From Micromonospora cremea (lineage in GTDB: Bacteria; Actinomycetota; Actinomycetes; Mycobacteriales; Micromonosporaceae), in assembly GCF_900143515.1 (NCBI RefSeq), contig NZ_FSQT01000002.1:3163501-3227500 (forward strand): a stretch of 64,000 nucleotides of DNA, in the 5' to 3' direction. Numbering within the stretch: position 1 is the stretch's first letter; each line of letters begins with the position of its first letter. Shown here one piece after another: positions 1 to 64,000 of this stretch. The notes under the pieces were generated by a model, which was not told the DNA's origin, made no database searches, and saw nothing but the letters and a program-made list of their open reading frames with translations. Made by a program: the position numbers and the translations under genes.

Positions 1-124
1 GCGTCGCGGACTCGCGGATCAGGTCGTCGCGCAGGGCGGAGCGGGGGAAGTAGTGGTTTCCCTCCACCAGCACGGTGTCGTCGCTCTCGGCGACGACCAG
101 GTCGTTCCACACGGCTTTCGGCAT
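1..124 (-). CDS. DUF427 domain protein, N-terminal part (cut by window edge)
   Basis: The 41 visible residues start MPKAVWNDLVVAESDDTVL and continue with VEGNHYFPRSALRDD, the usual opening of small DUF427 proteins, which are beta-rich and of unknown biochemical function. The gene runs off the left edge, so length and C-terminus cannot be judged. The ATG is read on the minus strand at 122-124. It lies upstream of nothing obvious on its own strand except the YbaK-type gene that ends at 174. Confidence 0.75.
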   Translation of the reverse strand, partial: MPKAVWNDLVVAESDDTVLVEGNHYFPRSALRDDLIRESAT

Positions 125-173
125 ACGACCAACACTAGGCCGTGGCACCGACGGCGACAGCGGTCGCGACGGC

Positions 174-644
174 TCAGCGGGTCGGCTGTGGATCGGTGAC
201 GTCGGCCACGGTGGCCGCGAGCGCGGTGATCGCGGCGTCGGCGTCGACCGCGACGGCGAGGCCGCGCTCGCCGGCGCCGAGGGTGATCTCCCGGCCGCGC
301 AGCCGCTCGTCCGCGATCACCGGCCAGGCGGTGCTCGCGCCGAACGGGGTGATGGTGCCGCGCTCGTAGCCGGTGGCGGCGAGGGCGCCCGCCGCGTCCG
401 GCATGGACATCCGGTGCACCCCGAGCAGGGCGCGCAGCTTGGGCCAGGAGACGACCCGGTCGCCGGGGGTGAGGACGAACAGGTGGTCGTCCGCGCCCCG
501 GCGGACCACGATCGTCTTGACCACGTCGGGCACGGCCACGCCCCGGACGGCGGCGGCCTCCGCCAGGCTGCCGACCGCGCCGTGCGGGATCAGCCGGTAG
601 GGCAGTCCGGCGGAGTCCAGGGCGGCGATCGCGGGCGACGGCAT
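174..644 (-). CDS. YbaK/EbsC-type aminoacyl-tRNA deacylase
   Basis: This 156-residue protein has the length and layout of single-domain YbaK/EbsC/ProX proteins, which hydrolyse mischarged aminoacyl-tRNAs in trans. Visible family features are the opening helix and AVRGVAVPDVVKTIVVR, the core strand LFVLTPGDRVVSWPKLRALLG, and the glycine/proline segment GYERGTITPFGA. The ATG at 642-644 was chosen because homologues start just before the SPAIAALDSAG helix; the same frame is open further upstream but without family-like sequence. The tRNA specificity (Pro, Cys or Ala) cannot be told from sequence alone. Confidence 0.85.
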   Translation of the reverse strand: MPSPAIAALDSAGLPYRLIPHGAVGSLAEAAAVRGVAVPDVVKTIVVRRGADDHLFVLTPGDRVVSWPKLRALLGVHRMSMPDAAGALAATGYERGTITPFGASTAWPVIADERLRGREITLGAGERGLAVAVDADAAITALAATVADVTDPQPTR

Positions 645-737
645 GCACGCCACGGTAACCGCCGGGCCTGCCAACGGACGGGAAATGGCCACCGTCGACA
701 TCCCACGGTTTCCGGGGTACGGGCGTAAGGTGATCAC

Positions 738-2135
738 ATGCGCGCGGAGCGTGTGGATCACTCGGTTGACCATGATCAAGCGGTGGACACGCTGCGGCGG
801 TCGTACGCCGCGGTGCCCACGGGCGAGCCTGTCCGGCTCGCCAAACGCACCTCTAACCTGTTCCGCCCCCGGTCCGCTCCCCGGACCCCGGGGCTCGACG
901 TGAGCGGCCTCGGCCGGGTGCTGTCGGTCGACCCGACCGGTCGCACCGCCGACGTGCAGGGCATGTGCACGTACGAGGACCTGGTCGACGCGACGCTGCC
1001 GCACGGGCTGATGCCGCTGGTGGTGCCGCAGCTACGCACCATCACCCTGGGTGGGGCGGTCACCGGCCTCGGGATCGAGTCGACCTCCTTCCGCAACGGC
1101 CTGCCGCACGAGTCGGTACGGGAGCTGGACGTACTCACCGGCTCCGGCGAGATCATCACCGCCCGGCCGGAGGGCGAGCACGCGGACCTGTTCACCGCGT
1201 TCCCCAACTCCCTGGGCAGCCTCGGCTACGCCACCCGGCTGCGCATCGAGCTGCAACCGGTCGGCCGGTACGTGGCGTTGCGCAACATCCGGTTCACCCG
1301 GTTGGAGGCGCTCACCGACGCGATCGCCGAGGTGACCGCGACCCGGTCCTGGGCCGGCGAACCGGTCGACGCGATGGACGGGGTGATGTTCAGCCCCGGC
1401 GAGGCGTACCTGGTGCTGGCCACGTTCACCAACGCGGCCGACCCGCCCAGCGACTACACCGGCCAGGCGATCTACTACCGGTCGCTGCGCCAGCGCACCC
1501 GTGACGTGCTCACCGCGTACGACTATCTGTGGCGCTGGGACACCGACTGGTTCTGGTGCTCGGCGGCGTTCGGCGCCCAGCACCCGGTGGTGCGGCGGCT
1601 CTGGCCGGCGCGCTACCGGCGCAGCGACGTCTACCACCGACTGGTCCGGCTCGAGCACCGGCACCAGGTGGCGGCCCGGATCGACCGGCTGCGCGGCCAG
1701 CCGGCCCGGGAGCGGGTGGTGCAGGACGTGGAGATCCCGCTCGAACGTACCGCCGACTTCCTGCGCTGGTTCGCCGGCGCGGTGGGGATGAACCCGGTGT
1801 GGCTCTGTCCGTTGCGGTTGCGTGAGCCGGCGGGTCCCGGCTCTGCGCGGTCCTGGCCGCTGTATCCGCTCCGGCCGGGGCAGGACTACGTCAACATTGG
1901 GTTCTGGGGGAGCGTGCCGATCGCGCCGGGCGCCGCCGACGGCGACATCAACCGCACGATCGAACGCAGGGTGTCGGAGTCGGGCGGGCACAAGTCGCTC
2001 TACTCCGACGCGTATTACGACCGGGACGCCTTCGATCGCCTCTACGGCGGCGACACGTGGCGCGCGGTGAAGGACCGCTACGACCCGGACCACCGGCTGA
2101 CGGGACTGTACGAAAAGGCGGTAGCACGAGCATGA
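738..2135 (+). CDS. tmsA: FAD-dependent reductase of 10-methyl fatty acid synthesis (TmsA/BfaA-like)
   Basis: This 465-residue FAD_binding_4 oxidoreductase resembles DHCR24-like proteins: the FAD-binding stretch runs from LSVDPTGRTADVQGMCTYED through PQLRTITLGGAVTGLGIES (about residues 65-120). In actinobacteria, such a gene directly before a cyclopropane-synthase-like methyltransferase is the tms/bfa pair. There the methyltransferase makes a 10-methylene acyl chain and this reductase saturates it to 10-methylstearate (tuberculostearate-type) membrane lipid. The gene ends in an ATGA overlap with tmsB, so the two are translationally coupled. An AAGGTG ribosome site precedes the ATG. The symbol is given by context and family, not by close sequence comparison. 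Confidence 0.75.
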   Translation: MRAERVDHSVDHDQAVDTLRRSYAAVPTGEPVRLAKRTSNLFRPRSAPRTPGLDVSGLGRVLSVDPTGRTADVQGMCTYEDLVDATLPHGLMPLVVPQLRTITLGGAVTGLGIESTSFRNGLPHESVRELDVLTGSGEIITARPEGEHADLFTAFPNSLGSLGYATRLRIELQPVGRYVALRNIRFTRLEALTDAIAEVTATRSWAGEPVDAMDGVMFSPGEAYLVLATFTNAADPPSDYTGQAIYYRSLRQRTRDVLTAYDYLWRWDTDWFWCSAAFGAQHPVVRRLWPARYRRSDVYHRLVRLEHRHQVAARIDRLRGQPARERVVQDVEIPLERTADFLRWFAGAVGMNPVWLCPLRLREPAGPGSARSWPLYPLRPGQDYVNIGFWGSVPIAPGAADGDINRTIERRVSESGGHKSLYSDAYYDRDAFDRLYGGDTWRAVKDRYDPDHRLTGLYEKAVARA

Positions 2136-3475
2136 GCCTGACCGACCGAGATCAGGGGGCGGCGAGCGTCCCCGCCACCCCGCCGGCGGGGGGCCGGCGA
2201 ACGGGTCCAACCGTGGCGGACGTCGTCCGCGCGGTCACCGCTGGGCCGCTGCCGGTGCGGATCACCGGGTACGACGGCAGCGCCCTCGGCCCGTCCGACG
2301 CCGGCATTACCCTGTCGATCCGCACCGAGCGGGGGCTGTCGTACCTGCTCACCGCCCCCGGCGACCTGGGCATGGCCCGGGCCTACGTCAGTGGTGACCT
2401 GGCGTTGCAGGGGGTGCACCCGGGTGACCCGTACGAGGCGCTGCAGGTGCTCAAGGACGAGCTGCGGCTGCGCCCACCGTCGCTGGCCGAGGGGCTGACG
2501 CTGGTCCGCGGGCTGGGCTGGGAGCGGCTGCTGCCGCCGCCGGCCCCGCCGCAGGAGGCGCAGCCGCGCTGGAAGCGGGTGATGAACGGGCTGCGGCACT
2601 CGCGGGTCCGGGACAGCACGGCCATCTCGCACCACTACGACGTCTCCAACGCCTTCTACGAGAAGGTGCTCGGCCCGTCGATGACGTACACCTGCGCGGT
2701 GTTCCGGTCTCCAGAGGACACGCTGGAGCAGGCTCAGGCGTCGAAGTACGACCTGGTCGCCGGCAAGCTGGCGCTCAAGCCGGGGATGCGGCTGCTCGAC
2801 GTGGGCTGCGGCTGGGGCGGCATGGTCCGGCACGCCGCGCGCGAGTACGGCGTCAAGGCGCTCGGGGTGACCCTGTCGAAGGCGCAGGCGCAGTGGGCGC
2901 AGGCGGCGATCGAACGGGAGGGGCTGACCGAGCTGGCCGAGGTGCGGCACCTGGACTACCGGGACGCGCCGGCGGAGCAGTTCGACGCCATCTCCTCCAT
3001 CGGGTTGACCGAGCACATCGGGGTGCGCAACTACCCGGCCTACTTCGCGGCGCTGCGGGACCGGCTCCGGCCGGCCGGGCGGTTGCTCAATCACTGCATC
3101 ACGCGGGCGGACAATCGCGCGCCGCACCGCTCCGGCGCGTTCATCGACCGGTACGTCTTTCCCGACGGGGAGCTGGCCGGCCCGGGTCGGCTGATCAGCG
3201 AGGTGCACGACTCCGGGCTGGAGGTGCACCACGAGGAGAACCTGCGGCAGCACTACGCGCTGACGCTGGCCGCCTGGTGCCGCAACCTGGTCGAGCACTG
3301 GGACTTCTGCGTCTCGGAGGTGGGCGCGGGCACCGCCCGGGTGTGGGGGCTGTACATGGCCGGGTCGCGGATGGCGTTCGAGCGCAACGGCATCCAGTTG
3401 CACCAGGTGCTGGCCACCCGCAACGAGCCGGAGGGCAGGAACAGCTACCCGCTGCGCCCCGACTGGCTGCCCTGA
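2132..3475 (+). CDS. tmsB: SAM-dependent fatty acyl methyltransferase, cyclopropane-synthase family (TmsB/BfaB-like)
   Basis: The 447-residue protein belongs to the CFA synthase/mycolic acid methyltransferase family. It has the family entry segment AISHHYDVSNAFYEKVLG (about residue 165), SMTYTCAVF, the SAM motif LLDVGCGWGG (221-230) and the active-site region ISSIGLTEHIGVRNYP. Its start overlaps the stop of the preceding FAD reductase (ATGA), the arrangement of tms operons. Expected role: SAM-dependent methylation of oleoyl chains on phospholipids to the 10-methylene form. A strong terminator follows at 3491, so the operon here is two genes; no separate tmsC is seen. Confidence 0.8.
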   Translation: MSLTDRDQGAASVPATPPAGGRRTGPTVADVVRAVTAGPLPVRITGYDGSALGPSDAGITLSIRTERGLSYLLTAPGDLGMARAYVSGDLALQGVHPGDPYEALQVLKDELRLRPPSLAEGLTLVRGLGWERLLPPPAPPQEAQPRWKRVMNGLRHSRVRDSTAISHHYDVSNAFYEKVLGPSMTYTCAVFRSPEDTLEQAQASKYDLVAGKLALKPGMRLLDVGCGWGGMVRHAAREYGVKALGVTLSKAQAQWAQAAIEREGLTELAEVRHLDYRDAPAEQFDAISSIGLTEHIGVRNYPAYFAALRDRLRPAGRLLNHCITRADNRAPHRSGAFIDRYVFPDGELAGPGRLISEVHDSGLEVHHEENLRQHYALTLAAWCRNLVEHWDFCVSEVGAGTARVWGLYMAGSRMAFERNGIQLHQVLATRNEPEGRNSYPLRPDWLP

Positions 3476-3490
3476 CCGTCGCCGCCTGAA

Positions 3491-3517
3491 GCCGCGCCGA
3501 CGATCGGCGCGGCTTTT
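3491..3517 (+). terminator. Intrinsic terminator after tmsAB
   Basis: A perfect 10-bp stem (GCCGCGCCGA/TCGGCGCGGC, three-base loop) is followed by TTTT, 15 bases after the tmsB stop. Confidence 0.85.
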
Positions 3518-3527
3518 GGCGAACCCA

Positions 3528-3556
3528 TTGACAAACAAATTTTGTACGTACAAACT
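3528..3556 (+). promoter_or_regulatory. Promoter with 14-bp palindromic operator for the ArsR-like/SRPBCC operon
   Basis: A consensus-like -35 box TTGACA (3528-3533) is followed 17 bases later by CAAACT. The interval holds the perfect palindrome TTTGTACGTACAAA (3541-3554). This AT-rich site stands out in GC-rich DNA and sits 12 bases before the start of the regulator gene, so autoregulation is likely. The regulator-operator pairing is inferred. Confidence 0.7.
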
Positions 3557-3565
3557 GATTTTGCC

Positions 3566-4123
3566 ATGAGAGACGTCCTGTACCTGGAACAGATCGAGCA
3601 GGCCGAGGTCCTGCTCAAGCCGCAGCGCGTCGAGGTGCTGCGGCAACTGGCCGAGCCGCGCACCTGCACCGAGGTCGCGGCCCGACTCGACCAGACGCCA
3701 CAGCGCGTCTACTACCACGTCAAGCAGCTCGTCGCGGCCGGCCTGGTCGAGCTGGTCAACGAGCGCAAGGTCCGCGGCATCACCGAGGGCATCTACCAGG
3801 CCGCCGCCCGCTCCTACTGGCTCTCGCCCCGCCTGGTTGGCCGGATCGGGCTGCGGCGGGCCCGCGACGAGCTGAGCCTGGGCTACCTGCTGGACCTGAT
3901 GGAAGAGGTCCAGGCCGACATCGCCGCCCTGGACCGGGCGGCGCCCGAGCTGCCCTCGATCGGGGTCTCCGGCGAGATCCGGGTGCCGGCGGAGCAACGC
4001 CAACAGTTCCTGCATGACCTGCAAACCGCACTTCAAGACCTGTTCACCCGCTACGGCGGCAGCGAAGGAGATGCCTTCAAACTCGCCGTGGCCTGCTATC
4101 CGAAAGGGAACGACCATGAGTGA
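3566..4123 (+). CDS. Winged-helix (ArsR-like) transcriptional regulator
   Basis: The 185-residue protein opens with a winged-helix domain (about residues 15-85): LKPQRVEVLRQLAEPRTCTE, then the recognition helix LDQTPQRVYYHVKQLVAAGL and a wing. The C-terminal 90 residues are helical with no recognised ligand motif. The ATG at 3566 is preferred over an earlier in-frame codon because that one lies inside the palindromic operator. The 3' end overlaps the SRPBCC gene by 8 bases, a common ArsR-SRPBCC (AHSA1) operon form in actinobacteria, in which the regulator controls its partner. Confidence 0.85.
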   Translation: MRDVLYLEQIEQAEVLLKPQRVEVLRQLAEPRTCTEVAARLDQTPQRVYYHVKQLVAAGLVELVNERKVRGITEGIYQAAARSYWLSPRLVGRIGLRRARDELSLGYLLDLMEEVQADIAALDRAAPELPSIGVSGEIRVPAEQRQQFLHDLQTALQDLFTRYGGSEGDAFKLAVACYPKGNDHE

Positions 4124-4994
4124 ACCGTTGAAGGTGCAGGCCCGCCTCTCCGCGCCCGTCGGGCGCGTCCGCCAGGCCCTGACCGATCCGGCCGAGCTGC
4201 GACTCTGGCTGTCCGAGCACGCCGAGGTCGAGCTGCCCCAGCGGTACGAGTTCTGGGGCCGGTACACCCCCGACGGCGACGCCCCGCACCAGCGGCTGCT
4301 GCACGCCGACGACGACACGTTGCGCTTCACCTGGCTGCTGGACGGCGTGGAGACCACCACCGAGTTCCAGCTGGCCGCCGAAGGCCCCGACAGCACCGTG
4401 CTGACGCTGACGCAGAGCCACTTCGACTTCGCCGAGGCGATGAGCGGCTCCAGCATCCGCGGTGTGCTCCAGACCTACTGGTCGCTGGCCATCGCCAACC
4501 TGGCCTCCCACCTCGAGGGCCGGCCGCTGCTGCCGCGGACCGATTTCACCTCCGCCGACCTGCGCGGCGAGCTGGTCATCGCCGCCCCCGCCGACATGGT
4601 GTGGCAGTCGCTGACCGACTCCGAGCAGGCCAGCGCCTGGTTCGGCTACCCGATCGGCATCGAGCCCTGGGTCGGCGGCCGGTACGCCATGGGCGGCTTC
4701 GACGCCGGGTACGCGGCCAAGGTGGTCGACCTGGAGCCGGGCCGCAAGATGTCCATCGACTGGGGACCCACCGGCGTCACGACCTGGGAGCTGGCCGAGT
4801 CCGGTGGCCGGACCACGCTGACCTTCGTGCAGAGCGGCTTCGACGAGGGCAACCCCCCGTACGCGGCCTGGACCGGGTCGGTGGCCGGCCTGTCGGAGCT
4901 GCGCCGCTTCCACGAGGTGCCCGACTGGCAGCCGATCTGGCTCGCCGCCGACGTGCCCGGCCTGGATCCCGAGCCCACCGCAGCGGCTGGCTGA
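4116..4994 (+). CDS. Tandem SRPBCC (AHSA1-type) domain protein
   Basis: The protein has 292 residues, about twice a single AHSA1 domain. Two related START-like domains can be seen: one from VQARLSAPVGRVRQALTDP (residues 6-125) and a second from LRGELVIAAPADMVWQSLTD (about 148-280). Such domains bind hydrophobic ligands or act as Aha1-like co-chaperones; the ligand here is unknown. It overlaps the upstream winged-helix regulator gene, so regulation by that protein through the palindrome at 3541 is likely. The duplication in one chain is the only unusual point. Confidence 0.85.
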   Translation: MSEPLKVQARLSAPVGRVRQALTDPAELRLWLSEHAEVELPQRYEFWGRYTPDGDAPHQRLLHADDDTLRFTWLLDGVETTTEFQLAAEGPDSTVLTLTQSHFDFAEAMSGSSIRGVLQTYWSLAIANLASHLEGRPLLPRTDFTSADLRGELVIAAPADMVWQSLTDSEQASAWFGYPIGIEPWVGGRYAMGGFDAGYAAKVVDLEPGRKMSIDWGPTGVTTWELAESGGRTTLTFVQSGFDEGNPPYAAWTGSVAGLSELRRFHEVPDWQPIWLAADVPGLDPEPTAAAG

Positions 4995-5010
4995 CGCGGT
5001 AACAGCCCTT

Positions 5011-5047
5011 GCGAGCGCCGGCCCACCCACCACGGGCCGGCGCTCGC
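5011..5047. terminator. Bidirectional terminator between SRPBCC gene and antitoxin gene
   Basis: A perfect 14-bp stem (GCGAGCGCCGGCCC and its complement) with a nine-base loop lies between two convergent genes. Confidence 0.8.
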
Positions 5048-5086
5048 CGCGCGTCCGGCCGGCGGGGTCCGGTCTCCGCCGGTGGC

Positions 5087-5404
5087 TCAGGCGATGGTGG
5101 CGATGTCGCCGTCATCGAAGTAGATGGCCTGGTGCAGCCGGCCGCCGAGCGCGGCAGCGTACCGGGCAACGACGTCCTGACCGGAAATCCGGCCCTGCTC
5201 GATCTGGGACACCCGGCCCTTGGTCACGCCCATCCGCTCGGCGATCTGTTGTTGAGTGAAGCCACGGGCGCGTCGCACCTCCGCGAGACGGTGCCCGACG
5301 ACCTGCGCGAGCAACTCCTCCTTGCCCGCTTGGACAGCCGCCTCGCCGCCGGCGCGCTGCACGTACTCCGCCCGGATGTCCGTCCACCGCACGTGACCAC
5401 TCAC
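5087..5404 (-). CDS. XRE-family antitoxin (HigA-like)
   Basis: This 105-residue protein has a C-terminal helix-turn-helix: RLAEVRRARGFTQQQIAERM then GVTKGRVSQIEQGRI (about residues 40-75). It is followed by an antitoxin-type tail with a beta-turn YFDDGDIATIA. The GTG start at 5402-5404 is preceded by the ribosome site AGGAGGGGGG and overlaps the stop of the upstream toxin frame (GTGA), the normal toxin-first order of HigBA modules. The same frame is open upstream through the toxin gene for about 100 codons, but that part has no antitoxin-like sequence. Expected role: neutralise the toxin and repress from the palindrome at 5724. Confidence 0.8.
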   Translation of the reverse strand: MSGHVRWTDIRAEYVQRAGGEAAVQAGKEELLAQVVGHRLAEVRRARGFTQQQIAERMGVTKGRVSQIEQGRISGQDVVARYAAALGGRLHQAIYFDDGDIATIA

Positions 5405-5706
5405 CGCTGTCCCCCCTCCTGTTGTGCGAGTTCCTTCAAGTAAATCTCGTAGCGTTGTTCGGCGAGCGGGATGGCCTGTCGATATCAACTCGACCACTGG
5501 CCCGCCTTGTCCCCGGCAACGAGCAGAATGCTCGCCCGCCAGGGGTCGAAGACGAAGAGGATGCGGACCGTGCCCGGCCCCAACTCCTTCAGGTTCGCTA
5601 TCGACGATCCGGTGATCGTGTCGGCCAACGGCCGGCCCAGCCCCGGTCCGGCTTCGGCGAGCGCGTCGATTGCCTGCACAACCCGGGCGAACGTCGCTTG
5701 GTCCAG
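5401..5706 (-). pseudogene. HigB/RelE-type toxin, broken by an in-frame TGA and a lost N-terminus
   Basis: The frame reads LDQATFARVVQAIDALAEAG, GPGLGRPLADTITGSSIANL and RILFVFDPWRASILLVAGD, all typical of Gp49/HigB toxins that cleave ribosome-bound mRNA. A TGA at 5485-5487 interrupts it exactly where the family has a Trp (QWSS-stop-YRQAIPLAEQRYEIY), and the frame then continues to a stop overlapping the antitoxin start. Upstream of LDQATF the family's first beta strand is missing and no ATG or GTG is in frame. The toxin is therefore judged dead or inactivated while the antitoxin gene stays intact. Confidence 0.75.
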
Positions 5707-5723
5707 GCTGGCGCACCGAAGCA

Positions 5724-5741
5724 GTATACCAATTGCTATAC
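5724..5741. promoter_or_regulatory. Near-perfect palindrome, likely antitoxin operator
   Basis: GTATACCAATTGCTATAC is palindromic except for one symmetric pair. On the minus strand it includes TATACT, a good -10 box, just before the toxin-antitoxin frames. Autoregulation by the XRE antitoxin is inferred. Confidence 0.6.
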
Positions 5742-5829
5742 CTGGCTGGCTGCGTCAGCAGCTCACCGCCGTTGCGATTCGCTGGCCGGATTCGGTGACT
5801 TATCCGCCTGAAGTGGGTACTGGCGTGCG

Positions 5830-6063
5830 ATGTTCTTCATCTTTGGTCTCCGTACCAAGGTCGACCGATCGGGTGTTGTTCAGCAGGTCTGCCGCAACTG
5901 CGGCAACCACGCCGCGCAGGTGATCACCCGTCGGTCGACCAAGTTCACCCTCTTCTTCATCCCGCTCATCCCGATCCGCACCCGGTATGCACAGCAGTGC
6001 ACCTTCTGCGGGGCGCAGTACGAGATCTCCAAGTCCGACGTCGACCGTCTCCCGGTCGGCTGA
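5830..6063 (+). CDS. Small zinc-ribbon protein
   Basis: The 77-residue protein has two cysteine pairs, CRNCGNHAAQV (about residues 21-31) and CTFCGAQYEIS (about 57-67), flanking a hydrophobic stretch FTLFFIPLIPI. This is the layout of small zinc-ribbon proteins that are common and uncharacterised in actinomycetes. No clear ribosome site precedes the ATG. Function unknown; metal binding is the only safe prediction. Confidence 0.75.
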   Translation: MFFIFGLRTKVDRSGVVQQVCRNCGNHAAQVITRRSTKFTLFFIPLIPIRTRYAQQCTFCGAQYEISKSDVDRLPVG

Positions 6064-6731
6064 ACCGCCGATGGCCCGCTTCCTCTGCTGGCTGATCCGC
6101 CGGCCACCGCCGCCGTCCGGCCCTCCGGTGCACACCGCCCCTCGCCCGCCCTGCACTCCCGGGCGGCGAAAGCGCCACCGCGCCCGCCGTCCGCTGGCCG
6201 GCACCAGGCTGCCCCGCTCACCCTGGAACCGCTCCGCCGGCCGCTGACCGCATCGGTTGCGCACCCACCTCCACCGGTGTGCGCCGTCCATCCGACTGTC
6301 GGGCGCCTCGTGTCAGAAAGGGCGTTGGCCGGCACCGGTGCTCGCCGTGCTCTGGCCGGGGCGGGTGTCACCCTCGGGTCCTGTCGAGCGCCCCGTATGT
6401 GGGGCACCGGGCACGACCAGCCCAGCCGGACGGATACAACCACCGGCGGGTGCAGCCGCGGAGCAATCGGGGCCAGCCCGAGCAAGCCGGGCCACCGGAC
6501 CGGAGAAGCCTCGCCGTCCAAGCCTCTCGGCATGCCCCGTTCCTGGGGCAGCTCGACAGGAGCGCGTACCAGAGGAGGGCCGACCCGGCACTTCCTCCTG
6601 TGTGGCCGGACCGGCTGGATTTGCGCGGCCGTCCGGTCCCTGGCGGGTACCTCGTGCGCTGACTAGGCTTTTGGGGTTTGCCGTGGACCGGTCCGCCGAG
6701 GGTGCACGCACGACGAAGAGCCGGAGCGACC
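6064..6731. other. Long GC-rich stretch without a convincing gene
   Basis: Several frames are open by chance on both strands, but none shows a ribosome site, a domain-like pattern or a consistent codon preference. An ATG at 6071, seven bases after the zinc-ribbon stop, opens a 58-codon Arg/Pro-rich frame that I do not trust as a gene. The last part (about 6640-6731) should hold the promoter of the GGDEF-EAL gene. Confidence 0.5.
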
Positions 6732-9116
6732 GTGTCGCCACAGGACGTGAAGCAGGCTGCGGGGGACCGCACCCCCGCCGAGCCGAACGGCGTGCCACCC
6801 GCACCCGGTGACCCGACCGATCCGGCGCCGGCCGCAGGAGCGCCGGCAGCCCGGGAGACGACGGGCGGACAGGCGATCAGTGTCGCGCTGGCGCGGTCGG
6901 GCCGCGCCGGGTTGCTCCTCGCGGGCGCGGTCCTGGTCGCGGAGGCGTTCTGGCTGGTTGCCGCGCTACCCGGCGCCGCGCTGGTCAGCGACCTGGGCGC
7001 GCTGCTGGTCGCCGGTTGGGCCACCGTCGCCTGCGCCGGGGCCGCTCGCCGTCAACCAACCCCACTGCGCCGGTTCTGGACGCTGCTCGCGGCCACCATG
7101 GCGCTCGCCGCGCTCGGTCGGGCGATCTGGACGGCGCAACGGCTCGGCGGTGGCGATCTGCCGCACACGCCGCTGGTCGGGGCGGTCTTCATCGCCGGCA
7201 TCCTTACCGGGACCGCAGCGCTGCTCTGTTTCCCCTCCGCGCCCCGGACCGCGGTCGGGCGGGCCCGGACGCTGCTGGACGGGGTGATCGTGGCGCTGGC
7301 CCTGGTGCCGATCGGCTGGGTGCTGGTGTTCCGTGGTGTCGCCGCGGCCGAGCTGGCCGACCCGGCGCGCACGCTGGGGCTGCTCTATCCGATGTTCGAC
7401 CTGATGCAGCTCACCATCCTGGTCGCGGTCGTCGGCCCGGCCCGGCCGGTGTGGCGGCCGTTGGGCGTGCTCGCGGCCAGCCTCACCATCCGGGTGGTCG
7501 CCGACGTCGGGTACGTCTCGCTGGTCGTGCGCGCCGACTACGCCGCCGGTCACCTGATCGACCTGTGCTGGCCACTGAGCTACCTGCTGATCGGCCTCGC
7601 CGCCCGGTACCCGCCGCCGCCGGACTGCGACGGCACCGACGACACCGCCGACTCGTCGCCGCCGCCGTGGTGGCGGGTGGCTCTGCCGTACCTGCCGGTG
7701 GGTGGGGCGATCATCGCGGTGGTGCTGGCCCGCCGGCCCACCGGGCAGACCCCGCAGCTGATCTTCGTGACGATGATGGCGCTGCTCGCGGCCCTCGCGG
7801 TACGCCAGGGGCTGGCCGCCAACGAGAACCTGCGCCTGGTGGTCAGGCTGCGCCGGCTCGCGTACGGCGACCAGCTCACCGGGCTGCCCAACCGGCTGTT
7901 GTTCAACCGGCGGCTGCGCACGGCCCTGCGCGACGGCCGGCCGGTGGCCGTACTGCTGCTGGACCTGGACGGGTTCAAGCAGGTCAACGACCGGTTCGGG
8001 CACGCCACCGGCGACACCCTGCTGACCGGGCTGGCGGCGCGGATGCGTGCCGCAGTCAACGGCGACGGCACCATCGCCCGGCTCGGCGGCGACGAGTTCG
8101 CGGTGCTGGTCCACGGCGACCGACCGGTGCCCCCGGAGCAACTCGCCGAGCGGCTGCTGAACGCCCTGCAACCCTCCGACGGAGACGAGGACGTCGGCGT
8201 GCACCCGTCGGCGAGCATCGGCATCGCCGAGTACGGCCCGCAGCACGCCTCCCACACCGACCTGCTGCGCGACGCCGACATCGCCATGTACGCGGCCAAG
8301 GCGGCCGGGAAGTCCGCGCACCGGACGTGCACCCCGGCGCTGCGCGAGTCGGCCGTCTCGCGGGCCGAGCTGATCGCGGACCTGCGCCGGGCCGTCGACG
8401 AGCAGCAGCTGCACCTGGAGTTCCAACCCATCGTCGACCTGGCCACCGGCGCGGTCCGCAGCGCCGAGGCCCTGGTGCGCTGGCAGCACCCCCGGCTCGG
8501 GATGCTGCCGCCGGCCCGGTTCCTGCCGCTGGCGGAGGAGACCGGGCTGATCCTGCCGATCGACCGCTGGGTGATCCACGAGGCGTGCCGGGCCGCGGCG
8601 ACCTGGCGGGACCGGGCGCCGGAGGCGACCGTCGCGGTGAACATCTCCGCGGCGCACCTGCGCCGGCCGGACCTGATCGCCACGGTCACCGAGGCCACCG
8701 CCGAGGCCGGGCTGGCGCCGCGCGCATTGACCCTGGAGCTGACCGAGTCGGCGCTGATCGAGGGGACCGACGCGGTGCTGGAGCGGCTGCGCCAGCTCCG
8801 GGAACTGGGCATCGGCATCGCCATCGACGACTTCGGCACCGGCTACTCGTCGCTGAGCTACCTGCACCGCATCCCGGCCACCGAACTGAAGATCGACCGT
8901 TCGTTCGTGGCCCGGCTGGGCGCGGACGACCGGGCGTACGCCACGGTGGAGATGGTCACCCGGCTGGCCGACGCGTTCGACCTGGCGGTGGTCGCCGAGG
9001 GGGTGGAGACCGAGCGCCAGCACGCGGTGGTCACCGCGATCGGCTGCCCGCGCGGCCAGGGCTATCTGTACGGGCGGCCGGACGGCCCCGGCACGGTGGG
9101 TCAGAATCGGGCTTGA
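6732..9116 (+). CDS. Membrane GGDEF-EAL protein (cyclic di-GMP synthesis/turnover)
   Basis: The protein has about 794 residues. After a Pro/Ala-rich N-terminus, a block of about nine hydrophobic helices (residues 50-370) forms a membrane sensor region. Then comes a GGDEF domain with an intact LGGDEFAVL motif (residues 451-459) and DGFKQVNDRFGHATGD. The C-terminal EAL domain has AEALVRWQHP (about 578) and DDFGTGYSSLSYL, so both active sites look competent. It may make or degrade cyclic di-GMP according to its sensor. The GTG start at 6732 is favoured by GGAG eight bases upstream; an earlier in-frame ATG at 6678 lacks one. The gene stands alone. Confidence 0.9.
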   Translation: MSPQDVKQAAGDRTPAEPNGVPPAPGDPTDPAPAAGAPAARETTGGQAISVALARSGRAGLLLAGAVLVAEAFWLVAALPGAALVSDLGALLVAGWATVACAGAARRQPTPLRRFWTLLAATMALAALGRAIWTAQRLGGGDLPHTPLVGAVFIAGILTGTAALLCFPSAPRTAVGRARTLLDGVIVALALVPIGWVLVFRGVAAAELADPARTLGLLYPMFDLMQLTILVAVVGPARPVWRPLGVLAASLTIRVVADVGYVSLVVRADYAAGHLIDLCWPLSYLLIGLAARYPPPPDCDGTDDTADSSPPPWWRVALPYLPVGGAIIAVVLARRPTGQTPQLIFVTMMALLAALAVRQGLAANENLRLVVRLRRLAYGDQLTGLPNRLLFNRRLRTALRDGRPVAVLLLDLDGFKQVNDRFGHATGDTLLTGLAARMRAAVNGDGTIARLGGDEFAVLVHGDRPVPPEQLAERLLNALQPSDGDEDVGVHPSASIGIAEYGPQHASHTDLLRDADIAMYAAKAAGKSAHRTCTPALRESAVSRAELIADLRRAVDEQQLHLEFQPIVDLATGAVRSAEALVRWQHPRLGMLPPARFLPLAEETGLILPIDRWVIHEACRAAATWRDRAPEATVAVNISAAHLRRPDLIATVTEATAEAGLAPRALTLELTESALIEGTDAVLERLRQLRELGIGIAIDDFGTGYSSLSYLHRIPATELKIDRSFVARLGADDRAYATVEMVTRLADAFDLAVVAEGVETERQHAVVTAIGCPRGQGYLYGRPDGPGTVGQNRA

Positions 9117-9166
9117 CCCTCACGTAACGGCAGGCGGGAGCCTGGTTCCCGGAAGGGAGGGAAACC

Positions 9167-9925
9167 ATGGCGTACACGGTGGGTCAGGTGGCGAAGGTCG
9201 CCGGCGTGACGGTACGGGCGCTGCACCACTACGACCAGATCGGGCTGCTCTCGCCGAGCGGGCGGACCACGACCGGCTACCGCCGCTACGACGACACGGA
9301 CCTGGAACGGTTGCAGCTCGTCCTGTACTACCGGGAGCTGGGTTTCCCACTGGAGGAGATCGCCGCCATCATCGACGACCCGGCGGCCGACCCGGCCGCG
9401 CACCTGCGCCGCCAGCACGAGCTGCTGACGGTACGGATCAAGCGGTTGCAGGAGATGGTCACGGCGATCGAGTTCGCGATGGAGGCGAGCAAGTTGAACA
9501 TCCAACTCACCCCGGAGGAGCGGTTCGAGGTCTTCGGCGACTTCAACCCCGAGGAGCACGAGGCCGAGGCCGAGCAGCGCTGGGGCGACACCGACGCGTA
9601 TCGGGAGTCGAACCGGCGAGCGTCGCGCTACACGAAGGACGACTGGCTGCGGATCAAGGCGGAGAACGAGGACTGGGGCCGGCGGATCGTCGCGGTGCTG
9701 GCCTCGGGCGTCCCGGCGGACAGTCCGGAGGCGATGGAGCTGGCCGAGGAGCACCGGCAGATCATCAGCCGTTGGTTCTACGAGTGCTCGTACGAGGTGC
9801 ACACCGGGTTGGCCGACATGTACATGGCTGACGAGCGGTTCACCAGGCACTACGAGAACATCGCCCCGGGTCTGGCGGCGTACCTGAACGAGGCGATCCA
9901 CGCCAACGCGATCAGCCGCGCCTGA
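9167..9925 (+). CDS. MerR-family regulator with TipAS ligand domain (TipA-like)
   Basis: Residues 1-70 are a MerR DNA-binding domain: YTVGQVAKVAGVTVRALHHY and DQIGLLSPSGRTTTGYRRY. A coiled dimerisation helix follows (about 75-115). The C-terminal half, with HRQIISRWFYECSYEVHTGL and DERFTRHYENIAPGL, is a TipAS domain, which in TipAL captures thiopeptides and other drugs. The Cys in YECSYE matches the position of the thiopeptide-reacting cysteine region of TipAS. Expected role: drug-responsive activator. No divergent target gene is next to it. A GGAGGG ribosome site precedes the ATG. Confidence 0.88.
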   Translation: MAYTVGQVAKVAGVTVRALHHYDQIGLLSPSGRTTTGYRRYDDTDLERLQLVLYYRELGFPLEEIAAIIDDPAADPAAHLRRQHELLTVRIKRLQEMVTAIEFAMEASKLNIQLTPEERFEVFGDFNPEEHEAEAEQRWGDTDAYRESNRRASRYTKDDWLRIKAENEDWGRRIVAVLASGVPADSPEAMELAEEHRQIISRWFYECSYEVHTGLADMYMADERFTRHYENIAPGLAAYLNEAIHANAISRA

Positions 9926-9943
9926 TCGGCCGGGAACAGCGGT

Positions 9944-9978
9944 CGGTGCGGTCCGGCTACTCTGGCCGGACCGCACCG
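9944..9978. terminator. Hairpin after the TipA-like gene
   Basis: A perfect 14-bp stem (CGGTGCGGTCCGGC and its complement) with a seven-base loop lies 18 bases after the stop. There is no T-run, as is usual in actinomycetes. Confidence 0.75.
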
Positions 9979-10027
9979 CGGTCAGCGTCGATCGGCCACC
10001 GGCCGGCGGGCGCGCCGCTCGGGGGAG

Positions 10028-10807
10028 ATGACCGTGAACAAGCCGAAGCTGGTCGCCGCGGGCGCTGTCCTGGCCGTGGGGATCGCCGCCGGGGTGTGGG
10101 CCCTGGTCGTCGGGGGCGACGAGCCCGACGCGGGTCGACCGGCGGCCGGCGCGTCACCCGCCCCGGCCGCGACCGACCCGGTCAGCGTGCTGGTCGCCGC
10201 CGCGGCGAAGGTCGACCAGCAGACCTACAAGCTGACCCTGGGCGCCGGCGGGGACGGCACGGTGGTGCTCTGGGACCCGAAGGCGCGGCGCGGCCTGGAG
10301 ACCACCTCGCTCAAGGTGCCCGCCGGCGAGGTGAAGATCGAGCGGCTGACCACCGGGCCGGACGTCTACGTGCGGGTCACCGCCCCGGACCGTCGGATCC
10401 CGGTCTGGGACGGCCGCACCTGGTGGCACGTCGGCGCCCCGGGCGCGCCGGCCGCCAAGCAGGGTCTGGACAACACCCGGCTGGCCGGCACGTTGACCGC
10501 GCCGGCCGAGGTCCGGCAGACCGGCGTCCGGGAGTACGCCGGCACGTTGGACCTGCGCGAGAGCGGCGCGGTGCTGGGCAGCGGGGTCGCAACCGTGCTC
10601 GGCGACCGGGCCGCGGCGGTGCCGTTCACCGCGACCGTCGACGAGCAGGGGCGGTTGGTCCGCTACCGGATCGAGCTGGCCAGCGAGCAGTCGCAGACCG
10701 CGCGGCTGGACCTGACGTACTCGGACTTCGGGCTGCCGGTGACGGCCGATCCGCCGGCGGCGGACCTGGTCGGTGAGGACCCGCCGCCGAACATCCCCGG
10801 CGCCTGA
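10028..10807 (+). CDS. Secreted or membrane-anchored LppX/LprG-like protein
   Basis: The 259-residue protein has an N-terminal signal/anchor helix (LVAAGAVLAVGIAAGVWALV, residues 8-27), an Ala/Pro linker, and a beta-rich domain of the size of LppX/LprAFG proteins, which carry lipids in the cell envelope. There is no lipobox cysteine, so it is either anchored by its helix or secreted. A ribosome site GGGGAGATG precedes the ATG. Assignment to the family is by general pattern (DPVSVLVAAAAKVDQQTYKL, then alternating strands) and is tentative. Confidence 0.6.
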   Translation: MTVNKPKLVAAGAVLAVGIAAGVWALVVGGDEPDAGRPAAGASPAPAATDPVSVLVAAAAKVDQQTYKLTLGAGGDGTVVLWDPKARRGLETTSLKVPAGEVKIERLTTGPDVYVRVTAPDRRIPVWDGRTWWHVGAPGAPAAKQGLDNTRLAGTLTAPAEVRQTGVREYAGTLDLRESGAVLGSGVATVLGDRAAAVPFTATVDEQGRLVRYRIELASEQSQTARLDLTYSDFGLPVTADPPAADLVGEDPPPNIPGA

Positions 10808-10814
10808 GCCCGGT

Positions 10815-12200
10815 TCACTCCTCGTACGCCCCCTCCGCCGGGGTGATGAGGAAGTCGTAGACGGTGCGGGCCATCCGGCGGACCGTTTCGTCGCCGGTGT
10901 CCATCGGCCCGGCGGTGAGGAACGCGACGGCGGTCTCCGAGCCGGGGATCAGGTAGTAGCCGACGTCGTGCGAGGCGTCCGGCAGGTCACCGGTCTTGTG
11001 CGCCACCGGCACCCCGGGCGGCAGCGCGGCCGGGATCTTGGTGTTGAGGGTCTGCTCCCGCATGAAGCCGATCATCAGGTCTCGGGAGGCGGGGCTGAGG
11101 ATCTCTGCTTCCCAGACCGCGCCGAGTAACGACACCACGTCGTCGGGGCTGGTGTAGTTCTCCTCGCCGCGCAGGGCGGCCGCGCTGTCGAGCATCCGGC
11201 GGGCCAGGATGGTGGACCGCTGGTTCATCGAGTCGATCAGCGCGTTGACCGGGGCGAACCCGCCCAGGTAGGTGATCAGCACGTTCGCGGCGATGTTGTC
11301 GCTGTACTTGATCAGGTACTGGGCGAGCCGGCGCAGGGTCACCACCTGCGGGAACGTCTCGAACTGCAGCTGACCGGTGCCACCGACCACGTCGGCCGGG
11401 GTGACCAGCACGCCGTCGTCGAGGGAGACCCGTCCACAGTCGACCCGGCGGAGCAGCTCGACGAGGATCCACAGCTTGATCACGCTGGCCGCCTTGGGGC
11501 GGAGCGCGCCGTTGACCGCGATCTGCTGATCGCCGTACCGGCCGGACAGGTCCCGGACGGTGACCCCCGACGGGTTGAGGTTCGCGTCGGCGACCACCCG
11601 GGCGAGCTGCCCGCCGAGCGGGAACAGCCGGGCTCCCGCGACCGGATCGGTGGGCGGCTGCCGGCTGGTGACCACCACGCCGGTCAGCTCGGTCGTCCGG
11701 TGGTGGCGCCGGATCACCGCAAGCGTGCCCTGGCTCCGCCCGACCAGCGGCACCCGGTAGCGGTAGCTCCTGTCCCCGACGGTGACCTCGCCGCTGGCGA
11801 CCCCGGCGGCGACGCGCATGTCCGGGTCGGCGACCCGGCCGGTGTCACCGTCGCAGGCCCGGTACCGCACGGTGTGCCCGAGCGAGTCCACCGCGAACAC
11901 CCCGCCGGGGAACGACAGCCAGGACACCTCGCTGGTGGGCGCCCGCTCCGGCGTCGGCTCCACACCGGGCTCGTCCCCTTGCTCGGCCGCGTCCCCCGGG
12001 CCGGGCGCGGACCCTGGCTCGGCCTCGTACCCCGGATCGGCCTACTGGCTCGGCTCGGCCGCCGGCCCCGGGTCGGGGTTGTCCGAGGTGGCCGGCCCGG
12101 TCGTCGCGACCACGGCGAGCACGACCGCCGCCGCCATCCACCGCAGGCGTACGCGGGCGAACGGTTGGGAAGATGAAGACTTCTTGTCGCTTTTCCTCAC
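10815..12200 (-). pseudogene. Class A beta-lactamase-like serine hydrolase interrupted by an in-frame TAG
   Basis: The catalytic part (10815-11963) has the class A penicilloyl-hydrolase signature: the nucleophile in ASVIKLW (SxxK), YSDN (SDN loop) and HKTGD (KTG). Upstream in the same frame a signal peptide is coded (GTG at 12198-12200; RVRLRWMAAAVVLAVVATTG) followed by a Pro/Gly/Glu linker. A single TAG at 12042-12044 in that linker separates the signal from the enzyme. A GTG at 11961-11963 could still start the enzyme part, but without export. Either the gene is dead, the product is made without its signal, or the base is a sequence error. Confidence 0.75.
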
Positions 12201-12283
12201 GTTTGCACGATATGAAACGCGGGAGGTGGGTGGGGTCGTCGGGGCTGGCGTCAACCGTCTGGGCGGTCATGTCCCGATGACCG

Positions 12284-12302
12284 TCATACCTCACCGGTAT
12301 GA
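12284..12302. promoter_or_regulatory. Inverted repeat upstream of the monooxygenase gene
   Basis: TCATACC-TCACC-GGTATGA has perfect seven-base arms and lies 52 bases before the ABM-type gene. It is a candidate operator; the regulator is unknown. Confidence 0.5.
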
Positions 12303-12353
12303 ATATGACCCTGCGGTATCAAACGCAGCAGAAGCACCAACCCCGGAGGGCAC

Positions 12354-12638
12354 ATGTTGATCATCGCGGGCAGTCTGCACGTCGACCCGGCCGGGCGCGA
12401 CGACTATCTGTCGGGTTGCGGGGACGTCATCGCGCAGGCCCGTGCGACCGCCGGCTGTCTGGACTTCCTGCTCGCGGCCGACCCACTGGACCCGGGCCGG
12501 ATCCACGTCTACGAACGCTGGGAGTCCCCGGAGCAGTTGGCGGCGTTCCGCGACTCCGGTCCCAGCGACGCGCAGACGGTCGCCATCCTCGACGCCGACG
12601 TGCACCGCTACCTGATCTCCAGCGTCGAGGCACCCTGA
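12354..12638 (+). CDS. Antibiotic biosynthesis monooxygenase (ABM) domain protein
   Basis: The 94-residue protein has the ferredoxin-like ABM fold pattern: MLIIAGSLHVDPAGRDDYLS, then GCLDFLLAADPLDPGRIHVYERWESPEQLAAF. Members of this family are cofactor-free quinol or polyketide monooxygenases, or small stress proteins. It is preceded by CGGAGGG and stands alone between divergent and convergent neighbours. The substrate cannot be predicted. Confidence 0.85.
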   Translation: MLIIAGSLHVDPAGRDDYLSGCGDVIAQARATAGCLDFLLAADPLDPGRIHVYERWESPEQLAAFRDSGPSDAQTVAILDADVHRYLISSVEAP

Positions 12639-12658
12639 TCCGGGAGTCGGCCGGCCGG

Positions 12659-14218
12659 CTATGCCGGTGGCGCCGCGGGGGAGTGCTCCGTGGGCAGGCC
12701 GGGCGCCAGCCGGCGCATGGAGAAGAACGTGGGCGCCAGCGCTTCGTACAGCTCGGCGAAGAGCGGCAGCAGCGACGCGTACGTGGCCGCGGCGGCCGGG
12801 TCGGGGCGGACGGTCTCCTCGATCTGCGCCAGATCGGTGGCCACGTCGATGCTGGGGATCAGCCCCAGCGCCTGCATGCCGAGCAGGGCAGCGCCGAAGC
12901 CCGACCCCTCGGGCCCGGCCGGGAAGCTCACCGGCAGGCCGAGCACGTCGGCGAGCATCTGCCGCCACAGGCCGCTGCGGGCGAAGCCACCGCCGGCCCG
13001 GATCTCGCGGACCTCGTTGCCGGCCGCGCGCACGGAGTTGAGCACCAGCGCCAGCTGCTGGCAGACGCCCTCGAGCGCGGCCCGTATCAGGTGCTCCCGG
13101 CGGTGCGCGTAGGTCAACCCCACGTACGCGCCGCGCGGCAGCGCGCTCCAGTGCGGCGCCCGCTCGCTGTGCAGGTAGGGCAGCATGATGAGCCCGCCCG
13201 AGCCGACCGGCGCCCGGGCGGCCAGCGCCACCAGCTCCTCCTCGGAGCGCTCGCCCAGGTCCGGGGCGAGCGCTTCACCGGCCCAGCGGAGCACGATGCC
13301 GCCGTTGTTGATCGCGCCGCCGACCACCCAGCGGTCCTCGGTCAGCGCGTAGCAGAACACTCCGCCGAGCGGGTCTACGCCGGGCCGTTCGACCATCACC
13401 CGCATCGCGCCGCTGGTGCCGATCGTGCAGGCCACCATGCCGGGGCGCACCGCGCCGAGGCCGAGGTTGGCCAGCGGCCCGTCGCCGGCGCCGACCACGA
13501 CCGGGATGCGCTGCGGCAGGCCGGTCGCCGCCGCAGCCTGTGCGGTGAGCCCGGGCAGCACGGTGGTGGTGGAGACCAGTTGGGGCAGCTGCTTTTCGGT
13601 GATGCCGGCGATGGTCAGCGCCTCGCTGTCCCACTTCAGCTTGTGGATGTCCATCAGGCCGGTGCCCGAGGCGACGGAGTGGTCGGTGACCAGCGTGTCG
13701 CAGAGCCGCAGCAGCACCCAGTCCTTGATGCCGACCCAGTGGGCGACCCGTTCGAAGAGCTGCGGCTCCTGCTCGGAGTACCAGAGCAGTTTGGGCAGCG
13801 GCGACATCGGGTGCATCGGCGTCCCGGTCCGTCGGTGCAGGGCCAGGCCGGACGGCACCGCCCGCAGGCGCTCGGCCTGCCGGGTGGCCCGGGCGTCGGC
13901 CCAGGTCACCGATGGGGTCAGCGGGCTGCCGGCCGGGTCCAGCCCGATCAGGCTGTGCATGGCGGAGCCGAACGACAGCCCGGCCACCGGCTCGGTCAGC
14001 TCGGCCATCACGGCGCGGATCGACTGCAGCACCGCGTCGAGGATGAGCTGCGGGTCCTGCTCGGCGTACCCGGGCTGGGGGTTGTCGAGCGGGTAGCCGA
14101 CCGATTGGCGGGCGAGTTGCCGGCCATCGGTGTCGTACGCGACGGTCTTGGTGCTGGTGGTGCCGATGTCGACGCCGATCACGACCCCGGGCCGGGTGTC
14201 CTGCGGCACGATCGTCAC
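12659..14218 (-). CDS. FGGY-family sugar kinase (gluconokinase-like)
   Basis: The 519-residue protein is a two-domain FGGY kinase. The N-terminal phosphate motif GVDIGTTSTKTVAYD (about residues 13-27) and the ATP-domain segments GTSGAMRVM, GGGFARSGLW and GFGAALLGMQALG are present. The pattern DSEALTIAGITEKQLP and YLHSERAPHW is closest to bacterial gluconate kinases, which make 6-phosphogluconate for the pentose phosphate route. The GTG at 14216-14218 lies very close to the GGAGGGG ribosome site; a second GTG at 14207-14209 gives more usual spacing. No transporter is adjacent. An inverted repeat about 100 bases upstream may be its operator. Confidence 0.82.
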   Translation of the reverse strand: MTIVPQDTRPGVVIGVDIGTTSTKTVAYDTDGRQLARQSVGYPLDNPQPGYAEQDPQLILDAVLQSIRAVMAELTEPVAGLSFGSAMHSLIGLDPAGSPLTPSVTWADARATRQAERLRAVPSGLALHRRTGTPMHPMSPLPKLLWYSEQEPQLFERVAHWVGIKDWVLLRLCDTLVTDHSVASGTGLMDIHKLKWDSEALTIAGITEKQLPQLVSTTTVLPGLTAQAAAATGLPQRIPVVVGAGDGPLANLGLGAVRPGMVACTIGTSGAMRVMVERPGVDPLGGVFCYALTEDRWVVGGAINNGGIVLRWAGEALAPDLGERSEEELVALAARAPVGSGGLIMLPYLHSERAPHWSALPRGAYVGLTYAHRREHLIRAALEGVCQQLALVLNSVRAAGNEVREIRAGGGFARSGLWRQMLADVLGLPVSFPAGPEGSGFGAALLGMQALGLIPSIDVATDLAQIEETVRPDPAAAATYASLLPLFAELYEALAPTFFSMRRLAPGLPTEHSPAAPPA

Positions 14219-14318
14219 CCCCTCCGTACAGGTGCCGCGGCGTCGCTCCTCGGCTGCGGCTGACGTTACCGAGACAGCGGCCACCCCCGGAAGGGCACGC
14301 GGGAAGTCGCGCTATCGC

Positions 14319-14347
14319 CCGATCGTTCGGTTTGCTCCAACGATCGG
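14319..14347. promoter_or_regulatory. Inverted repeat between divergent genes
   Basis: CCGATCGTT and AACGATCGG are perfect nine-base arms separated by 11 bases. They lie between the kinase gene (minus) and a membrane protein gene (plus), as an operator of either would. The regulator is unknown. Confidence 0.5.
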
Positions 14348-14442
14348 TTAGTTCGACCCGTTCTGGCGTGTCCGGGTGGCGCGCCGCCGCTGTTAACACG
14401 TGTGACACCCCGGTTGGTGGCCTGCGCGACGAAGGAGTCGGC

Positions 14443-15582
14443 GTGGCAAAGACTGATTCGACGGGTTCCACATGGCGGTACCGGTGGGCGCGCCGGCAGA
14501 ACGTTCGGCGGGTCAGCACGTTCCGCGGCGCGGAGGCGGCGTGGCGGCGACGCGACGACGAGTTACGGCGGCTGCGTGCCCTGGCCGCTGAGTTCCAGGG
14601 CTCCGTGGCGGCCGGTGCCGGCCTGCCGCTGGAGCTGGCCGACGACGAGGTGGTGCTCTGGGCGCTGCCGGCCGCGCAGTTGGTCGAGGTGCGGCACACG
14701 ACGGTGCTGCCCGCGCCGGATCTCACGGTCGCTCCGCCGTCCGGGCCGCTGCGCCCGCGCCGTCCGGACGGTGTCCGGGTCGCCGACGCTGGCATGGCGG
14801 TGATCACCAGCCGTCGGTTGGTGCTGCTGGGCGGTCGCGGCCGGCGCGACTGGGCGTACGGCCGGATGACCGGCCTGGCCCACGACCCGGCGGCGCCGGT
14901 CACCCTGATCCAGGTGCTGGACCGGCGGCGTACCTCCGGGCTGATGCTGCCCACCGACGCGGCTGCGGACTTCCGGTTCAAGCTCACCCTGGCCTTCGCC
15001 GACGCGATCGAGCAGCGTGCCGCGGTGCTCGCCCAGCTCGACGAGCTGATCGCCGAGCACGCCCAGCTCAAGCCGTTCCGCCCGGCCGTGGCCACGCCCG
15101 GGCAGGCCCGGCTCTCCGCGCTGGTGCCCGGTGGGCGCCGGACGGTCGCGGTGGCCGCGGCGGTCGCGATCCTGGTGCCGGCGGCGCTGATCGAGTCCGA
15201 CCCGTCCGACCCGACCGGTGGCAGCGAGGTCGCGGTCGCGGCCACCCCCGCGCCCACTCCCAGCGTGGTCCCGGCGTTGGTCCGCCCGGCGGCCCCACCG
15301 CCGGCGCCCCGCACATCGGCGAAGCCGCCGCGCCCGTCGCCCACCACGACACGCGACCCGCGCTGCGGCGCGCCGGTCAATCCGTTGGGGTACGACTTCT
15401 GCAGCGGCACGCGCATCCGCCGGCCGGCAGCCGAGGTGTGTGACTGGTTCGACTGTGTGCCGCAGTTCTGGGCCGGCCGGGGCTATCTGGTGCAGTGCCG
15501 TGATGGCTCGGTCAGCCTGACCGGCGGTCGGTCGAACGCCTGCGCCGAGCATCGAGGCGTGCGGCGAACCGTGACGAAATGA
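14443..15582 (+). CDS. One-TM protein with Pro-rich linker and Cys-rich C-terminal domain (paralogue of the 18420 gene)
   Basis: The 379-residue protein has an Arg-rich N-terminal domain (residues 1-220) with LPLELADDEVVLWALPAAQL and VRVADAGMAVITSRRLVLLG, a transmembrane helix (VAVAAAVAILVPAAL, about 230-245), an Ala/Pro/Thr linker, and a C-terminal domain with six cysteines (CGAPVNPLGYDFC ... CDWFDC ... C ... C) resembling small secreted calcium-binding or DUF3761-type domains. The first 240 residues align well by eye with the protein at 18420. An AAGGAG site precedes the GTG start. Function unknown; the cytoplasmic part resembles PH-like 'superinfection/GRAM' modules only loosely. Confidence 0.7.
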   Translation: MAKTDSTGSTWRYRWARRQNVRRVSTFRGAEAAWRRRDDELRRLRALAAEFQGSVAAGAGLPLELADDEVVLWALPAAQLVEVRHTTVLPAPDLTVAPPSGPLRPRRPDGVRVADAGMAVITSRRLVLLGGRGRRDWAYGRMTGLAHDPAAPVTLIQVLDRRRTSGLMLPTDAAADFRFKLTLAFADAIEQRAAVLAQLDELIAEHAQLKPFRPAVATPGQARLSALVPGGRRTVAVAAAVAILVPAALIESDPSDPTGGSEVAVAATPAPTPSVVPALVRPAAPPPAPRTSAKPPRPSPTTTRDPRCGAPVNPLGYDFCSGTRIRRPAAEVCDWFDCVPQFWAGRGYLVQCRDGSVSLTGGRSNACAEHRGVRRTVTK

Positions 15583-15638
15583 CCGTTTAATGCCGGTTCA
15601 GGCCCCGCCCGTCGGCTTCGGTCGGCCAGAATCACCGG

Positions 15639-16166
15639 GTGGAGATCCGGTCCGACGACGGCGCCCGGGTGAGGATCAGGCCGGTCGGCTACCAGCCCGG
15701 CATCGACCCGCCCGACGATCCCGACCGGGCCGCGCCCGGTTGGCACGACTGGCTGCTCATCGAGGTGGACGCCCGCACCGCCGACGGTCAGACCTGGTCG
15801 CACCACTACCCGAGCCTGATGGTCGAGGAGGCCCGCGCGCTGGGCGGCTGGCTGCGCGGGCAGGCGAAGGCGGCCGTCGGGCCGAGCCCGCCACCGGCGA
15901 TGGTCCGCTTCACCGAACCCAACCTGGCCCTGCGGACCCGGGTGATCCGCCGTCGCCGGCTGGAGCTGATCGTGGAGTTCTCCGCCGAGTCGCTGCCGCC
16001 GTGGATGCGCCGGCCGCCCACCGCGATCTATCCGCTCATCCTCACCGTCTCGGCGGACGCGCTGGCCGTGGCCGCCGAGCAGTGGGCCGAGCACTGCGAG
16101 GCGTACCCGCCACGCGCACCGTCGCGGTTTCCGGCCCGAGGTCCGTTGCCCGGCCCGCTCGGGTAG
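15639..16166 (+). CDS. Uncharacterised WapI-like protein
   Basis: The 175-residue protein begins at a GTG with no ribosome site and may be leaderless. Its pattern (VGYQPGIDPPDDPDRAAPGW, WLLIEVDARTADGQTWSHHY and a beta-rich C-terminus with FTEPNLALR) is like the small actinobacterial WapI/immunity-type family of unknown function. No toxin gene adjoins, so an immunity role is not supported by context. Confidence 0.55.
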   Translation: MEIRSDDGARVRIRPVGYQPGIDPPDDPDRAAPGWHDWLLIEVDARTADGQTWSHHYPSLMVEEARALGGWLRGQAKAAVGPSPPPAMVRFTEPNLALRTRVIRRRRLELIVEFSAESLPPWMRRPPTAIYPLILTVSADALAVAAEQWAEHCEAYPPRAPSRFPARGPLPGPLG

Positions 16167-16202
16167 GGTGATCGTCGTCAGCCACGAGAGGAGGTGAGCC
16201 CG

Positions 16203-16256
16203 GTGATTACCAATCGTCATTCCTGGGCGCTCTTCTCGGCCGTCCCCCTCAGCTGA
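16203..16256 (+). CDS. 17-residue leader peptide ORF before the epoxide hydrolase gene
   Basis: A strong ribosome site GAGGAGGTGAG (from 16189) is followed by a GTG and the short frame MITNRHSWALFSAVPLS, ending 39 bases before the epoxide hydrolase start. The peptide is too short for an enzyme and is placed like an attenuation leader. It contains one Trp and no run of a single amino acid, so what is sensed cannot be inferred. Confidence 0.5.
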   Translation: MITNRHSWALFSAVPLS

Positions 16257-16278
16257 CCTCTCGCGTCGGGGAGCGCCC
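16225..16278 (+). promoter_or_regulatory. Leader RNA hairpin overlapping the leader ORF
   Basis: GGGCGCTC inside the leader ORF pairs perfectly with GAGCGCCC just before the epoxide hydrolase ribosome site; GTCCCC/GGGGAG-type pairing is possible within the loop. Ribosome position on the leader ORF could open or close this stem. The regulatory role is inferred. Confidence 0.45.
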
Positions 16279-16295
16279 TCCTTATCGGAGGATCA

Positions 16296-17444
16296 ATGTC
16301 CTACTCCCCGTTCCGCATCGACGTACCCGATGCGGTCCTCGACGACCTGCGGGCCCGGCTGGCCCGTACCCGTTTCACCGACCGCAGCGGCGACCAGCCG
16401 TGGCAGGGCGGCGCCGACCCCGACTACCTGCGGGACCTGGTGTCCTACTGGCGCGACGGGTTCGACTGGCGGGCCCGCGAAGCCGAGCTCAACGCCTACC
16501 CGCACCACCTGGCCGTCGTCGGCGGCCGCAAGCTGCACTTCCTGCACGTCCGCGCGGTCCGTCCGACCGGCGCGCCCGCGCCGCTGCCGCTGATCCTCAG
16601 CCACGGCTGGCCCAGCAGCTTCGTCGAGATGCTGCCGCTGGTCGACCGGCTCACCGACCCCGCCCGGTACGGCGGCGACCCCTTCGACGCGTTCGACGTG
16701 GTGGTGCCGTCCCTGCCCGGGTTCGCCTACTCGGAGCTGCCGAAGGAGCCGCTGACCCGGGCGGTGCTGGCCCGTACGCTGCACGAGCTGATGACTGATG
16801 TGCTCGGCTACCGGCGCTACGGCGCCTTCGGCGGGGACGTCGGCGGGGTGGTCACCGGTTGGCTCGGTGCTCTGTACCCGGAGCAGGTGGCCGGCATCCA
16901 CATGATCCATCCACCGTTCCCGGCCAGCTTCGACGCCCGACCGCTGTCAGCGGCCGAGCAGGAGTACCTGGACGCCGAGGCCGCGTACGACGAGACCGAC
17001 GGCGGCTACAGCGCCATCATGGGCACCCGGCCAGACACCCTCGCGGCGGCGCTGGTCGACTCACCGGTCGGGCTGGCCGCCTGGCTGGTGGACAAGTACC
17101 GGGACTGGAGCGACAACCACGGCGACCTGGCGAACAGCTTCGATCGAGACACCCTGCTCACCATCATCACGCTCTACTGGGCCACCGGCACGATCGGCTC
17201 GTCATTCCGGCAGTACTTCGATTTCGACCACAACACCCCGCGACCCGACATCACCGTGCCCGCCGCGTTCACGGTGAGCACCGAACCCTCGCAGGCCAAC
17301 CTCCCCCGGGAGATCGCCGAGCGGGCCTGCACCGACATCCGGCACTGGAGCGAACCGGGCCGGGGCGGGCACTTCATGCCGCTGGAGGAGCCGGACCTGC
17401 TCGCCGGTGAGATGCGGCAGTTCTTCACCTCGCTGCGTCCGTAG
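16296..17444 (+). CDS. Epoxide hydrolase (EHN-type alpha/beta hydrolase)
   Basis: The 382-residue protein has the epoxide hydrolase N-terminal domain (residues 4-110: PFRIDVPDAVLDDLRARLAR) and an alpha/beta hydrolase core. The oxyanion motif HGWPSS is at 103-108, the nucleophile Asp lies in GGDVGG (Asp 181), and the C-terminal His is in GRGGHFMPLEEPDLL. This is the standard length for actinobacterial members, which open epoxides to diols in detoxification or secondary metabolism. A GGAGG site precedes the ATG. A leader ORF and hairpin upstream suggest regulated expression. Confidence 0.9.
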   Translation: MSYSPFRIDVPDAVLDDLRARLARTRFTDRSGDQPWQGGADPDYLRDLVSYWRDGFDWRAREAELNAYPHHLAVVGGRKLHFLHVRAVRPTGAPAPLPLILSHGWPSSFVEMLPLVDRLTDPARYGGDPFDAFDVVVPSLPGFAYSELPKEPLTRAVLARTLHELMTDVLGYRRYGAFGGDVGGVVTGWLGALYPEQVAGIHMIHPPFPASFDARPLSAAEQEYLDAEAAYDETDGGYSAIMGTRPDTLAAALVDSPVGLAAWLVDKYRDWSDNHGDLANSFDRDTLLTIITLYWATGTIGSSFRQYFDFDHNTPRPDITVPAAFTVSTEPSQANLPREIAERACTDIRHWSEPGRGGHFMPLEEPDLLAGEMRQFFTSLRP

Positions 17445-17451
17445 GGACCAC

Positions 17452-17488
17452 CGGTGGAGCCGGGCTGTTCGTCGGCCCGGCTCCACCG
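17452..17488. terminator. Hairpin after the epoxide hydrolase gene
   Basis: A perfect 14-bp stem (CGGTGGAGCCGGGC and its complement) with a nine-base loop begins eight bases after the stop. Confidence 0.8.
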
Positions 17489-17532
17489 CCGTTCGGCTGT
17501 CACGTTCAGCTGGGTGGACTCGTCAGGGATGT

Positions 17533-18333
17533 ATGAGAACAATCGTGCGGCCCACCGCCGCCCTGCTCGGCCTGGCCAGCGCGGTCGCCGGGGTGTGGGC
17601 GCTGCTTTCGCCCGCCTCGTTCAGCACGTGGGCCGACTTTCCGCCACACCGGCACTTCGTGCACGACATCGGCGCCTTTCAACTCGGCATCGGCGTGACC
17701 CTGCTGCTCGCCACCATCTGGGCCGACGCCCTCACCGTGGCGCTGGCCGGCTACGCGGTCGGCGGGACGGCCCACACGGTGGTGCACGTCGTCGACCGCG
17801 ATCTCGGCGGCGCCACCGGGCAGACCCTCGCCATCGCCGGTGCCGTGGTGGTGGCCGGGGTGGCGTTCGCGTACCGGTGGCGGGAACGCGGGTGGGTGCT
17901 CGGCACGGTCGAACCGGCCGGTGTGCCGGAGCTGACCCCGTTCGGTGCGCAGAAGACCGTCCTGCTGACCACGTACCGCCGCGACGGCCGCCCGGTCGCG
18001 ACGCCGGTGAGCATCGCCGTGGCCGGCGACCGGGCGTACGTGCGCAGCTTCGAACAGGCCTGGAAGACCCGGCGGATCGGCAACAACCCGACGGTCACCG
18101 TGGCGGCCTCGACCGCCCGGGGCGTGCCGACCGGACCGGCGGTGCAGGCCACCGCCCGCCGGCTGACCGGCCCGGAGTACGACGCCGCCGCCCGCACGCT
18201 GCGCCGCAAGTACCCGCTGCTGCACGGGGTGCTCGTGCCACTGATGCACCGCCTCGGGCGGCGCAGGACCGGCCGGACCGTCCACTTTGCGATCGTCCCC
18301 GCTGAGGCGACGGCACGGCTTGAGATGCTCTAG
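17533..18333 (+). CDS. Fusion: four-helix membrane domain plus PPOX/F420-type split-barrel oxidoreductase
   Basis: Residues 1-120 hold about four hydrophobic helices with conserved-looking histidines (FPPHRHFVHDIGAFQLGIGV, TAHTVVHVVDRDLGG). Residues 135-266 form a split-barrel PPOX domain (ELTPFGAQKTVLLTTYRRDG, RPVATPVSIAVAGDRAYVRS, WKTRRIGNNPTVTVA), of the kind that binds F420 or FMN. Stand-alone versions of both domains are common; joining them tethers the oxidoreductase to the membrane. The ATG at 17533 begins the membrane domain. Substrate and exact cofactor are not known. Confidence 0.8.
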   Translation: MRTIVRPTAALLGLASAVAGVWALLSPASFSTWADFPPHRHFVHDIGAFQLGIGVTLLLATIWADALTVALAGYAVGGTAHTVVHVVDRDLGGATGQTLAIAGAVVVAGVAFAYRWRERGWVLGTVEPAGVPELTPFGAQKTVLLTTYRRDGRPVATPVSIAVAGDRAYVRSFEQAWKTRRIGNNPTVTVAASTARGVPTGPAVQATARRLTGPEYDAAARTLRRKYPLLHGVLVPLMHRLGRRRTGRTVHFAIVPAEATARLEML

Positions 18334-18419
18334 CCTGTCAATTCTCTCCTTTCGGGAACAAAGGGAAGCATCGATCCCGTCGGCGTTGCCTGTCTCGTAC
18401 ATGAGCGGTTGTACCGCGT

Positions 18420-19670
18420 GTGACCGTGACCTCACGCCCCACCGCGACACCATCCCGTTGGCGGATCACCTGGGCCGAGCGCGAGAACGAGCGGCGACGG
18501 CGCGCGTACCGCGGCGAGACCGACGCCTGGCTCCGCCGCAAGGACCACCTGACCCGGCTGCGGATCGAAGCCGCCGGGTTCCTCGGGTGTACGCAGCCGC
18601 GCACCGGCCTGCCGGTGGACCTCGCCGACGACGAGCTCGTCTTCCGCGTACTCCCCATCGTGGAGCTGGTCGAGGCCGAGGCGCGACACGTCACCGGACT
18701 GCCGACGCCAGGCCCCGTCACCTTCGCCGACACACCCACCGGCGCCCTGCCGAAGGGCCTGCGGGTCGTCGACGCCGGCGCGGCCATCGTGACCAGCCAC
18801 CGGGTGGCCTTCGCCGGTCGCGAGCACCGACGCGAATGGCGGTACGCGGATCAGGCCGCCGCCGCCCACCACCCCGACGTCCCGCTCACCCTGCTGCACA
18901 CCACCGACCGCAGCCCGCTCGCCGGGCTGCTGGTGCCGGCCACCGCGGCGGTGAACGCCCGCTTCTACCTCACCCTCGCCATCGCTGCCGCCGCCGGGGA
19001 ACGCGCCGCCGTCACCGCGCGGCTCGACGCCCTGCTGGACGCCCACCAGCGCACCCGGCCAACGCCGCTGCCGTTTGCTGTGCCGCAGGAAGCGCCGTTG
19101 ACGGCGCTGCGCCCCGGTCGCCGGGTGGTCGCCGTCGCCACCGTCGCGACGGTGGTGTTCGCGACGCTGGGCCCCGGCGCACTCGGGCCCGAGCAGGCAC
19201 GCACCGTGCAGCGGGCAGAAGAGACCGCTGTCACCACCCCAGACGCTCCGACGGCTGTCGACGCCCTCGTCCCGGCCCTTCCCGTCGGCCCGGTGGCGCC
19301 GGAGCCGGGGAGGGCCGGGTCGGTCGGCCGTACGGTGCCGGCCCGAACCACCGGCGGCGCGCCGGACGGCCCATCAAGCACCACTGCCGTCCGGCCGGCG
19401 GTCCCGGATGTGCCCTCCCCGTCCACCGCGGTGGACCCGCCGACCGCTCCGAGCCCGTCCGCGAGTTCGGCGCCGACGCCCGGTCCGGCTCTGACCACTG
19501 ACCCGCCCCCGGTCGGCCGCCCGGCCCTGCCCAGCACATCGGCCTCGCCCACTGCTTCGGCCTCGCCTAGTCCATCCCCATCGCCGGACGCCGCCCTGAT
19601 CACGCTCTGCCTGGATCCCCTTCAGCTACCGCTGCTGGACCGGCTGCTCTGCCCTCCGACCGAACCGTGA
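18420..19670 (+). CDS. One-TM protein with long Pro/Ser/Thr-rich tail (paralogue of the 14443 gene)
   Basis: The 416-residue protein shares the N-terminal domain of the 14443 product (LPVDLADDELVFRVLPIVEL, LRVVDAGAAIVTSHRVAFAG, a helix-rich part, then VAVATVATVVFATLGPGAL as the membrane helix near residue 240). After the membrane helix it has about 150 residues of Pro, Ser, Thr and Ala (probably extracytoplasmic and disordered) and lacks the Cys-rich terminal domain of its paralogue. The GTG start has no strong ribosome site. Function unknown. Confidence 0.7.
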   Translation: MTVTSRPTATPSRWRITWAERENERRRRAYRGETDAWLRRKDHLTRLRIEAAGFLGCTQPRTGLPVDLADDELVFRVLPIVELVEAEARHVTGLPTPGPVTFADTPTGALPKGLRVVDAGAAIVTSHRVAFAGREHRREWRYADQAAAAHHPDVPLTLLHTTDRSPLAGLLVPATAAVNARFYLTLAIAAAAGERAAVTARLDALLDAHQRTRPTPLPFAVPQEAPLTALRPGRRVVAVATVATVVFATLGPGALGPEQARTVQRAEETAVTTPDAPTAVDALVPALPVGPVAPEPGRAGSVGRTVPARTTGGAPDGPSSTTAVRPAVPDVPSPSTAVDPPTAPSPSASSAPTPGPALTTDPPPVGRPALPSTSASPTASASPSPSPSPDAALITLCLDPLQLPLLDRLLCPPTEP

Positions 19671-19700
19671 CGCGCTGGTTTGCCGCCCTACTTGGGTGGC

Positions 19701-20138
19701 TCAGCCGGTGGCGCCGAAGTCGGGGACGGTGATGGTGCCGTCCTCGGCGAGGGGGAAGCCCGGGTTCCAGGCGATCTCCCACACGTGACCGTCGGGGTCG
19801 GTGAAGTAGCCGGCGTAGCCGCCGTAGAAGGTCTCCCGGGCCGGTTTGGTCACCTCGGCGCCGGCGGCCACCGCCGCGGCAATCACCTCGTCGACCTCGG
19901 CCCGCGAGCGGACGTTCTGCGCCAGGGTCATGCCGCCGAAGCCGCCGGTGCCCGGATCGTCGATGCCCGCGTCGGCGGCCAGCTTGTCCCGGCCCCAGAG
20001 CACCACCGCCAGGCCGCCGGCCTGGAAGAAGACCGTTTCCTCGACCTCCTGGCCGCGCCAGCCGAGGTGTTCGTAGAACGCTCTTGCACGCGCCACGTCG
20101 GTGACGCCGAGGGTGACCAGGCTGATCCGCTGCTCCAT
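19701..20138 (-). CDS. VOC (glyoxalase/dioxygenase) superfamily protein
   Basis: The 145-residue protein shows the paired beta-alpha-beta-beta-beta pattern of VOC proteins: ISLVTLGVTDVARARAFYEH, then FQAGGLAVVLWG and GYAGYFTDPDGHVWEIAWNP, with the terminal Glu of a metal site. It is next to and on the same strand as a second VOC gene (20 bases away), so they are probably co-transcribed. Substrates unknown. Confidence 0.87.
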   Translation of the reverse strand: MEQRISLVTLGVTDVARARAFYEHLGWRGQEVEETVFFQAGGLAVVLWGRDKLAADAGIDDPGTGGFGGMTLAQNVRSRAEVDEVIAAAVAAGAEVTKPARETFYGGYAGYFTDPDGHVWEIAWNPGFPLAEDGTITVPDFGATG

Positions 20139-20158
20139 GTCGAAAACCTAACGCGTGA

Positions 20159-20527
20159 TCACTCGGGGGCGTGGCAGACGGCTTCGACGTTGTTGCCGTC
20201 CGGGTCGCGGACGAACGCGGCGAAGTAGGTCGGGTGGTACTCCGGCCAGACCCGGGGCGCGTGCAGCACCTCCGCGCCGGCATTTACGGCCGCATCGTGG
20301 AACGCCTTGACGGCGGTCCGGTCGTCGGCGGTGAAGGCCAGGTGCAGCTCGCGGGCCTCGCCGGGCGGTGCGGTCGGGCCCAGCCAGAAGACGGGACGGT
20401 CTCGGCCGTAGCCGACGACGTTCGGGAACTCCAGCAGGCGGCGGCCGCCGAGCGGGGCGAGCACGGCGTCGTAGAAGACGGCGCTGGTCGGCACGTCACG
20501 AACCTGGACTGACAGGTGGTCGATCAT
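20159..20527 (-). CDS. VOC superfamily protein
   Basis: The 122-residue protein begins MIDHLSVQVRDVPTSAVFYD and ends FAAFVRDPDGNNVEAVCHAP, both standard VOC strand segments. The N-terminal His and C-terminal Glu could bind a metal. Its first bases overlap the out-of-frame tail of the truncated recombinase that lies upstream on the same strand, so its native promoter may have been replaced. Confidence 0.87.
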   Translation of the reverse strand: MIDHLSVQVRDVPTSAVFYDAVLAPLGGRRLLEFPNVVGYGRDRPVFWLGPTAPPGEARELHLAFTADDRTAVKAFHDAAVNAGAEVLHAPRVWPEYHPTYFAAFVRDPDGNNVEAVCHAPE

Positions 20528-21242
20528 CGCGGGCTCCTCCAGGCGTCACCGGGCAGGGCTGACGCCACGCTAAGTGCCCGGCGTTGTGCCGCAGGTCGGA
20601 GATGTTCAGGCCGGTGGCCTCGGAGACCCGCAGGCCGAGCGTGGCCAGCATGGTGACCAGCATCCGGTCCCGCTCCGCCGTACGCCGCATCGGGGAGCCG
20701 TAACCCCACCGGTCGACGGCGGCGTCGGCGGCCCGCAGGAACGCTCGGACCTCGGCGACGGTCAGCCCGACGGTGGCGGAGTAGTCCCGGTTGACCGGCG
20801 TCCGCTGAACCGCGGCAACTGGGTTGCGCGCGGTGATGTCGGCATCGATGAGGTAGCGGTACCAGCTGGACAGGGCGGCCAGCCGCCGGTTGAAGCTGGC
20901 CGGACTGGGTGGGGGTGTGTGGCGCTGCAGCAGGGCGACGTAGGTGTCGACGTCGGAGCGGGTGACCTGCAGCGGATCGCGGCCGACTGAGCGGAGCCAC
21001 GTGAGGTAGTGGCCGAGATCGCGCAGATAGGCCCGCCGGGTGTGGGGGGAGCGTCGCGAGGTCAGCCAGGCCAGCGTCGAGTCCTGGGGAGCCCACCAGG
21101 TACCGGGCCAGTCGTCCGGCAGCGGCAGCGCGTCCACCGCGCGATGGGTCTGCACGGTTAGCTCCACCGGGGTCACCGGCGCAGGGAGTAGTTGCCCGAG
21201 GCTGCGGCCGAGGCCGCTGGAGGTGCCTGCGGGGGTGCTCAC
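20496..21242 (-). pseudogene. Tyrosine recombinase/integrase, truncated in the catalytic domain
   Basis: The N-terminal SAM-like core-binding domain is complete (SRRSPHTRRAYLRDLGHYLT, DVDTYVALLQRH, SPASFNRRLAALSSWYRYLI). The catalytic domain starts normally and keeps the first active-site Arg in ATLGLRVSEATGLNISDLRH. Right after HNAGH (about 20576) the homology stops, the frame runs into the VOC gene, and the H-x-x-R box and Tyr nucleophile are absent. The GTG at 21240-21242 fits the family's start. It marks the broken edge of a former mobile element. Confidence 0.8.
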
Positions 21243-21266
21243 CCGCGTCAGGGTAGAGCGCGATGA

Positions 21267-21292
21267 CCAGTGATAAGCGCGATTATCACTGG
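21267..21292. promoter_or_regulatory. Perfect inverted repeat beside the recombinase gene
   Basis: CCAGTGATAA and TTATCACTGG are perfect ten-base arms around GCGCGA, 25 bases upstream of the recombinase start. The arm-spacer-arm form fits either an operator or a recombinase core site. Confidence 0.55.
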
Positions 21293-21397
21293 GAAGCTTG
21301 AACGTGTCCTCCGCCGCCGGAATCCTGCGGAGCAGGGCGGAGTCAGCCGACCATCCACCTCTCAAATGCAGGGGTGTGACCACTGAAAGGCTGACCG

Positions 21398-21598
21398 TTG
21401 ACCAACCCCACCGTCCGCGGCCTCTGGCTCGCGATCGCCACCCTGACCGCCGGCATCGTCGCCGCCACCGCAGGGCTGCTCGCCTGGGCCGGCGGGATGA
21501 ACCCACCCACCGCGATCCTCACCGCCGGCGGCGCCTTCGCCGGCACCCTCCTGCTCATCCTCACCGCGGTGCGGTTCGCCACCGGCCAGCCAGAGTGA
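21398..21598 (+). CDS. Small two-helix membrane protein
   Basis: The 66-residue product has two hydrophobic helices (LWLAIATLTAGIVAATAGLL, residues 9-28; then TAGGAFAGTLLLILTAVRF, about 42-60) separated by GGMNPPTA. It starts at TTG with GAAAGG eight bases upstream. Small proteins of this form occur beside integrase genes in actinomycetes. No function is known. Confidence 0.6.
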   Translation: MTNPTVRGLWLAIATLTAGIVAATAGLLAWAGGMNPPTAILTAGGAFAGTLLLILTAVRFATGQPE

Positions 21599-22074
21599 CG
21601 ACTTGTTGCCCCGCCCTCGCCGTACGGTGCTTACCAGCACCCCAGGTCGTCGGGTATCCGCCGGGCGCCCCGGTCGGCGCGCGTCGAGCGGGTCAGCCCG
21701 GCGATTCCGTCGGCGCCGGTACCGGGTTAACCACCGCTGCGCGGTCCGCGGTGGCACCTGGGCCTCGCCAGCCGCGCTGGGCAGCGGCACTCGGTCCTCC
21801 AGGTGCGGGCGCAGCACGCGCCAGCGGCCCAGCCGTAGCTTCCAGCGAAAAATCAACGCTAAGGCGTTGATCCAGGAGGGCGAACTGCTGGCCGCGTGGG
21901 GAGCGAAGCGGCGCGGGCGCCGGTCCCGAGACAGCGTGTGGCCGGCACCCACCCCCTGGGTGCCGGCCGTGCTGCGCGTCGTCGACGGTGCGGTGCGGCA
22001 GAGGTGGCACATGGCCGTCGACGCGCGACCCCTTGTCTGGTGCATCGATCGGGCGCCGCCGGTAGTGACGGGTT
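21599..22074. other. Stretch without a convincing gene
   Basis: Frames are open on both strands but show no domain pattern. The region lies between a mobile-element border and a transposase fragment and is probably decayed mobile DNA. Confidence 0.4.
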
Positions 22075-22268
22075 CGCGAGGCAGAGGCCCGGCAGATCGT
22101 GGAGGCGGCGATCCGCAGGGAGGCGGCGGCGAAGAACCGTCCGGCGGATTTGATCAACATCGCGCTGGAGAAGGTGGTGGAGGCCGGGCTGGAGCTGCCT
22201 GGGTTCTCGACCTTCGACAAGATGGCCTCGAAGATCCGCCGCGAGGTGAACGCCTCGATCTGCGCAGT
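22075..22268 (+). pseudogene. Tn3-family transposase (DUF4158 region) fragment
   Basis: About 64 residues match the N-terminal DUF4158 part of Tn3-type TnpA: EARQIVEAAIRREAAAK, then RPADLINIALEKVVEAGLEL and PGFSTFDKMASKIRREVNAS. The transposase that should follow (about 900 residues) is missing; sequence changes to unrelated DNA near 22270, just before the alpha/beta hydrolase gene. Confidence 0.65.
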
Positions 22269-22316
22269 TATAGTTCCAGGCAGCGTCGCGTGCCGGTGGC
22301 GGATGGCTCGTCAGGC

Positions 22317-23117
22317 ATGGAGGCGTCGTGTCGAAAGGTGGCTAGGGCCATTCCCACCCCAATTTCACAGAAGATCACGCTTTACCCCGCCGAGGACCGG
22401 TTCTTCGGCCCCCGACCCGCCGTCCTCGTCCTGCCCGGCGGCGGCTTCCGGGAACTTCCACCGCACGAGGGCGAAGGCTACGCGCGCTGGCTGTCCGGCC
22501 GCGGCATCCACGCCTTCGTCCTGTCCTACCGGCTGCTGCCGGACCGGTTCCCGGCCCCGCTTGAAGACGCCCGGGCCGGGTTGGACCACATCCGCAACGG
22601 CGACCACGGCCTCGACGTCGGCCGGGTCGGCGTCATCGGATCAAGCGCGGGCGGCCAACTCGCTGGCCTGCTCATGACCGGCCAGGTTCTGTCCATCGAG
22701 GAGGGCGTCGCCGACCCGCCCCGACCGGACTTCGCGATCCTGGCCTACGCGCTGGCCGACCTCGACCTGCTGCCGCCGCCGGTGGTCGAGAACCTGCTCG
22801 GTGACCTGCTGCCCATCAAGGACGAGCTATCCCCGGCCAAGCATGTGGACGCGTCGGTGTGCCCGACTTTCGTATGGGCCACCGCTCAGGACCCGCCGGG
22901 CTTGCCCAACGCCCTGGAGTGGACCCGGGCGCTGGCGGCCGCCGCGGTACCGGTGGAGTTGCACGTCTACCCGGGCGGCAGCCACGGCATCGGCTTGGCC
23001 GACGGCGTGGAATACGGCGGCGAGCCGCATAAGTTCATTGCGCGCGAGCCGCACACTGCGTCCTGGACGACTGCGTGCGCGGCCTGGCTGCGGCGGGAGG
23101 GCGTTCTTGCCGACTGA
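22317..23117 (+). CDS. Alpha/beta hydrolase (BD-FAE/esterase type)
   Basis: The hydrolase core is complete: AVLVLPGGGFRELPPHEGEG (oxyanion strand), VGVIGSSAGGQLAG (nucleophile Ser in GxSxGG), and HVYPGGSHGIGLADG (catalytic His). The length is 266 residues from the ATG at 22317. Because a transposase fragment lies immediately upstream, the original N-terminus and promoter may have been changed; a GTG at 22339 in the same frame is an alternative start. It overlaps the following hemerythrin gene. Likely an esterase or acetyl hydrolase of unknown substrate. Confidence 0.82.
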   Translation: MEASCRKVARAIPTPISQKITLYPAEDRFFGPRPAVLVLPGGGFRELPPHEGEGYARWLSGRGIHAFVLSYRLLPDRFPAPLEDARAGLDHIRNGDHGLDVGRVGVIGSSAGGQLAGLLMTGQVLSIEEGVADPPRPDFAILAYALADLDLLPPPVVENLLGDLLPIKDELSPAKHVDASVCPTFVWATAQDPPGLPNALEWTRALAAAAVPVELHVYPGGSHGIGLADGVEYGGEPHKFIAREPHTASWTTACAAWLRREGVLAD

Positions 23118-23568
23118 CCGCGTCACCGCCTTGGGCGGGGAACTGCAGCGGGCGCACGGCAAGCTGCGCAATGCGTTGGCACTGGCGCGGGCGGGACTGG
23201 ACGGCGGCGACCCCGCCGACGCCGCCATCGACCTGCTGTTGTTCTGCCACGGGTTCTGCGCTGCCCTGTCCGGCCATCATCGCGCCGAGGACGGTTCGCT
23301 GTTCCCGGAACTGGTACGGGCGCGACCCGACCTGGCGCCGGTGGTCGCGAAGCTGACTCAGGACCACAACATGATTGAGCACCTCATCGGTGGATTGCAG
23401 AAGGCGGTGGCCGACTCGACCGACCCGGAGGTGGCACACCGTCACCTGGACGGGATCGAGGCGGTCATGGAGACGCACTTCAAGTACGAGGAGAAGCAAC
23501 TGGGAGCGGTGCTGGACGGCATGGATGCCGACTTCGACCGCACCGAGATCTTCGGCCCGATTAGCTGA
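23107..23568 (+). CDS. Hemerythrin-like domain protein
   Basis: The 153-residue helical protein has the hemerythrin HHE pattern of metal-binding histidines and acids: FCHGFCAALSGHHRAEDGSL, LTQDHNMIEHLIGG and METHFKYEEKQL. Such proteins bind a di-iron centre and sense or store oxygen, NO or iron. The best start is TTG at 23107, with GGGAGGG before it, overlapping the hydrolase stop by 11 bases, so the two genes form one operon. Confidence 0.85.
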   Translation: MPTDRVTALGGELQRAHGKLRNALALARAGLDGGDPADAAIDLLLFCHGFCAALSGHHRAEDGSLFPELVRARPDLAPVVAKLTQDHNMIEHLIGGLQKAVADSTDPEVAHRHLDGIEAVMETHFKYEEKQLGAVLDGMDADFDRTEIFGPIS

Positions 23569-24058
23569 GCCGCGTCCCGTTCGCGCCGCCCGCCGACGGC
23601 GCGAACGGGCATCCACCTGGGTTCGAGAAGGCGCCGGCGGATGCCGCAAGGGCGGCGCTCCTGGCTGCGTGGTCGGGCAGACGAGGATCGGGTGGCGTGC
23701 GGAGAAGTATCAGTTGGTGGTACAGCGGCGCGGTGGCGGCGATGAGCAGTTGCCGCGCGTTGGTGTGCGCAGGGATGTCCCCGCGCCGGGCTGCTCGCTG
23801 CACGACGATCTCGCAGCGTGCGTACCGGTCTTCCCAGAAGCGCTGTAGGGCGCGGGCGGCTTCGTCGGAACGGAAGGAGGCGGCGATCAAGGCTGTGGTG
23901 ATCGGCGGCTGGGCGGTCAGTGCCGTCTGGATCTGGTGGTTCAGTGCCGCCAGGTCTCCTGGCAGGGAGCCGGTGTCCTCGGGCTGCCAGTCGTCGTAGC
24001 TCGCGGCGTCGAGGACGTCGGCGAGCAGTCCGCCGACGTCCCGCCAGCGTCGGTACAC
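23561..24058 (-). pseudogene. TetR/AcrR-family regulator remnant lacking most of its DNA-binding domain
   Basis: The frame begins VYRRW, the end of a TetR recognition helix (RRTVYRRWRDVGGLLADVLD). The ligand-binding part follows (LNHQIQTALTAQPPITTALI, RAARRGDIPAHTNARQLLIA). In-frame codons upstream give only ARRYERGRVVPRRT, so helices 1-2 of the DNA-binding domain are lost. The C-terminal codons run over a hairpin at 23576. The product could not bind DNA normally. Confidence 0.65.
23576..23609. terminator. Bidirectional hairpin after the hemerythrin gene
   Basis: A perfect 13-bp stem (CCCGTTCGCGCCG and its complement) with an eight-base loop starts eight bases after the hemerythrin stop and also lies in the tail of the convergent TetR remnant. 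Confidence 0.75.
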
Positions 24059-24181
24059 CGTCCGGCGGGGTACGACGCGCCCGCGTTCGTAGCGCCTCGC
24101 CGCGGGCCCGCGCCCCGCCGTTCCGCCCGGGTGCCGACCCAGCCGCGCTTCAATCGGCGCGTGCGCTGGATCGGCGGACGC

Positions 24182-24502
24182 TCACCTCCCCGGAGGCTGG
24201 TACTCGGCCTTCCGCTGGGTCGCCTCGTCGACCTCACTCGGGGTCAGCACCGGCGTGATCTTCGTGTCCACGCCGCCCGCCGCCCGGATCGCGATCGCCA
24301 GTCCGGCCGCAGCGCTGTTGTTGGGCAGGTCGCACAACACGTAGGTGTCATGATCCCCGAACCCGAAGTACAGCGACTCCATCTGCCCGCCGGCCGCCTC
24401 GATCGACTTGCGGACGACCTCGGCGCGCTTCGTACCGCCGTCGTTGGCCAATCCCTTGACCCCGTCGATGGTGTAGGTCGACCTCAACAGAAACTTCGCC
24501 AT
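24182..24502 (-). CDS. GYD domain protein
   Basis: The 106-residue protein matches the small GYD family: MAKFLLRSTYTIDGVKGLAN, then GGQMESLYFGFGDHDTYVLC and the ending KITPVLTPSEVDEATQRKAE. The family has a ferredoxin-like fold and no known reaction. The ATG at 24500-24502 has GGGAGG upstream on the minus strand. It stands alone between two pseudogenes. Confidence 0.85.
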   Translation of the reverse strand: MAKFLLRSTYTIDGVKGLANDGGTKRAEVVRKSIEAAGGQMESLYFGFGDHDTYVLCDLPNNSAAAGLAIAIRAAGGVDTKITPVLTPSEVDEATQRKAEYQPPGR

Positions 24503-24710
24503 GCGTGTGTCTCCTCCCAGAGGTGTCGGCACCTGCCCGGTCGCCACCACGGTCGCGCGTACCCGGTCGCCGGGCGGCTAGTCATGACCCCGGGGCTGGT
24601 CGCCGAAGCGGGGACGGATTCCTCCCCCGCCGATGTAACGCCGCGCCGGCGACCCGTCGCCAAATGACCGGAAGCATCGATGATCTTGGGTCTACCCGGA
24701 TTGCCGCGGG

Positions 24711-24908
24711 GTGGCCACAACAGGCCACGCCGAACTTTTCTCCACCACGTACCGGTTCACCGCGCCGGACACCGGTGACGACGCCACCGACTCCGACGTC
24801 TTCGTCACCTTCGACGTGCCGGACCAGCAGTCGGCGTAGTCCGACGCGGTGCAGCTCGCGCAGGGCGCCGAGACCGCCCTCGACATCGGTCTGGTCAGCG
24901 TCGGCTGA
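24711..24908 (+). pseudogene. Short unknown gene interrupted by TAG
   Basis: From a GTG the frame gives 42 residues (ELFSTTYRFTAPDTGDDAT, then DVFVTFDVPDQQSA), meets TAG at 24837, and continues with 22 more protein-like residues (SDAVQLAQGAETALDIGLVS) to a TGA just before a strong terminator. The acidic, strand-like pattern on both sides of the TAG suggests one former 65-residue gene. I do not recognise the family. Confidence 0.4.
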
Positions 24909-24919
24909 CGAGGTCGCCC

Positions 24920-24963
24920 ACGGGGGCCCTGACCGGCGCGCTGCCGCCGGTCAGGGCCCCCGT
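24920..24963. terminator. Strong bidirectional terminator
   Basis: A perfect 18-bp stem (ACGGGGGCCCTGACCGGC and its complement) with an eight-base loop lies between the short broken gene and the convergent MMPL gene. Confidence 0.85.
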
Positions 24964-24978
24964 CTCCCGCGGGATCTC

Positions 24979-27111
24979 CTACGAGGCCGCCGGTGCCCGC
25001 TCGATCGGCGGTGCCGCGACCGGCCGGAACGTTGGCCGTGCCAGGGCGCTCGGCCACCAGGTGCGGGGGCCGATGTGCAGCGCCAGCGCCGGGACGAGCA
25101 GGCTGCGGACGAGGAACGTGTCGAGCAGCACCCCGACGCCGATGATGACCGCCGACTGCACGGACGGCACCAGCGGCAGCACGCTGAGCGCGCCGAACGT
25201 AGCGGCCAGCACCACGCCCGCGCTGGTGATCACCCCGCCGGTCACGGTCAGCGCATGCAGCACGCCCTGCCGGTGCCCGAGCCGCGCCGTCTCCTCCCGA
25301 GCCCTGGTGGCGAGGAAGATGGTGTAGTCCACGCCGAGGGCGACGAGGAACAGGAACGTCTGCAGCGGGATCCCGACGAAGAGCTTCGGGTAGCCCATCG
25401 CGTCGAGGATCAGCCCGGCCGCGCCCATCGCGGCGGCGTAGGACAGGACCACGCTCGCGAGCAACAGCAGCGGCGCGACCAGCGACCGCAGCAGCAGCAC
25501 CAGGATGATGAAGACGACCGCCAGCACGAGCGGCACCACGACCCGGTTGTCCCGGCCGACCGTCCGCTCCTCGTCGAGCAGGTACGCGGAGTCCCCGCCG
25601 ACCAGCGCCTGCGCGCTCGGCACCGCGTGCACCGCGGCGCGGAGCCGGTTGACGGTGTCCAGCGCCGCGTCGCTGTCCGGGGTGTGGGCCAGGACTGCCG
25701 CGATGCGCACCCAGCGGCCATCCGGCGAGGGCTCCGGCTCGCCCACCTCGGCAACCCCCGGCACGGTACGGGCGGCGGCCACCACCTGGTCGGCCGGACC
25801 GGCGGCGGCCAGGATCTCGGCGGGTGCGACCGCTCCCCTTGGATAGTGCGCCTCGATCATTCGTTGGCCAGTGACCGAGCCGACCTCCTTGGTGAAGGAC
25901 TCGTCATGCGGCATGCCGATGCTGAGGTTGCCAATGCCGAAGCTGAGAACCACCAGCGCCGCCGCCGTGCCCAGCCACACCGCGCGGGGCCGCCGGCCAA
26001 CGAAACCGGCGATCCGGCGCCACACCCCGTGCTCGGCCGCCACGTCGAGCCCGATCGCGTCCGGTGCGTATCGCGGCACGAACGGCCAGAACAGCCACCG
26101 CCCGAAGATGACCAGCACGGCCGGCAGCAGCGTGGTCATGGCGAGGAACGCCGCCGCGATCCCGACCGCGCCGACCGGTCCGAGCCCCCGGGTGGACGGC
26201 AGTTGCGCGGCGAGCAGGCACAGCAGGCCGATCGCGACGGTCGCCGCCGAGGCGGCGATCGCGCCGATCGACCGTCGCAGCGCGACGGCCATCGCCGCGT
26301 GCCGGTCGGCGTGCCGGCGCAGTTCCTCCCGGTAGCGGGCGATGAGCAGCAGGGCGTAGTCCACGCCGACACCGAAGACCAGCACGGTCAGGATGCTCTG
26401 GCTCTGGAAGTCCACGGCCAGCCCGGCGTGCCGGGCCAGCAGGTACACCACGGCGCTGGCGAGCTGGTTGGCCACCGCGACCGTGATGAGCGGGATCAAC
26501 CACAGGACCGGGCTGCGGTACGTCACGAGGAGCAGCAACGCGACGGCGGCCGCGGTCGCCAACAGCAGCGTGCTGTCCATGCCGGCGAACGCGTCGAAGA
26601 CGTCGTCCTCGCCCCCGGCCGGACCGGTGAGCGCGGTCCGCAGGCTGGCCGGTGCGTCCCTACTCAGCTGCTCCTTGACGTCGGCCACGGCGTCGGCCCG
26701 CTGGTCGGCGTCCCCCGCGATCGGGAAGGAGAGCAGCAGCGCCTGCCCGTCCTCGCTGGCCACCGGCGGGGGCACCTGGCCGTCGGCGTACCGGGCGAAC
26801 GCCGTGCGGTCGCCGTCGACCTTCGCGCGGTCGGCGTCGGTGAGCCCGCTCTCGCGGACGTAGACGGCGACGGCCAATGGCTTCTGCGAGTCCGGGAACG
26901 CCTCCTCGGCCCGCTGCACCGCCCTGCTGGCTTCGGCGGTGGCGGGCAGCGCGCCGAGGGAGTCGTTGTCCTGCACCTCGGTGAGCTTGATCGCCAGCGG
27001 CCCGGCCGCCGCGACGAGGACGAGCCAGAAGACGAGCATCATGTACTTGCTGCGTCGGCCGGACGGCATTGCGGCCAGTCGGTGCCGCGCGGTTTCCTTT
27101 TGCCTGGTCAT
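24979..27111 (-). CDS. MMPL-family (RND) membrane transporter
   Basis: The 710-residue protein has the two-fold MMPL layout: one N-terminal helix, a large periplasmic loop, five helices, then the same again. Typical segments are VFGVGVDYALLLIARYREEL (first half) and VALGVDYTIFLATRAREET (second half), which carry the Asp-Tyr pairs of proton relay. It exports lipids or hydrophobic compounds. The ATG at 27109-27111 gives the family's usual length. It diverges from a histidine kinase/response regulator operon that probably controls it; an inverted repeat sits between them. Confidence 0.9.
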   Translation of the reverse strand: MTRQKETARHRLAAMPSGRRSKYMMLVFWLVLVAAAGPLAIKLTEVQDNDSLGALPATAEASRAVQRAEEAFPDSQKPLAVAVYVRESGLTDADRAKVDGDRTAFARYADGQVPPPVASEDGQALLLSFPIAGDADQRADAVADVKEQLSRDAPASLRTALTGPAGGEDDVFDAFAGMDSTLLLATAAAVALLLLVTYRSPVLWLIPLITVAVANQLASAVVYLLARHAGLAVDFQSQSILTVLVFGVGVDYALLLIARYREELRRHADRHAAMAVALRRSIGAIAASAATVAIGLLCLLAAQLPSTRGLGPVGAVGIAAAFLAMTTLLPAVLVIFGRWLFWPFVPRYAPDAIGLDVAAEHGVWRRIAGFVGRRPRAVWLGTAAALVVLSFGIGNLSIGMPHDESFTKEVGSVTGQRMIEAHYPRGAVAPAEILAAAGPADQVVAAARTVPGVAEVGEPEPSPDGRWVRIAAVLAHTPDSDAALDTVNRLRAAVHAVPSAQALVGGDSAYLLDEERTVGRDNRVVVPLVLAVVFIILVLLLRSLVAPLLLLASVVLSYAAAMGAAGLILDAMGYPKLFVGIPLQTFLFLVALGVDYTIFLATRAREETARLGHRQGVLHALTVTGGVITSAGVVLAATFGALSVLPLVPSVQSAVIIGVGVLLDTFLVRSLLVPALALHIGPRTWWPSALARPTFRPVAAPPIERAPAAS

Positions 27112-27168
27112 GCCTTCGATCCTTCGGCCGTCGCAGGTGGAAGGCAGGGGTGGCAGGTCCCGAAGGCA

Positions 27169-27186
27169 GGTGGTGGTAGCACCACC
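27169..27186. promoter_or_regulatory. Inverted repeat in the divergent MMPL/kinase promoter region
   Basis: GGTGGTG-GTAG-CACCACC lies in the 109-base gap between the divergent genes and is a candidate site for the LuxR-type response regulator at 28483. Confidence 0.5.
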
Positions 27187-27220
27187 GATTCCGGTGGCGC
27201 ATCGGGCGGAGAATGACGCC

Positions 27221-28531
27221 GTGGACCGCTCCGTACGCTCGACCGTCTGGCAGCAGATCCGGCCCGGCGCGCTCGCCGCCGTGCAGGGCCTGGCTGTGGC
27301 CCTGCTCAGCCTGACCACCAACGTGCTGCTGTTCGCGCTGTCGGTGGTCTCCCTCGCGCTCATCCCCGCCCTCGGCATCGGGTTCGCCCTCTTCCCCGCG
27401 GTGACCGTGCTCGTACGGCTGTCGCTGACGCTGCAACGGCGCCTGAGCCGGTCCGCCGGCGTGCTGATCGCCTCGCCGTACGCGCCGGTGCCCGCCGGCG
27501 CCCGGCTCGGCACCTGGCAGCGGTTCCGGTGGGTGGTCTCGGACCCGGCGACCTGGCGGGACCTCGCCTGGCTGATCCCCGGCGCGGTCACCGGCGGCGC
27601 CTGCGTGCTCGCGTTCGCGCTGGCCGCGTACGGGCTGGAGGGGGCCCTGTTCGTGCCGCTGGTGCTCTACCTGAGCATCGACTGGTACGGCTACGGCGTG
27701 TTCTGGCCGATGGACAACCTCGCGAAGGCGTGGCTGGCCGCGCCGCAGGGTTGGCTGCTCCTCGCCGGTGGGCTGGCCGTCGCACCGTGGCTGCTGTGGC
27801 TGCACTTCCGCTTCGCCGGCTTCTTCCTCGCCCCCACCCGGGCGCAGGAGCTGGCACTGCGGGTCCGGCACCTCGCCGCCACCCGCGCCGACACCATCGA
27901 CACGCAGGCCGCCGAGCTGCGCCGCATCGAACGCGACCTGCACGACGGTGCGCAGGCCCGGCTGGTCGCACTGCGGATGAGCATCGGCCTGGCCGAGCAG
28001 CTCATGGCCAACGACCCGGCACGGGCGGCGCGACTGCTCAGCGAGGCGCAGGAGACCAGCGGCCACGCCCTCGCCGAACTCCGCCACCTCGTCCGCGGCA
28101 TCTACCCGCCCGTACTCGCCGAACGCGGCCTCAACGGGGCGGTGCAGGCACTCGCCCTCACCGTCGCGCCGCCCGTGGACGTGGACGTCGACCTGGACCT
28201 GCCCGGCAGCCCGCCCGCGGCGGTCGAGTCCGCGGCGTACTTCGCAGTGGCCGAGCTGCTCACCAACGTGGCCAAGCACAGCGGCGCCCGGCGCGCCTGG
28301 GTCTCTCTGGTGCACCGGGACGGTGTGCTGCGCACGGAGGTCGGCGACGACGGGCGCGGCGGCGCCACGCCGGACGCAGGGACCGGCCTGGCGGGCGTAC
28401 GACGCCGTCTGGCGGCCTTCGATGGCACGATGACCGTGACCAGTCCGCCCGGCGGACCCACCGTCGTGACCATGGAGCTGCCGTGCGAGTTGTCATCGCG
28501 GAGGACCTTGCCCTCCTCCGGGACGGGCTGA
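27221..28531 (+). CDS. Sensor histidine kinase (HisKA_3, NarL-type partner)
   Basis: The 436-residue protein has an N-terminal membrane region with about five helices (residues 15-205), a HisKA_3 dimer helix with the phospho-accepting His in RRIERDLHDGAQARLVAL, and a HATPase_c domain with AELLTNVAKHSGA (N box) and GDDGRGGATPDAGTGLAG (G boxes). A GTG start is used, with GGGCGGA ten bases upstream. The 3' end overlaps the response regulator gene by 49 bases, showing strict coupling. Divergent transcription from an MMPL exporter suggests it controls export in response to a membrane or drug signal. Confidence 0.92.
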   Translation: MDRSVRSTVWQQIRPGALAAVQGLAVALLSLTTNVLLFALSVVSLALIPALGIGFALFPAVTVLVRLSLTLQRRLSRSAGVLIASPYAPVPAGARLGTWQRFRWVVSDPATWRDLAWLIPGAVTGGACVLAFALAAYGLEGALFVPLVLYLSIDWYGYGVFWPMDNLAKAWLAAPQGWLLLAGGLAVAPWLLWLHFRFAGFFLAPTRAQELALRVRHLAATRADTIDTQAAELRRIERDLHDGAQARLVALRMSIGLAEQLMANDPARAARLLSEAQETSGHALAELRHLVRGIYPPVLAERGLNGAVQALALTVAPPVDVDVDLDLPGSPPAAVESAAYFAVAELLTNVAKHSGARRAWVSLVHRDGVLRTEVGDDGRGGATPDAGTGLAGVRRRLAAFDGTMTVTSPPGGPTVVTMELPCELSSRRTLPSSGTG

Positions 28532-29127
28532 CGCACATCCTCCACGCGAACGGACACCAGGTCGTCGAGGCCGTCGCCGACGGGCCGTCCGTGCTGCCGG
28601 CGCTCACCCGGCACCGCCCCGACATCGCCGTCGTCGACGTACGCCTCCCACCCACCTTCACCGACGAAGGCCTGCAAGCCGCCCTCGCGGCCCGGATGCA
28701 GATGCCCGGGCTACCGATCCTCGTGCTGTCCCAACACGTCGAGCAGCTGTACGCCCGCGAACTCCTCGCCGACCGCAGCGGGGGAGTCGGCTACCTGCTC
28801 AAGGACCGGGTGTCCAACGTCGGCCAGTTCATCGACGCGCTACGCCGAGTGGCTGGCGGCGGGATGGTGATGGACCCGGAGGTGGTCACCCAACTGCTGG
28901 CCCGTAACTCCGGCATGCAGCCACTGCGGGACCTCACCGCCCGGGAGCGGGAGGTGCTGGGTCTGATGGCCGAGGGACGGTCGAACGCGGCGATCGCGGG
29001 CCGGCTGTTCGTCACGGAGAAGGCGGTGAGCAAGCACATCAACAACATCTTCAGCAAGCTCGGGATGCCACCGTCGGACGACGACAACCGACGAGTGCTC
29101 GCGGTGCTCGCATACCTCAACGGCTGA
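28483..29127 (+). CDS. LuxR/NarL-type response regulator
   Basis: The 214-residue protein has a receiver domain (VRVVIAEDLALLRDGLTHIL; phospho-Asp in AVVDVRLPP; Lys in YLLKDRV) and a C-terminal LuxR HTH (LTAREREVLGLMAEGRSNAA, IAGRLFVTEKAVSKHINNIF). The GTG start at 28483 lies within the kinase gene. Fragments of near-identical 3' ends occur at 32171 and 42573, showing that this locus type was copied and broken elsewhere in the window. Confidence 0.93.
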   Translation: MRVVIAEDLALLRDGLTHILHANGHQVVEAVADGPSVLPALTRHRPDIAVVDVRLPPTFTDEGLQAALAARMQMPGLPILVLSQHVEQLYARELLADRSGGVGYLLKDRVSNVGQFIDALRRVAGGGMVMDPEVVTQLLARNSGMQPLRDLTAREREVLGLMAEGRSNAAIAGRLFVTEKAVSKHINNIFSKLGMPPSDDDNRRVLAVLAYLNG

Positions 29128-29316
29128 CGCAGCTACACCGCTTTCCCGGCCGGACCGGTCGACGCCCGGGCCCGGGCATTGCTCGCCCACCTCGCCGCGC
29201 GCCAGGTCTGCTGACATAGAACGCGGAGGGCGGGTCGCTCTCGACCGGCCCTCACCGACGTCGCATGGGGATTGGCGACGCTGTCTGTCCCCGCCAGTAG
29301 CCCATGCGATGGCCCC

Positions 29317-29642
29317 CTACCGCAGATGAAACCGTTCATCGACGGCGAGGACCGCCAGCTGCGGCACGGAAAGCGGCAGCGCAGTCAGCCCCGGCCGGTC
29401 GTCGCCGAGCTTCGCGCGCTGTGCAACGTAGACCATGACACCGTCCGGGTGCCAGTACGCCGACCACCGGTCGAACCGATCGTCGCGGCCGGGCCGCACC
29501 ACCACCCCGACCTGTGCCAGGCCGACGGCCACCACTGCACACACGTCCCGCATGATCTGTTCGCAGCGGGTGAGGATCGGGTCGGTGAGCGCCCCACGCC
29601 GATACGTGGTGGTGAAGACCAGATGCACATGCAGGTTGTAGC
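29317..29642 (-). pseudogene. IS200/IS605 TnpA (Y1 transposase) fragment joined to an unknown coding fragment
   Basis: On the minus strand the frame reads YNLHVHLVFTTTYRRGALTD and PILTRCEQIMRDVCA, the N-terminal strand and helix of IS200/IS605 TnpA. Homology stops near 29540, before the HUH and Tyr motifs. The frame continues with protein-like but unrelated sequence (RPGRDDRFDRWSAYWHPDGV, GLTALPLSVPQLAVLAVDE) to a stop at 29317. The transposase is dead, and the second part looks like the end of another gene I do not recognise. Confidence 0.65.
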
Positions 29643-29644
29643 TA

Positions 29645-29674
29645 GTGCCCTGACCACAAACGTTGGCCGGGTTG
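29645..29674 (+). repeat. Left terminal inverted repeat of the IS630-family element
   Basis: It pairs with 30852-30881 over 30 bases with a single mismatch. The TA target copy is at 29643-29644. Confidence 0.88.
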
Positions 29675-29731
29675 GGTGACACACCGGGCCGGGTCCGCTG
29701 CGTGGACCCGGGGCCGGTCAAGGCTGTGTAG

Positions 29732-30850
29732 GTGGCAGAACCCGTTCGAGTACGCCGATTGAGCGATCCAGAAGGCCAGAAGCTGCAACGCCTCGTGCGT
29801 CGCGGGACCGGTTCAGCGGTCCGGCTGCGCCGGGCGATGGTCGTGCTGGCCTCCGCCGGCGGCAACAGCGTGCCGGTCATCGCCCGGCTGGTCCAAGCCG
29901 ACGAGGACTCCGTCCGTGGTGTCATTCACCGGTTCAACGAGATGGGAATGCCCAGCCTGGACCCTCAGTGGGCGGGTGGCCGTCCCCGCCAGATCAGTCC
30001 TGACGACGAGCAGTTCATCGTCTCGACGGCCAACACCCGCCCGACCAAACTCCGGCGCCCATTCACCCGCTGGAGTATCCGCAAACTCGCCGAGTACCTG
30101 GCCACCAACCCCGACCGGAGCGTCCTGGTGGGCCGCGAACGACTGCGGCAACTCCTGCGCAAACACGAGATCACCTTCCAGCGCACGAAGACGTGGAAGG
30201 AGTCGAACGACCCGCAACGTGAGGCGAAACTGGCCCGCATCGAGCACGTCATGCACCACTTCCCGCACCGGGTGTTCGCGTTCGACGAGTTCGGGCCGCT
30301 GGCGATCCGACCGCAGGCCGGGTCCGGATGGCAGCGCAAAAACCATCCGGACCGGCTGCCTGCGAACTACCACAAACTGCACGGCGTCCGGCAGTTCCAC
30401 GGCTGCTACTCCGTCGGTGACGACACCATGTTCGGCGTCATCCACCAGCAGAAATCCGCGGCCAACACCCTCGCCGCCCTGAAATCGATCCGCGCGAAAC
30501 GGCCGGACGGCGCCCCGATCTACGTCATCCTCGACAATCTGTCCGCGCACAAAGGCGCCGCCATCCGGCAGTGGGCGACCCGGAACAAGGTCGAGCTCTG
30601 CTTCACCCCGACCTACGCATCCTGGGCCAACCCGATCGAGGCCCACTTCGGCCCGCTGCGCACCTTCGTCATCGCCGGATCCGACCACCAAAACCACGTC
30701 GCCCTCGGTCGCCACCTGCATCAATACCTACGCTGGCGCAACGCCAACGCCCGCCACCCCGACGTCCTGACCGCTCAACGCCGCGAACGCGCACGCGTCC
30801 GCAGCGAACGACAACACCGCTGGGGCCACCCCGCAGCCAAGGCCGCCTAA
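29732..30850 (+). CDS. IS630-family DDE transposase
   Basis: The 372-residue protein has an N-terminal HTH domain (VRLRRAMVVLASAGGNSVPV, then IARLVQADEDSVRGVIHRF) and a DDE catalytic domain: Asp in VFAFDEFGPL, Asp in YVILDNLSAHKG, and Glu in YASWANPIEAHFGPLR. Its length is normal and no frameshift is needed, so the enzyme looks functional. The GTG start at 29732 has no strong ribosome site. The gene fills the IS between its inverted repeats. Confidence 0.92.
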   Translation: MAEPVRVRRLSDPEGQKLQRLVRRGTGSAVRLRRAMVVLASAGGNSVPVIARLVQADEDSVRGVIHRFNEMGMPSLDPQWAGGRPRQISPDDEQFIVSTANTRPTKLRRPFTRWSIRKLAEYLATNPDRSVLVGRERLRQLLRKHEITFQRTKTWKESNDPQREAKLARIEHVMHHFPHRVFAFDEFGPLAIRPQAGSGWQRKNHPDRLPANYHKLHGVRQFHGCYSVGDDTMFGVIHQQKSAANTLAALKSIRAKRPDGAPIYVILDNLSAHKGAAIRQWATRNKVELCFTPTYASWANPIEAHFGPLRTFVIAGSDHQNHVALGRHLHQYLRWRNANARHPDVLTAQRRERARVRSERQHRWGHPAAKAA

Positions 30851-30851
30851 C

Positions 30852-30881
30852 CAACCCGGCGAACGTTTGTGGTCAGGGCAC
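30852..30881 (-). repeat. Right terminal inverted repeat of the IS630-family element
   Basis: It starts two bases after the transposase stop and is the partner of 29645-29674. The TA target copy is at 30882-30883. Confidence 0.88.
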
Positions 30882-30883
30882 TA

Positions 30884-30945
30884 GGCTAACGCTGCGGCCA
30901 CGTCGAACGTCCGGGTCTGGCGCCCATTTGGTGACATGGGCCAAT
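30884..30945 (-). pseudogene. 5' end of the IS605-type tnpA, cut off by the IS630 element
   Basis: The minus strand reads KWAPDPDVRRGRSVS, the usual opening of actinobacterial IS200/IS605 TnpA. Its natural continuation (YNLHVHLVF) lies on the other side of the inserted IS. Even after removal of the IS the two parts are one base out of frame, so the gene was probably already decayed or was altered at insertion. Confidence 0.55.
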
Positions 30946-30960
30946 TGCTACGGTGATCGC

Positions 30961-32136
30961 GTGGAGCTGGTGGTGCAGGTGAAACTCCTGCCGACGCCTG
31001 GGCAGGCGGCAGTGTTGGGGGCGACCCTGCGCGCGTGTAACCAGGCGGCCTGCGACGTGGCGGTCGTGGCCCGCGAGTCGGCCGTGTACCGCAACTACGA
31101 CCTGCGCAAGCACGTCTACGCCGGGATCAAGGCCGACTACGGGTTGGGTGCCCAGGCGGCGCAGCACGTCATCAAGAAGGTCGCCGACGCCTACACAGTC
31201 CTGACGGCGAACCTCAAGGCCGGACGGTACGGCAAGCCCGGCTCGAATCGGCGCAGGCGGATCGAGGCCAACCCGATCGGGTTCCGCTGGGACGCCGCAC
31301 AGCCCTACGACGCCCGGATGCTGTCCTGGCAGCACGACGCTCGGACGGTGTCCATCTGGACCACCGCCGGCCGACTCAAAGCCATGGCATACACCGGCTC
31401 GCCGACCCAGCTCAAGGCCGTCGCCACCAGCGTGATCGGCGAGTGCGACCTGGTGCACCGCGACGGGATGTGGTTCCTGTACGCCTCGATCGAGGTGGCC
31501 GAGACGCCGCCGTACGAACCGGATGGCTTCCTCGGCGTGGACATGGGCATCTCCAACATCGCCTACGACTCCGATGGCACCCGCTACGCCGGCACCCGGC
31601 TCAATGGCTACCGCCGCCGCCAGATGCGGCTGCGGGCTCGGCTGCAACATAAGGGCACCACGTCGGCCAAGCGGCTTCTGGTCCGGCGTAACAAGAAGGA
31701 AGCGCGGCACGCCGCGAACGTCAATCACCGCATCGCCAAGACTATTGTGACCGAGGCTGCACGCACCGGTCGCGGTATCGCCGTTGAAGAACTGACGGGG
31801 ATCCGTGAGCGGGTCCGGCTGAGAAAGCCCCAACGGGTCACGCTCCACTCGTGGTCGTTTCACCAGCTCGGCGGGTTCCTTACCTACAAGGCCCGCCGAG
31901 CTGGTGTACCGCTGGTCCAGGTCGACCCGCGGTACACCTCCCAGACCTGCCACGGCTGCAAGCACCGCGACAGGCGGAACCGGCCGAACCAGGAAACCTT
32001 CACCTGTCGATCGTGCGGGGTCGTTGCCCACGCCGATCACAATGCGGCTCTCAACATCGCCGAGCGCGGTGTCGGGAGCTGGGGCGCAGTCAACCGCCCG
32101 CACGTGGCATCACCTCGCAGCCAGCGAGGGGATTGA
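30961..32136 (+). CDS. tnpB: TnpB, RNA-guided nuclease of an IS605-type element
   Basis: The 391-residue protein has all three RuvC acids: Asp 194 in FLGVDMGISN, Glu 276 in IAVEELTGI, and Asp 359 in HADHNAALNIAERG. A zinc ribbon sits between them (CHGC ... CRSC, residues 330-352). The length fits TnpB, the IS605 protein that cuts DNA guided by an RNA made from the element's right end. The GTG at 30961 was chosen because homologues begin VELVVQVKLLPT; the frame is open further upstream into the IS630 element without family sequence. Its TnpA partner is broken, so the element cannot move by itself, yet TnpB appears intact. Confidence 0.92.
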   Translation: MELVVQVKLLPTPGQAAVLGATLRACNQAACDVAVVARESAVYRNYDLRKHVYAGIKADYGLGAQAAQHVIKKVADAYTVLTANLKAGRYGKPGSNRRRRIEANPIGFRWDAAQPYDARMLSWQHDARTVSIWTTAGRLKAMAYTGSPTQLKAVATSVIGECDLVHRDGMWFLYASIEVAETPPYEPDGFLGVDMGISNIAYDSDGTRYAGTRLNGYRRRQMRLRARLQHKGTTSAKRLLVRRNKKEARHAANVNHRIAKTIVTEAARTGRGIAVEELTGIRERVRLRKPQRVTLHSWSFHQLGGFLTYKARRAGVPLVQVDPRYTSQTCHGCKHRDRRNRPNQETFTCRSCGVVAHADHNAALNIAERGVGSWGAVNRPHVASPRSQRGD

Positions 32137-32165
32137 CCCACAAACCCGCTCATTCAGGGGCGGGT
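32113..32165 (+). ncRNA. Probable right end and guide-RNA (omega/reRNA) scaffold of the IS605-type element
   Basis: Two hairpins follow or overlap the tnpB end: CCTCGC/GCGAGG at 32113-32129 and ACCCGC/GCGGGT at 32144-32165. In TnpB elements the RNA that guides the nuclease comes from this position and ends in flanking DNA. The flank here (from about 32170) is the remnant of a response regulator gene. The RNA itself is inferred. Confidence 0.5.
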
Positions 32166-32170
32166 AGTTG

Positions 32171-32244
32171 ACCAAGCTGGGTATGCCACCGTCCGATGAC
32201 AACAATCGACGGGTGCTCCCAGTGCTCGAGTACCTGAACAGGTG
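32171..32244 (+). pseudogene. 3' end of a LuxR-type response regulator gene
   Basis: Directly after the element's right end the frame TKLGMPPSDDNNRRVLPVL, ending EYLNR and a stop, matches the C-terminus of the response regulator at 28483 (SKLGMPPSDDDNRRVLAVL). The rest of this copy is gone, so the IS605-type element inserted in or recombined with a second regulator gene. Confidence 0.8.
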
Positions 32245-32402
32245 AAACTCGGGCAGCCCCCGGAACCCAAGCATCCGAAAAGGAGCGCCAGCCGTGGGTA
32301 GTCTGCACAACGGGTAGCGAATACTGCCGGCAGAGTGATGGGCGGGTGCCCTGGGCGCTCCAGGCCCCAGACGTCGGTGGTGCCGAACACGCGGGGGAAA
32401 CC

Positions 32403-34556
32403 ATGTTCGAGCGGCTAGGCAGATTCGTGGTGGGCAGAGCGTGGTGGGTGATTGCCGGGTGGGTGCTCGCAGCAGCCGCCATCATCCTCACCACACCATC
32501 GCTGAGCGACATCACCTCCGCCGATCAGGAAAGCTTCCTGCCCCGCTCGTACGAGTCCGTGCAGGCCACCGAGCTCGGGCAGAAGGCGTTTCCGCAGCAG
32601 GCCACCGCGACGGCGATCATCGTGGTCAAGCGCGCCGACGGGCAGAAGCTCACGCCGGCGGACGAGGCGAGGGTGGGCCAGCTCGCCCAGTCGCTCAAGG
32701 CCAAGAACATCCCGCACACGTCCGGCTACCTGACCGGTCCGCCAGCTGTGGCGCCGGACAAGTCGGTGCAGGTGGTCAACGTCGGGCTCGACGCCCCTGC
32801 CCCAGACGACCCGGCGCTGCTCGAGGCCGTACGCGATCTGCGAGCGGACATCGGCCCGGAGCTGGCGAACAGTGGGTTGACCGCGGGCGTGGCCGGCGAC
32901 GTGGCGAGCTTCGTCGACAACGAGGACACCTTCAACAATGCCTTCGCCGTGGTCGGCGTTGCGACGATCATCCTGATCATCGGACTAATCCTGATCATCT
33001 TCCGCAGCCCCATCGCCGCGCTGCTGCCCGTGGTGGTCGTCGGCGTCGTTCTGAGCATCACGACGGGTCTCGTCGCCGCCGCGGGCAAGGCATTCGATCT
33101 CAGTGTCAGTCAGGATCTGCAGACGATCCTGCTGATCGTGTTGTTCGGCATTGGCACCGACTACATCCTGTTCCTGCTCTTCCGCTACCGGGAGCGGCTG
33201 CGCGCCGGTGACGACAAGCGCACCGCGATGATCGTCTCCGTCCAGCGGGTCGGCGAGGTCATCACGTCGGCCGCCGGAGCGGTCATCGTCGCGTTCCTCG
33301 TGCTGCTCCTCGCCTCCCTGGGCTTCTTCGGCTCGCTCGGCCCGGCGCTCGCGATCGCGGTCGGTGTCATGCTGGTCACCTCGCTCACTCTCGTTCCGGC
33401 GGTCGTCTCGCTGCTCGGCCGATACGTCTTCTGGCCGTCGAAGGCGTGGCAGCGTGCGCCCAAGGCCACCATCTCGCACCGGCTCGGCACGGTCGTCGGG
33501 CGCAGGCCGGCACTCGTCGCGGCGGCATCCGGCGTCCTGCTGGTCGCGCTCGCCGCAGGCGTGCTGGGCTACAAGGCCGACTACGACTTCAGCGCCGGCT
33601 TCCCGCAGGACACCGAGTCGGCGAAGGCCGCGCAGGACCTGCAGCGCGGGTTCGCCGCCGGCGCGCTCGCCCCTACCGAGGTCTACCTGACCACCAGTAA
33701 CGGGTCGCAGTTGACCGAGCAGCAGGTCAACGACTTCGCGGCGGCCGTAGCGAAAGCCCCGGGTGTGGGCCAGGCACAGCCCCCGGAGCGCAGCACCGAC
33801 CCGAGTGTGGCCCGGGTCAACCTGCTGCTCGACGAGAACCCGGTCTCCAACGAGGCGATCACCCTCGTCCGCGAGGACCTGCGCGGTGCCGTGCACGCGG
33901 CGGCACCGCCCGGCACCCGGGCGCTGGTCGGCGGGACCACCGCGATCTTCGCGGACATCAACTCGGCGAACAACCGAGACCTGTCGGTGATCCTGCCGGT
34001 CGCGGCCGGCCTGATCGCGCTCATCCTCGCGCTGCTGCTGCGCAGCCTGGTCGCGCCGATCTACCTCGTGATCGCGGTGCTGCTCAACTTCGCCGCCACG
34101 CTGGGCGCCACGGTCTACCTCTTCCAAGGGCTGCAGGGCGAGCCCGGTGTCACCTTCCAACTGCCGATCATCCTCTACCTCTTCGTGGTGGCGATCGGGA
34201 CCGACTACAACATCCTGATGATCGCCCGACTACGCGAGGAAGCGCGGGAAGGCAACGAGCCACACGAGGCTGCCGCCATCGGCGTGGAACACGCCGGCCC
34301 GACCGTCGCGGCGGCCGGACTGATCCTGGCCGGGACGTTCGCGGTGCTGCTGCTCGCGCCGATCTCGTTCCTGCAGCAGATGGGCTTCGCGGTGGCGATC
34401 GGCATCGTGCTGTCGGCGTTCGTCATGTCGATGTTCTTCGTTCCGGCGCTGACCGCGCTGATCGGGCACAAGGCGTGGTGGCCGGGGCACGGCGACGAGC
34501 GGCCGGTCGGCGGGCCGCGCACCCCGCCGGAGCCGGCGACCGTGGCGAAGGCGTAG
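32403..34556 (+). CDS. MMPL-family (RND) membrane transporter
   Basis: The 717-residue protein has the standard MMPL topology. It starts MFERLGRFVVGRAWWVIAGW and has the proton-relay segments LFGIGTDYILFLLFRYRERL and VVAIGTDYNILMIARLREEA. It is a different subgroup from the exporter at 24979, which shows the usual FGVGVDYALL and LGVDYTIFL forms. The upstream sequence is a response regulator remnant, suggesting this exporter also once had a two-component system. The ATG at 32403 is preceded by a GGGGGAAA site. Likely role: drug or lipid export. Confidence 0.9.
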   Translation: MFERLGRFVVGRAWWVIAGWVLAAAAIILTTPSLSDITSADQESFLPRSYESVQATELGQKAFPQQATATAIIVVKRADGQKLTPADEARVGQLAQSLKAKNIPHTSGYLTGPPAVAPDKSVQVVNVGLDAPAPDDPALLEAVRDLRADIGPELANSGLTAGVAGDVASFVDNEDTFNNAFAVVGVATIILIIGLILIIFRSPIAALLPVVVVGVVLSITTGLVAAAGKAFDLSVSQDLQTILLIVLFGIGTDYILFLLFRYRERLRAGDDKRTAMIVSVQRVGEVITSAAGAVIVAFLVLLLASLGFFGSLGPALAIAVGVMLVTSLTLVPAVVSLLGRYVFWPSKAWQRAPKATISHRLGTVVGRRPALVAAASGVLLVALAAGVLGYKADYDFSAGFPQDTESAKAAQDLQRGFAAGALAPTEVYLTTSNGSQLTEQQVNDFAAAVAKAPGVGQAQPPERSTDPSVARVNLLLDENPVSNEAITLVREDLRGAVHAAAPPGTRALVGGTTAIFADINSANNRDLSVILPVAAGLIALILALLLRSLVAPIYLVIAVLLNFAATLGATVYLFQGLQGEPGVTFQLPIILYLFVVAIGTDYNILMIARLREEAREGNEPHEAAAIGVEHAGPTVAAAGLILAGTFAVLLLAPISFLQQMGFAVAIGIVLSAFVMSMFFVPALTALIGHKAWWPGHGDERPVGGPRTPPEPATVAKA

Positions 34557-34931
34557 CGCGAGTTGTCAACGCGGAGGGTCTCGACGTGGTGGGCCCAGTG
34601 GCGGACGGCGGCATGGTGATGCAGGCACCAAGCTGACCGTAGCGGCGCGGCGACCTCGACCTCGACCGCCTGTCCGGTCCGACCCGTCTGCGCTCGACAG
34701 TCTGATCGGCCCGGAGTGAGCGGACCGCGGCGAGGCGGCCGGCCGGCGTGTTCACCGCCGTCAGGTGTGCCGGCGACCGGAAGGGGTATGCGCGCACACC
34801 TGTTGTTCGCGGTGTGCTGGCTCGGAAGCCGGGGCCGGACGGCCTCGCCGGCGTCCGCCCCGGACCCGACGGGTTGGCATCACCACGATGCCACCGGCCC
34901 GTCGATGGTGCCCAGTGCCGATGGAGGAACC
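34557..34931. other. Intergenic stretch with a possible regulator remnant
   Basis: No full gene is seen. A short frame near 34593-34630 reads GPVADGGMVMQAP, similar to the RRVAGGGMVMDPE segment of the response regulator at 28483, and may be another scrap of that gene type. The right part holds the promoter region and an inverted repeat for the nicotinate phosphoribosyltransferase gene. Confidence 0.4.
34875..34893. promoter_or_regulatory. Inverted repeat before pncB
   Basis: TGGCATC-ACCAC-GATGCCA has perfect seven-base arms and lies 39 bases before the pncB start. It is a candidate operator of an unknown regulator. Confidence 0.5.
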
Positions 34932-36272
34932 GTGACCGGGCTGCGTACCGACCTGTACGAGCTGCGGATGGCGGCCAGCTACCTGCGCCGGGACATGGTG
35001 CAGCGCGCGACGTTCAGCCTGTTCGTGCGGCGCCTACCGCCGCAGCGTGGCTTCCTGGTGGCCGCCGGGCTGGCCGAGGCGCTGGCGTTCCTGGAAGGCT
35101 TCGCGTTCGACGAGGGCGAACTCGGCTACCTGCGCGACACCGTCGGGCTCGACGAAGCGACGCTGGTGGCGCTTGCGGGGCTGCGGTTCACCGGTGATGT
35201 CTGGGCCGTGCCGGAGGGCCGCGTGGTGTTCGCCGACGAACCGCTGCTGGAGGTCACCGCGCCGATCGCCGAGGCGCAGCTGGTGGAGACCGGCGTGCTG
35301 AACCTGATCACCTTCCACACCACGGTCGCCAGCAAGGCCGCCCGATGCCGCCTGGCGGCCGGCGACGCGCAGCTGATCGACTTTGCGTTTCGCCGCACGC
35401 ACGGTATCGAGGCCGGCGCGGCCGTGGCCCGGGCGTCCGCGATTGCCGGCTTCGCCGCGACCAGCGACGTCGAGGCCGCTCGACGCTACGGACTGCCGCC
35501 GTCCGGGACCATGGCCCACTCGTACGTCGAGGCGTTCCCGGACGAGCGCGCCGCGTTCCGCGCGTTCGCGACCGACTTCCCGACGAACCCGGTGTTCCTC
35601 GTCGACACCTACGACACGCCCGCCGGAGTGCGAGCCGCCGTCGAGGTCATCGCGGAGCTGGGACTGACCGGCCCGGTGGGCGTGCGGCTCGACTCCGGAG
35701 ATCTCGCCGCGCTCGCCGTGCAGACCCGCGCGATCCTCGACGACGCCGGGCTGACTCAGGCCCAGATCGTGGCCAGCGGCAGCCTCGACGAGGATGTCAT
35801 TGCGGCGCTCGTCGCCGCGGGCGCACCGATCGACGGGTACGGCGTCGGCACCCGCATGGGCGTCTCGTTCGACGCGCCGTCGCTGGACAGCGCCTACAAG
35901 CTGGTGGCCGTCGGCGACCGGCCGGTGCTCAAGCTGTCGCCCGGCAAGGCCACCCTGCCCGGTCCCAAGCAGGTCTTCCGCGATCCCACCGGTGCCGACG
36001 GCGACGTGGTGGGGCTGCGCGACGAACCGCCACCGGGCGACCGCGAGCCGCTGCTCGTGCCGGTCATGCGCGGCGGCCGTCGCCTGGCCGTCGCCGACCC
36101 GGCCGGTGAGGTACGCGCCGCGCGCGGCCGCTTCGACGCGGACCTCGCCTGGCTACCGGAGCCGGCGCGTCGGCTGGCGGACCCGGCGCCGCTCACCGCC
36201 GCCGTCAGCCCGGCCCTGGCCGCGCTGCACGAGCGGGTGGCCGCGCAGGTGGCGCGGGGCGGGACCTACTGA
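34932..36272 (+). CDS. pncB: Nicotinate phosphoribosyltransferase
   Basis: The 446-residue protein follows the NAPRTase family: LRTDLYELRMAASYLRRDMV at the start, TFHTTVASKAARC, DFAFRRTHGIEAGAAVARAS, GTMAHSYVEAFPDERAAFRA, LVDTYDTPAGV and VGVRLDSGDLAALAV, which form the PRPP and nicotinate site. It converts nicotinate to nicotinate mononucleotide in NAD salvage. The GTG at 34932 has GGAGG five bases upstream; an in-frame ATG at 34904 is less likely. It stands alone, with a strong terminator after it. Confidence 0.92.
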   Translation: MTGLRTDLYELRMAASYLRRDMVQRATFSLFVRRLPPQRGFLVAAGLAEALAFLEGFAFDEGELGYLRDTVGLDEATLVALAGLRFTGDVWAVPEGRVVFADEPLLEVTAPIAEAQLVETGVLNLITFHTTVASKAARCRLAAGDAQLIDFAFRRTHGIEAGAAVARASAIAGFAATSDVEAARRYGLPPSGTMAHSYVEAFPDERAAFRAFATDFPTNPVFLVDTYDTPAGVRAAVEVIAELGLTGPVGVRLDSGDLAALAVQTRAILDDAGLTQAQIVASGSLDEDVIAALVAAGAPIDGYGVGTRMGVSFDAPSLDSAYKLVAVGDRPVLKLSPGKATLPGPKQVFRDPTGADGDVVGLRDEPPPGDREPLLVPVMRGGRRLAVADPAGEVRAARGRFDADLAWLPEPARRLADPAPLTAAVSPALAALHERVAAQVARGGTY

Positions 36273-36319
36273 CAGCCGGGCCGGTCGGACGCGTCGGGGC
36301 GGCTCTGCGCCGCTGGCAA

Positions 36320-36351
36320 CTCCGGGCTGGCGCGTGGGCGCCAGCCCGGAG
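36320..36351. terminator. Bidirectional terminator between pncB and the convergent phosphatase-type gene
   Basis: A perfect 14-bp stem (CTCCGGGCTGGCGC and its complement) with a four-base loop. Confidence 0.85.
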
Positions 36352-36362
36352 CAGCGTTCGCG

Positions 36363-37448
36363 CTACGGCAACGCCAGCACGGCCAGGTAGCCGAGGTGGT
36401 CCGAGGCCCACCGGCCGTCGGGGGTCTGCCGCTCGGTGCCGAAGATGAGGCTCGAGACGGGAACGACCGCCCCCCGGAACAGGACCATGTCGATGCGGTG
36501 TTCGACGGCGTCGGCGGGTTGGTTCAGGTCGTCGCCCAGACCCGCGGTGTAGCCGGGTTCGTCAGGGTGCAGGATCTGCCACGTGTCCCGCATCCCGCCG
36601 GCCACCAGGGCGGCGTAGGCGAGCCGGTTCTCGGCGACGGGCAGGTCGGGGCCCGTGTTGAGGTCCCCGGCGAGGATGACGTCACCCGGTGCCGTGGCGA
36701 GGGGGCCGGCCAGCAGCTCGCGCGCCTGCAGCACCCGGACACCAGGGTGGAAGGCCTCCAGGTGGGTGTTCACGAACCGGAACGGGCGTTGCCCGTGCAC
36801 CACGTCCACCGCGGTCCAACCGCGGGTGCTGGTCACGGTCCCGTTCGTCGCCGCGAGCGTGAAGGTGAGGTTGTTGGCGAAGGTGCCGGACGAGGAGTCG
36901 GTCACCTTCACCCGGCCGCCGTGACGCACCAGGATCACGTCGCGCATCGTGAGCCGTACGTCGAGGAAGTGCGGCGCGCCCGCCGGCGCCTCCAGATCGG
37001 CCTCGGCCTGTACGACCGCGACGTCGTACGCGTGACCGGAGCGGCTCAGCTCGCCCATCAGCAGCGCCAGGTAGTCGTACCGGATTTCGGTGGCAGGTGC
37101 GGGGTCAGCGAACGTGCCGGTGCGCCACAGGGCGACCTCCTGCAGTCCGACCAGGTCCGGCTTGTTCTTGGTGATCTCCCGGGCGAGCAGCTTCGCCCGG
37201 GCGGGAAAGTCGACCAGGTCGACGTGGCCCAACAGCGCGGAGTTCGCGGCCAGGAACGCGCCCGTGGTCGGCGCGCCGATGGACGGCGTCAGATCGCCGC
37301 CCAGATAGAGGTTCCGGGTCATCACGGTGACCTTGGACTGTCCTTCGGCTTGGACGGGCGCGCCGAAAACGCCGAGGCTGACCAGGGCGATGGCGGCTGC
37401 GAGGGCGACTCTCGCCGTTCGCCAGGAGGTGGTGGGTGTCGGGAGCAT
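36363..37448 (-). CDS. Secreted endonuclease/exonuclease/phosphatase (EEP) family protein
   Basis: The 361-residue protein has a signal peptide (ARVALAAAIALVSLGVFGAP, residues 12-31, cut near AQAEG-type site) and an EEP domain. The domain opens with VTVMTRNLYLGGDL and contains the catalytic Glu in LVGLQEVALW, GDLNTGPDLPVAENR, and the C-terminal SDHLGYLAVLAL with Asp-His. Such secreted enzymes cleave nucleic acids, lipids or phosphodiesters. The ATG at 37446-37448 gives a clean signal peptide. No partner gene is linked. Confidence 0.87.
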   Translation of the reverse strand: MLPTPTTSWRTARVALAAAIALVSLGVFGAPVQAEGQSKVTVMTRNLYLGGDLTPSIGAPTTGAFLAANSALLGHVDLVDFPARAKLLAREITKNKPDLVGLQEVALWRTGTFADPAPATEIRYDYLALLMGELSRSGHAYDVAVVQAEADLEAPAGAPHFLDVRLTMRDVILVRHGGRVKVTDSSSGTFANNLTFTLAATNGTVTSTRGWTAVDVVHGQRPFRFVNTHLEAFHPGVRVLQARELLAGPLATAPGDVILAGDLNTGPDLPVAENRLAYAALVAGGMRDTWQILHPDEPGYTAGLGDDLNQPADAVEHRIDMVLFRGAVVPVSSLIFGTERQTPDGRWASDHLGYLAVLALP

Positions 37449-37764
37449 CCTTGTCGATCCTCTCTCCCGGCGACTACGCCGGCGTTGGACGTGAGATCGA
37501 TCCGGTGGTGCGGATGGGGACGCGTGAGGCGGCGTCGCGACCTGTCGGCGGGGCGCGGCCCGGGGCGGTGCGTGCACCGTATCGCCGCGAGGCGGTCGGA
37601 GACAGCCGCGGACATCGGCGGTTCGGCCCCACCCGCCAACCGGTACGGGTACTCGACGCTGACGTCGGCATCCGCGTCGGGCCGGCGGACGCCGATCAGG
37701 GCGGCGGCTGTCGGAGCCCGGTCCGGTCGGCTGCCCGCCTGCGTCGGCGGCGACGCTCGGCTCG
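37449..37764. other. Stretch without a convincing gene
   Basis: No credible ORF or hairpin is seen; it should hold the promoter of the EEP gene. Confidence 0.4.
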
Positions 37765-38394
37765 TCAATCGGGCAGACAGGTCCCGTCGGGCAGGAGGCC
37801 GACGATCTCCTCGCCGCTCACACCGCTCGGCACCTGCTCGAAATGGCCGATGACACAGACGTCATCGAGGCGAGCCGCATAGAGCAGCCCGCCCACATGA
37901 CCTGGATCGCCCTGACGAGCCAGCCGTGCCGTGCTCGCAGAGGCCTCCGTCCGGCTCAGCCACAGCCGAGCCGCGTCGACATCGTGCTGCGTCGGTTCGT
38001 GTGACGCCGGCTGACGGGCACATTCCGGCTGGGCGCCGGTCATGCACCAGCCGGCGTGCGACGCGGCGAGGCGAATGGCCCTGGCCCTGTCCCTGACCGC
38101 CGTCCGCTGCCCCTCGGTCACCGGTGCGCGGCGCGGGTCCAGGGCCGCGGGCGGACCGCACTCCTTCGGAGGGCCCGGGTCCGAGCCGAACACGGGGCAG
38201 CCGTAGCCGATCGACCGCTTCCCACCCGCGGCCGGATCGGGTTCGCCGACGAACCACCTGACACCCGCGGTGGCGGCCACGACGGCGACGACCGCGCCAC
38301 ACAGCACCAGGACCAGCCGGGTACGGCCCAGCCACCGCCGACCCGAACCGTCCTGGCCTGCGGGGAGCTCACCATCATCGCGCACAACGTGCAT
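37765..38394 (-). CDS. Uncharacterised membrane-anchored protein
   Basis: The 209-residue protein has one transmembrane helix (LVLVLCGAVVAVVAATAGVRW, about residues 28-48, of which the core is visible) and a short external domain with six cysteines spread across it (GYGCPVFG, PPKECGPP, HAGWCMTG, PECARQ, DDVCVIGH, GTCLPD), which could form three disulfides. No family is recognised. It is divergent from a broken XRE gene and has no operon partner. Confidence 0.6.
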   Translation of the reverse strand: MHVVRDDGELPAGQDGSGRRWLGRTRLVLVLCGAVVAVVAATAGVRWFVGEPDPAAGGKRSIGYGCPVFGSDPGPPKECGPPAALDPRRAPVTEGQRTAVRDRARAIRLAASHAGWCMTGAQPECARQPASHEPTQHDVDAARLWLSRTEASASTARLARQGDPGHVGGLLYAARLDDVCVIGHFEQVPSGVSGEEIVGLLPDGTCLPD

Positions 38395-38518
38395 CGTAGA
38401 AGTCGATCGATCACCGTGGAGGAACGGGACGTGACGAACAGCGCCGCCACCCGGTGCGTCGTTGGGCTCTGGAGCGATGGCTCGCAGAGATGCCGATCAT
38501 GGGCGAGGGGACCGAGTG

Positions 38519-38782
38519 ATGGATGATCGGGCCGACTGGAACGACCTGCGCGAGCGCCGGATGGCAGAGCCGGGCGCCGCCGAGGCGTACGAGGCGGCCC
38601 GGATCGCGTTCGAGCTGGGCCAGACGGCGCGGGAACTGCGGGAGCGCGCCGGTCGCATGGTTCTGCGCCGGCGCAACGCGGTGGTCGCCAACCGACGGAT
38701 ACCGCCGGCGGCACCGGTGCTAGTCAGCGCCACCCAGGCCCCGGGTACCACCGCTCCACAGGGTTACCCGAGCGCGACCTGA
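38519..38782 (+). pseudogene. XRE-type antitoxin remnant (HTH lost)
   Basis: The frame begins MDDRADWNDLRERRMAEPGA and EAYEAARIAFELGQTARELR, the N-terminal part of actinobacterial XRE antitoxins. After RERAG the expected HTH (a WSQ-type helix, then a TQSAIARFEAGG-type helix) is replaced by Arg-rich sequence that does not fit in any frame. A GAGG site precedes the ATG. No toxin partner is visible upstream. The product could not act as a repressor. Confidence 0.55.
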
Positions 38783-39117
38783 ACGGCGACGTCGCGCTTC
38801 GGGTAATGCGCCTGCACCTGATCCGCGCCGTACTTGTCGCAGAACATCTCCACGACGTGGTTGACCCGGTCGGCGTCGGTGATCGGGGTGGCGCTCGTAC
38901 TCAACGCCGTGCCGTTCGAGGCCACCTGGATCATCGGTGTCCGCTGCACGTTCTTGTACCAGTCGCTGTCCGAGCCGGTGATCGGGACCAGGAACAGGCT
39001 CTCTTCCTCCTGCACGAACCACACCGGGTGCGAAATCTGCCGCCCGGTCTTCCGGCCGGTCACGGTGAGGTCGATCTCGCTGACGCCCTCCAGGGCGTCC
39101 CTGATGGCTTCGGTCAC
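38764..39117 (-). CDS. Nitroreductase/deazaflavin-dependent (DUF385, Ddn-like) protein
   Basis: The 117-residue protein shows the split-barrel family pattern of Ddn-like F420-dependent reductases: VSEIDLTVTGRKTGRQISHP, VWFVQEEESLFLVPITGSDS and DWYKNVQRTPMIQV. These enzymes use F420H2 to reduce quinones or nitro compounds. The GTG at 39115-39117 is preceded by GGAGG with five-base spacing, so it is preferred to an earlier in-frame start. Its 3' end overlaps the broken XRE gene on the other strand. Confidence 0.85.
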   Translation of the reverse strand: MTEAIRDALEGVSEIDLTVTGRKTGRQISHPVWFVQEEESLFLVPITGSDSDWYKNVQRTPMIQVASNGTALSTSATPITDADRVNHVVEMFCDKYGADQVQAHYPKRDVAVQVALG

Positions 39118-39329
39118 GGTGTCCTCCGTCGATCCTGCCGGAAGTGCTCCCGCTTCCCAGGCTATGAGCCTTGGCGGGCGCTCGCGGCGGATCCGGGACA
39201 CCAGCAGTCGCACCTGTCACGGGCACCTCACGGGGGCGCGGGACACCGATCCGGCCGTCAGGGGCGAGCCCCGCGACCGCGTGCCGCAGCCCGGCCGGGG
39301 TCACCTCGTCCGCTGCGAGCTGTGGATCG

Positions 39330-39855
39330 TCACGCCTGGGATGCCCGGACGCGCAAGGCTTCGATGAACCGGTCGAGCGCCGGCGCCAGGCTCCCCGAGG
39401 CAGGCCAGCCGTTGATCACCGAGAGCAGCTGCAGTACCGCTCCCTGCGTGGGTCGTTCGCGGTCTGCAACTGGATCAACAGCCGGCGTCGAAGGTCGACG
39501 TCGTCGGGGCGACCCCAAACCTGCGCTCACTGAGCCGTGGCTGCCGCGACGACCGGATCATCCTGGGGCGAGGCCGGGTCGACGCTGGCTGCCAGGGCAG
39601 GGCCGACCTGGTCACGGACCACCGCGGCCTTGTCGCGGCGCACGCCCCGGCGGTCGCTCTCGGCGCGCTCCGCCGCATACTGCTCGACCATGCGCCGCAT
39701 GCTGGCGCGGAAATCCGGGTCCTGGGACAGTTCGCCAAGTCCACCCACGCCTCGACCTGCTCAACCTCGGGATTGTCCGGCAGCTCGGGCGTCGGCGTAT
39801 GCCCGAACGAGCGCGGTGCCGGGCGCGGCAGGCGGCCGCAGCCCGTCTTAGTTCA
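39330..39855 (-). pseudogene. MerR-family regulator effector domain, multiply frameshifted
   Basis: Three frames must be joined to read it: PTPELPDNPEVEQVEAWVDL, then SQDPDFRASMRRMVEQYAAE and VRDQVGPALAASVDPASPQD, then VLQLLSVINGWPASGSLAPA and LDRFIEALR. Together these match the C-terminal domain of MerR-type regulators of the TipAS/GyrI-neighbour group. The DNA-binding N-terminus is absent; the homology begins at about 39855, eleven bases from the next gene's stop. It is clearly a decayed remnant. Confidence 0.65.
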
Positions 39856-39865
39856 GTGCTGCCGT

Positions 39866-41314
39866 CTAGCGCTGCGGCAGGTACATCTCCCAGCCGGAGG
39901 TGGTGAGGTTCGGCACCGGAATCCGGTGCCAGTTCTTGGCCCAGTCGGGCGGGGCGGAGTTCCTGGCCAGCAGGGCGAAGCGTCCGGTCGCCGCGGCCTG
40001 CCGCAGCTGCGCGGTGCTCGCGTTGCGGTTGTATCCCCGGTCTTCCAGCGCCCGGCACCCCGCGTAGTAGGCGATCGGGATGGCCTCGTGGCCGGAGATC
40101 ACGCACGGCGGTCGCACCTCGTGCGATCGCAGGGTCTGGACGAGGCGGATCCAGTCGCCTCGGCTGCGGACCTGCTCCGCGACGACGTGGTGCAGGATGC
40201 CGGCCTGGATGGCGAGGTGGCCGGCGAAGCCCAACGCCACCACGGCGGCGACGACCCGCCGCCGCTGACCGACGGCCGTGGAGAACAATGCGGCGAGCCC
40301 CGGGATGGTGCAGACCAGAGCAACGGCGTAGGTCGGCAGCAGGAACCGGGGTGCGGAGTATCCGATCAGGAACAGGTAGGGGAAGGCCATGGCGGCGGCG
40401 ACCACGAGTGGCAGCCATGCCGTCTGTGCCCGGCCCGCCCGGTGGGCCGCCCGGACAGCCAGTGGCACCAGCACCGCCAGCGCCAGCCACCACAGCACCG
40501 CCGGCCACCGCACGGGGCTGCCGCACGGGCGGCACAGGATCGGCCCGTCCAGGGTGCTGATCACGTGTCCGAGAGAGAACTGCAGCTTCGTACCGCCCTG
40601 CACGTGACCGGCCTGACGGATGCGCTCCAGGAGCCCGCCGTAGCGCAGTTCGGCCTCGACCGCCCACGGTGCGCCGCCGAGCACGAGGCCTGCGACCACT
40701 GCCGCGGTCAGCCGCCACCGCCGGAACGCGGGCACCGCGACGGTGGCGGCGAGCAGCGGGAGCCCGAGCCAGAAGGCGTCGGCCGGACGCATCAGGGCGG
40801 CCACGGCGAGGGCGGCGACGAGCCCGAGGTACGCCCCGGGCCGGGCTGGCTCGGCCACGGCCAGCAGGAAACACCCGACCGCTGCCACCGCCGCCATCGC
40901 CGTGTAGTGGTTGGGCATTGCGGCGTTCGCGTAGAACAGGGCGGTCCAGAGGCTCGCGTACAGCCCAGCGGCGATCGCGGCGGTGCCGGGCCGCCGGGAC
41001 ACCCGCGACCACACCCAGAACGCCAGCCCGAGCGACGCCGCCGCGGTGACGGTGAGGAACAGCCGGAGGACGACGGTGGAATCGAGCCAGGACGCTACGG
41101 GCCACACCAGCAGGGTCACGCCCCGGGCGCGCGGCGCGCTCATGAACGCCGGCGGCGCATGGTTGCCGTGCTGGCTCACATAGACGACCTCGTCCCAGCC
41201 GAGGTCGAGACTGGCCGGCACCGCGACCAGCGATGCGGCGGCGAAGATCACGCACACCGCGACCAGGGGTCGCGCGCCGGACCGGGATGTCACGGATGAG
41301 GACAGCACCAACAC
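39866..41314 (-). CDS. Polytopic GT-C glycosyltransferase (family 39-like)
   Basis: The 482-residue protein has about ten transmembrane helices and the early acidic loop motif LDLGWDEVVYVSQHG (about residues 36-50), as in GT-C enzymes of the ArnT/PMT group that use polyprenyl-phosphate sugars. After the membrane part a hydrophilic C-terminal domain follows (WIRLVQTLRSHEVRPPCVIS, WHRIPVPNLTTSGWEMYLPQ). A GTG start with AGCGAGG upstream is used. Donor and acceptor are unknown; no cell-wall gene cluster is adjacent. Confidence 0.78.
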   Translation of the reverse strand: MLVLSSSVTSRSGARPLVAVCVIFAAASLVAVPASLDLGWDEVVYVSQHGNHAPPAFMSAPRARGVTLLVWPVASWLDSTVVLRLFLTVTAAASLGLAFWVWSRVSRRPGTAAIAAGLYASLWTALFYANAAMPNHYTAMAAVAAVGCFLLAVAEPARPGAYLGLVAALAVAALMRPADAFWLGLPLLAATVAVPAFRRWRLTAAVVAGLVLGGAPWAVEAELRYGGLLERIRQAGHVQGGTKLQFSLGHVISTLDGPILCRPCGSPVRWPAVLWWLALAVLVPLAVRAAHRAGRAQTAWLPLVVAAAMAFPYLFLIGYSAPRFLLPTYAVALVCTIPGLAALFSTAVGQRRRVVAAVVALGFAGHLAIQAGILHHVVAEQVRSRGDWIRLVQTLRSHEVRPPCVISGHEAIPIAYYAGCRALEDRGYNRNASTAQLRQAAATGRFALLARNSAPPDWAKNWHRIPVPNLTTSGWEMYLPQR

Positions 41315-41567
41315 CTCGCTCGACGAGTCACGCCAGGCCGCGCCCAGCGAGGAGGGTGGGGATTGTCCGAGCAGTCCTCACCTTAGTGGGAAACGTGACC
41401 TACTGGGTCTTCTCCACATGTCTGGGTCTTCTCCGCGAATCGACCATCGGTCAGACCTTGATCGGTCCGTAACCCGGTGATCTGTTCGGGGAAGCCGATG
41501 CCGAGCGGCACACGGCGCTCTCGGGCGTCACGTGGTCAAGGGCCGCAAACAGCCAGTCCGTCCCCGA

Positions 41568-41697
41568 CCGGAGACGGGCGGCGCACTGCGGGCCCGGCTC
41601 GCCGCCGGCCCGGTGACACTGTCGTGGACCGGCATCGCGAACAGCCCGTACGTCTACAACCTGGCGCTGACCAGCGACCACAAGGTGCCGAACGTGC
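41568..41697 (+). pseudogene. Fragment resembling the C-terminus of a secreted S8 peptidase
   Basis: The frame reads GGALRARLAAGPVTLSWTGI and ANSPYVYNLALTSDHKVP, similar to the C-terminal domains of actinobacterial secreted subtilases. Nothing upstream or downstream continues it. It is the first of several coding scraps between 41.5 and 42.65 kb. Confidence 0.4.
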
Positions 41698-41799
41698 TGT
41701 CCTTTGGACGCCGCCGACTCGGCGGCGGCCGCGGCCGACAAGCGGCGGGCGGCGCGGCCACCACCATATCGACCGTGTCCAGTACCGCGTCGCCTGGCC

Positions 41800-42003
41800 G
41801 GAGCGTGGGCCAGGACCGCCGCGATACGGGCCCAGCGGCCGTCCGGTGAGCGCTCCGGCTCGCCCACCTCGCCGGACCCGGACACGGTACGGGCGGCGGC
41901 CACCACCTGGTCGGCCGGGCCGGCGGTGGCCAAGATCTCAGCAGGTGCGACCGCTTTCCTCGGGTAGTGCGTCTCGATCATCCGCTGGCCGGTCACCGAG
42001 CCG
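41800..42003 (-). pseudogene. MMPL transporter fragment (second copy, part 1)
   Basis: On the minus strand VTGQRMIETHYPRKAVAPAE and ILATAGPADQVVAAARTVSG match the exporter at 24979 (VTGQRMIEAHYPRGAVAPAE) almost residue for residue. A frameshift then destroys the frame on the 41.8 kb side. It corresponds to the middle of the MMPL protein. Confidence 0.8.
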
Positions 42004-42468
42004 ACGTCCTTCGAGGAGGACGGCTACGAGCTGTCCGACGCCGAGGCGGATATGCGCGCGGCGCTCATCGCCGAGGAGGAGGAGCGGAAGCGCGCCGAGG
42101 AGGAAGCCGAGCGCCTGCGGTACGAGGCCGAGGAGGACGACGAGGACGGCGGCGAGCCGCCGATCGTCGACGTGCGCCTGCCCGAGGAGGACGTCGAGCC
42201 CGACCCGGACCCGTGCGCCGAGGCCGACCTGACCCGGACGAGGCCAACGAGCTGGCGCACGACGAAGAGCCGCGCCGCATCGCCGCCGAGGCCGACGCTG
42301 AGCAGCCCGAGGCCCAGGGAGACGAGTAAGCCCGACGCTGACGCGTCGGCTCGCTGAGGAGGCGCGCACCTGGTTTGGCCAGGTGCGCGCCTCCGGCGAG
42401 TCCGACCAGCCGGTGCCGGAAGGCACCGCGGCCGCCGTGTGGCGGCGGATCACGACCGAAGCGGACCC
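42004..42468 (+). pseudogene. Foreign coding fragments inserted between two halves of the broken MMPL copy
   Basis: Plus-strand frames give a very acidic coiled stretch (FEEDGYELSDAEADMRAALI, AEEEERKRAEEEAERLRYE) that shifts frame near 42230 and ends at a TAA at 42328. A second protein-like scrap follows (RRLAEEARTWFGQVRASGES, PVPEGTAAAVWRRITTEAD). I do not recognise either family. The segment sits exactly where the MMPL homology is interrupted, so it is an insertion. Confidence 0.5.
42359..42393. repeat. Perfect inverted repeat (15-bp arms)
   Basis: GAGGCGCGCACCTGG and its complement flank TTTGG. It follows the stop of the acidic fragment and could be its terminator, though it also lies within the next coding scrap. 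Confidence 0.6.
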
Positions 42469-42572
42469 GTCATGCCGATGTTGAGGTTGCCGACGCCGAA
42501 GCTCAGGGTGACCAGCGCCGCCGCCGTTCCCAGCCACACCGCGCGGGGCCGCTGGCCGACGAAACCGGCGAT
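42469..42572 (-). pseudogene. MMPL transporter fragment (second copy, part 2)
   Basis: The minus strand reads IAGFVGQRPRAVWLGTAAAL and VTLSFGVGNLNIGM, matching IAGFVGRRPRAVWLGTAAAL in the exporter at 24979. In the intact gene this part is separated from part 1 by only about ten codons; here 465 bases lie between them. Confidence 0.8.
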
Positions 42573-42641
42573 ATCTTTAGCAAGCTGGGCATGCCCCGCC
42601 CGATGACGACAACCGGGGTGCTCGCGTACCTCACCGGCTGA
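42573..42641 (+). pseudogene. 3' end of a LuxR-type response regulator gene (second copy)
   Basis: IFSKLGMPRPMTTTGVLAYL matches the C-terminus of the 28483 regulator with one frameshift in the middle, and is joined directly to the MMPL fragment. In the intact locus the MMPL and regulator ends are separated by the whole kinase gene, so a deletion fused them here. Confidence 0.75.
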
Positions 42642-42974
42642 GGCGCGGTAGCGGGAACGCGGATTGGTTAACAGTGTCTTGCCAGGTGGCCAGATCTGGA
42701 CGTTTTTCGCCGACGTGGGGGGACGCAGGCGGACTGCCAGCGACAGGAACGGACTTGGCTAACACTCCACGGGACAGACGTCAAGGCTCCGTGGCGGATC
42801 CGCGCAAAGTGGGGGGTTGACTCGACGGTGTTCCCGGGGCGTACTGGATACACGTTCCCGCGCTGCCGGCTGGCGCGGTTGGCCAGAAAGAGGCGGGCAG
42901 GCACTCCTAGAGTCGGGTTGCCTGCTCTTGTTCGCGCCGACGGTGCTGGGACCGTCGAGAGAAGGAGGCCCCAC
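42642..42974. other. Stretch without a gene; upstream region of the mobile-element genes
   Basis: No credible ORF. TTGACT at about 42820 followed by TACTGGATACAC-like sequence could be a promoter facing right, towards the small ORFs and the DUF2637 gene. Confidence 0.35.
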
Positions 42975-43001
42975 ATGAAGGATCGTTCGTCGGCGAGTTG
43001 A
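42975..43001 (+). CDS. Eight-residue ORF with a strong ribosome site
   Basis: GAGAAGGAGG ends five to seven bases before an ATG that codes only MKDRSSAS before a stop. A Cys-rich ORF starts 14 bases later, so this may be a translational leader, or the damaged start of a longer gene. Confidence 0.35.
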   Translation: MKDRSSAS

Positions 43002-43015
43002 GCCGCCGCACCACC

Positions 43016-43156
43016 ATGGCGCTTGTCGAGCGCTGCCGGTGTCCTGACCCCTTGTGGCTCGGCTTGGCCGTCCGCCCCCGTGTCCGCCTGTTGACCGCAG
43101 CCTGCTGTGCCGGTTGTGGCGACGCCTGCTGCCCTGGCCCCTGCCCCTGCGCATGA
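43016..43156 (+). CDS. Candidate Cys-rich small protein
   Basis: The 46-residue frame MALVERCRCPDPLWLGLAVR ... ends CCAGCGDACCPGPCPCA, with ten cysteines, eight of them in the last 17 residues. No ribosome site precedes the ATG; it could be translated by re-initiation after the eight-codon ORF. Cys codons are not favoured by chance in this GC-rich DNA, but a spurious frame cannot be excluded. Confidence 0.35.
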   Translation: MALVERCRCPDPLWLGLAVRPRVRLLTAACCAGCGDACCPGPCPCA

Positions 43157-43282
43157 CAGGAGGGGTTCCGCCCGGACGGGCGTCACCCGCCAGGGTCGCG
43201 CCTGCCCAAGCCCTGATCCGAGCGGACTGGACTGCGCCCTCCATCGCCCGCACCTTGAACATCATTCAACTGGAGCACGAAC

Positions 43283-43408
43283 ATGACATCAACAAATATC
43301 AATCACACGACGCCGACTGCCAGGTCGGTCCGCCCCTGTACGACCACGGTAGCCAAGATTGCGCACGTGCTACCTCACCATCGGAGGTGGGCCGTTGGCG
43401 ACAACTGA
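43283..43408 (+). CDS. Candidate small ORF overlapping the DUF2637 gene start
   Basis: The ATG at 43283 has GGAG seven bases upstream and codes 41 residues (MTSTNINHTTPTARSVRPCT ... PHHRRWAVGDN). Its stop lies 14 bases inside the DUF2637 gene, as in coupled gene pairs. The product resembles nothing I know; its main role may be translational coupling. Confidence 0.4.
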   Translation: MTSTNINHTTPTARSVRPCTTTVAKIAHVLPHHRRWAVGDN

Positions 43409-44357
43409 ACAGCGATCCCACGACGTCCCCGCCGATCAGCGGTCGGGGAGGGAGCGGCTGGAAAACCGCATCCAAGTGCTGATCATGTTGTTGATCGGCG
43501 GCGCGGCTGGCGCGGCCTCCTTCCGGCACGTGCATGACGTCGCGGCGGCACACGGCCAGCCGGGCTGGCTCGCCTGGGCCGACGCGGTCGTGCTGGAGTT
43601 GACGTCGATCGCTGCCGGTCTGGAACTGCGCCGCCACCGGCGCCTGGGCACCAGCGTCGCTTTCCCGGCGATTGTCCTGACAGTGGCGGTGTTCCTGTCC
43701 CTCGCCGCCCAGGTGGTGGAGGCGGAAGCGTCGGCGATCGGTTGGATCGCCGCCGCGCTGCCGGCGCTCGGCTTCCTGACGATGGTGAAGATCGCCCTCG
43801 GCCGCGCCGACCCCGCCCCATCCGAGCGCACCGGCCGCCCCACGCGGGTTGCCCCAGGACCGCCGCTGATCGAGGCCCGGGTCCCGGACACCCGCGAGCC
43901 GGTCCCCGCACCGCCACTGCCGGTCCCCACGAACACTGGCCCGGTCCGGGACTGCACCGCCCCGGTGGTCCCGGACCCGGTGGTCCCGGACCCGGTGGTC
44001 CCGGACCCGGTGGTCCCGGACCCGGTGGTCCCGGACCCGGTGGTCCCGGACCCGGTGGTCCCGGACCCGGTGGTCCCGGACCCGGTGGTCCCGGACCCGG
44101 TGGTGCCGGACCGACGGGTCGAGGGCACGCCGGTCCGGGACCGAGGCCCGGGGATCACCGCGCTGGTCCCGGCCGCCCGGAGCGCCGCCCGTACCCTGGA
44201 CGCCCGCGGAACGCCCCTGTCCCGCAAGGCCCTCGCCGGGCAGTTGCGCGCGGACGGGCATCAACTGTCCAACGCCACCGCCTCCACACTCGTGCGTGTC
44301 CTGCGCGGGGAGAGCACCTCACCCGCGCCGGACCTGTCACACCGGGAGGCCGCGTGA
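43395..44357 (+). CDS. DUF2637 (SpdB-like) membrane protein with PVVPD repeats
   Basis: The 320-residue protein has four hydrophobic helices (about residues 20-140: IQVLIMLLIGGAAGAASF, AVVLELTSIAAGLEL, FPAIVLTVAVFLSLAAQVVE, WIAAALPALGFLTMVKIAL), the DUF2637 form of spread proteins in actinomycete plasmids and integrative elements. A Pro-rich part follows with ten tandem PVVPD units, then a small HTH-like C-terminal domain (AARTLDARGTPLSRKALAGQ, LRADGHQLSNATASTLVRVL). The TTG start has GGAGGTGG just upstream. Expected role: intercellular spread or control of the element. Confidence 0.8.
   Translation: MATTEQRSHDVPADQRSGRERLENRIQVLIMLLIGGAAGAASFRHVHDVAAAHGQPGWLAWADAVVLELTSIAAGLELRRHRRLGTSVAFPAIVLTVAVFLSLAAQVVEAEASAIGWIAAALPALGFLTMVKIALGRADPAPSERTGRPTRVAPGPPLIEARVPDTREPVPAPPLPVPTNTGPVRDCTAPVVPDPVVPDPVVPDPVVPDPVVPDPVVPDPVVPDPVVPDPVVPDPVVPDRRVEGTPVRDRGPGITALVPAARSAARTLDARGTPLSRKALAGQLRADGHQLSNATASTLVRVLRGESTSPAPDLSHREAA
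43964..44113 (+). repeat. 15-bp tandem repeat, ten units
   Basis: Nine identical copies of GGTGGTCCCGGACCC and one imperfect copy run head to tail inside the DUF2637 gene and code PVVPD repeats. Identity of the units points to recent slippage expansion. Confidence 0.95.
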
Positions 44358-44821
44358 CAGAACCACAATCTGCGACCTTTGTCAGCCATAGCCGTCGCCG
44401 TGAGAGCAGCACACGGGTCTGTCAGGAAGCCCGTCTCCTGACAAACCTGACCCGACCTGGCAGAGCGAACACCGGCCCGCCCGTCAGGGCAGGGCGAGCA
44501 GTGCACACCGTGCTCTCCATCTCCCTGTTCGGATCCTCGAAGGAGCAACACGCATGCTGACGCAGCTCAGCGACCCTCACCCGCGCCACCAGAGTCGTCA
44601 CCGACCTGCGGCGCTATCGCTGTCACAGCACTGTCCAGGCGGAAGCGGTGTGGCCGGCCGTGTCGACGTCGGTGTCGGTCTCCGGTGCACCGTCCGCCTT
44701 GATCCTGACCCCCAAACCGACCCGCCGATCCCGCCTACAGCCCAGGTCAGGCCCCCGTTCAGGAGTGCGGGCCGGCTCCAGACACACCCTCATGTGTGGG
44801 GTGTCCCCCCAGGGGCCACCC
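44358..44821. other. Intergenic stretch of the mobile element
   Basis: No gene is convincing. It contains an inverted repeat at 44420 and several CTGACA/TGTCAG words (for example near 44350, 44420 and 44440), which might be binding sites for an element-encoded replication or control protein. A weak alternative start for the next gene lies at 44791. Confidence 0.4.
44420..44443. promoter_or_regulatory. Inverted repeat TGTCAGGA-N8-TCCTGACA
   Basis: Perfect eight-base arms lie between the DUF2637 and replication-relaxation genes. A regulatory or replication-protein site is possible. Confidence 0.45.
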
Positions 44822-45757
44822 ATGCGTAAACCGCTACCGGATCCGGACCCGCTGCTGCGCCTACAGGCCAGCATCACCGCCCGCGACGACCGCCTCCTCG
44901 GCTGGCTCTACGACCACGGCGTGCTCACCACCGACCAGATCGGCGCCGCCCTGTTCCCGTCCCTGGACTTCGCCCAACGCCGGCTACGCCGCCTCACCGT
45001 CCTGCGGGCGACAGACCGGTTCCGACCCAACCGGGCCTACGGCGGCTCCTACCCGTACCACTACGTCCTGGACCAGCTCGGCTACGACCACGTCCACGCC
45101 CAACGCGGACTCGGACGACCACGCCGGGACCAGGCCCGCCGCCGAAAGCAGTCCCTGACCGCCCGGCCGGACCTGCCGCACCTGCTCGGCGGCAACCAGG
45201 TCTTCATCGACCTCGCCGCCCACGCCCGCACCCACCCCGACACAGCCCTGGACCGGTGGCAGCCCGCGTCCGCCTTCCACAAGCCCGGCGTGTTCTACCG
45301 CCCAGGCAGCAACCCGCAGATGATGGTCCACGGACCGACCGGACTGCCCCGCCCCGACGGCGCCGGGGTGTGGACCGAGCACGCACGGTCCGTGCCGTTC
45401 TTCCTCGAGTACGACACCGGCCGCGAACGCCTCGACATCCTCACCGAGAAAATCGCCAAGTACGAACGGCAGGTCTGCCTCAGCAACTGGGCGTGGCCAG
45501 TCCTGTTCCACCTACCCTCCGCCCGGCGGGAGGCGAACCTGCACCACCGCCTTGCCGAGGTCGGTCCGCAGGCGATCATCGCCACCACCACCGCCGAGCT
45601 GCGTGCCGCACTCGATGCCAGCCCCGCTGACCAGGTCTGGCAACGGGCCGACAGCAGCGGCCGGCACCGCCTCATCGACCTGCCCTACACCGACACCGAC
45701 CACGACGACGAGTTCCCCACCCACGCCGTGTCCGATCAAGAAGGTAGGACCGCCTGA
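44822..45757 (+). CDS. Replication-relaxation family protein
   Basis: The 311-residue protein has an N-terminal winged-helix pattern (ARDDRLLGWLYDHGVLTTDQ, IGAALFPSLDFAQRRLRRL) and a nuclease-like core (VPFFLEYDTGRERLDILTEK, IAKYERQVCLSNWAWPVLF), the layout of the 'replication-relaxation' family named after plasmid and phage proteins. It lies beside the DUF2637 gene, typical of actinomycete integrative elements. AGGGGC precedes the ATG at 44822. Precise activity is unknown. Confidence 0.82.
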   Translation: MRKPLPDPDPLLRLQASITARDDRLLGWLYDHGVLTTDQIGAALFPSLDFAQRRLRRLTVLRATDRFRPNRAYGGSYPYHYVLDQLGYDHVHAQRGLGRPRRDQARRRKQSLTARPDLPHLLGGNQVFIDLAAHARTHPDTALDRWQPASAFHKPGVFYRPGSNPQMMVHGPTGLPRPDGAGVWTEHARSVPFFLEYDTGRERLDILTEKIAKYERQVCLSNWAWPVLFHLPSARREANLHHRLAEVGPQAIIATTTAELRAALDASPADQVWQRADSSGRHRLIDLPYTDTDHDDEFPTHAVSDQEGRTA

Positions 45758-45777
45758 TCAGCGGGCGGATCAGGCGG
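45750..45777. terminator. Hairpin at the end of the replication-relaxation gene
   Basis: CCGCCTGATC and its complement form a perfect ten-base stem with an eight-base loop overlapping the stop codon. Confidence 0.7.
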
Positions 45778-46259
45778 CGCGTGCGGTGGCCTGGTGGCCC
45801 CACACGCCGCCGAACCCGCCCACACCCGCGCAACCCCCGGACGACGGCCCCCGCCCGCCGTGCGGCCCGCACCGAGGCGACGGTCCGGACCGCGCGGCCG
45901 AGGCGAGGCAGACGCCTCGCCGCCGGTCCAGGTCTGCCGGCGGCGGTCGCCAACGACAGACAGACCCCGAGACCGACCGCGCACTCACATATAGCAACGC
46001 GCGCTGTGAGTCCCTGTGACCGGGGCACGTCTTCTCTTCCGCAGCCACCGAAGTTGCAGTCCGCGGCCCTCCACCGTTGCCGACCCGCCGCCGTCTCCGG
46101 ACGGAGCGGTCCAGCGATCTTCAGCGAATCCCTACCTACGACAAGGAGTTGCAGCTCACGCTGGTGACGAGAACTGCGACCAAGGGCCAGCCTCGTAAAT
46201 GCCAGTCGCGAGGCCGGTCCTTCCAGCTCAGTTCCATCCGCTCCCTAGCCAGCGATGGC
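45758..46259. other. Intergenic stretch between mobile element and defence-type genes
   Basis: No gene is convincing. An inverted repeat at 45983 lies near its middle. The right-hand part faces the 3' end of the PLD-protein gene. Confidence 0.4.
45983..46011. repeat. Inverted repeat ACTCACA-N15-TGTGAGT
   Basis: Perfect seven-base arms lie at the junction between element genes and the defence region. It could be an operator or a recombination border; no direct repeat partner was found by eye. Confidence 0.35.
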
Positions 46260-48890
46260 TCACCGGCTACTTCTGATCCGCCTCGCCAGTACCGCCAGGT
46301 CAACGCCTACCTGTTCACTCAGACCCCGCACCTCGGCCGGAGGCGATGTAAGTGGGGTGGTGCGAGCGCCCGGTGGCGGTCCAGGGCACTCGGCGGTCAT
46401 CGAGAGCGGCGTCCGGGTACCGGACAGCTGATAGAGCCGCCAGACGGCCATCCGCGAGTCGACCAGCACCATCGCCCGATCGACGCGCGCGATGAGCACG
46501 GTGCACCGCGGGTTACGGGCCACCGCGACGACGCGGCCGGTTGTCCGCCCGAGTTCCGTCGCCACCCGAGCTGCCGCCCGGTACGCGTTACCGAACTCTC
46601 CCTCTACCCACCAGGCGCCCTCATCGAGACGGACGGCCAAACCGGCTTCCGCGAGCGTCGCCCGGGCCTCGGCGTAAGGATCCTGCCTGGTTTCCTGGGC
46701 CAGCACGATGGTGTCCCAGAGCTCCCGGGCGCTGACGACGCGGGCGAAGGGCTGGCTGGCGGGGAGGAGTTGCTGCTCGGCCAGCTCGGCGTCGGCCTCC
46801 GCGACCCACTCGGACGCGTCCCGCCAGGCGTCGGTAGCGAGCACGTCCGCCTCCCGGCCGCCCTGGAGGTGCGCGCCCTGGCGGAGCGTCGCCATGGCGA
46901 CCGCCATCAGTGAGTAGAGGTGGTCGAAGGCCTCGGCCGGTAGCTCGTCGAGCATGGCGTCGTCGGGGACCAGCGCCCAGACCAGCCACCGGAGGTCGGT
47001 ACGCCAGTCCTCGTCCTCCTGCCACACCCCGGCAGCGAGCAGCGTCAGGTACAGCGCGGTGACCGTCATCCGGAGGTGCACCGGCGGCAGGGTGGACCAG
47101 TCCTCCTCGACCGCCGGCTCGGCTGCGCAGGCGACCCAGCGGGCTGCGAAGCGGCGGTACCGGACGCGCTCGTCTGGACGGATGTCGGGCACGGACCTGA
47201 CCGAGGCGGTATCCGGCTCCTCCACCAGGCCGTCGAGCACACCCTCGTCCTCGTCCTCCGTGAGCTCGCTCTCGTCAGTGTCGTCAATGGACCAGCCGGC
47301 TGCGGTGGCGTGATTCGTGGCCGACGTGCGCGGGAAGATGAGCCCGGACAGCCCCGGCCCGAGCAGCCGGTCGCAGTCTTCGAGGTAGTCCGCCCACCGG
47401 TCACCCGGTGCGACCTCGCTGCTCACTGTCGAGGTCGAGGATGCGGGCACGGACCCGCCGGTCGTGCCGGCCAGCTCCACCAGTCGAGCCAGGTCCGCGG
47501 TAAAACGCTGGGCGATCAGCGGATCGGTGAAAAGTTCGTCCGGCTCGTACGCCCGTGATAGCCGCGGTTCGTCGGAGACGTCCCGGCGGGGCCGGCAGCG
47601 GGACGGGTCGGTGATGAAGACGGCAGCCGACTCCCGGCACACACCGTCGATCTCGATGACACCGCGGACCGCGCCCCCGCTGAGCTCCGGGACCAAGAAG
47701 CGTGCTGTCTGCTGCCCGACGGGCACGGCGCCCACTGCGAGCCAGCTGCCGGGCACTGCCGACGGCGAGGTCTCCACGACCACCCGCTGCGCCGCCGGAG
47801 CGGCCAGCTCAACGACGAGCGTGCCGTCGCTCAGCGCGCAGCCGAGGAGCACCGGCGCGGCGCCGACGGGATCGGTCGCCGTGGGCGGGGCAGACGCCAG
47901 CTGCCGGAAAGTCGTATCGGGCTGCGGGTCGCCCTCTGGAAACAGCGGGTTGATGTGCGGCGCGATCACGGCAAGCTCGCAGTTGCCGCCCTGCGCGGTG
48001 CTGAGCAGCAGAGCGGACGCGGTGATGTTCGCGCTGCCGGTCATTCCGGCGGTCTTGCCGTCGGCGTCCCACTCGATCAGCTTGCCGTGCCGTGCCGGCC
48101 CCGGACCCAGCAGCCGAAACTCCCGATCAACGGTCGACTCGGTGGCCCGGACCAATGAGGCGCCGTCGAACATGGCGATCGAAGGCTGCACGGCCACGCG
48201 CACCGAGCGTGGTTTGGTCCGGCTGACCAGGGCGCTCACCGCGCGCGCGGGCGGATCGTAGAACGGGGCGGCAAGGCGCAGCTCGTCGATGGGATCCGTA
48301 GGCAGCCGTTCCAGCAGCGGTCGCCGCAGGTTGCCGTATGCGCGTACGGGCGACCAGCGCTCGTCGATAATGGCCGGCCGCATCCGGTCAGCCACCTGCC
48401 GCAGCGTCGCCGCGATCCAACTCGCCATCCCAACCACGTCGGGCAGGTCGTGCAGCCAATCCGCCACGTCCGCAACGAGCTGGGGCCCGTCCTGCGGGGT
48501 GCCGCGGGCAGTCACCCACAGCTCACGGTTGTAGCCCCAGCCCGACAGGGTCGGGTTGCCCGACCCGATCGCCAACCAGACATCGTCGTCGCCGAGCAGC
48601 ACGACCAGCTTCGGGTGGAATGCGCGCGGGCAGAACGCATGGCCATGCTGGTAGGCCACCCCGGCCCGCCGCACGTCCACCGGGTCATGCACGGCCTGCC
48701 CGGCGTCGCCGAGCACGGTGATTCGCGCACCGAGCGCCCGCGCCGTTGGGATGGCGAACTTCTCCAGGAACCCGAGGTCAACCGTGTAGCCGGTGATGAC
48801 GACCTCGCGTAGCCTCGCTCCGTCGGCCCGGTCGCGCCACTGCTCTAGGAGGGTCAGGGGTGAGCGGAAGGAACGGGACACGTCGCTCAT
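46260..48890 (-). CDS. PLD-domain protein (two HKD-like motifs), candidate defence effector
   Basis: The 876-residue protein has a phospholipase D-like module with FHPKLVVLLGDDDVWLAIGS (H92, K94, then GSGNPT) and a second motif RHGKLIEWDADGKTAG-MTGSAN (about residues 285-305), so a complete two-motif active site is likely. The C-terminal 450 residues have no recognised domain but include a helical part (WRTDLRWLVWALVPDDAMLD) and a final strand-rich part. PLD-fold enzymes in defence islands act as nucleases. It overlaps its upstream partner by ATGA, so the two are one operon. The low-complexity acidic stretch DDTDESELTEDEDEG lies near residue 520. Confidence 0.7.
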   Translation of the reverse strand: MSDVSRSFRSPLTLLEQWRDRADGARLREVVITGYTVDLGFLEKFAIPTARALGARITVLGDAGQAVHDPVDVRRAGVAYQHGHAFCPRAFHPKLVVLLGDDDVWLAIGSGNPTLSGWGYNRELWVTARGTPQDGPQLVADVADWLHDLPDVVGMASWIAATLRQVADRMRPAIIDERWSPVRAYGNLRRPLLERLPTDPIDELRLAAPFYDPPARAVSALVSRTKPRSVRVAVQPSIAMFDGASLVRATESTVDREFRLLGPGPARHGKLIEWDADGKTAGMTGSANITASALLLSTAQGGNCELAVIAPHINPLFPEGDPQPDTTFRQLASAPPTATDPVGAAPVLLGCALSDGTLVVELAAPAAQRVVVETSPSAVPGSWLAVGAVPVGQQTARFLVPELSGGAVRGVIEIDGVCRESAAVFITDPSRCRPRRDVSDEPRLSRAYEPDELFTDPLIAQRFTADLARLVELAGTTGGSVPASSTSTVSSEVAPGDRWADYLEDCDRLLGPGLSGLIFPRTSATNHATAAGWSIDDTDESELTEDEDEGVLDGLVEEPDTASVRSVPDIRPDERVRYRRFAARWVACAAEPAVEEDWSTLPPVHLRMTVTALYLTLLAAGVWQEDEDWRTDLRWLVWALVPDDAMLDELPAEAFDHLYSLMAVAMATLRQGAHLQGGREADVLATDAWRDASEWVAEADAELAEQQLLPASQPFARVVSARELWDTIVLAQETRQDPYAEARATLAEAGLAVRLDEGAWWVEGEFGNAYRAAARVATELGRTTGRVVAVARNPRCTVLIARVDRAMVLVDSRMAVWRLYQLSGTRTPLSMTAECPGPPPGARTTPLTSPPAEVRGLSEQVGVDLAVLARRIRSSR

Positions 48891-50437
48891 GCCGTCACCT
48901 CCAGCAGTTGCCGCCCCCACGGGGTCACAGGCTCCTCCCGTTCGGGCGTGAGCAGGCCGACCTGTACCGCCATCTCGGCGAGCTGGTGGACGCGCAGGCC
49001 GATGTTGCCGCTGCCCTCAGAAGAGTCGGCGAAGTACACCCCGTTGCGCTCGTGCAACCGACTGAACAGCGAGATGGTGCCGTCTGGGTTGAACGCCACC
49101 TTGCGCAGCGCCACCCGCCGCGACTGGGCGAGCATGTCGTCGACGAGCCGTCGGCCCAACTCGGCGACCGGGCGCTGGGCGAACTCCCGCTGCAGTTGCG
49201 CCACCCAGGTGGGGTCGAGATAGGTGGGCCGCCGCCCCTTGAATGTGCGCAGGGTGAGGCCGGTCAGCGAGTCGAGTCGGCGGGCTCCCAGCAGCAGCAA
49301 CGCCACGTCGGTGACCACGCCAGCGTCGTCACCGAATAGCGCGTCCTCGGCCGGCACTGGGTCGCCATGTCCGTCGACGACGGAAGGTAGGCCGGCCTCG
49401 AAGTCGGCAACGGAACCGCCGGGCAGCTGCCCAGCGATCCATTCGTGCAGGTGGCCCCGGGAGGCGTTCTCCGCATCGCGGACCTCGTTGACCAGCGCCG
49501 CCCAGAGGTGCCGCCACGCGCCGACGGAGTGGTGCCGGAGCACCACGCCTCGCCATGCGGCGGTGCGCTCCTCGCCAGCGAGCAGAGGGTCCTCCCGGGC
49601 CGCCGACCCGTATGCCACGCCGCTGGCGAACGCCTCCAGCCAGGTTTCCGCGTCGGGGTTGAGCTGCCAGGAGCGGGCCAAGATGCGCAGGGTGGCGCGT
49701 CTGGTCCGGTCGTCCCCGGTCCACGCCTCGGGAGTGTGTCGACCGTCAACGGTCGCGGTGAACACCTCGCTCAGCGGTTTCAGGTCGGGGGTGTCTTCGT
49801 CCTGTTGGAGGCTCAGCCGGCCGAGCGCCGCCGATGGGAGGGACAGGCCAGGCCGACGCTCGGCGGCCTCGATGAGCGGGGCATACATCTCAGTGATCTG
49901 CGGTGGACAGTGGTGCCGGCCGATGCGTAACGCACCGCCGTCCACCGCCACCGTGCCAAGCGCAACGCTGGGGCCGTTGTACTGTGACCAGAAGCCCCAT
50001 GATCGCGGCGAGTAGGAGCGGGCGCCGGAGGCGTCGGCCACCGAGAACTCGTTGCCGCCGTCGGGGACGAGTCGCGCTAACGCGTCCACGCCGTGAGCCA
50101 GGCCGCGAGGGTGATCTGACTCGTCGTACTCCTGCGAGATCCGCGCCATGCCGACCTCCGCGCGGCGGACGAGACGTCGGCACGCGTCGCGGTCCAGGTC
50201 GACGCGGTCGGCGTGGGCGGCGAGTGCCCAATAGAGGCTGTAGTACCGGGCGTAGCGGGTCACGGTTGAGACGCCGGGGACGAGCATGTCGACGGCGGCC
50301 ATCACCGGCGCCTCCACGGCGAGCGGGTACCGGCCGGCTCGGGCCAGCAGACCTGGCTCGCACCAGTCCGGTCCCTCGACGATTGACCGGGAGTCGGTCG
50401 CGGGTCCAGTCAACGCATCGATGGGTACGCTCGTCAT
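48887..50437 (-). CDS. Unknown 516-residue partner of the PLD-domain protein
   Basis: No domain is recognised. The protein is mostly helical, with conserved-looking segments APVMAAVDMLVPGVSTVTRY, ARYYSLYWALAAHADRVDLD, SYSPRSWGFWSQYNGPSVAL and a C-terminal winged-helix-like end (RVHQLAEMAVQVGLLTPERE, PVTPWGRQLLEV). It is the first gene of a two-gene operon and overlaps the PLD gene by four bases. The start chosen, ATG at 50435-50437, has AGGA eight bases upstream; another ATG lies three codons earlier. Its role may be sensing or DNA binding. Confidence 0.65.
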   Translation of the reverse strand: MTSVPIDALTGPATDSRSIVEGPDWCEPGLLARAGRYPLAVEAPVMAAVDMLVPGVSTVTRYARYYSLYWALAAHADRVDLDRDACRRLVRRAEVGMARISQEYDESDHPRGLAHGVDALARLVPDGGNEFSVADASGARSYSPRSWGFWSQYNGPSVALGTVAVDGGALRIGRHHCPPQITEMYAPLIEAAERRPGLSLPSAALGRLSLQQDEDTPDLKPLSEVFTATVDGRHTPEAWTGDDRTRRATLRILARSWQLNPDAETWLEAFASGVAYGSAAREDPLLAGEERTAAWRGVVLRHHSVGAWRHLWAALVNEVRDAENASRGHLHEWIAGQLPGGSVADFEAGLPSVVDGHGDPVPAEDALFGDDAGVVTDVALLLLGARRLDSLTGLTLRTFKGRRPTYLDPTWVAQLQREFAQRPVAELGRRLVDDMLAQSRRVALRKVAFNPDGTISLFSRLHERNGVYFADSSEGSGNIGLRVHQLAEMAVQVGLLTPEREEPVTPWGRQLLEVTA

Positions 50438-51130
50438 GGCGGCCATCCTGGCTCAGCGGGAGCGCGCAGGGAATGCCCCATCTAGGTCGATCGAGAGCCA
50501 ATCGGACCGGCCTGGGGTGACGAAATGGGCCTATGGGCCTTCGGAGAACAACCGAGATTGTCGTGCTGAACCAGGGCGGGGTCAACGTGCTGGAGCCGCT
50601 CGGCGAGATCGTGGGTGATCAGGTGCTGGTAGATGCCGCGGCCAAGATCGGTCACCCGGGGAAGCTAACCGGTTGACCGGTGGGCCGCTGCCCCTGCTGG
50701 AAGCCGCGCCTCTGCTCCAGCCCTGACCGGGTGGAGTCAGATCTCGGGCGGGATCTGCCTCGCCGCTGGTGGAACGAGCAGGCTGTCCCCGGACCCCGTA
50801 CGTAGGCGTCCGCTATTAGGCTGCGAGGACGAGGTCGCCCGCCAACCCTCGTTGCAGCCAACCTGTGGTTGCTCTGGGCAAAGTCAAGATCCAGGACTAT
50901 TGGCAGCGCATCACGGTCAGCGCGGACTGCCAAAACGGGTGAGTGACAAGGGGTCCCGCTGGCCGGACTTTTTCCGATATCGTGCGGTCACCGTCAGTGG
51001 GGAGGAACGGTGACTTGCCAAGCCAGTGCTTCCGCCTGTCTGCACACCCGACGTGGCGTCCAGGCTGATTGCTCTGCGCTCACCCGCCTCCCTGACGCCG
51101 AAGCTCCGCCTCGTTCAAGGATGCGCTGAC
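50438..51130. other. Intergenic stretch between two divergent defence-type operons
   Basis: It should carry promoters for both directions. A 47-codon ORF at 50532-50675 (ending VDAAAKIGHPGKLTG) reads protein-like but has no ribosome site or family; it may be a gene scrap. No strong palindrome was found. Confidence 0.35.
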
Positions 51131-51451
51131 ATGGCGTTCGCGAGCACAGACGGGCCGCTCGGTGACCCTTTTCCCGACGTCCGAGCAGGCAAGGTGCAGG
51201 GCCCGGACTTTCAGCGCGACTGCAAGTGGGACGATGCGCGCATCGCCAGCCTCCTTGCAACCATTACCCGCGGCTATTCCATCGGCGTCGTCATAACATT
51301 TGAGACCGGCGGCGACGGGTCTCGTTTCAAGCCCAAGCCGCCGCCCTGGGTCCCAGAGCCCCTGGGGCCTTCCGCGCGAGTTATCGGGGGGAACGCTCCG
51401 GTCTGCCCGGACCGTGTGCGCGTCGCCTACCCGCTGGAGTCGCCAGCGTGA
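51131..51451 (+). pseudogene. DUF262 (GmrSD-type) N-terminal fragment
   Basis: The frame contains GKVQGPDFQRDCKWDDARIA and SLLATITRGYSIGVVITFET, which match the start of DUF262 domains of GmrSD-type modification-dependent restriction enzymes (normally QLPDFQRGWVWDD...). The family motif DGQQR and the rest of the protein are missing; the frame ends after 106 residues. The stop overlaps the helicase start (GTGA), so the stump might still be translated and drive coupling. Confidence 0.65.
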
Positions 51452-52647
51452 CGAGGCCTGAAGTTACCCCAAGTCAATGGCCGCTCCGTCCCTGGCAGTC
51501 AGAGGCGCTGAGGGCGTGGCTACTGGCTGGTCGTCGAGGCGTGGTTGAAGTGGCTACAGGTGGGGGGAAAACGCGGTTCGCCTTGGCCTGCGTATCGGCC
51601 ATCGGGCCGGAGATCCGCTATGTCCAGATCATCGTGCCTACTATTGCTCTCGCGGATCAGTGGCACATCGCGCTTGAAGAGGATCTCCGTGTTGATAAGT
51701 CAGACGTAGCCTCCCTGTCGTCCCGGTCACGCGCCACAAACCTCCGCAGATTCAACGTGTCTGTCATCAATTCGGCGAGAGAGCTAGAGCCGACACTTTG
51801 GACCGACGGTAGGTTCTTAATCGTCGACGAGTGCCACAGGGCTGGGAGCCCTGATAACGCGAGGGCCTTAGGTGGCACAGCCTCAGCAACTCTCGGATTG
51901 AGTGCGACCCCCCACCGTCAGTACGACGACTACTTCGGGCAGGTGATTGAGCCTGCTCTAGGACCGATCATCTATCAGTACTCGATACAGCAGGCCACGC
52001 TTGACGGAGTGCTTTCTCCGTTCCATCTGACGAACGTTCGCGTCCGTTTGAACGAGGACGAGCAGCGGGAGTACGACGCTCTAACCCGGCGGATCGGATT
52101 AGCCTACAGGTCTGACTTGGTGTCAGGGGAAGAACGAAGGCCGCGTCTACTTATTCGGCGTGCCCGCGTGGCCAACGATGCGTTGGTTCGCATCCCCGTC
52201 GCTGTGAGGCTCCTCGAGCGGCACCGAGGAGAGCGGAGCCTAATATTTCATGAATCTATCGAGGCGGCGGAAGGGATCGCCGACCTGCTATCTACCCGAG
52301 GGCACTCAGTGACTCTATATCATTCCGGAATAGGTGCGTCTATGCGCCGTGAAAACCTCCGGCTCTTCCGGCGCGGAGTCTACGACGTCCTCGTTACCTG
52401 CAAGGCCCTAGATGAAGGCATTAACATTCCCGAGGTCAGGGTGGCCATAATCGCTGCAGCCTCAGCGAGTGATCGCCAACGAATCCAGCGACTTGGCAGG
52501 GTCCTCCGACCTGCTGAGGGGAAACAAGTTGCCGAGGTATACACCATTTACGCAACAGATGCCGAGCAGGAGCGCCTCCGCGCGGAGGCTGAGGGCCTAG
52601 CCGGAATTGCAGACGTGGACTGGATGCGAGTAGGTGCGCCTGCGTGA
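51448..52647 (+). CDS. SF2 DEAD/DEAH-type helicase
   Basis: The 399-residue protein has all main SF2 motifs: Walker A in EVATGGGKTRF (36-42), Walker B in IVDECHRAG (127-130), LSATPHRQ (motif III), LVTCKALDEGINIPE (motif V) and QRIQRLGRVLRP (motif VI). It is compact, without accessory domains, as in type III/BREX-like and defence helicases. It starts at a GTG overlapping the DUF262 stump and ends overlapping the putative nuclease gene (GTGA), so all genes of this operon are tightly coupled. Base composition is clearly lower in GC than the flanking chromosome. Confidence 0.9.
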   Translation: MTRPEVTPSQWPLRPWQSEALRAWLLAGRRGVVEVATGGGKTRFALACVSAIGPEIRYVQIIVPTIALADQWHIALEEDLRVDKSDVASLSSRSRATNLRRFNVSVINSARELEPTLWTDGRFLIVDECHRAGSPDNARALGGTASATLGLSATPHRQYDDYFGQVIEPALGPIIYQYSIQQATLDGVLSPFHLTNVRVRLNEDEQREYDALTRRIGLAYRSDLVSGEERRPRLLIRRARVANDALVRIPVAVRLLERHRGERSLIFHESIEAAEGIADLLSTRGHSVTLYHSGIGASMRRENLRLFRRGVYDVLVTCKALDEGINIPEVRVAIIAAASASDRQRIQRLGRVLRPAEGKQVAEVYTIYATDAEQERLRAEAEGLAGIADVDWMRVGAPA

Positions 52648-53423
52648 GACTCTATCAGGATGGCGAGTGGTTCGACGCCCTCCCCCCCGGGGCGCTTTAT
52701 GAGCATGAGTACGAGGGGATCGTCATGCAGCATCGAAACGACTTGTTCCCTGGATTCAAGGGTGCAAGATTTGATCCCGTCCTTGCGACTCAACTGGGGA
52801 ACGTGCAGCCCGACATGATTCTCATCGACCACGAATATCGATCGATGTTCGTGGTCGAGGTCGAGCTGGCGTCACATTCGCTAACTCGACATGTCCAACC
52901 GCAGATAGAGAAAATTGTGTCGGCTCGACTTGGCGAGCGTCATGCCGACTGGCTCTACTCGCGAGAGCCAGGATTTAACCAAGATCGACTTCGCGCTCTC
53001 TTTCGAGACGTTCCTCATTCCACAGTTCTTCTTGCAAATGGCCCTACGCCTCACTGGGACGATGGATTGCGGAGCCTGCCTGGCGTATACCGCGCTGTCG
53101 TGCAGGTGTTTAGGAGTGCACGTAATCGAACGATTCTCCGAGTCAACGGAGCGCAACCAGAAGGTCCGGGTGAGGTGGTAAGCGTCTTGTCGGCGGGAAG
53201 CGGGCCACTTAGGACGTCATACAAGGTGAGCGTACCCTCGTCTGTCGATGCATCTCTTGAAAAACTTGATGCTCACCTTGAGGATCAGCTAATACGATTC
53301 CACGTCAGGGTAATGGGGGCGGAGAAATACCTCTTCTCGCGCCCTGCCATTAACGTTCCTGCAGGTGGAGCCCTACTCCTCCGTTCGGCCGGCGGCAGCT
53401 ACAGAATCGAGATCATCGGATGA
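52644..53423 (+). CDS. Putative nuclease or effector, PD-(D/E)xK-like
   Basis: The 259-residue protein has an N-terminal part with QPDMILIDHEYRSMFVVEVE, in which Asp and the Glu-x-Glu sit on adjacent strands as in PD-(D/E)xK nucleases, except that the last Lys is replaced by Glu (VEVEL). The C-terminal part is strand-rich (FSRPAINVPAGGALLLRSAG). It sits between the helicase and the GHKL ATPase and overlaps both. The nuclease assignment is by pattern only; the family is not recognised. Confidence 0.55.
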   Translation: MRLYQDGEWFDALPPGALYEHEYEGIVMQHRNDLFPGFKGARFDPVLATQLGNVQPDMILIDHEYRSMFVVEVELASHSLTRHVQPQIEKIVSARLGERHADWLYSREPGFNQDRLRALFRDVPHSTVLLANGPTPHWDDGLRSLPGVYRAVVQVFRSARNRTILRVNGAQPEGPGEVVSVLSAGSGPLRTSYKVSVPSSVDASLEKLDAHLEDQLIRFHVRVMGAEKYLFSRPAINVPAGGALLLRSAGGSYRIEIIG

Positions 53424-54919
53424 AGATTGTTCTGGGAAACGAAGCGATCCGCTCTTGGCGCAGACTTTCGTATAAAGCTTGGTATGCGTTCGCGGAGTTT
53501 GTTGACAACTCAACTCAGTCTTTCTTTGACAATAAAGAAGTTTTGAAGCGAGTCCTCGCCGAGGAAGGGCGCCAACTCGAGGTCTACATAACGTATGACA
53601 GTAAGTTGAAGGTCATCCGGATCGTTGATAATGCGATGGGGATGAACGAGCAAGACCTCGTCAATTCGTTGTATATTGGCCGCCCCCCTCAGAATGTGAG
53701 CGGGCGGAGCGAGTATGGCTTGGGCATGAAGACGGCTGCGAGTTGGTTCGGGAACGTTTGGTCCGTGACAACCAAGAAGCTCGGGGAGCGCGAGGAGCTA
53801 TCAGTAGTTGTTAACGTGGATAAAGTCGCGGAGGGGCAAGATGATCTCGAGCTTCGGCGCCTAGAGAAGCCGGAGGATCAACACTACACGATTATCGAGA
53901 TCTCATTACTAAATCACTTCCTAAACGGCTGGGCAATCAAGAATACGCGCGAGTTTCTTGCCAGCATGTTCCGGGAAGACCTAAGAGATGGCTTCCTTGA
54001 CCTGCGTTTTAACGATAACAAACTGGAGACGCCATTCACGCCAGATGACAGTTCATTCCTCGTAAGGCTTGACGAAACGCCGTATAAGGCCATCGTCAAC
54101 ACCACAATTGGCGGTAAGCCGGTAACGGGATATGTCGGCGTGATGCGACCTGGAGTGGCCAGTCGCCGTTTGGCTGGCTTCAACGTTGTACGGCGAGGTA
54201 GGTGCGTCCAGGGTTGGCTTGACGCATGGAGGCCAGAGGACATCTTCGGCGCTGGCGGTCGCAATGACCTAGTCAACCAGCGACTCACGGGAGAGTTGGT
54301 AGTTGATGAATTCACGGCGAGTCACACAAAGGACGCGATCCTTTGGCAGAATGATGAAGAAGAGGAGTTGATTAAGTATTTGCAGCAGGTCGCAAATGAG
54401 CACGAGCTGATTCACGTGGCCCGTCACCATCGCGGCGAGGATGCCGTCGTGGCTAGTGCGAGTGAGCGGGAGGCGGCACGCGAGCAGATGCGAGCGACCA
54501 TGACGAGTCCGGACATGGTAGACGCCATTAACGTCGAAGAAGTACCACCAGCGGAGCTGGAAAGCATCGTCGCCGAGCCTCTTCAAGTCGCTGCGTCTGG
54601 CGACGAGCCGGACGTTACGATTCCGCTTGGGGGGGACCTTAGAGTGGAGATCTACTGGCACGAGGGCCACATAAACGACCCGTACTACACATACTGGATC
54701 GTGGAATCGGGGTCGCTGAAGGTGGCTATCAACGAGTCGCATCCTGGCTACACTGAGCTCGAAAACGCCGCTGCGATTGTTGCCTATTCGAAACACTGCG
54801 CATTCGATGCGATTGCTGAGTGGAAGTGTCGGCTAAAGCAATCATCCGTGCAGCCCGAGTCGGTCAAGCAGATCAAGGATCATTACTATCGAGTAAGCGC
54901 GGCCATTGAGGCGAAATGA
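53420..54919 (+). CDS. GHKL ATPase of the MutL/MORC/Hsp90 type
   Basis: The 499-residue protein carries the GHKL ATP-binding motifs: AEFVDNSTQ (Glu 26, Asn 30; N box), IRIVDNAMGMN (Asp 70, Gly 74) and YGLGMKTAA (100-106). A transducer-like domain follows, with VVRRGRCVQGWLDAWRPED and RNDLVNQRLTGELVVDEF. The C-terminal 150 residues are unassigned. Prokaryotic MORC-like GHKL ATPases have been described in restriction-type operons with helicases and nucleases, which fits here. The start overlaps the preceding gene by ATGA. Codon use is richer in A/T than in the flanking chromosome. Confidence 0.85.
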   Translation: MKIVLGNEAIRSWRRLSYKAWYAFAEFVDNSTQSFFDNKEVLKRVLAEEGRQLEVYITYDSKLKVIRIVDNAMGMNEQDLVNSLYIGRPPQNVSGRSEYGLGMKTAASWFGNVWSVTTKKLGEREELSVVVNVDKVAEGQDDLELRRLEKPEDQHYTIIEISLLNHFLNGWAIKNTREFLASMFREDLRDGFLDLRFNDNKLETPFTPDDSSFLVRLDETPYKAIVNTTIGGKPVTGYVGVMRPGVASRRLAGFNVVRRGRCVQGWLDAWRPEDIFGAGGRNDLVNQRLTGELVVDEFTASHTKDAILWQNDEEEELIKYLQQVANEHELIHVARHHRGEDAVVASASEREAAREQMRATMTSPDMVDAINVEEVPPAELESIVAEPLQVAASGDEPDVTIPLGGDLRVEIYWHEGHINDPYYTYWIVESGSLKVAINESHPGYTELENAAAIVAYSKHCAFDAIAEWKCRLKQSSVQPESVKQIKDHYYRVSAAIEAK

Positions 54920-55486
54920 GTGCTGGCGGAAGCGTCCGTAGTTGCGAACGGCTCTAGAGCTAACCGTCCTGCTCGGTTCCCCGACCCCGGCTCGTTTGAG
55001 GTAATCCCAGCATGCCGGCCTTCCGGCTTCTGGCGTATCCCCTAAGTTTCGGCTGAAGACCGGATGTCGTCAGGAAGAGGGAACCGCGCTAATCGGCAGC
55101 CCACTTGGACACGTCACACGTGGTGCTCCGCCCTGACGTCACACCGTCGGGATGCGCCGGCTCCGTCGTGCGAGGTTGGCGGGAGGGTTCTAATCCCGTT
55201 TCCCGGCCGAAGGAGGTCAGGCTGACCCTCGGGGGCAAGCAGAGCCTCTGAGAGGTTCGGCTACCCTCGACCGTGGTCCTCGACCCCGTCGCGGGCCACC
55301 CGGCGCTGCGTGCCACAAGAGCGGGTAGCTCAGCGTCTCCCGCAGCATCACCGGCCGCAACGCCTTAATTGGGTGGTTTGGGCGCTGCTCGGCTTCGCGT
55401 CGCGGCTTCTTCGCGTGTCGGTCACGCAGACCTGTCGTACCGTTCCCCCAGAATGACAGCGGTGCAAGTTTAGGGAGGTAGTGGAC
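54920..55486. other. Intergenic stretch between the helicase/ATPase and ParB/methyltransferase operons
   Basis: No gene is convincing in either strand. GGGAGG immediately before 55480 serves the next gene. A short tRNA T-arm-like sequence near 55190 was considered and rejected. Confidence 0.4.
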
Positions 55487-56362
55487 GTGTCGAGAGATGC
55501 CCCCGTCCTGGCGAACGATGAAGGTACGGACCGACGGGAGCGGATCGACGGGGAACAGGCCATTTCCGAAGGTCCTGCGATGCACGTCCAGAAGATCCCC
55601 GTCGCACTGATTCGTCCGGAAGACGGCCTTGGTCGGAAGCGTGAGCCCGACGGCCACCGTGAGTTGCGCCAGTCGATCGAGCAGTTTGGGGTCTTGACGC
55701 CGGTGACGGTCCGCGTAGCGCCCGACGGCTCCGGCGATTACCTCCTCATCAAGGGCCAGGGGCGCACCCTCGCTTGCCGGCTCTTAGGCATCGATCAGAT
55801 CCCGGCCATCGTCGTCGACGACGATTTCGCCGAGAACGAGAAGGTACAGCAGTTCCTGGTCGAGAATGTGGCGCGACTTCGGATGCGCCCGATAGACCGC
55901 GCTCTATTGATCACTCGCGCTCGACAAAACGGCGAGGAGACAGCGGCCGTCGCGAAGCGCTTTGGCGTGTCGGCCGCCACGGTGAGACGGCTCGAAGTGC
56001 AACTCGACGGCGCCAGTAATCGGGAGGTCACTGCGCTCAAGCAGGGGAATGTCAACCTAACGTTGCACGCCACCATCACCCGCTACGTGGAAGCCGCTGA
56101 GCGGGCCGACGTTGTTGCGGCTCTGGCGCCGTACTCGCTGAGAGCCAAGGAGACCGCGGCACTCTTTGAAGCGTTGGGCTGGCGAGACTTGGTCGAACTG
56201 GGCAGCGCTCATCGCATCCAGAGGTTGAAGCTATTGGTCTGGGCGTGTGACACCCTCAGCAATTTGCCGCCCGGTTCGATCCACGAGCGGCTCAGCCATC
56301 TCGCTGCATTGCTGCCGATCGACTTTGGCGGCGGCCCGCGTACAAGGGCGGTGGCCCAATGA
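55487..56362 (+). CDS. ParB-like nuclease/DNA-binding domain protein 1
   Basis: The 291-residue protein has a ParB/Srx N-terminal domain (VQKIPVALIRPEDGLGRKRE, LRQSIEQFGVLTPVTVRVAP, DYLLIKGQGRTLACRLLGID) with the GQGRTLAC phosphate-binding pattern. A helical HTH part follows (AKRFGVSAATVRRLEVQLDG). It is not linked to a ParA gene, so chromosome partition is unlikely; ParB-fold proteins in modification systems bind nucleotides or DNA. The GTG at 55487 has GGGAGG eight bases upstream. It overlaps the next gene by four bases. Confidence 0.82.
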   Translation: MSRDAPVLANDEGTDRRERIDGEQAISEGPAMHVQKIPVALIRPEDGLGRKREPDGHRELRQSIEQFGVLTPVTVRVAPDGSGDYLLIKGQGRTLACRLLGIDQIPAIVVDDDFAENEKVQQFLVENVARLRMRPIDRALLITRARQNGEETAAVAKRFGVSAATVRRLEVQLDGASNREVTALKQGNVNLTLHATITRYVEAAERADVVAALAPYSLRAKETAALFEALGWRDLVELGSAHRIQRLKLLVWACDTLSNLPPGSIHERLSHLAALLPIDFGGGPRTRAVAQ

Positions 56363-57282
56363 AGCTTGTTAATCTCGACCCGGCGCAGCTGGTCGTTAGT
56401 CACGAACTGAGCCGGTCCGGCAGCGCCAAGCAATTTGAGGATCGCCTGCGCTCCTCGATCGAAGAAATCGGCCTTGCAGAGCCGATCAAGGTGGCACCAT
56501 TACCGAGTGGTCAGTATTTAGTGGTCGATGGTACGATGCGCCTCCGCGCCATCACGGCGATTCGGGATGCAAACCCCGACGCCTTCAAAACCATTGCGGC
56601 TTACGTTACCGACTACGAGCGTCGGTTTGAGATCCGTTATCAGACGGACATCTATCAAGACCTTTTGCCGAGTCAGTTGGCTGCCCTTGTCGAGCACCTT
56701 CACAAAACCGAACGGGTCAGGAAGACGGATATCGCCCGCTACATCGGCGTTTCGCCTGCGACTCTGCGCAACTACACCGGTCTCTGGCGACTACTCCAGA
56801 GGGGTGGGTTGTTCGCCAAAATTGTTGAGCTGATGGATGTTGGCGTAATCCCGTCGTCCAACCCCTACGCATGGTTACGGCTAACGAGTGACGGCCTAAG
56901 GTGCGTGCTCAAGGACAGCTTCTGTGACGGCGAATCTATCGATGCGTGGGTTCAAGGGCGTATCTCGGCTGCTCGACAAGGCAACACTCTGCGGTTCACC
57001 ACCAACTTCGTAGAGGCTGCTACCGGCGGGCTGGAGCCACGGTTCTACCGACAAGATGAAGATCTGCGCTCGGTGAAACGAGACTTGGGGCTCCGGCGTG
57101 CCGGAGATCCTCAACTCTTCGACGTACCGGTCACGCCCGCGGTGAAGTCCAAGACTGAGCGCAACTCTAGGGTGAAACGCGATGTGAAAACGGCGGTCCG
57201 CCACCTGTCGAATGTCACTAGGGAGTCTCGCGAACCCGTGTTGCAGACCGCCGCTCGCTCATTAAGGAAGTATCTGCAGTGA
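56359..57282 (+). CDS. ParB-like domain protein 2
   Basis: The 307-residue protein has the same domain order as its neighbour: ParB-like fold (VNLDPAQLVVSHELSRSGSA, LRSSIEEIGLAEPIKVAPLP, GQYLVVDGTMRLRAITAIRD), then HTH (ARYIGVSPATLRNYTGLWRL). The glycine pattern is GTMR rather than GQGR, so the two are diverged and may work as a heteropair. It overlaps the upstream and downstream genes by four bases. The C-terminus is basic (SKTERNSRVKRDVKTAVRHL), fitting DNA contact. Confidence 0.82.
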   Translation: MKLVNLDPAQLVVSHELSRSGSAKQFEDRLRSSIEEIGLAEPIKVAPLPSGQYLVVDGTMRLRAITAIRDANPDAFKTIAAYVTDYERRFEIRYQTDIYQDLLPSQLAALVEHLHKTERVRKTDIARYIGVSPATLRNYTGLWRLLQRGGLFAKIVELMDVGVIPSSNPYAWLRLTSDGLRCVLKDSFCDGESIDAWVQGRISAARQGNTLRFTTNFVEAATGGLEPRFYRQDEDLRSVKRDLGLRRAGDPQLFDVPVTPAVKSKTERNSRVKRDVKTAVRHLSNVTRESREPVLQTAARSLRKYLQ

Positions 57283-58661
57283 GCACCGCAGCTATGGATT
57301 GGCTCGAGGACGCCTTCTTTGAGGAGCCGGAGCGAGACTCGATCGATGGGGGCACGACCACAGAGGGCCACCTCTGGCATGTGGCGAATCCCCGTTGGGG
57401 CCATTCGATGCACACCATGTGCTCATATCACGGCATGTTCCCCGCCAAGCTCGCCCACTACTTCATTCAGCGCTACTCGCGGCCGGGCGATGTCATTCTC
57501 GATCCGTTCAGCGGGCGGGGGACGGTGCCGCTGCAGGCCCGCGTGGAAGGCCGGCGCGCGCTTGGCAACGACCTGAGTCCGCTTGGACACGTTCTGTCAC
57601 GGGCAAAGGCGAACCCGCCTTCGTGGATCGCTGTGAACAAGTTCCTAGACAACCTTGAGAAGCGCTACAAACGAGCAACTCAAGCCGAACCGGACGTTTC
57701 ACCCGACATCAGGATGCTTTACCATCCCAATACGCTGCGACAGATTTGTTATCTACGGGATGCGCTGCTTCAGCGACATCTCGACGAGTGGACTCCGGAA
57801 GCGGCGATGGTTGCTGGTTCGCTGGCCGGCATCATGCATGGTTCCTTCAGACGAGACGGAACGTCTCAATACCTGAGTATCAGCATGCCCAACACCTTCA
57901 GCATGTCGCCGACGTACGTCGAGAAGTTTATCCGCGAGAAGAACCTCATCGCTCCAGATCAAGACGTATTTGAGCGCCTGCGCGATAAGCTGGCACGGCT
58001 CTACCTTGATACCGTAGGCGGCCCAGCAGGAAAAGTTTTCTTCGCTGATGCGCCAGGACTGATGCAAAGCGGTGGTATCCAGCCCCACACGGTGGATCTT
58101 ATCGTAACGTCGCCTCCGTATCTGCAGGTCGTTAATTATGGCACAGCGAACTGGATTCGGCTCTGGCTCCTAGGCATTGACGATGTTGGCCGTGAGCGAG
58201 GCCACGGCCGGCAGAAACTCGACGCCGAACTTGACCACCGCCACAACTACGACTCATACCGCACCTTCCTACTGCGCACGCTCCTAGGCATCCAGCATGT
58301 GCTGAAGCGCGATGGCGTAGCCGCAGTTGTCATCGGCGACGTCGCTGATCCCGGCAAGGAGGCACTGCCACTTGCAAAGAAAATCTGGGACGACGTCGGG
58401 GCGAAAACAGAGCTCCGACTCATCAGTTTGATCGGCGACCGGCTCCCAGTCGAGAACAAAGTTAGCCGTATCTGGGGCGGCACCAAGGGCCAGGCTACTG
58501 AGAGGGATTGCATCCTCGTCCTGACGCACCGGGGCGGGGAACCATGGGATGGTCCAGATGCCATTGATTGGGACGAGCCGTACAAGGACGGCGGCCCCGA
58601 CGCGGCTCATGCTCGCTTGAAGTCGAGATTCAGCACCAGCGACGAACCCACGGCAGTGTGA
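57279..58661 (+). CDS. DNA methyltransferase (SPPY-type amino-methyltransferase)
   Basis: The 460-residue protein has SAM motif I in ILDPFSGRGTVPLQA (75-82) and catalytic motif IV TSPPYLQVVNY (277-281), the SPPY form usual for N4-cytosine (sometimes N6-adenine) methylation of DNA. Motif I precedes motif IV. The 190 residues between them may include a target-recognition part, and the C-terminus has VIGDVADPGKEALPLAKK. It overlaps the second ParB-like gene by four bases (GTGA), so the three are one operon. It is expected to protect self DNA for an adjacent restriction activity. Confidence 0.88.
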   Translation: MSTAAMDWLEDAFFEEPERDSIDGGTTTEGHLWHVANPRWGHSMHTMCSYHGMFPAKLAHYFIQRYSRPGDVILDPFSGRGTVPLQARVEGRRALGNDLSPLGHVLSRAKANPPSWIAVNKFLDNLEKRYKRATQAEPDVSPDIRMLYHPNTLRQICYLRDALLQRHLDEWTPEAAMVAGSLAGIMHGSFRRDGTSQYLSISMPNTFSMSPTYVEKFIREKNLIAPDQDVFERLRDKLARLYLDTVGGPAGKVFFADAPGLMQSGGIQPHTVDLIVTSPPYLQVVNYGTANWIRLWLLGIDDVGRERGHGRQKLDAELDHRHNYDSYRTFLLRTLLGIQHVLKRDGVAAVVIGDVADPGKEALPLAKKIWDDVGAKTELRLISLIGDRLPVENKVSRIWGGTKGQATERDCILVLTHRGGEPWDGPDAIDWDEPYKDGGPDAAHARLKSRFSTSDEPTAV

Positions 58662-59309
58662 AGTATGTCTGTACGTCGTCGACTCGTTCCACCGACTTCG
58701 ATCCTCTAATATGCCAACGCACCACGTTTCTGGCATTCGAACCGAACAGCAAAGGAGGCCGACGAGAGCGCTGGACCTCATCCAGCAGTACCGTCGGTAC
58801 CTGATTTATCCGAGTCAATCGATTAGGTGACAGAGGGCGCGCTTGCGGCTGAACCGCCGGCGAGGAGAAACCGTTGGCAGCCAAGCCCCAGACGAGTTAG
58901 TGCTTCGGTCACCGGGCCGGATTTACCTCATCGAGCAACTTGATCAAGTGATCCTCCGCGTGCAGTAGGGGCATCGGGGCACATCCAAGCCCGCCAAGGG
59001 GGCTTATCGAACCTTGCCCCGGATGCGAGCTCACGCACCTCTCGGGGATCGCTGCGCGTTGTTCTTTCAGGTAGCGCGTAGGTCATGGGCGTGTTTGGTG
59101 GCGTCCAGCATCTGCCTGAGCATCAAGAACGGCAAACTTTTTCAATGATCAGGACGATCATCGACATCATCGTTCGCGGCGGGGTCTGTGGAAGCGCGCG
59201 ATTTTCGGCTGTGGGGCAGGAACGGTGGTGGGTCGGTCCTTGAGTGGCCGGTTGTGGGGCGGCATCCTGACGTCGGTGTGGCTGCAACCCGACCAATGAC
59301 CGTGTTCCT
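58662..59309. other. Stretch without a convincing gene between the methyltransferase and IS remnants
   Basis: Only short, low-quality frames are present. TGATC-AGGAC-GATCA near 59146 is a small inverted repeat. This is where a lost gene of the ParB/methyltransferase operon could have been. Confidence 0.4.
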
Positions 59310-59690
59310 GCTGCGACGGATCTGCGGCCTACGCCGAGGCAATCCGCGGCGCGCCGCAGGCGATGCAGGTCAGCGACCGGTGGTATCTGTGGCACAACCT
59401 GGCGAAGGCGGTCGAGAAGCTCGTGGTCGCGCACAGTGCCTGCTAGCGCCAGACCCACCCCCAACGGGACCGGCCGCTGGATGAATGCACCCGCGAGCGG
59501 CAATCTGTGCACGCCCTGCTCGACCAAGGCGTCGGTCTACTGGCATGTGCCCGCCGGCTGGGCTGGGCGCTGAACACCGTCGAACGCTACGCCGGCGCAG
59601 CCGCGGCCGAAGACCTGCAGCGTCCGCCGCTACCGCGAAACGCTGGTCGACCCGTTCCCAAGTCGTTGCAAGGTCACGTCCGTCCTGGTG
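59310..59690 (+). pseudogene. ISL3-family transposase remnant
   Basis: One frame gives CDGSAAYAEAIRGAPQAMQV, SDRWYLWHNLAKAVEKLVVA and HSAC, then TAG (59444) where a Trp would be expected, then THPQRDRPLDECTRERQSVH, ALLDQGVGLLACARRLGWAL and NTVERYAG. This is the central part of ISL3 transposases. Both ends are missing and a frameshift follows near 59640. Confidence 0.75.
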
Positions 59691-60252
59691 GTGTAGAGCA
59701 GATCGAGGGCGCGTCGCCGGACGTGTTGCAGGCGATGGTACGCGTTCGCGCAGGCGTTGATGTCCGTCGAGGCGGACGCGATCTGCGGTGCTGGGCTACG
59801 GGCAGCGAAGCGACGAATGGGTAAACTCCCGCAACGGCTACCCTGATGCGGGAGTGGGACACCCGCGGCGGAACGATCGACCTGGCGCTCCCGAAGCTGC
59901 GGCAGGGCTCGAACTTCCCGGACTGTTTGCTGACCCATCGCCGGCAGGCTCTGGTTCCCGTCGAGAGGGGCCTCGTATCTGCTCGGGGTGTCAACCAGGC
60001 GGGTGAAAAAACGGATCGAGCATCTCGGCATTCGGCAGATGCCGAGTCACAGGTGTCGGAAATGGCGGCCCACCTAGACGCCCAGGTCGAGGCGTTCCGC
60101 AACCGGCTGCTGGACTCAGGGCATTACACGGCGCGGATGGACCTGTTGACGATGAAGGTCCGCGAAGCCGCCGCACCGTCAACGTCCACGCCCTGAGCGC
60201 TTCGGGGTCAACGCCGACGGGCAACGCGAGGTGCTGAGCCTGGACGTGGCTC
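59691..60252 (+). pseudogene. IS256-family transposase remnant
   Basis: Joined over at least three frames, the plus strand reads QALMSVEADAICGAGYGQRS, EWDTRGGTIDLALPKLRQGS, MAAHLDAQVEAFRNRLLDSG and GVNADGQREVLSLDV, all from the N-terminal half of IS256 transposases. The catalytic half is absent. It begins where the ISL3 remnant ends, so two mobile elements landed in the same gap. Confidence 0.75.
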
Positions 60253-60551
60253 TGTTCGCGGATCTCGCTCAGTAGGCGGCCCACCGCCACGATGGGGTTT
60301 TCGGCCAGGCGACGGCGCTAGTGATCGCGGGGGATTGTGACCCTGACAGAAGGGGCTGGTCGGCGCAAGGCGGACAATTTTGCCGAACGCATGTCTGAAG
60401 GCGGACCGTAGGTCCGACGAAACCAGGACTACTGGACATGGCGTACGTTGTGTCCGGCGTAGAAGGCTGTGATCATCTCGGTATTCGGCGAGCCCGAAGC
60501 GTCGGTGAGCGGCCCGCGCGCGCGGAGCCTTCGGGGGAGGGAGGGGCAGCG

Positions 60552-62603
60552 TTGGCGCTGCGGGACCTCGGACTTCGGCCTGCGTACCGGTCGGGCCGCG
60601 ACATGCTGCTCGATGATTTCTACGTGCCCTGCCTCCAGGAGGCGGTGCTCTATGACCGCGCGGTGGGGTACTTCAGCAGCACGCTGTACCACGTCGTTGC
60701 TTTGGCCTTCTCCGATTTCGTCCGGCGGGATGGCCGGATGCGGCTGATCTGTTCGCCCGCGCTGGCGCCCGAGGACTTCGCGACGATGAAAGAGGCGGAC
60801 GAGATCGGCCGCTACGCCCAGTCAACGATCCGCGCCGACCTGCAGATGCTGCTGACACGTCCTGAGGCGGTACCGGCCACCCGACTGCTGGCGACCCTGA
60901 TCGCCAACGAGATCATTGACGTGCGCATCGCCTTCACCGACAACCCGAGCGGGATTTTTCACGACAAGCTGGGCATTTTCGAGGACACAGAGGGCAAGCG
61001 CGTCAGCTTCGTCGGCAGCGCCAACGAGACGTGGCGGGCGTGGGGTCTCAACCATGAGTCCTTTGAGGTGTTCTGCAGCTGGAAGAACGAGCCGGAACTT
61101 CTCCGCACCCGCGATCACGTCGATAACTTCCGGCGGCTATGGCGGAGCCAAGAGCCGGGTGTGCGCATCTCACATTTGGACCAAGTCACCCGCGAGCAAC
61201 TCGTCGCGATCGCCGATGACGACCTGGACCATGCGATTAACGCCGTCCGGTCGCATCAGTTGAGTCGCCGGGCCCAGCCGACCGGGCGACCACTCATGGA
61301 CCACCAGCGATTGGTGCTCGAGGACTGGGAGGCGAAGGGCCACCACGGCATTGTCAACTTCGCGACCGGTGCCGGTAAGACGCTGACCGCCATCGCAGGC
61401 GTCAAACGCTGGACCAGCGGTGGCGGCGCCACGGTAATCCTGACGCCGGGCCGCGACCTGCACGCCCAGTGGATACGTGAAATCGAGATGGAGCTCCCAG
61501 ACGCGCAGATCCTGCCCGCAGGCGCAGGCAGCGACAAGGCCGACTGGCAGCGGTTACTGCCCATCTTCAGCGCGCCGGGCAATTCGGCCGAGCACCGCCG
61601 GGTCGTGGTAACGACTAATCACACCTTTGCCAGTGACGATTTCCAGCGCCGGCTCAAAAGCGGCGATCACTTGCTGATCGTTGCTGATGAGATGCACCGG
61701 GCGGGCAGCCCCCGGGTGCTGAATGTGCTGGAGCAGACCATGTGCGGCGCCACCCTCGGCCTGAGCGCCACGTTCCGCAGGCAGTTCGATGAGGACGGCA
61801 CGAACCGGCTGATGGACTTCTTTGGCCCTGTGTTGATGCCAGTGATCGGCCTGGCCGAAGCGCTCATGCTCGGCCTGCTCGTCCCGTACGACTACCGCCT
61901 CCACGAACTGCGGCTAGACGACGACGAGATTGAGCAGTACGAGAACCTTACGAAGCGGATCGGACAGATGGTCAGCCAAGGCGCGTCGGTCAACGACGCC
62001 AGCAGCCCGCTACAGATGCTCCTGATCCGACGCGCACGAATACTAAAGCAGGCCCGCGGCAAGGTGCCAATGGCAGCCGACATCCTGCAGCGCGAGTACC
62101 AGGACGGCGATCGCTGGCTTGTCTACTGCGATGACGTGAAACAGATGAAGGCGCTGACCAAGGAGTGTCTCGCCGCCGGACTACCTGCACTTGAGTTTTA
62201 CTCCGAGATGACAAGTGGCCGTGACGAAGTCATCCGCAGCCTGGGCAAGTATGGCGGCATCGTCATTGCAATCCGCTGCCTCGATGAAGGTATCGACATC
62301 CCGGTTACCGACCACGCCCTCATTCTCGCTAGCTCGACCGTGGAACGCGAGTACATCCAGCGACGCGGTCGCGTCCTCCGTCAGGCCCCTGGTACGAACA
62401 AGGTCAGCGCCGAGGTTCATGACCTCATGCTTGTCGATCAGATCGGCGGAGCACTCACCAAAAGTGAAGCCGTGCGCGCCTTGGAATTCGTGCGGTTAGC
62501 GCGAAATTCCGCAGCCCGAGAGCGGCTAAAGGTGATCGTTTCCCTGAGCCAAGACCCCGTCACGTTGCCTGACTGGATCGACTACGAAGAAGAGAGCGAC
62601 TGA
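60552..62603 (+). CDS. Fused PLD-nuclease/SF2 helicase
   Basis: The 683-residue protein has an N-terminal PLD-like domain (LRDLGLRPAYRSGRDMLLDD, VLYDRAVGYFSSTLYHVVAL, then FHDKLGIFEDTEGKRVSFVG with H137 and K139 and SANET), and a helicase: NFATGAGKTLTA (Walker A, 271-277), VADEMHRAG (379-382), LSATFRRQFD and EYIQRRGRVLRQAP. Single-PLD-motif helicases of this kind act as dimers in restriction and defence loci. The TTG at 60552 follows GGGAGGGAGGGG and begins where homologues begin; an in-frame ATG at 60438 lacks a ribosome site. Two bases separate it from the next gene. Confidence 0.85.
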   Translation: MALRDLGLRPAYRSGRDMLLDDFYVPCLQEAVLYDRAVGYFSSTLYHVVALAFSDFVRRDGRMRLICSPALAPEDFATMKEADEIGRYAQSTIRADLQMLLTRPEAVPATRLLATLIANEIIDVRIAFTDNPSGIFHDKLGIFEDTEGKRVSFVGSANETWRAWGLNHESFEVFCSWKNEPELLRTRDHVDNFRRLWRSQEPGVRISHLDQVTREQLVAIADDDLDHAINAVRSHQLSRRAQPTGRPLMDHQRLVLEDWEAKGHHGIVNFATGAGKTLTAIAGVKRWTSGGGATVILTPGRDLHAQWIREIEMELPDAQILPAGAGSDKADWQRLLPIFSAPGNSAEHRRVVVTTNHTFASDDFQRRLKSGDHLLIVADEMHRAGSPRVLNVLEQTMCGATLGLSATFRRQFDEDGTNRLMDFFGPVLMPVIGLAEALMLGLLVPYDYRLHELRLDDDEIEQYENLTKRIGQMVSQGASVNDASSPLQMLLIRRARILKQARGKVPMAADILQREYQDGDRWLVYCDDVKQMKALTKECLAAGLPALEFYSEMTSGRDEVIRSLGKYGGIVIAIRCLDEGIDIPVTDHALILASSTVEREYIQRRGRVLRQAPGTNKVSAEVHDLMLVDQIGGALTKSEAVRALEFVRLARNSAARERLKVIVSLSQDPVTLPDWIDYEEESD

Positions 62604-62605
62604 AC

Positions 62606-62869
62606 ATGGTCCAACCCGAGAACGACGAAGCCGGCCATGGCCGGGAAGGTGCGTTGGCGGCCCTGAACGAGGTCGCCACCGATCCCGAGGTAGTCAAGCA
62701 GTTCGGCACGGCGGCTGGCGCGTTCGAGCCAGAGGACTACCAGCAACTGATTGCTCTTGCCTGGCGCCACCAGTTCGACGATGACCGGACCAAGTTCAAG
62801 CGCGACCTCAGAGCGCTCCAGGAGCACGTCAGCCAGCGTATCCTCGACCGGGCGGAGTTGTCCGAATGA
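62606..62869 (+). CDS. Small unknown protein between the PLD-helicase and the DndD-like ATPase
   Basis: The 87-residue acidic, helical protein (ALAALNEVATDPEVVKQFGT, AWRHQFDDDRTKFKRDLRAL, QEHVSQRILDRAELSE) matches no family I know. It starts two bases after the helicase stop and overlaps the next gene by ATGA, so it is an integral operon member, perhaps an adaptor of the ATPase. Confidence 0.7.
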   Translation: MVQPENDEAGHGREGALAALNEVATDPEVVKQFGTAAGAFEPEDYQQLIALAWRHQFDDDRTKFKRDLRALQEHVSQRILDRAELSE

Positions 62870-64000
62870 GCCTGCGATTCGAGAGCGTCAGCCTCAAGAA
62901 TTTCGGTCCATACCGTGAGATCGACACGCTCAACCTAGAGACTGATCCGCACGCGCCCATCGTCGTGATCCACGGCGAGAACACCCTTGGAAAGACCAGT
63001 CTATTCCGGGCGCTGCGGTGGTGTCTGTACGGTAGCCCCGAATCGGGGAGGACGCCCGCCCAAGCCGCCCGGCATCTGTCCGAGTACATGAACCGCCCGG
63101 CGTGGAGAGACGGCGAGACTGACATGCAGGTATGCATGCAGTTCACAGCAAATGGGCACAAGTACCGGCTCGTGCGCACCGCGAGGTTCGAAGGCGGACC
63201 GCCAAAGGTGTCCGCCGACCTTCGGGTGGACTCAACGGTCGTTCAGCAGGCTTCAATCGAGGCGGAGATCGGACGTCTGCTGCACCCGCAAATCTCCGAG
63301 TTTTTCCTGTTTGATGGTGAGTTGCTCAAGGACTTCTACGACCGACTCAACACGGATCGTGAGAGAGACCTCCTCCGGGACAGCATCGACAACGTGCTCG
63401 GGATTCCGGCGTTGCAGCTGGCCGAGCGGGACGTTTCGACTCTGACCGAGCACGCAATTCAGAGGCAGGCTAAGGCACTTAAAAACAAGAAAGACGTCGA
63501 GAACGCGCGCAAGCAAATTCGCGAATTGAAGTCCAAGCAGGAGAGCTTGGATAAGGACCGAAAAGAGATGGAGCACGCGCTCGGCAAGGCCAAGGCAGCC
63601 CTGGAAGACGTCAAGGAGCGTATTGCGGGAGTCGAAGAGCTGAAGGCCGATGCTCGTGAGATGGAGGGGTTGGAGGTCCTGATCGCGGGCGGAAAGCAGG
63701 AAGAGGACCAGATCCGTGAGGACATGCGACGGTTGCTCACAACTGGCTGGCTCGCACCTGCCGCCGGCAAGCTCAACGGAGCCTTGCAGCGAGTCGTGGC
63801 CAAGAACGACGCGGCCCAGCAGCAGCAGAAGGCAATCCAGGTCGCCCGTGATCGTGTCGACGTGCTGCAGAAGCAGATCCAGGGTGGAATCTGTCCGGCC
63901 TGTCAACAGGAACTGCCGCCGCCGGACGAGTCGACCGAAAATGATTTGGCGAGAGCCGAAGCCGATCTGAAGCAGTTGAAGGAATCGGCAGGGGACGGGC
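62866..64000 (+). CDS. DndD/Rad50-like SMC-type ATPase (cut by window edge)
   Basis: The visible 378 residues begin MSLRFESVSLKNFGPYREID with a P-loop in VIHGENTLGKTSLFRALRWC (37-50). They also have EFFLFDGELLKDFYDRL, a hallmark of DndD-like ATPases, then a long coiled coil (KNKKDVENARKQIRELKSKQ and on) that turns at a zinc-hook-like CPACQQELPPP. DndD in phosphorothioation systems is of this type, but no dndC or sspABCD-type gene is visible in the window. The C-terminal half (second coiled coil, Walker B) lies beyond the edge. Confidence 0.88.
   Translation, partial: MSLRFESVSLKNFGPYREIDTLNLETDPHAPIVVIHGENTLGKTSLFRALRWCLYGSPESGRTPAQAARHLSEYMNRPAWRDGETDMQVCMQFTANGHKYRLVRTARFEGGPPKVSADLRVDSTVVQQASIEAEIGRLLHPQISEFFLFDGELLKDFYDRLNTDRERDLLRDSIDNVLGIPALQLAERDVSTLTEHAIQRQAKALKNKKDVENARKQIRELKSKQESLDKDRKEMEHALGKAKAALEDVKERIAGVEELKADAREMEGLEVLIAGGKQEEDQIREDMRRLLTTGWLAPAAGKLNGALQRVVAKNDAAQQQQKAIQVARDRVDVLQKQIQGGICPACQQELPPPDESTENDLARAEADLKQLKESAGDG

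Follow-up and report, generated by a model that had tools for sequence, protein, structure and literature searches.

What does a Pbe restriction module read when phosphorothioate genes are absent? The question is raised in the Pbe papers, and the pairing of Pbe with DNA methyltransferases has already been published. The locus described here is a compact test bed for it, combining an intact PbeABCD set with one adjoining modification cassette in a genome where no DndC was found. It lies in a stretch of 64,000 nucleotides of Micromonospora cremea (contig NZ_FSQT01000002.1, positions 3,163,501 to 3,227,500; hereafter the window) and consists of two ParB-like genes and a methyltransferase gene (the triad), followed by the Pbe genes (Table 1).

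In an ORF check of the window, all six genes were intact ORFs on the plus strand. In line with the first-pass annotation, which had described two tight operons on this strand, adjacent genes within each operon overlap by 4 bp or stand 2 bp apart. ParB1 starts at a GTG codon at 55487, 8 nt past a GGGAGG sequence, the mechanical ORF start being 55481. The gap of 1.9 kb between the triad and Pbe operons holds two IS remnants, and the ISL3 and IS256 scraps reported there were both recovered by blastn (67–72% to annotated IS256 transposases for the latter); only IS256 also matched Pfam (PF00872, E 1e-11 on 59846-60196), with no Pfam match for ISL3. The genes of the locus had been correctly recognized, but its start at 55487 was set too late: a relevant helicase/restriction-fold/GHKL operon (51448-54919) ends 0.6 kb upstream of the triad. 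An Rfam search of window positions 40000-64000 gave no matches, and a tRNA search found none. More defence genes and gene fragments are present downstream of the locus.

Table 1. Features of the locus and of the operon upstream of it, in window numbering.
Feature	Position	Strand	Basis
SF2 helicase without PLD domain, resembling Rad25/XPB and the helicase of PbeA	51448..52647	+	Helicase_C/ResIII
PD-(D/E)XK restriction-fold nuclease, predicted, 259 aa	52644..53423	+	4-bp overlap with neighbours
GHKL ATPase (MORC/paraMORC-like)	53420..54919	+	HATPase_c_3, 53 bits
Conserved motif just ahead of triad	55444..55468	+	consensus TCTGNCAGAATSACAnnnnTGYAAS
ParB1: ParB_N domain and HTH	55487..56362	+	PF02195, E 5e-11; Spo0J/Noc/KorB matches
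ParB2: divergent ParB-like protein with HTH	56359..57282	+	parB_part; profile match
DNA methyltransferase, motif I ahead of TSPPY	57279..58661	+	N6_N4_Mtase, 60 bits; alignment of 25
Decayed ISL3 transposase remnant, between halves	59309..59653	+	annotated ISL3 transposases by blastn, 68-69%
Decayed IS256 transposase remnant, between halves	59696..60250	+	PF00872 and blastn
PbeA: HKD (PLD) nuclease and SF2 helicase	60552..62603 (TTG start)	+	PADLOC PbeA; Pfam; motifs
PbeB: 87-aa protein between PbeA and PbeC	62606..62869	+	position and size
PbeC: DndD/CxC-clade ABC ATPase, zinc-hook-like CPAC	62866..64000, window edge	+	PADLOC PbeC
PbeD: DndE-like, 124 aa	64842-65216, beyond window edge	+	2 bp after PbeC

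The second half is a PbeABCD or CxC ABC-DndE system (PMC6459918, PMC10853773). PbeA matched the corresponding PADLOC model with 630 bits across residues 3-656 as well as Pfam PLDc_2, ResIII and Helicase_C, and the motifs HDKLGIFED, GSANET, TGAGKT and DEMH are all present; in a sequence comparison with the PDB only its helicase part was matched. The complete PbeC in the same genome has 657 residues (62866-64839 in window numbering) and matched its PADLOC model over the full length with 1025 bits; its CPAC, beginning at residue 343, is zinc-hook-like and predicted to form a zinc hook. Searched by sequence against the PDB, PbeC gave no match at E 1e-4. A close orthologue of PbeD is modelled with a DndE-like fold. 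The 87-residue protein fits PbeB by position and size alone; it has 105 homologues at E≤0.001, 20 of which were aligned with the query, and matched no PADLOC, Pfam or NCBIfam model. Given the PADLOC scores of PbeA and PbeC, the proposition that the second half matches no named system was rejected. The earlier statement that the gene set could not be assigned to a named system thereby fails for the Pbe half, and the match covers only half of the set.

The first half encodes two proteins which by their sequences are placed in the ParB family, as candidate CTPases; members of the ParB/Noc/KorB family are CTPases. ParB1 aligns with this family across ParB_N and HTH, and keeps an E-N-x-x-R motif, while the GERRxRA box reads GQGRTLA. 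ParB2 deviates from both boxes; it matched parB_part at E 3e-6, under the cut-off of the model, and ParB 4umk in a profile comparison (E 0.007). Weak HTH regions were found in both proteins. Among the PADLOC (E≤0.01) and NCBIfam (E≤0.1) matches of the pair there was no DndB model, although these libraries may hold none. A further difference from ParB/Noc/KorB proteins is that the pair is encoded together with a methyltransferase, a predicted N4-cytosine or N6-adenine enzyme whose motif-I region matched several structurally characterized methylases, PvuII and CcrM among them. Its motif order is permuted in an alignment of the query and 24 out of 120 homologues among the matches listed, with DPFSGRGT (motif I) from residue 75 and TSPPY (motif IV) from residue 277.

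Pbe acting with phosphorothioation was set aside. DndC was found neither in the genome itself (0/1) nor in any of the 13 Pbe-bearing genomes including it, in a search where 0/14 control genomes rose above the cut-off, i.e., with no positive control. The two PAPS-reductase-family genes of the M. cremea genome are CysH and CysD as judged by their neighbours; Ssp was covered by this PAPS-reductase search, in this genome alone and without models of its own. The phosphorothioate-dependent Pbe of Xiong et al. (2019) comes with dndCDEA modification genes. With no DndC found and with PAPS-reductase genes of the CysH and CysD types, the Pbe of the window is therefore not the phosphorothioate-coupled form.

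The order ParB1-ParB2-methyltransferase was fixed in all 16 actinobacterial methyltransferase loci found (15 distinct), triad presence being scored by a scan with two peptide patterns. The triads of L006 and L018 are identical, and L018 was omitted from k-mer counts as its triad is the same as that of L006 over the compared columns. Triad counts omitted 19 distant methyltransferase loci (L020-L038), in which tblastn found no ParB and five of whose contigs are shorter than 7 kb; L055 and L057, whose contigs are by length those of L005 and L012, were excluded from the analysis. Within 10 kb of the triad, we found the Pbe module in 8/16 loci and a GHKL-ATPase gene in 9/16; one or the other or both lie near the triad in all 16, both of them in L005. 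In Demequina activiva, the triad and Pbe are contiguous and ordered as in the window. A methyltransferase gene also lies within ~8 kb of the Pbe module in all eight Micromonosporaceae genomes where PbeC was found, and no triad was seen in the fetched flanks of G086 (PbeC 68% identical). At E≤1e-40, PbeC occurred in one of 394 class-wide genomes, that of M. cremea itself, and in the family set it was present in 2/3 methyltransferase-bearing genomes versus 6/300 overall. Taking the best 105 and 120 listed proteins, PbeB and the methyltransferase fell on equal-sized contigs five times against 0.5 expected. A plasmid search for the methyltransferase gave two records, both distant. A plasmid carries, by annotation and order, methyltransferase, helicase, small protein, ATPase and small protein genes in one row.

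Sequence identities co-varied among the triad proteins (rho 0.49-0.63) and between PbeA and PbeC (0.95), whereas the values for triad versus Pbe were 0.01-0.29 and not significant (n=9, low power). On the triad tree, the partner type switches at least four times. Dedicated triad-Pbe co-evolution was therefore left unsupported. Since the triad and Pbe do not co-vary, their partners seem reshuffled; at this sample size, loosely associated genes of a defence island could give the same result. On the tree of the sampled PbeC proteins, branches group according to methyltransferase type, with two changes and none of 500 shuffles as low. In the sister locus of Micromonospora sp. H61, PbeC is 94% identical and the triad proteins 67-68%, and the two halves of the locus therefore lack a single shared history. 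The first-pass annotation had proposed that the halves form, or once formed, one system. This is borne out in part: the halves are conserved units whose homologues are neighbours at 8/16 triad loci, that of D. activiva among them, but here they lack a common history, and the triad occurs about as often with GHKL genes.

On balance, we regard the triad as a modification module that is not dedicated to Pbe but works with interchangeable restriction modules, PbeABCD among them. The triad would mark host DNA, and its target is probably the same across Actinobacteria. With roles adopted from the Pbe literature, PbeC and its DndE-like partner PbeD would scan DNA, PbeA would act as a helicase-nuclease and PbeB would keep the complex in check; the complex would spare methylated and attack unmethylated DNA. 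Situated between a GHKL-type module and Pbe, the window triad may protect against both. What we infer is that the mark consists of methylation, that it is read by Pbe and that both modules rely on it. Should a single cassette indeed give protection from two restriction machines of unrelated kinds, modification and restriction would be parts that recombine freely and not pairs shaped by co-evolution, and a role in restriction-modification would fall to two proteins of the ParB fold.

Parts of this arrangement resemble published systems. The archaeal DndCDEA-PbeABCD system has PbeA, PbeB, PbeC and PbeD-like genes in the same order, and PbeA and PbeC of the window were recognized by the PADLOC models of that system, but in the window genome no DndC was found and a methyltransferase and two ParB-like genes occur instead (Xiong et al. 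2019, PMC6459918). The CxC ABC ATPase-DndE systems with cytosine methylases share the HKD-SF2 protein, the small protein, the zinc-hook ABC ATPase, the DndE-like protein and a methyltransferase neighbour with permuted motif order; in the accessible portions of that paper, the ParB pair is unmentioned, a ParB gene appears only as DndB, and no cassette common to GHKL modules is described (Rakesh et al. 2024, PMC10853773). As far as the available sections extend, the MORC/paraMORC restriction-modification operons likewise combine a GHKL ATPase, an SF2 helicase and a restriction-fold protein with a methyltransferase close by, but Pbe does not adjoin them and the term 'ParB' occurs 0 times in the text (Iyer et al. 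2008, PMC2292703). In the papers searched, neither the ParB pair nor a cassette common to Pbe and GHKL modules was found mentioned; ParB genes may be shown in a 2020 ABC-ATPase classification paper outside that search.

The role of the ParB pair admits another reading. The motif just ahead of the triad was found in 15/17 loci (all except L005 and L019) at ≤3 mismatches to the 14 fixed letters of TCTGNCAGAATCACA, the window copy having three, and a search for CAGAATSACANNNNTGYAAS at ≤1 mismatch gave a single match in the whole genome, the pre-triad site. The regions ahead of PbeA (9 loci) and behind the methyltransferase (16 loci) yielded no shared word of this kind, and no perfect inverted repeat upstream of ParB1 was common to more than two of 16 loci. 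The motif hints at autoregulation of the triad operon, and because it sits just before the operon, transcriptional autoregulation is about as good a reading as the earlier one, in which the ParB pair guides or senses modification. The pair would then be an autoregulator, DndB-like in function, rather than a targeting subunit, and the methyltransferase alone would fix specificity. We regard this as a serious possibility, somewhat short of probable. It agrees with the HTH regions on both proteins, with the 15-bp motif containing TCTG-N-CAGA upstream of the ParB1 core, with the description of DndB as a ParB-superfamily transcriptional regulator and with the 19 distant methyltransferase loci, several on short contigs, where tblastn did not find ParB. 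However, the motif may be a core promoter instead of an operator and was not found at two loci, and simple autoregulation would require less than a pair of different ParB-like proteins that co-vary with the methyltransferase. More tentatively still, the modification module may be extended to a near-uniform triad laying one self-mark across Actinobacteria, into which two mechanistically unrelated engines, the SMC-like Pbe (ABC-DndE) and the GHKL/MORC type, would plug interchangeably; one cassette here would serve the two simultaneously, the ParB pair coupling marking to operon control.

It is rather unlikely that the working partner of the window triad is the upstream operon, with Pbe a separate neighbour. 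This operon lies on the same strand only 0.6 kb away, and joins a GHKL ATPase, an SF2 helicase and a nuclease of predicted restriction fold as MORC/paraMORC operons do; its helicase scored 83 bits with XPB and 195 with dnd_restrict_1, both below cut-off, and 255 with the helicase part of PbeA. At eight of the 19 distant loci, presumably all from Bacteroidota, genes homologous to this nuclease and GHKL ATPase come immediately after that of a methyltransferase with 36-39% identity, and GHKL genes lie near 9/16 actinobacterial triads. However, no ParB match was found in the Bacteroidota loci. The window GHKL subfamily differs from the GHKLs at actinobacterial triads (only one of which matched it directly, at 26%), and the gene was found in 1/270 family genomes, its own. 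On contigs from the same source, both of size 8130, there are homologues of the GHKL protein (84%) and of the methyltransferase (72%), but beyond the own genome we counted one such equal-sized match versus ~0.7 expected by chance (best 120 listed proteins each).

Least probable is an island of unrelated, functionally unlinked defence genes gathered by mobile elements: it accords with the IS remnants at the triad/Pbe junction, the defence genes and fragments downstream and the unequal divergence of triad and Pbe in the sister locus, but leaves unexplained why Pbe lies ≤10 kb from half of the triads though PbeC is so rare class-wide, why it is enriched in methyltransferase-bearing genomes of the family and why the sampled PbeC tree is sorted by methyltransferase type.

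The Pbe system at this locus is real, intact and linked to methylation, and it adjoins a recurrent ParB-ParB-methyltransferase cassette, the triad, which also accompanies GHKL genes. The triad was surveyed with a methyltransferase alignment and two peptide patterns against a genome collection (84,980 species by description), which gave 95 matching stretches, from which 35 distinct loci (16 actinobacterial and 19 others) were kept. The gene order ParB1-ParB2-methyltransferase was found in all 16 actinobacterial loci, two of which (L006 and L018) share one and the same triad, leaving 15 distinct triads. Their methyltransferases share 62-68% identity with the window enzyme. In the 19 non-actinobacterial loci, where the methyltransferase is 36-45% identical, tblastn gave no match to ParB1 or ParB2.

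Pbe genes were identified in the fetched flanks of eight of the 16 actinobacterial triads (L004, L005, L007, L008 and L014-L017) and a GHKL gene near nine (L005, L006, L009-L013, L018 and L019); L005, from Micromonospora sp. H61, has both and no triad has neither, with the absence of either partner being soft because some fetched flanks were short. The GHKL assignment was confirmed with Pfam for two of the nine proteins and made by clustering with these two for the remaining seven. In Demequina activiva (L008) the genes form a contiguous row in the window's order, ParB1-ParB2-methyltransferase-PbeA-88-aa protein-PbeC-129-aa protein, with a PbeC only 28% identical to that of the window. The first-pass annotation had proposed that the two halves form, or once formed, one modification-restriction system; homologues of both halves are neighbours in the eight Pbe-bearing loci. 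One cluster of 748-918 aa proteins is represented near the methyltransferase in 15 of the 19 distant loci (GHKL match, below cut-off, in one of three members scanned); in eight of the 19, the methyltransferase is directly followed by homologues of the 259-aa nuclease and the GHKL protein of the window. Sigma-factor-like HTH proteins of about 200 aa, one above and two below the Pfam cut-off, adjoin the GHKL gene of three triad loci, and on plasmid NZ_CP015441 (L065) a sigma-like HTH gene comes after the Pbe row.

The partners of the triad appear to have been reshuffled. Pairwise identities co-vary within the triad (Spearman 0.49-0.63, 17 loci; permutation p 0.0017, the minimum attainable at 600 permutations) and between PbeA and PbeC (Spearman 0.95, 10 loci); between triad and Pbe no co-variation was found in a low-power set of nine loci (Spearman 0.01-0.29, p 0.07-0.40). 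On the triad tree, the label Pbe versus GHKL-only requires four changes, four of them forced by well supported branches, and 42/500 (Pbe) and 30/500 (GHKL-only) shuffles were equally low, so that partner clustering on this tree is weak. On the PbeC tree, triad-paired Pbe group together with two changes (0/500 shuffles as low), in a small sample picked by similarity and carrying a long-branch warning. The window and L005 are adjacent on both trees; their PbeC proteins are 94% identical, each triad protein only 67-68%.

Among 300 genomes of the family, the methyltransferase (E 1e-50) was detected in three, one of them a 41% relative, and PbeC in six; two genomes have both, on the same contig. 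With the M. cremea genome removed, PbeC occurs in one of two methyltransferase genomes versus 5/299 overall (chance about 3% by a hand-calculated hypergeometric estimate). The stronger figure is the contrast of Pbe beside 8/16 triads versus PbeC in 1/394 genomes sampled across the class (that of M. cremea itself; E 1e-40), which overstates the surprise to an unquantified extent because defence genes cluster anyway.

In all eight PbeC-positive Micromonosporaceae genomes (6/300 in one set, two more from a set of 160), a Pbe module has a methyltransferase gene no more than about 8 kb away. The enzyme is that of the triad in two, TSPPF-type in five and D12-type in one; Pfam confirmed three (window, L050 and L053), the rest being assigned by motif and similarity. 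The phosphorothioation gene DndC was found neither in the M. cremea genome nor in any of the 13 Pbe-bearing genomes that include it (seven are records without completeness values), in a search without a positive control, since 0/14 control genomes scored above cut-off. The two PAPS-reductase-family matches in M. cremea were judged by their neighbours to be CysH, adjoining a sulfite-reductase-like gene, and CysD, adjoining a CysN-like GTPase gene.

A 15-bp block, TCTGNCAGAATCACA, precedes ParB1 in 15 of 17 loci at ≤3 mismatches, as a single plus-strand copy 89-139 bp ahead of the ParB1 core. At this threshold it was not found in L005, which has a visibly similar stretch, or in L019. The top 10-mer upstream of ParB1 occurs in 7/16 loci versus ≤3 in shuffles. 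At ≤1 mismatch, the longer form CAGAATSACANNNNTGYAAS matches the M. cremea genome once, at the copy before ParB1, and is no repeated site there. As the motif stands directly before the ribosome-binding site, it may serve as promoter element, as operator or in both roles. ParB1 can be aligned with Spo0J, Noc and KorB, retains an E-N-x-x-R motif and has GQGRTLA at the GERRxRA box; ParB2 diverges further. The pair may be targeting subunits for the enzyme or, with about equal probability, operon regulators.

Most likely, the triad methyltransferase would modify DNA at N4-cytosine or N6-adenine, TSPPY favouring N4 methylation, while PbeC-PbeD would scan DNA, PbeA would carry out the attack and PbeB would restrain. 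The proposals behind these roles come from Rakesh et al. (2024; PMC10853773), who equate Pbe with the CxC-DndE system and often find cytosine methylases beside it; the only ParB gene that the accessible text gives for such systems is DndB. According to Xiong et al. (2019; PMC6459918), Pbe inhibits replication without cleavage, and candidate base-modifying genes lie ≤10 kb from 155/320 solitary PbeAC. The first-pass annotation could match its gene set to no named system; the Pbe part is a known one, and its link with methylases is known as well. The accessible text of Iyer et al. (2008; PMC2292703) describes restriction-modification operons of GHKL, helicase and nuclease, and "ParB" does not occur in it; that of Bellieny-Rabelo et al. 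(2021) mentions once a ParBc domain near paraMORC-like genes. The triad-plus-Pbe set is described neither in the accessible parts of a review from 2025 nor in those of a BREX paper from 2026, and no mention of this ParB pair with Pbe was found in the titles, opening lines of abstracts and accessible passages of the open-licence literature. Within the searchable literature, what is new is the pair of ParB proteins and a cassette that has two kinds of partner.

Features of the window, the island and related loci (L003, M. cremea locus reaching past the window edge; L005, L009 and L012, triad loci)
Feature	Coordinates	Strand	Remark
ORF with run of short VVPDP-type repeat	window 43359-44357	+	repeat visible in several frames
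886-aa PLD-like protein and 519-aa protein	window 46260-50446	-	divergent from helicase operon
TCTGNCAGAATCACA copy	window 55444-55458	+	3 mismatches
GmrSD/DUF262-like gene, two separate ORFs	L003:3261-4952 (window 65761-67452, beyond edge)		after Pbe operon
1333-aa DUF4011-helicase-MTES_1575 nuclease protein	L003:12480-16481	-	PADLOC PDC-S37, 894 bits
DUF1643-like protein	L003:16653-17288	-	
Sigma-factor-like HTH protein	L005:7066-7674		
Sigma-factor-like HTH protein	L009:5117-5701		
Sigma-factor-like HTH protein	L012:5400-5984		

The GmrSD/DUF262-like gene is a broken type IV-like gene; GmrSD_N matches its first piece (104 bits) and the PDC-M55C model both. The 1333-aa protein is another defence gene of the same island. 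The 886-aa protein (PLDc_2 below cut-off) and the 519-aa protein, with no match in Pfam, NCBIfam or PADLOC, are possible further parts of the upstream helicase-nuclease-GHKL module. Homologues of the DUF1643-like protein occur beside methyltransferase or Pbe genes (L051 and L053) and after the triad methyltransferase in L015. In the genome G086 (L053), two different Pbe modules lie about 1.4 kb apart; the second has no methyltransferase of its own in the fetched flanks, and a TSPPF methyltransferase and a DUF1643-like gene accompany the other.
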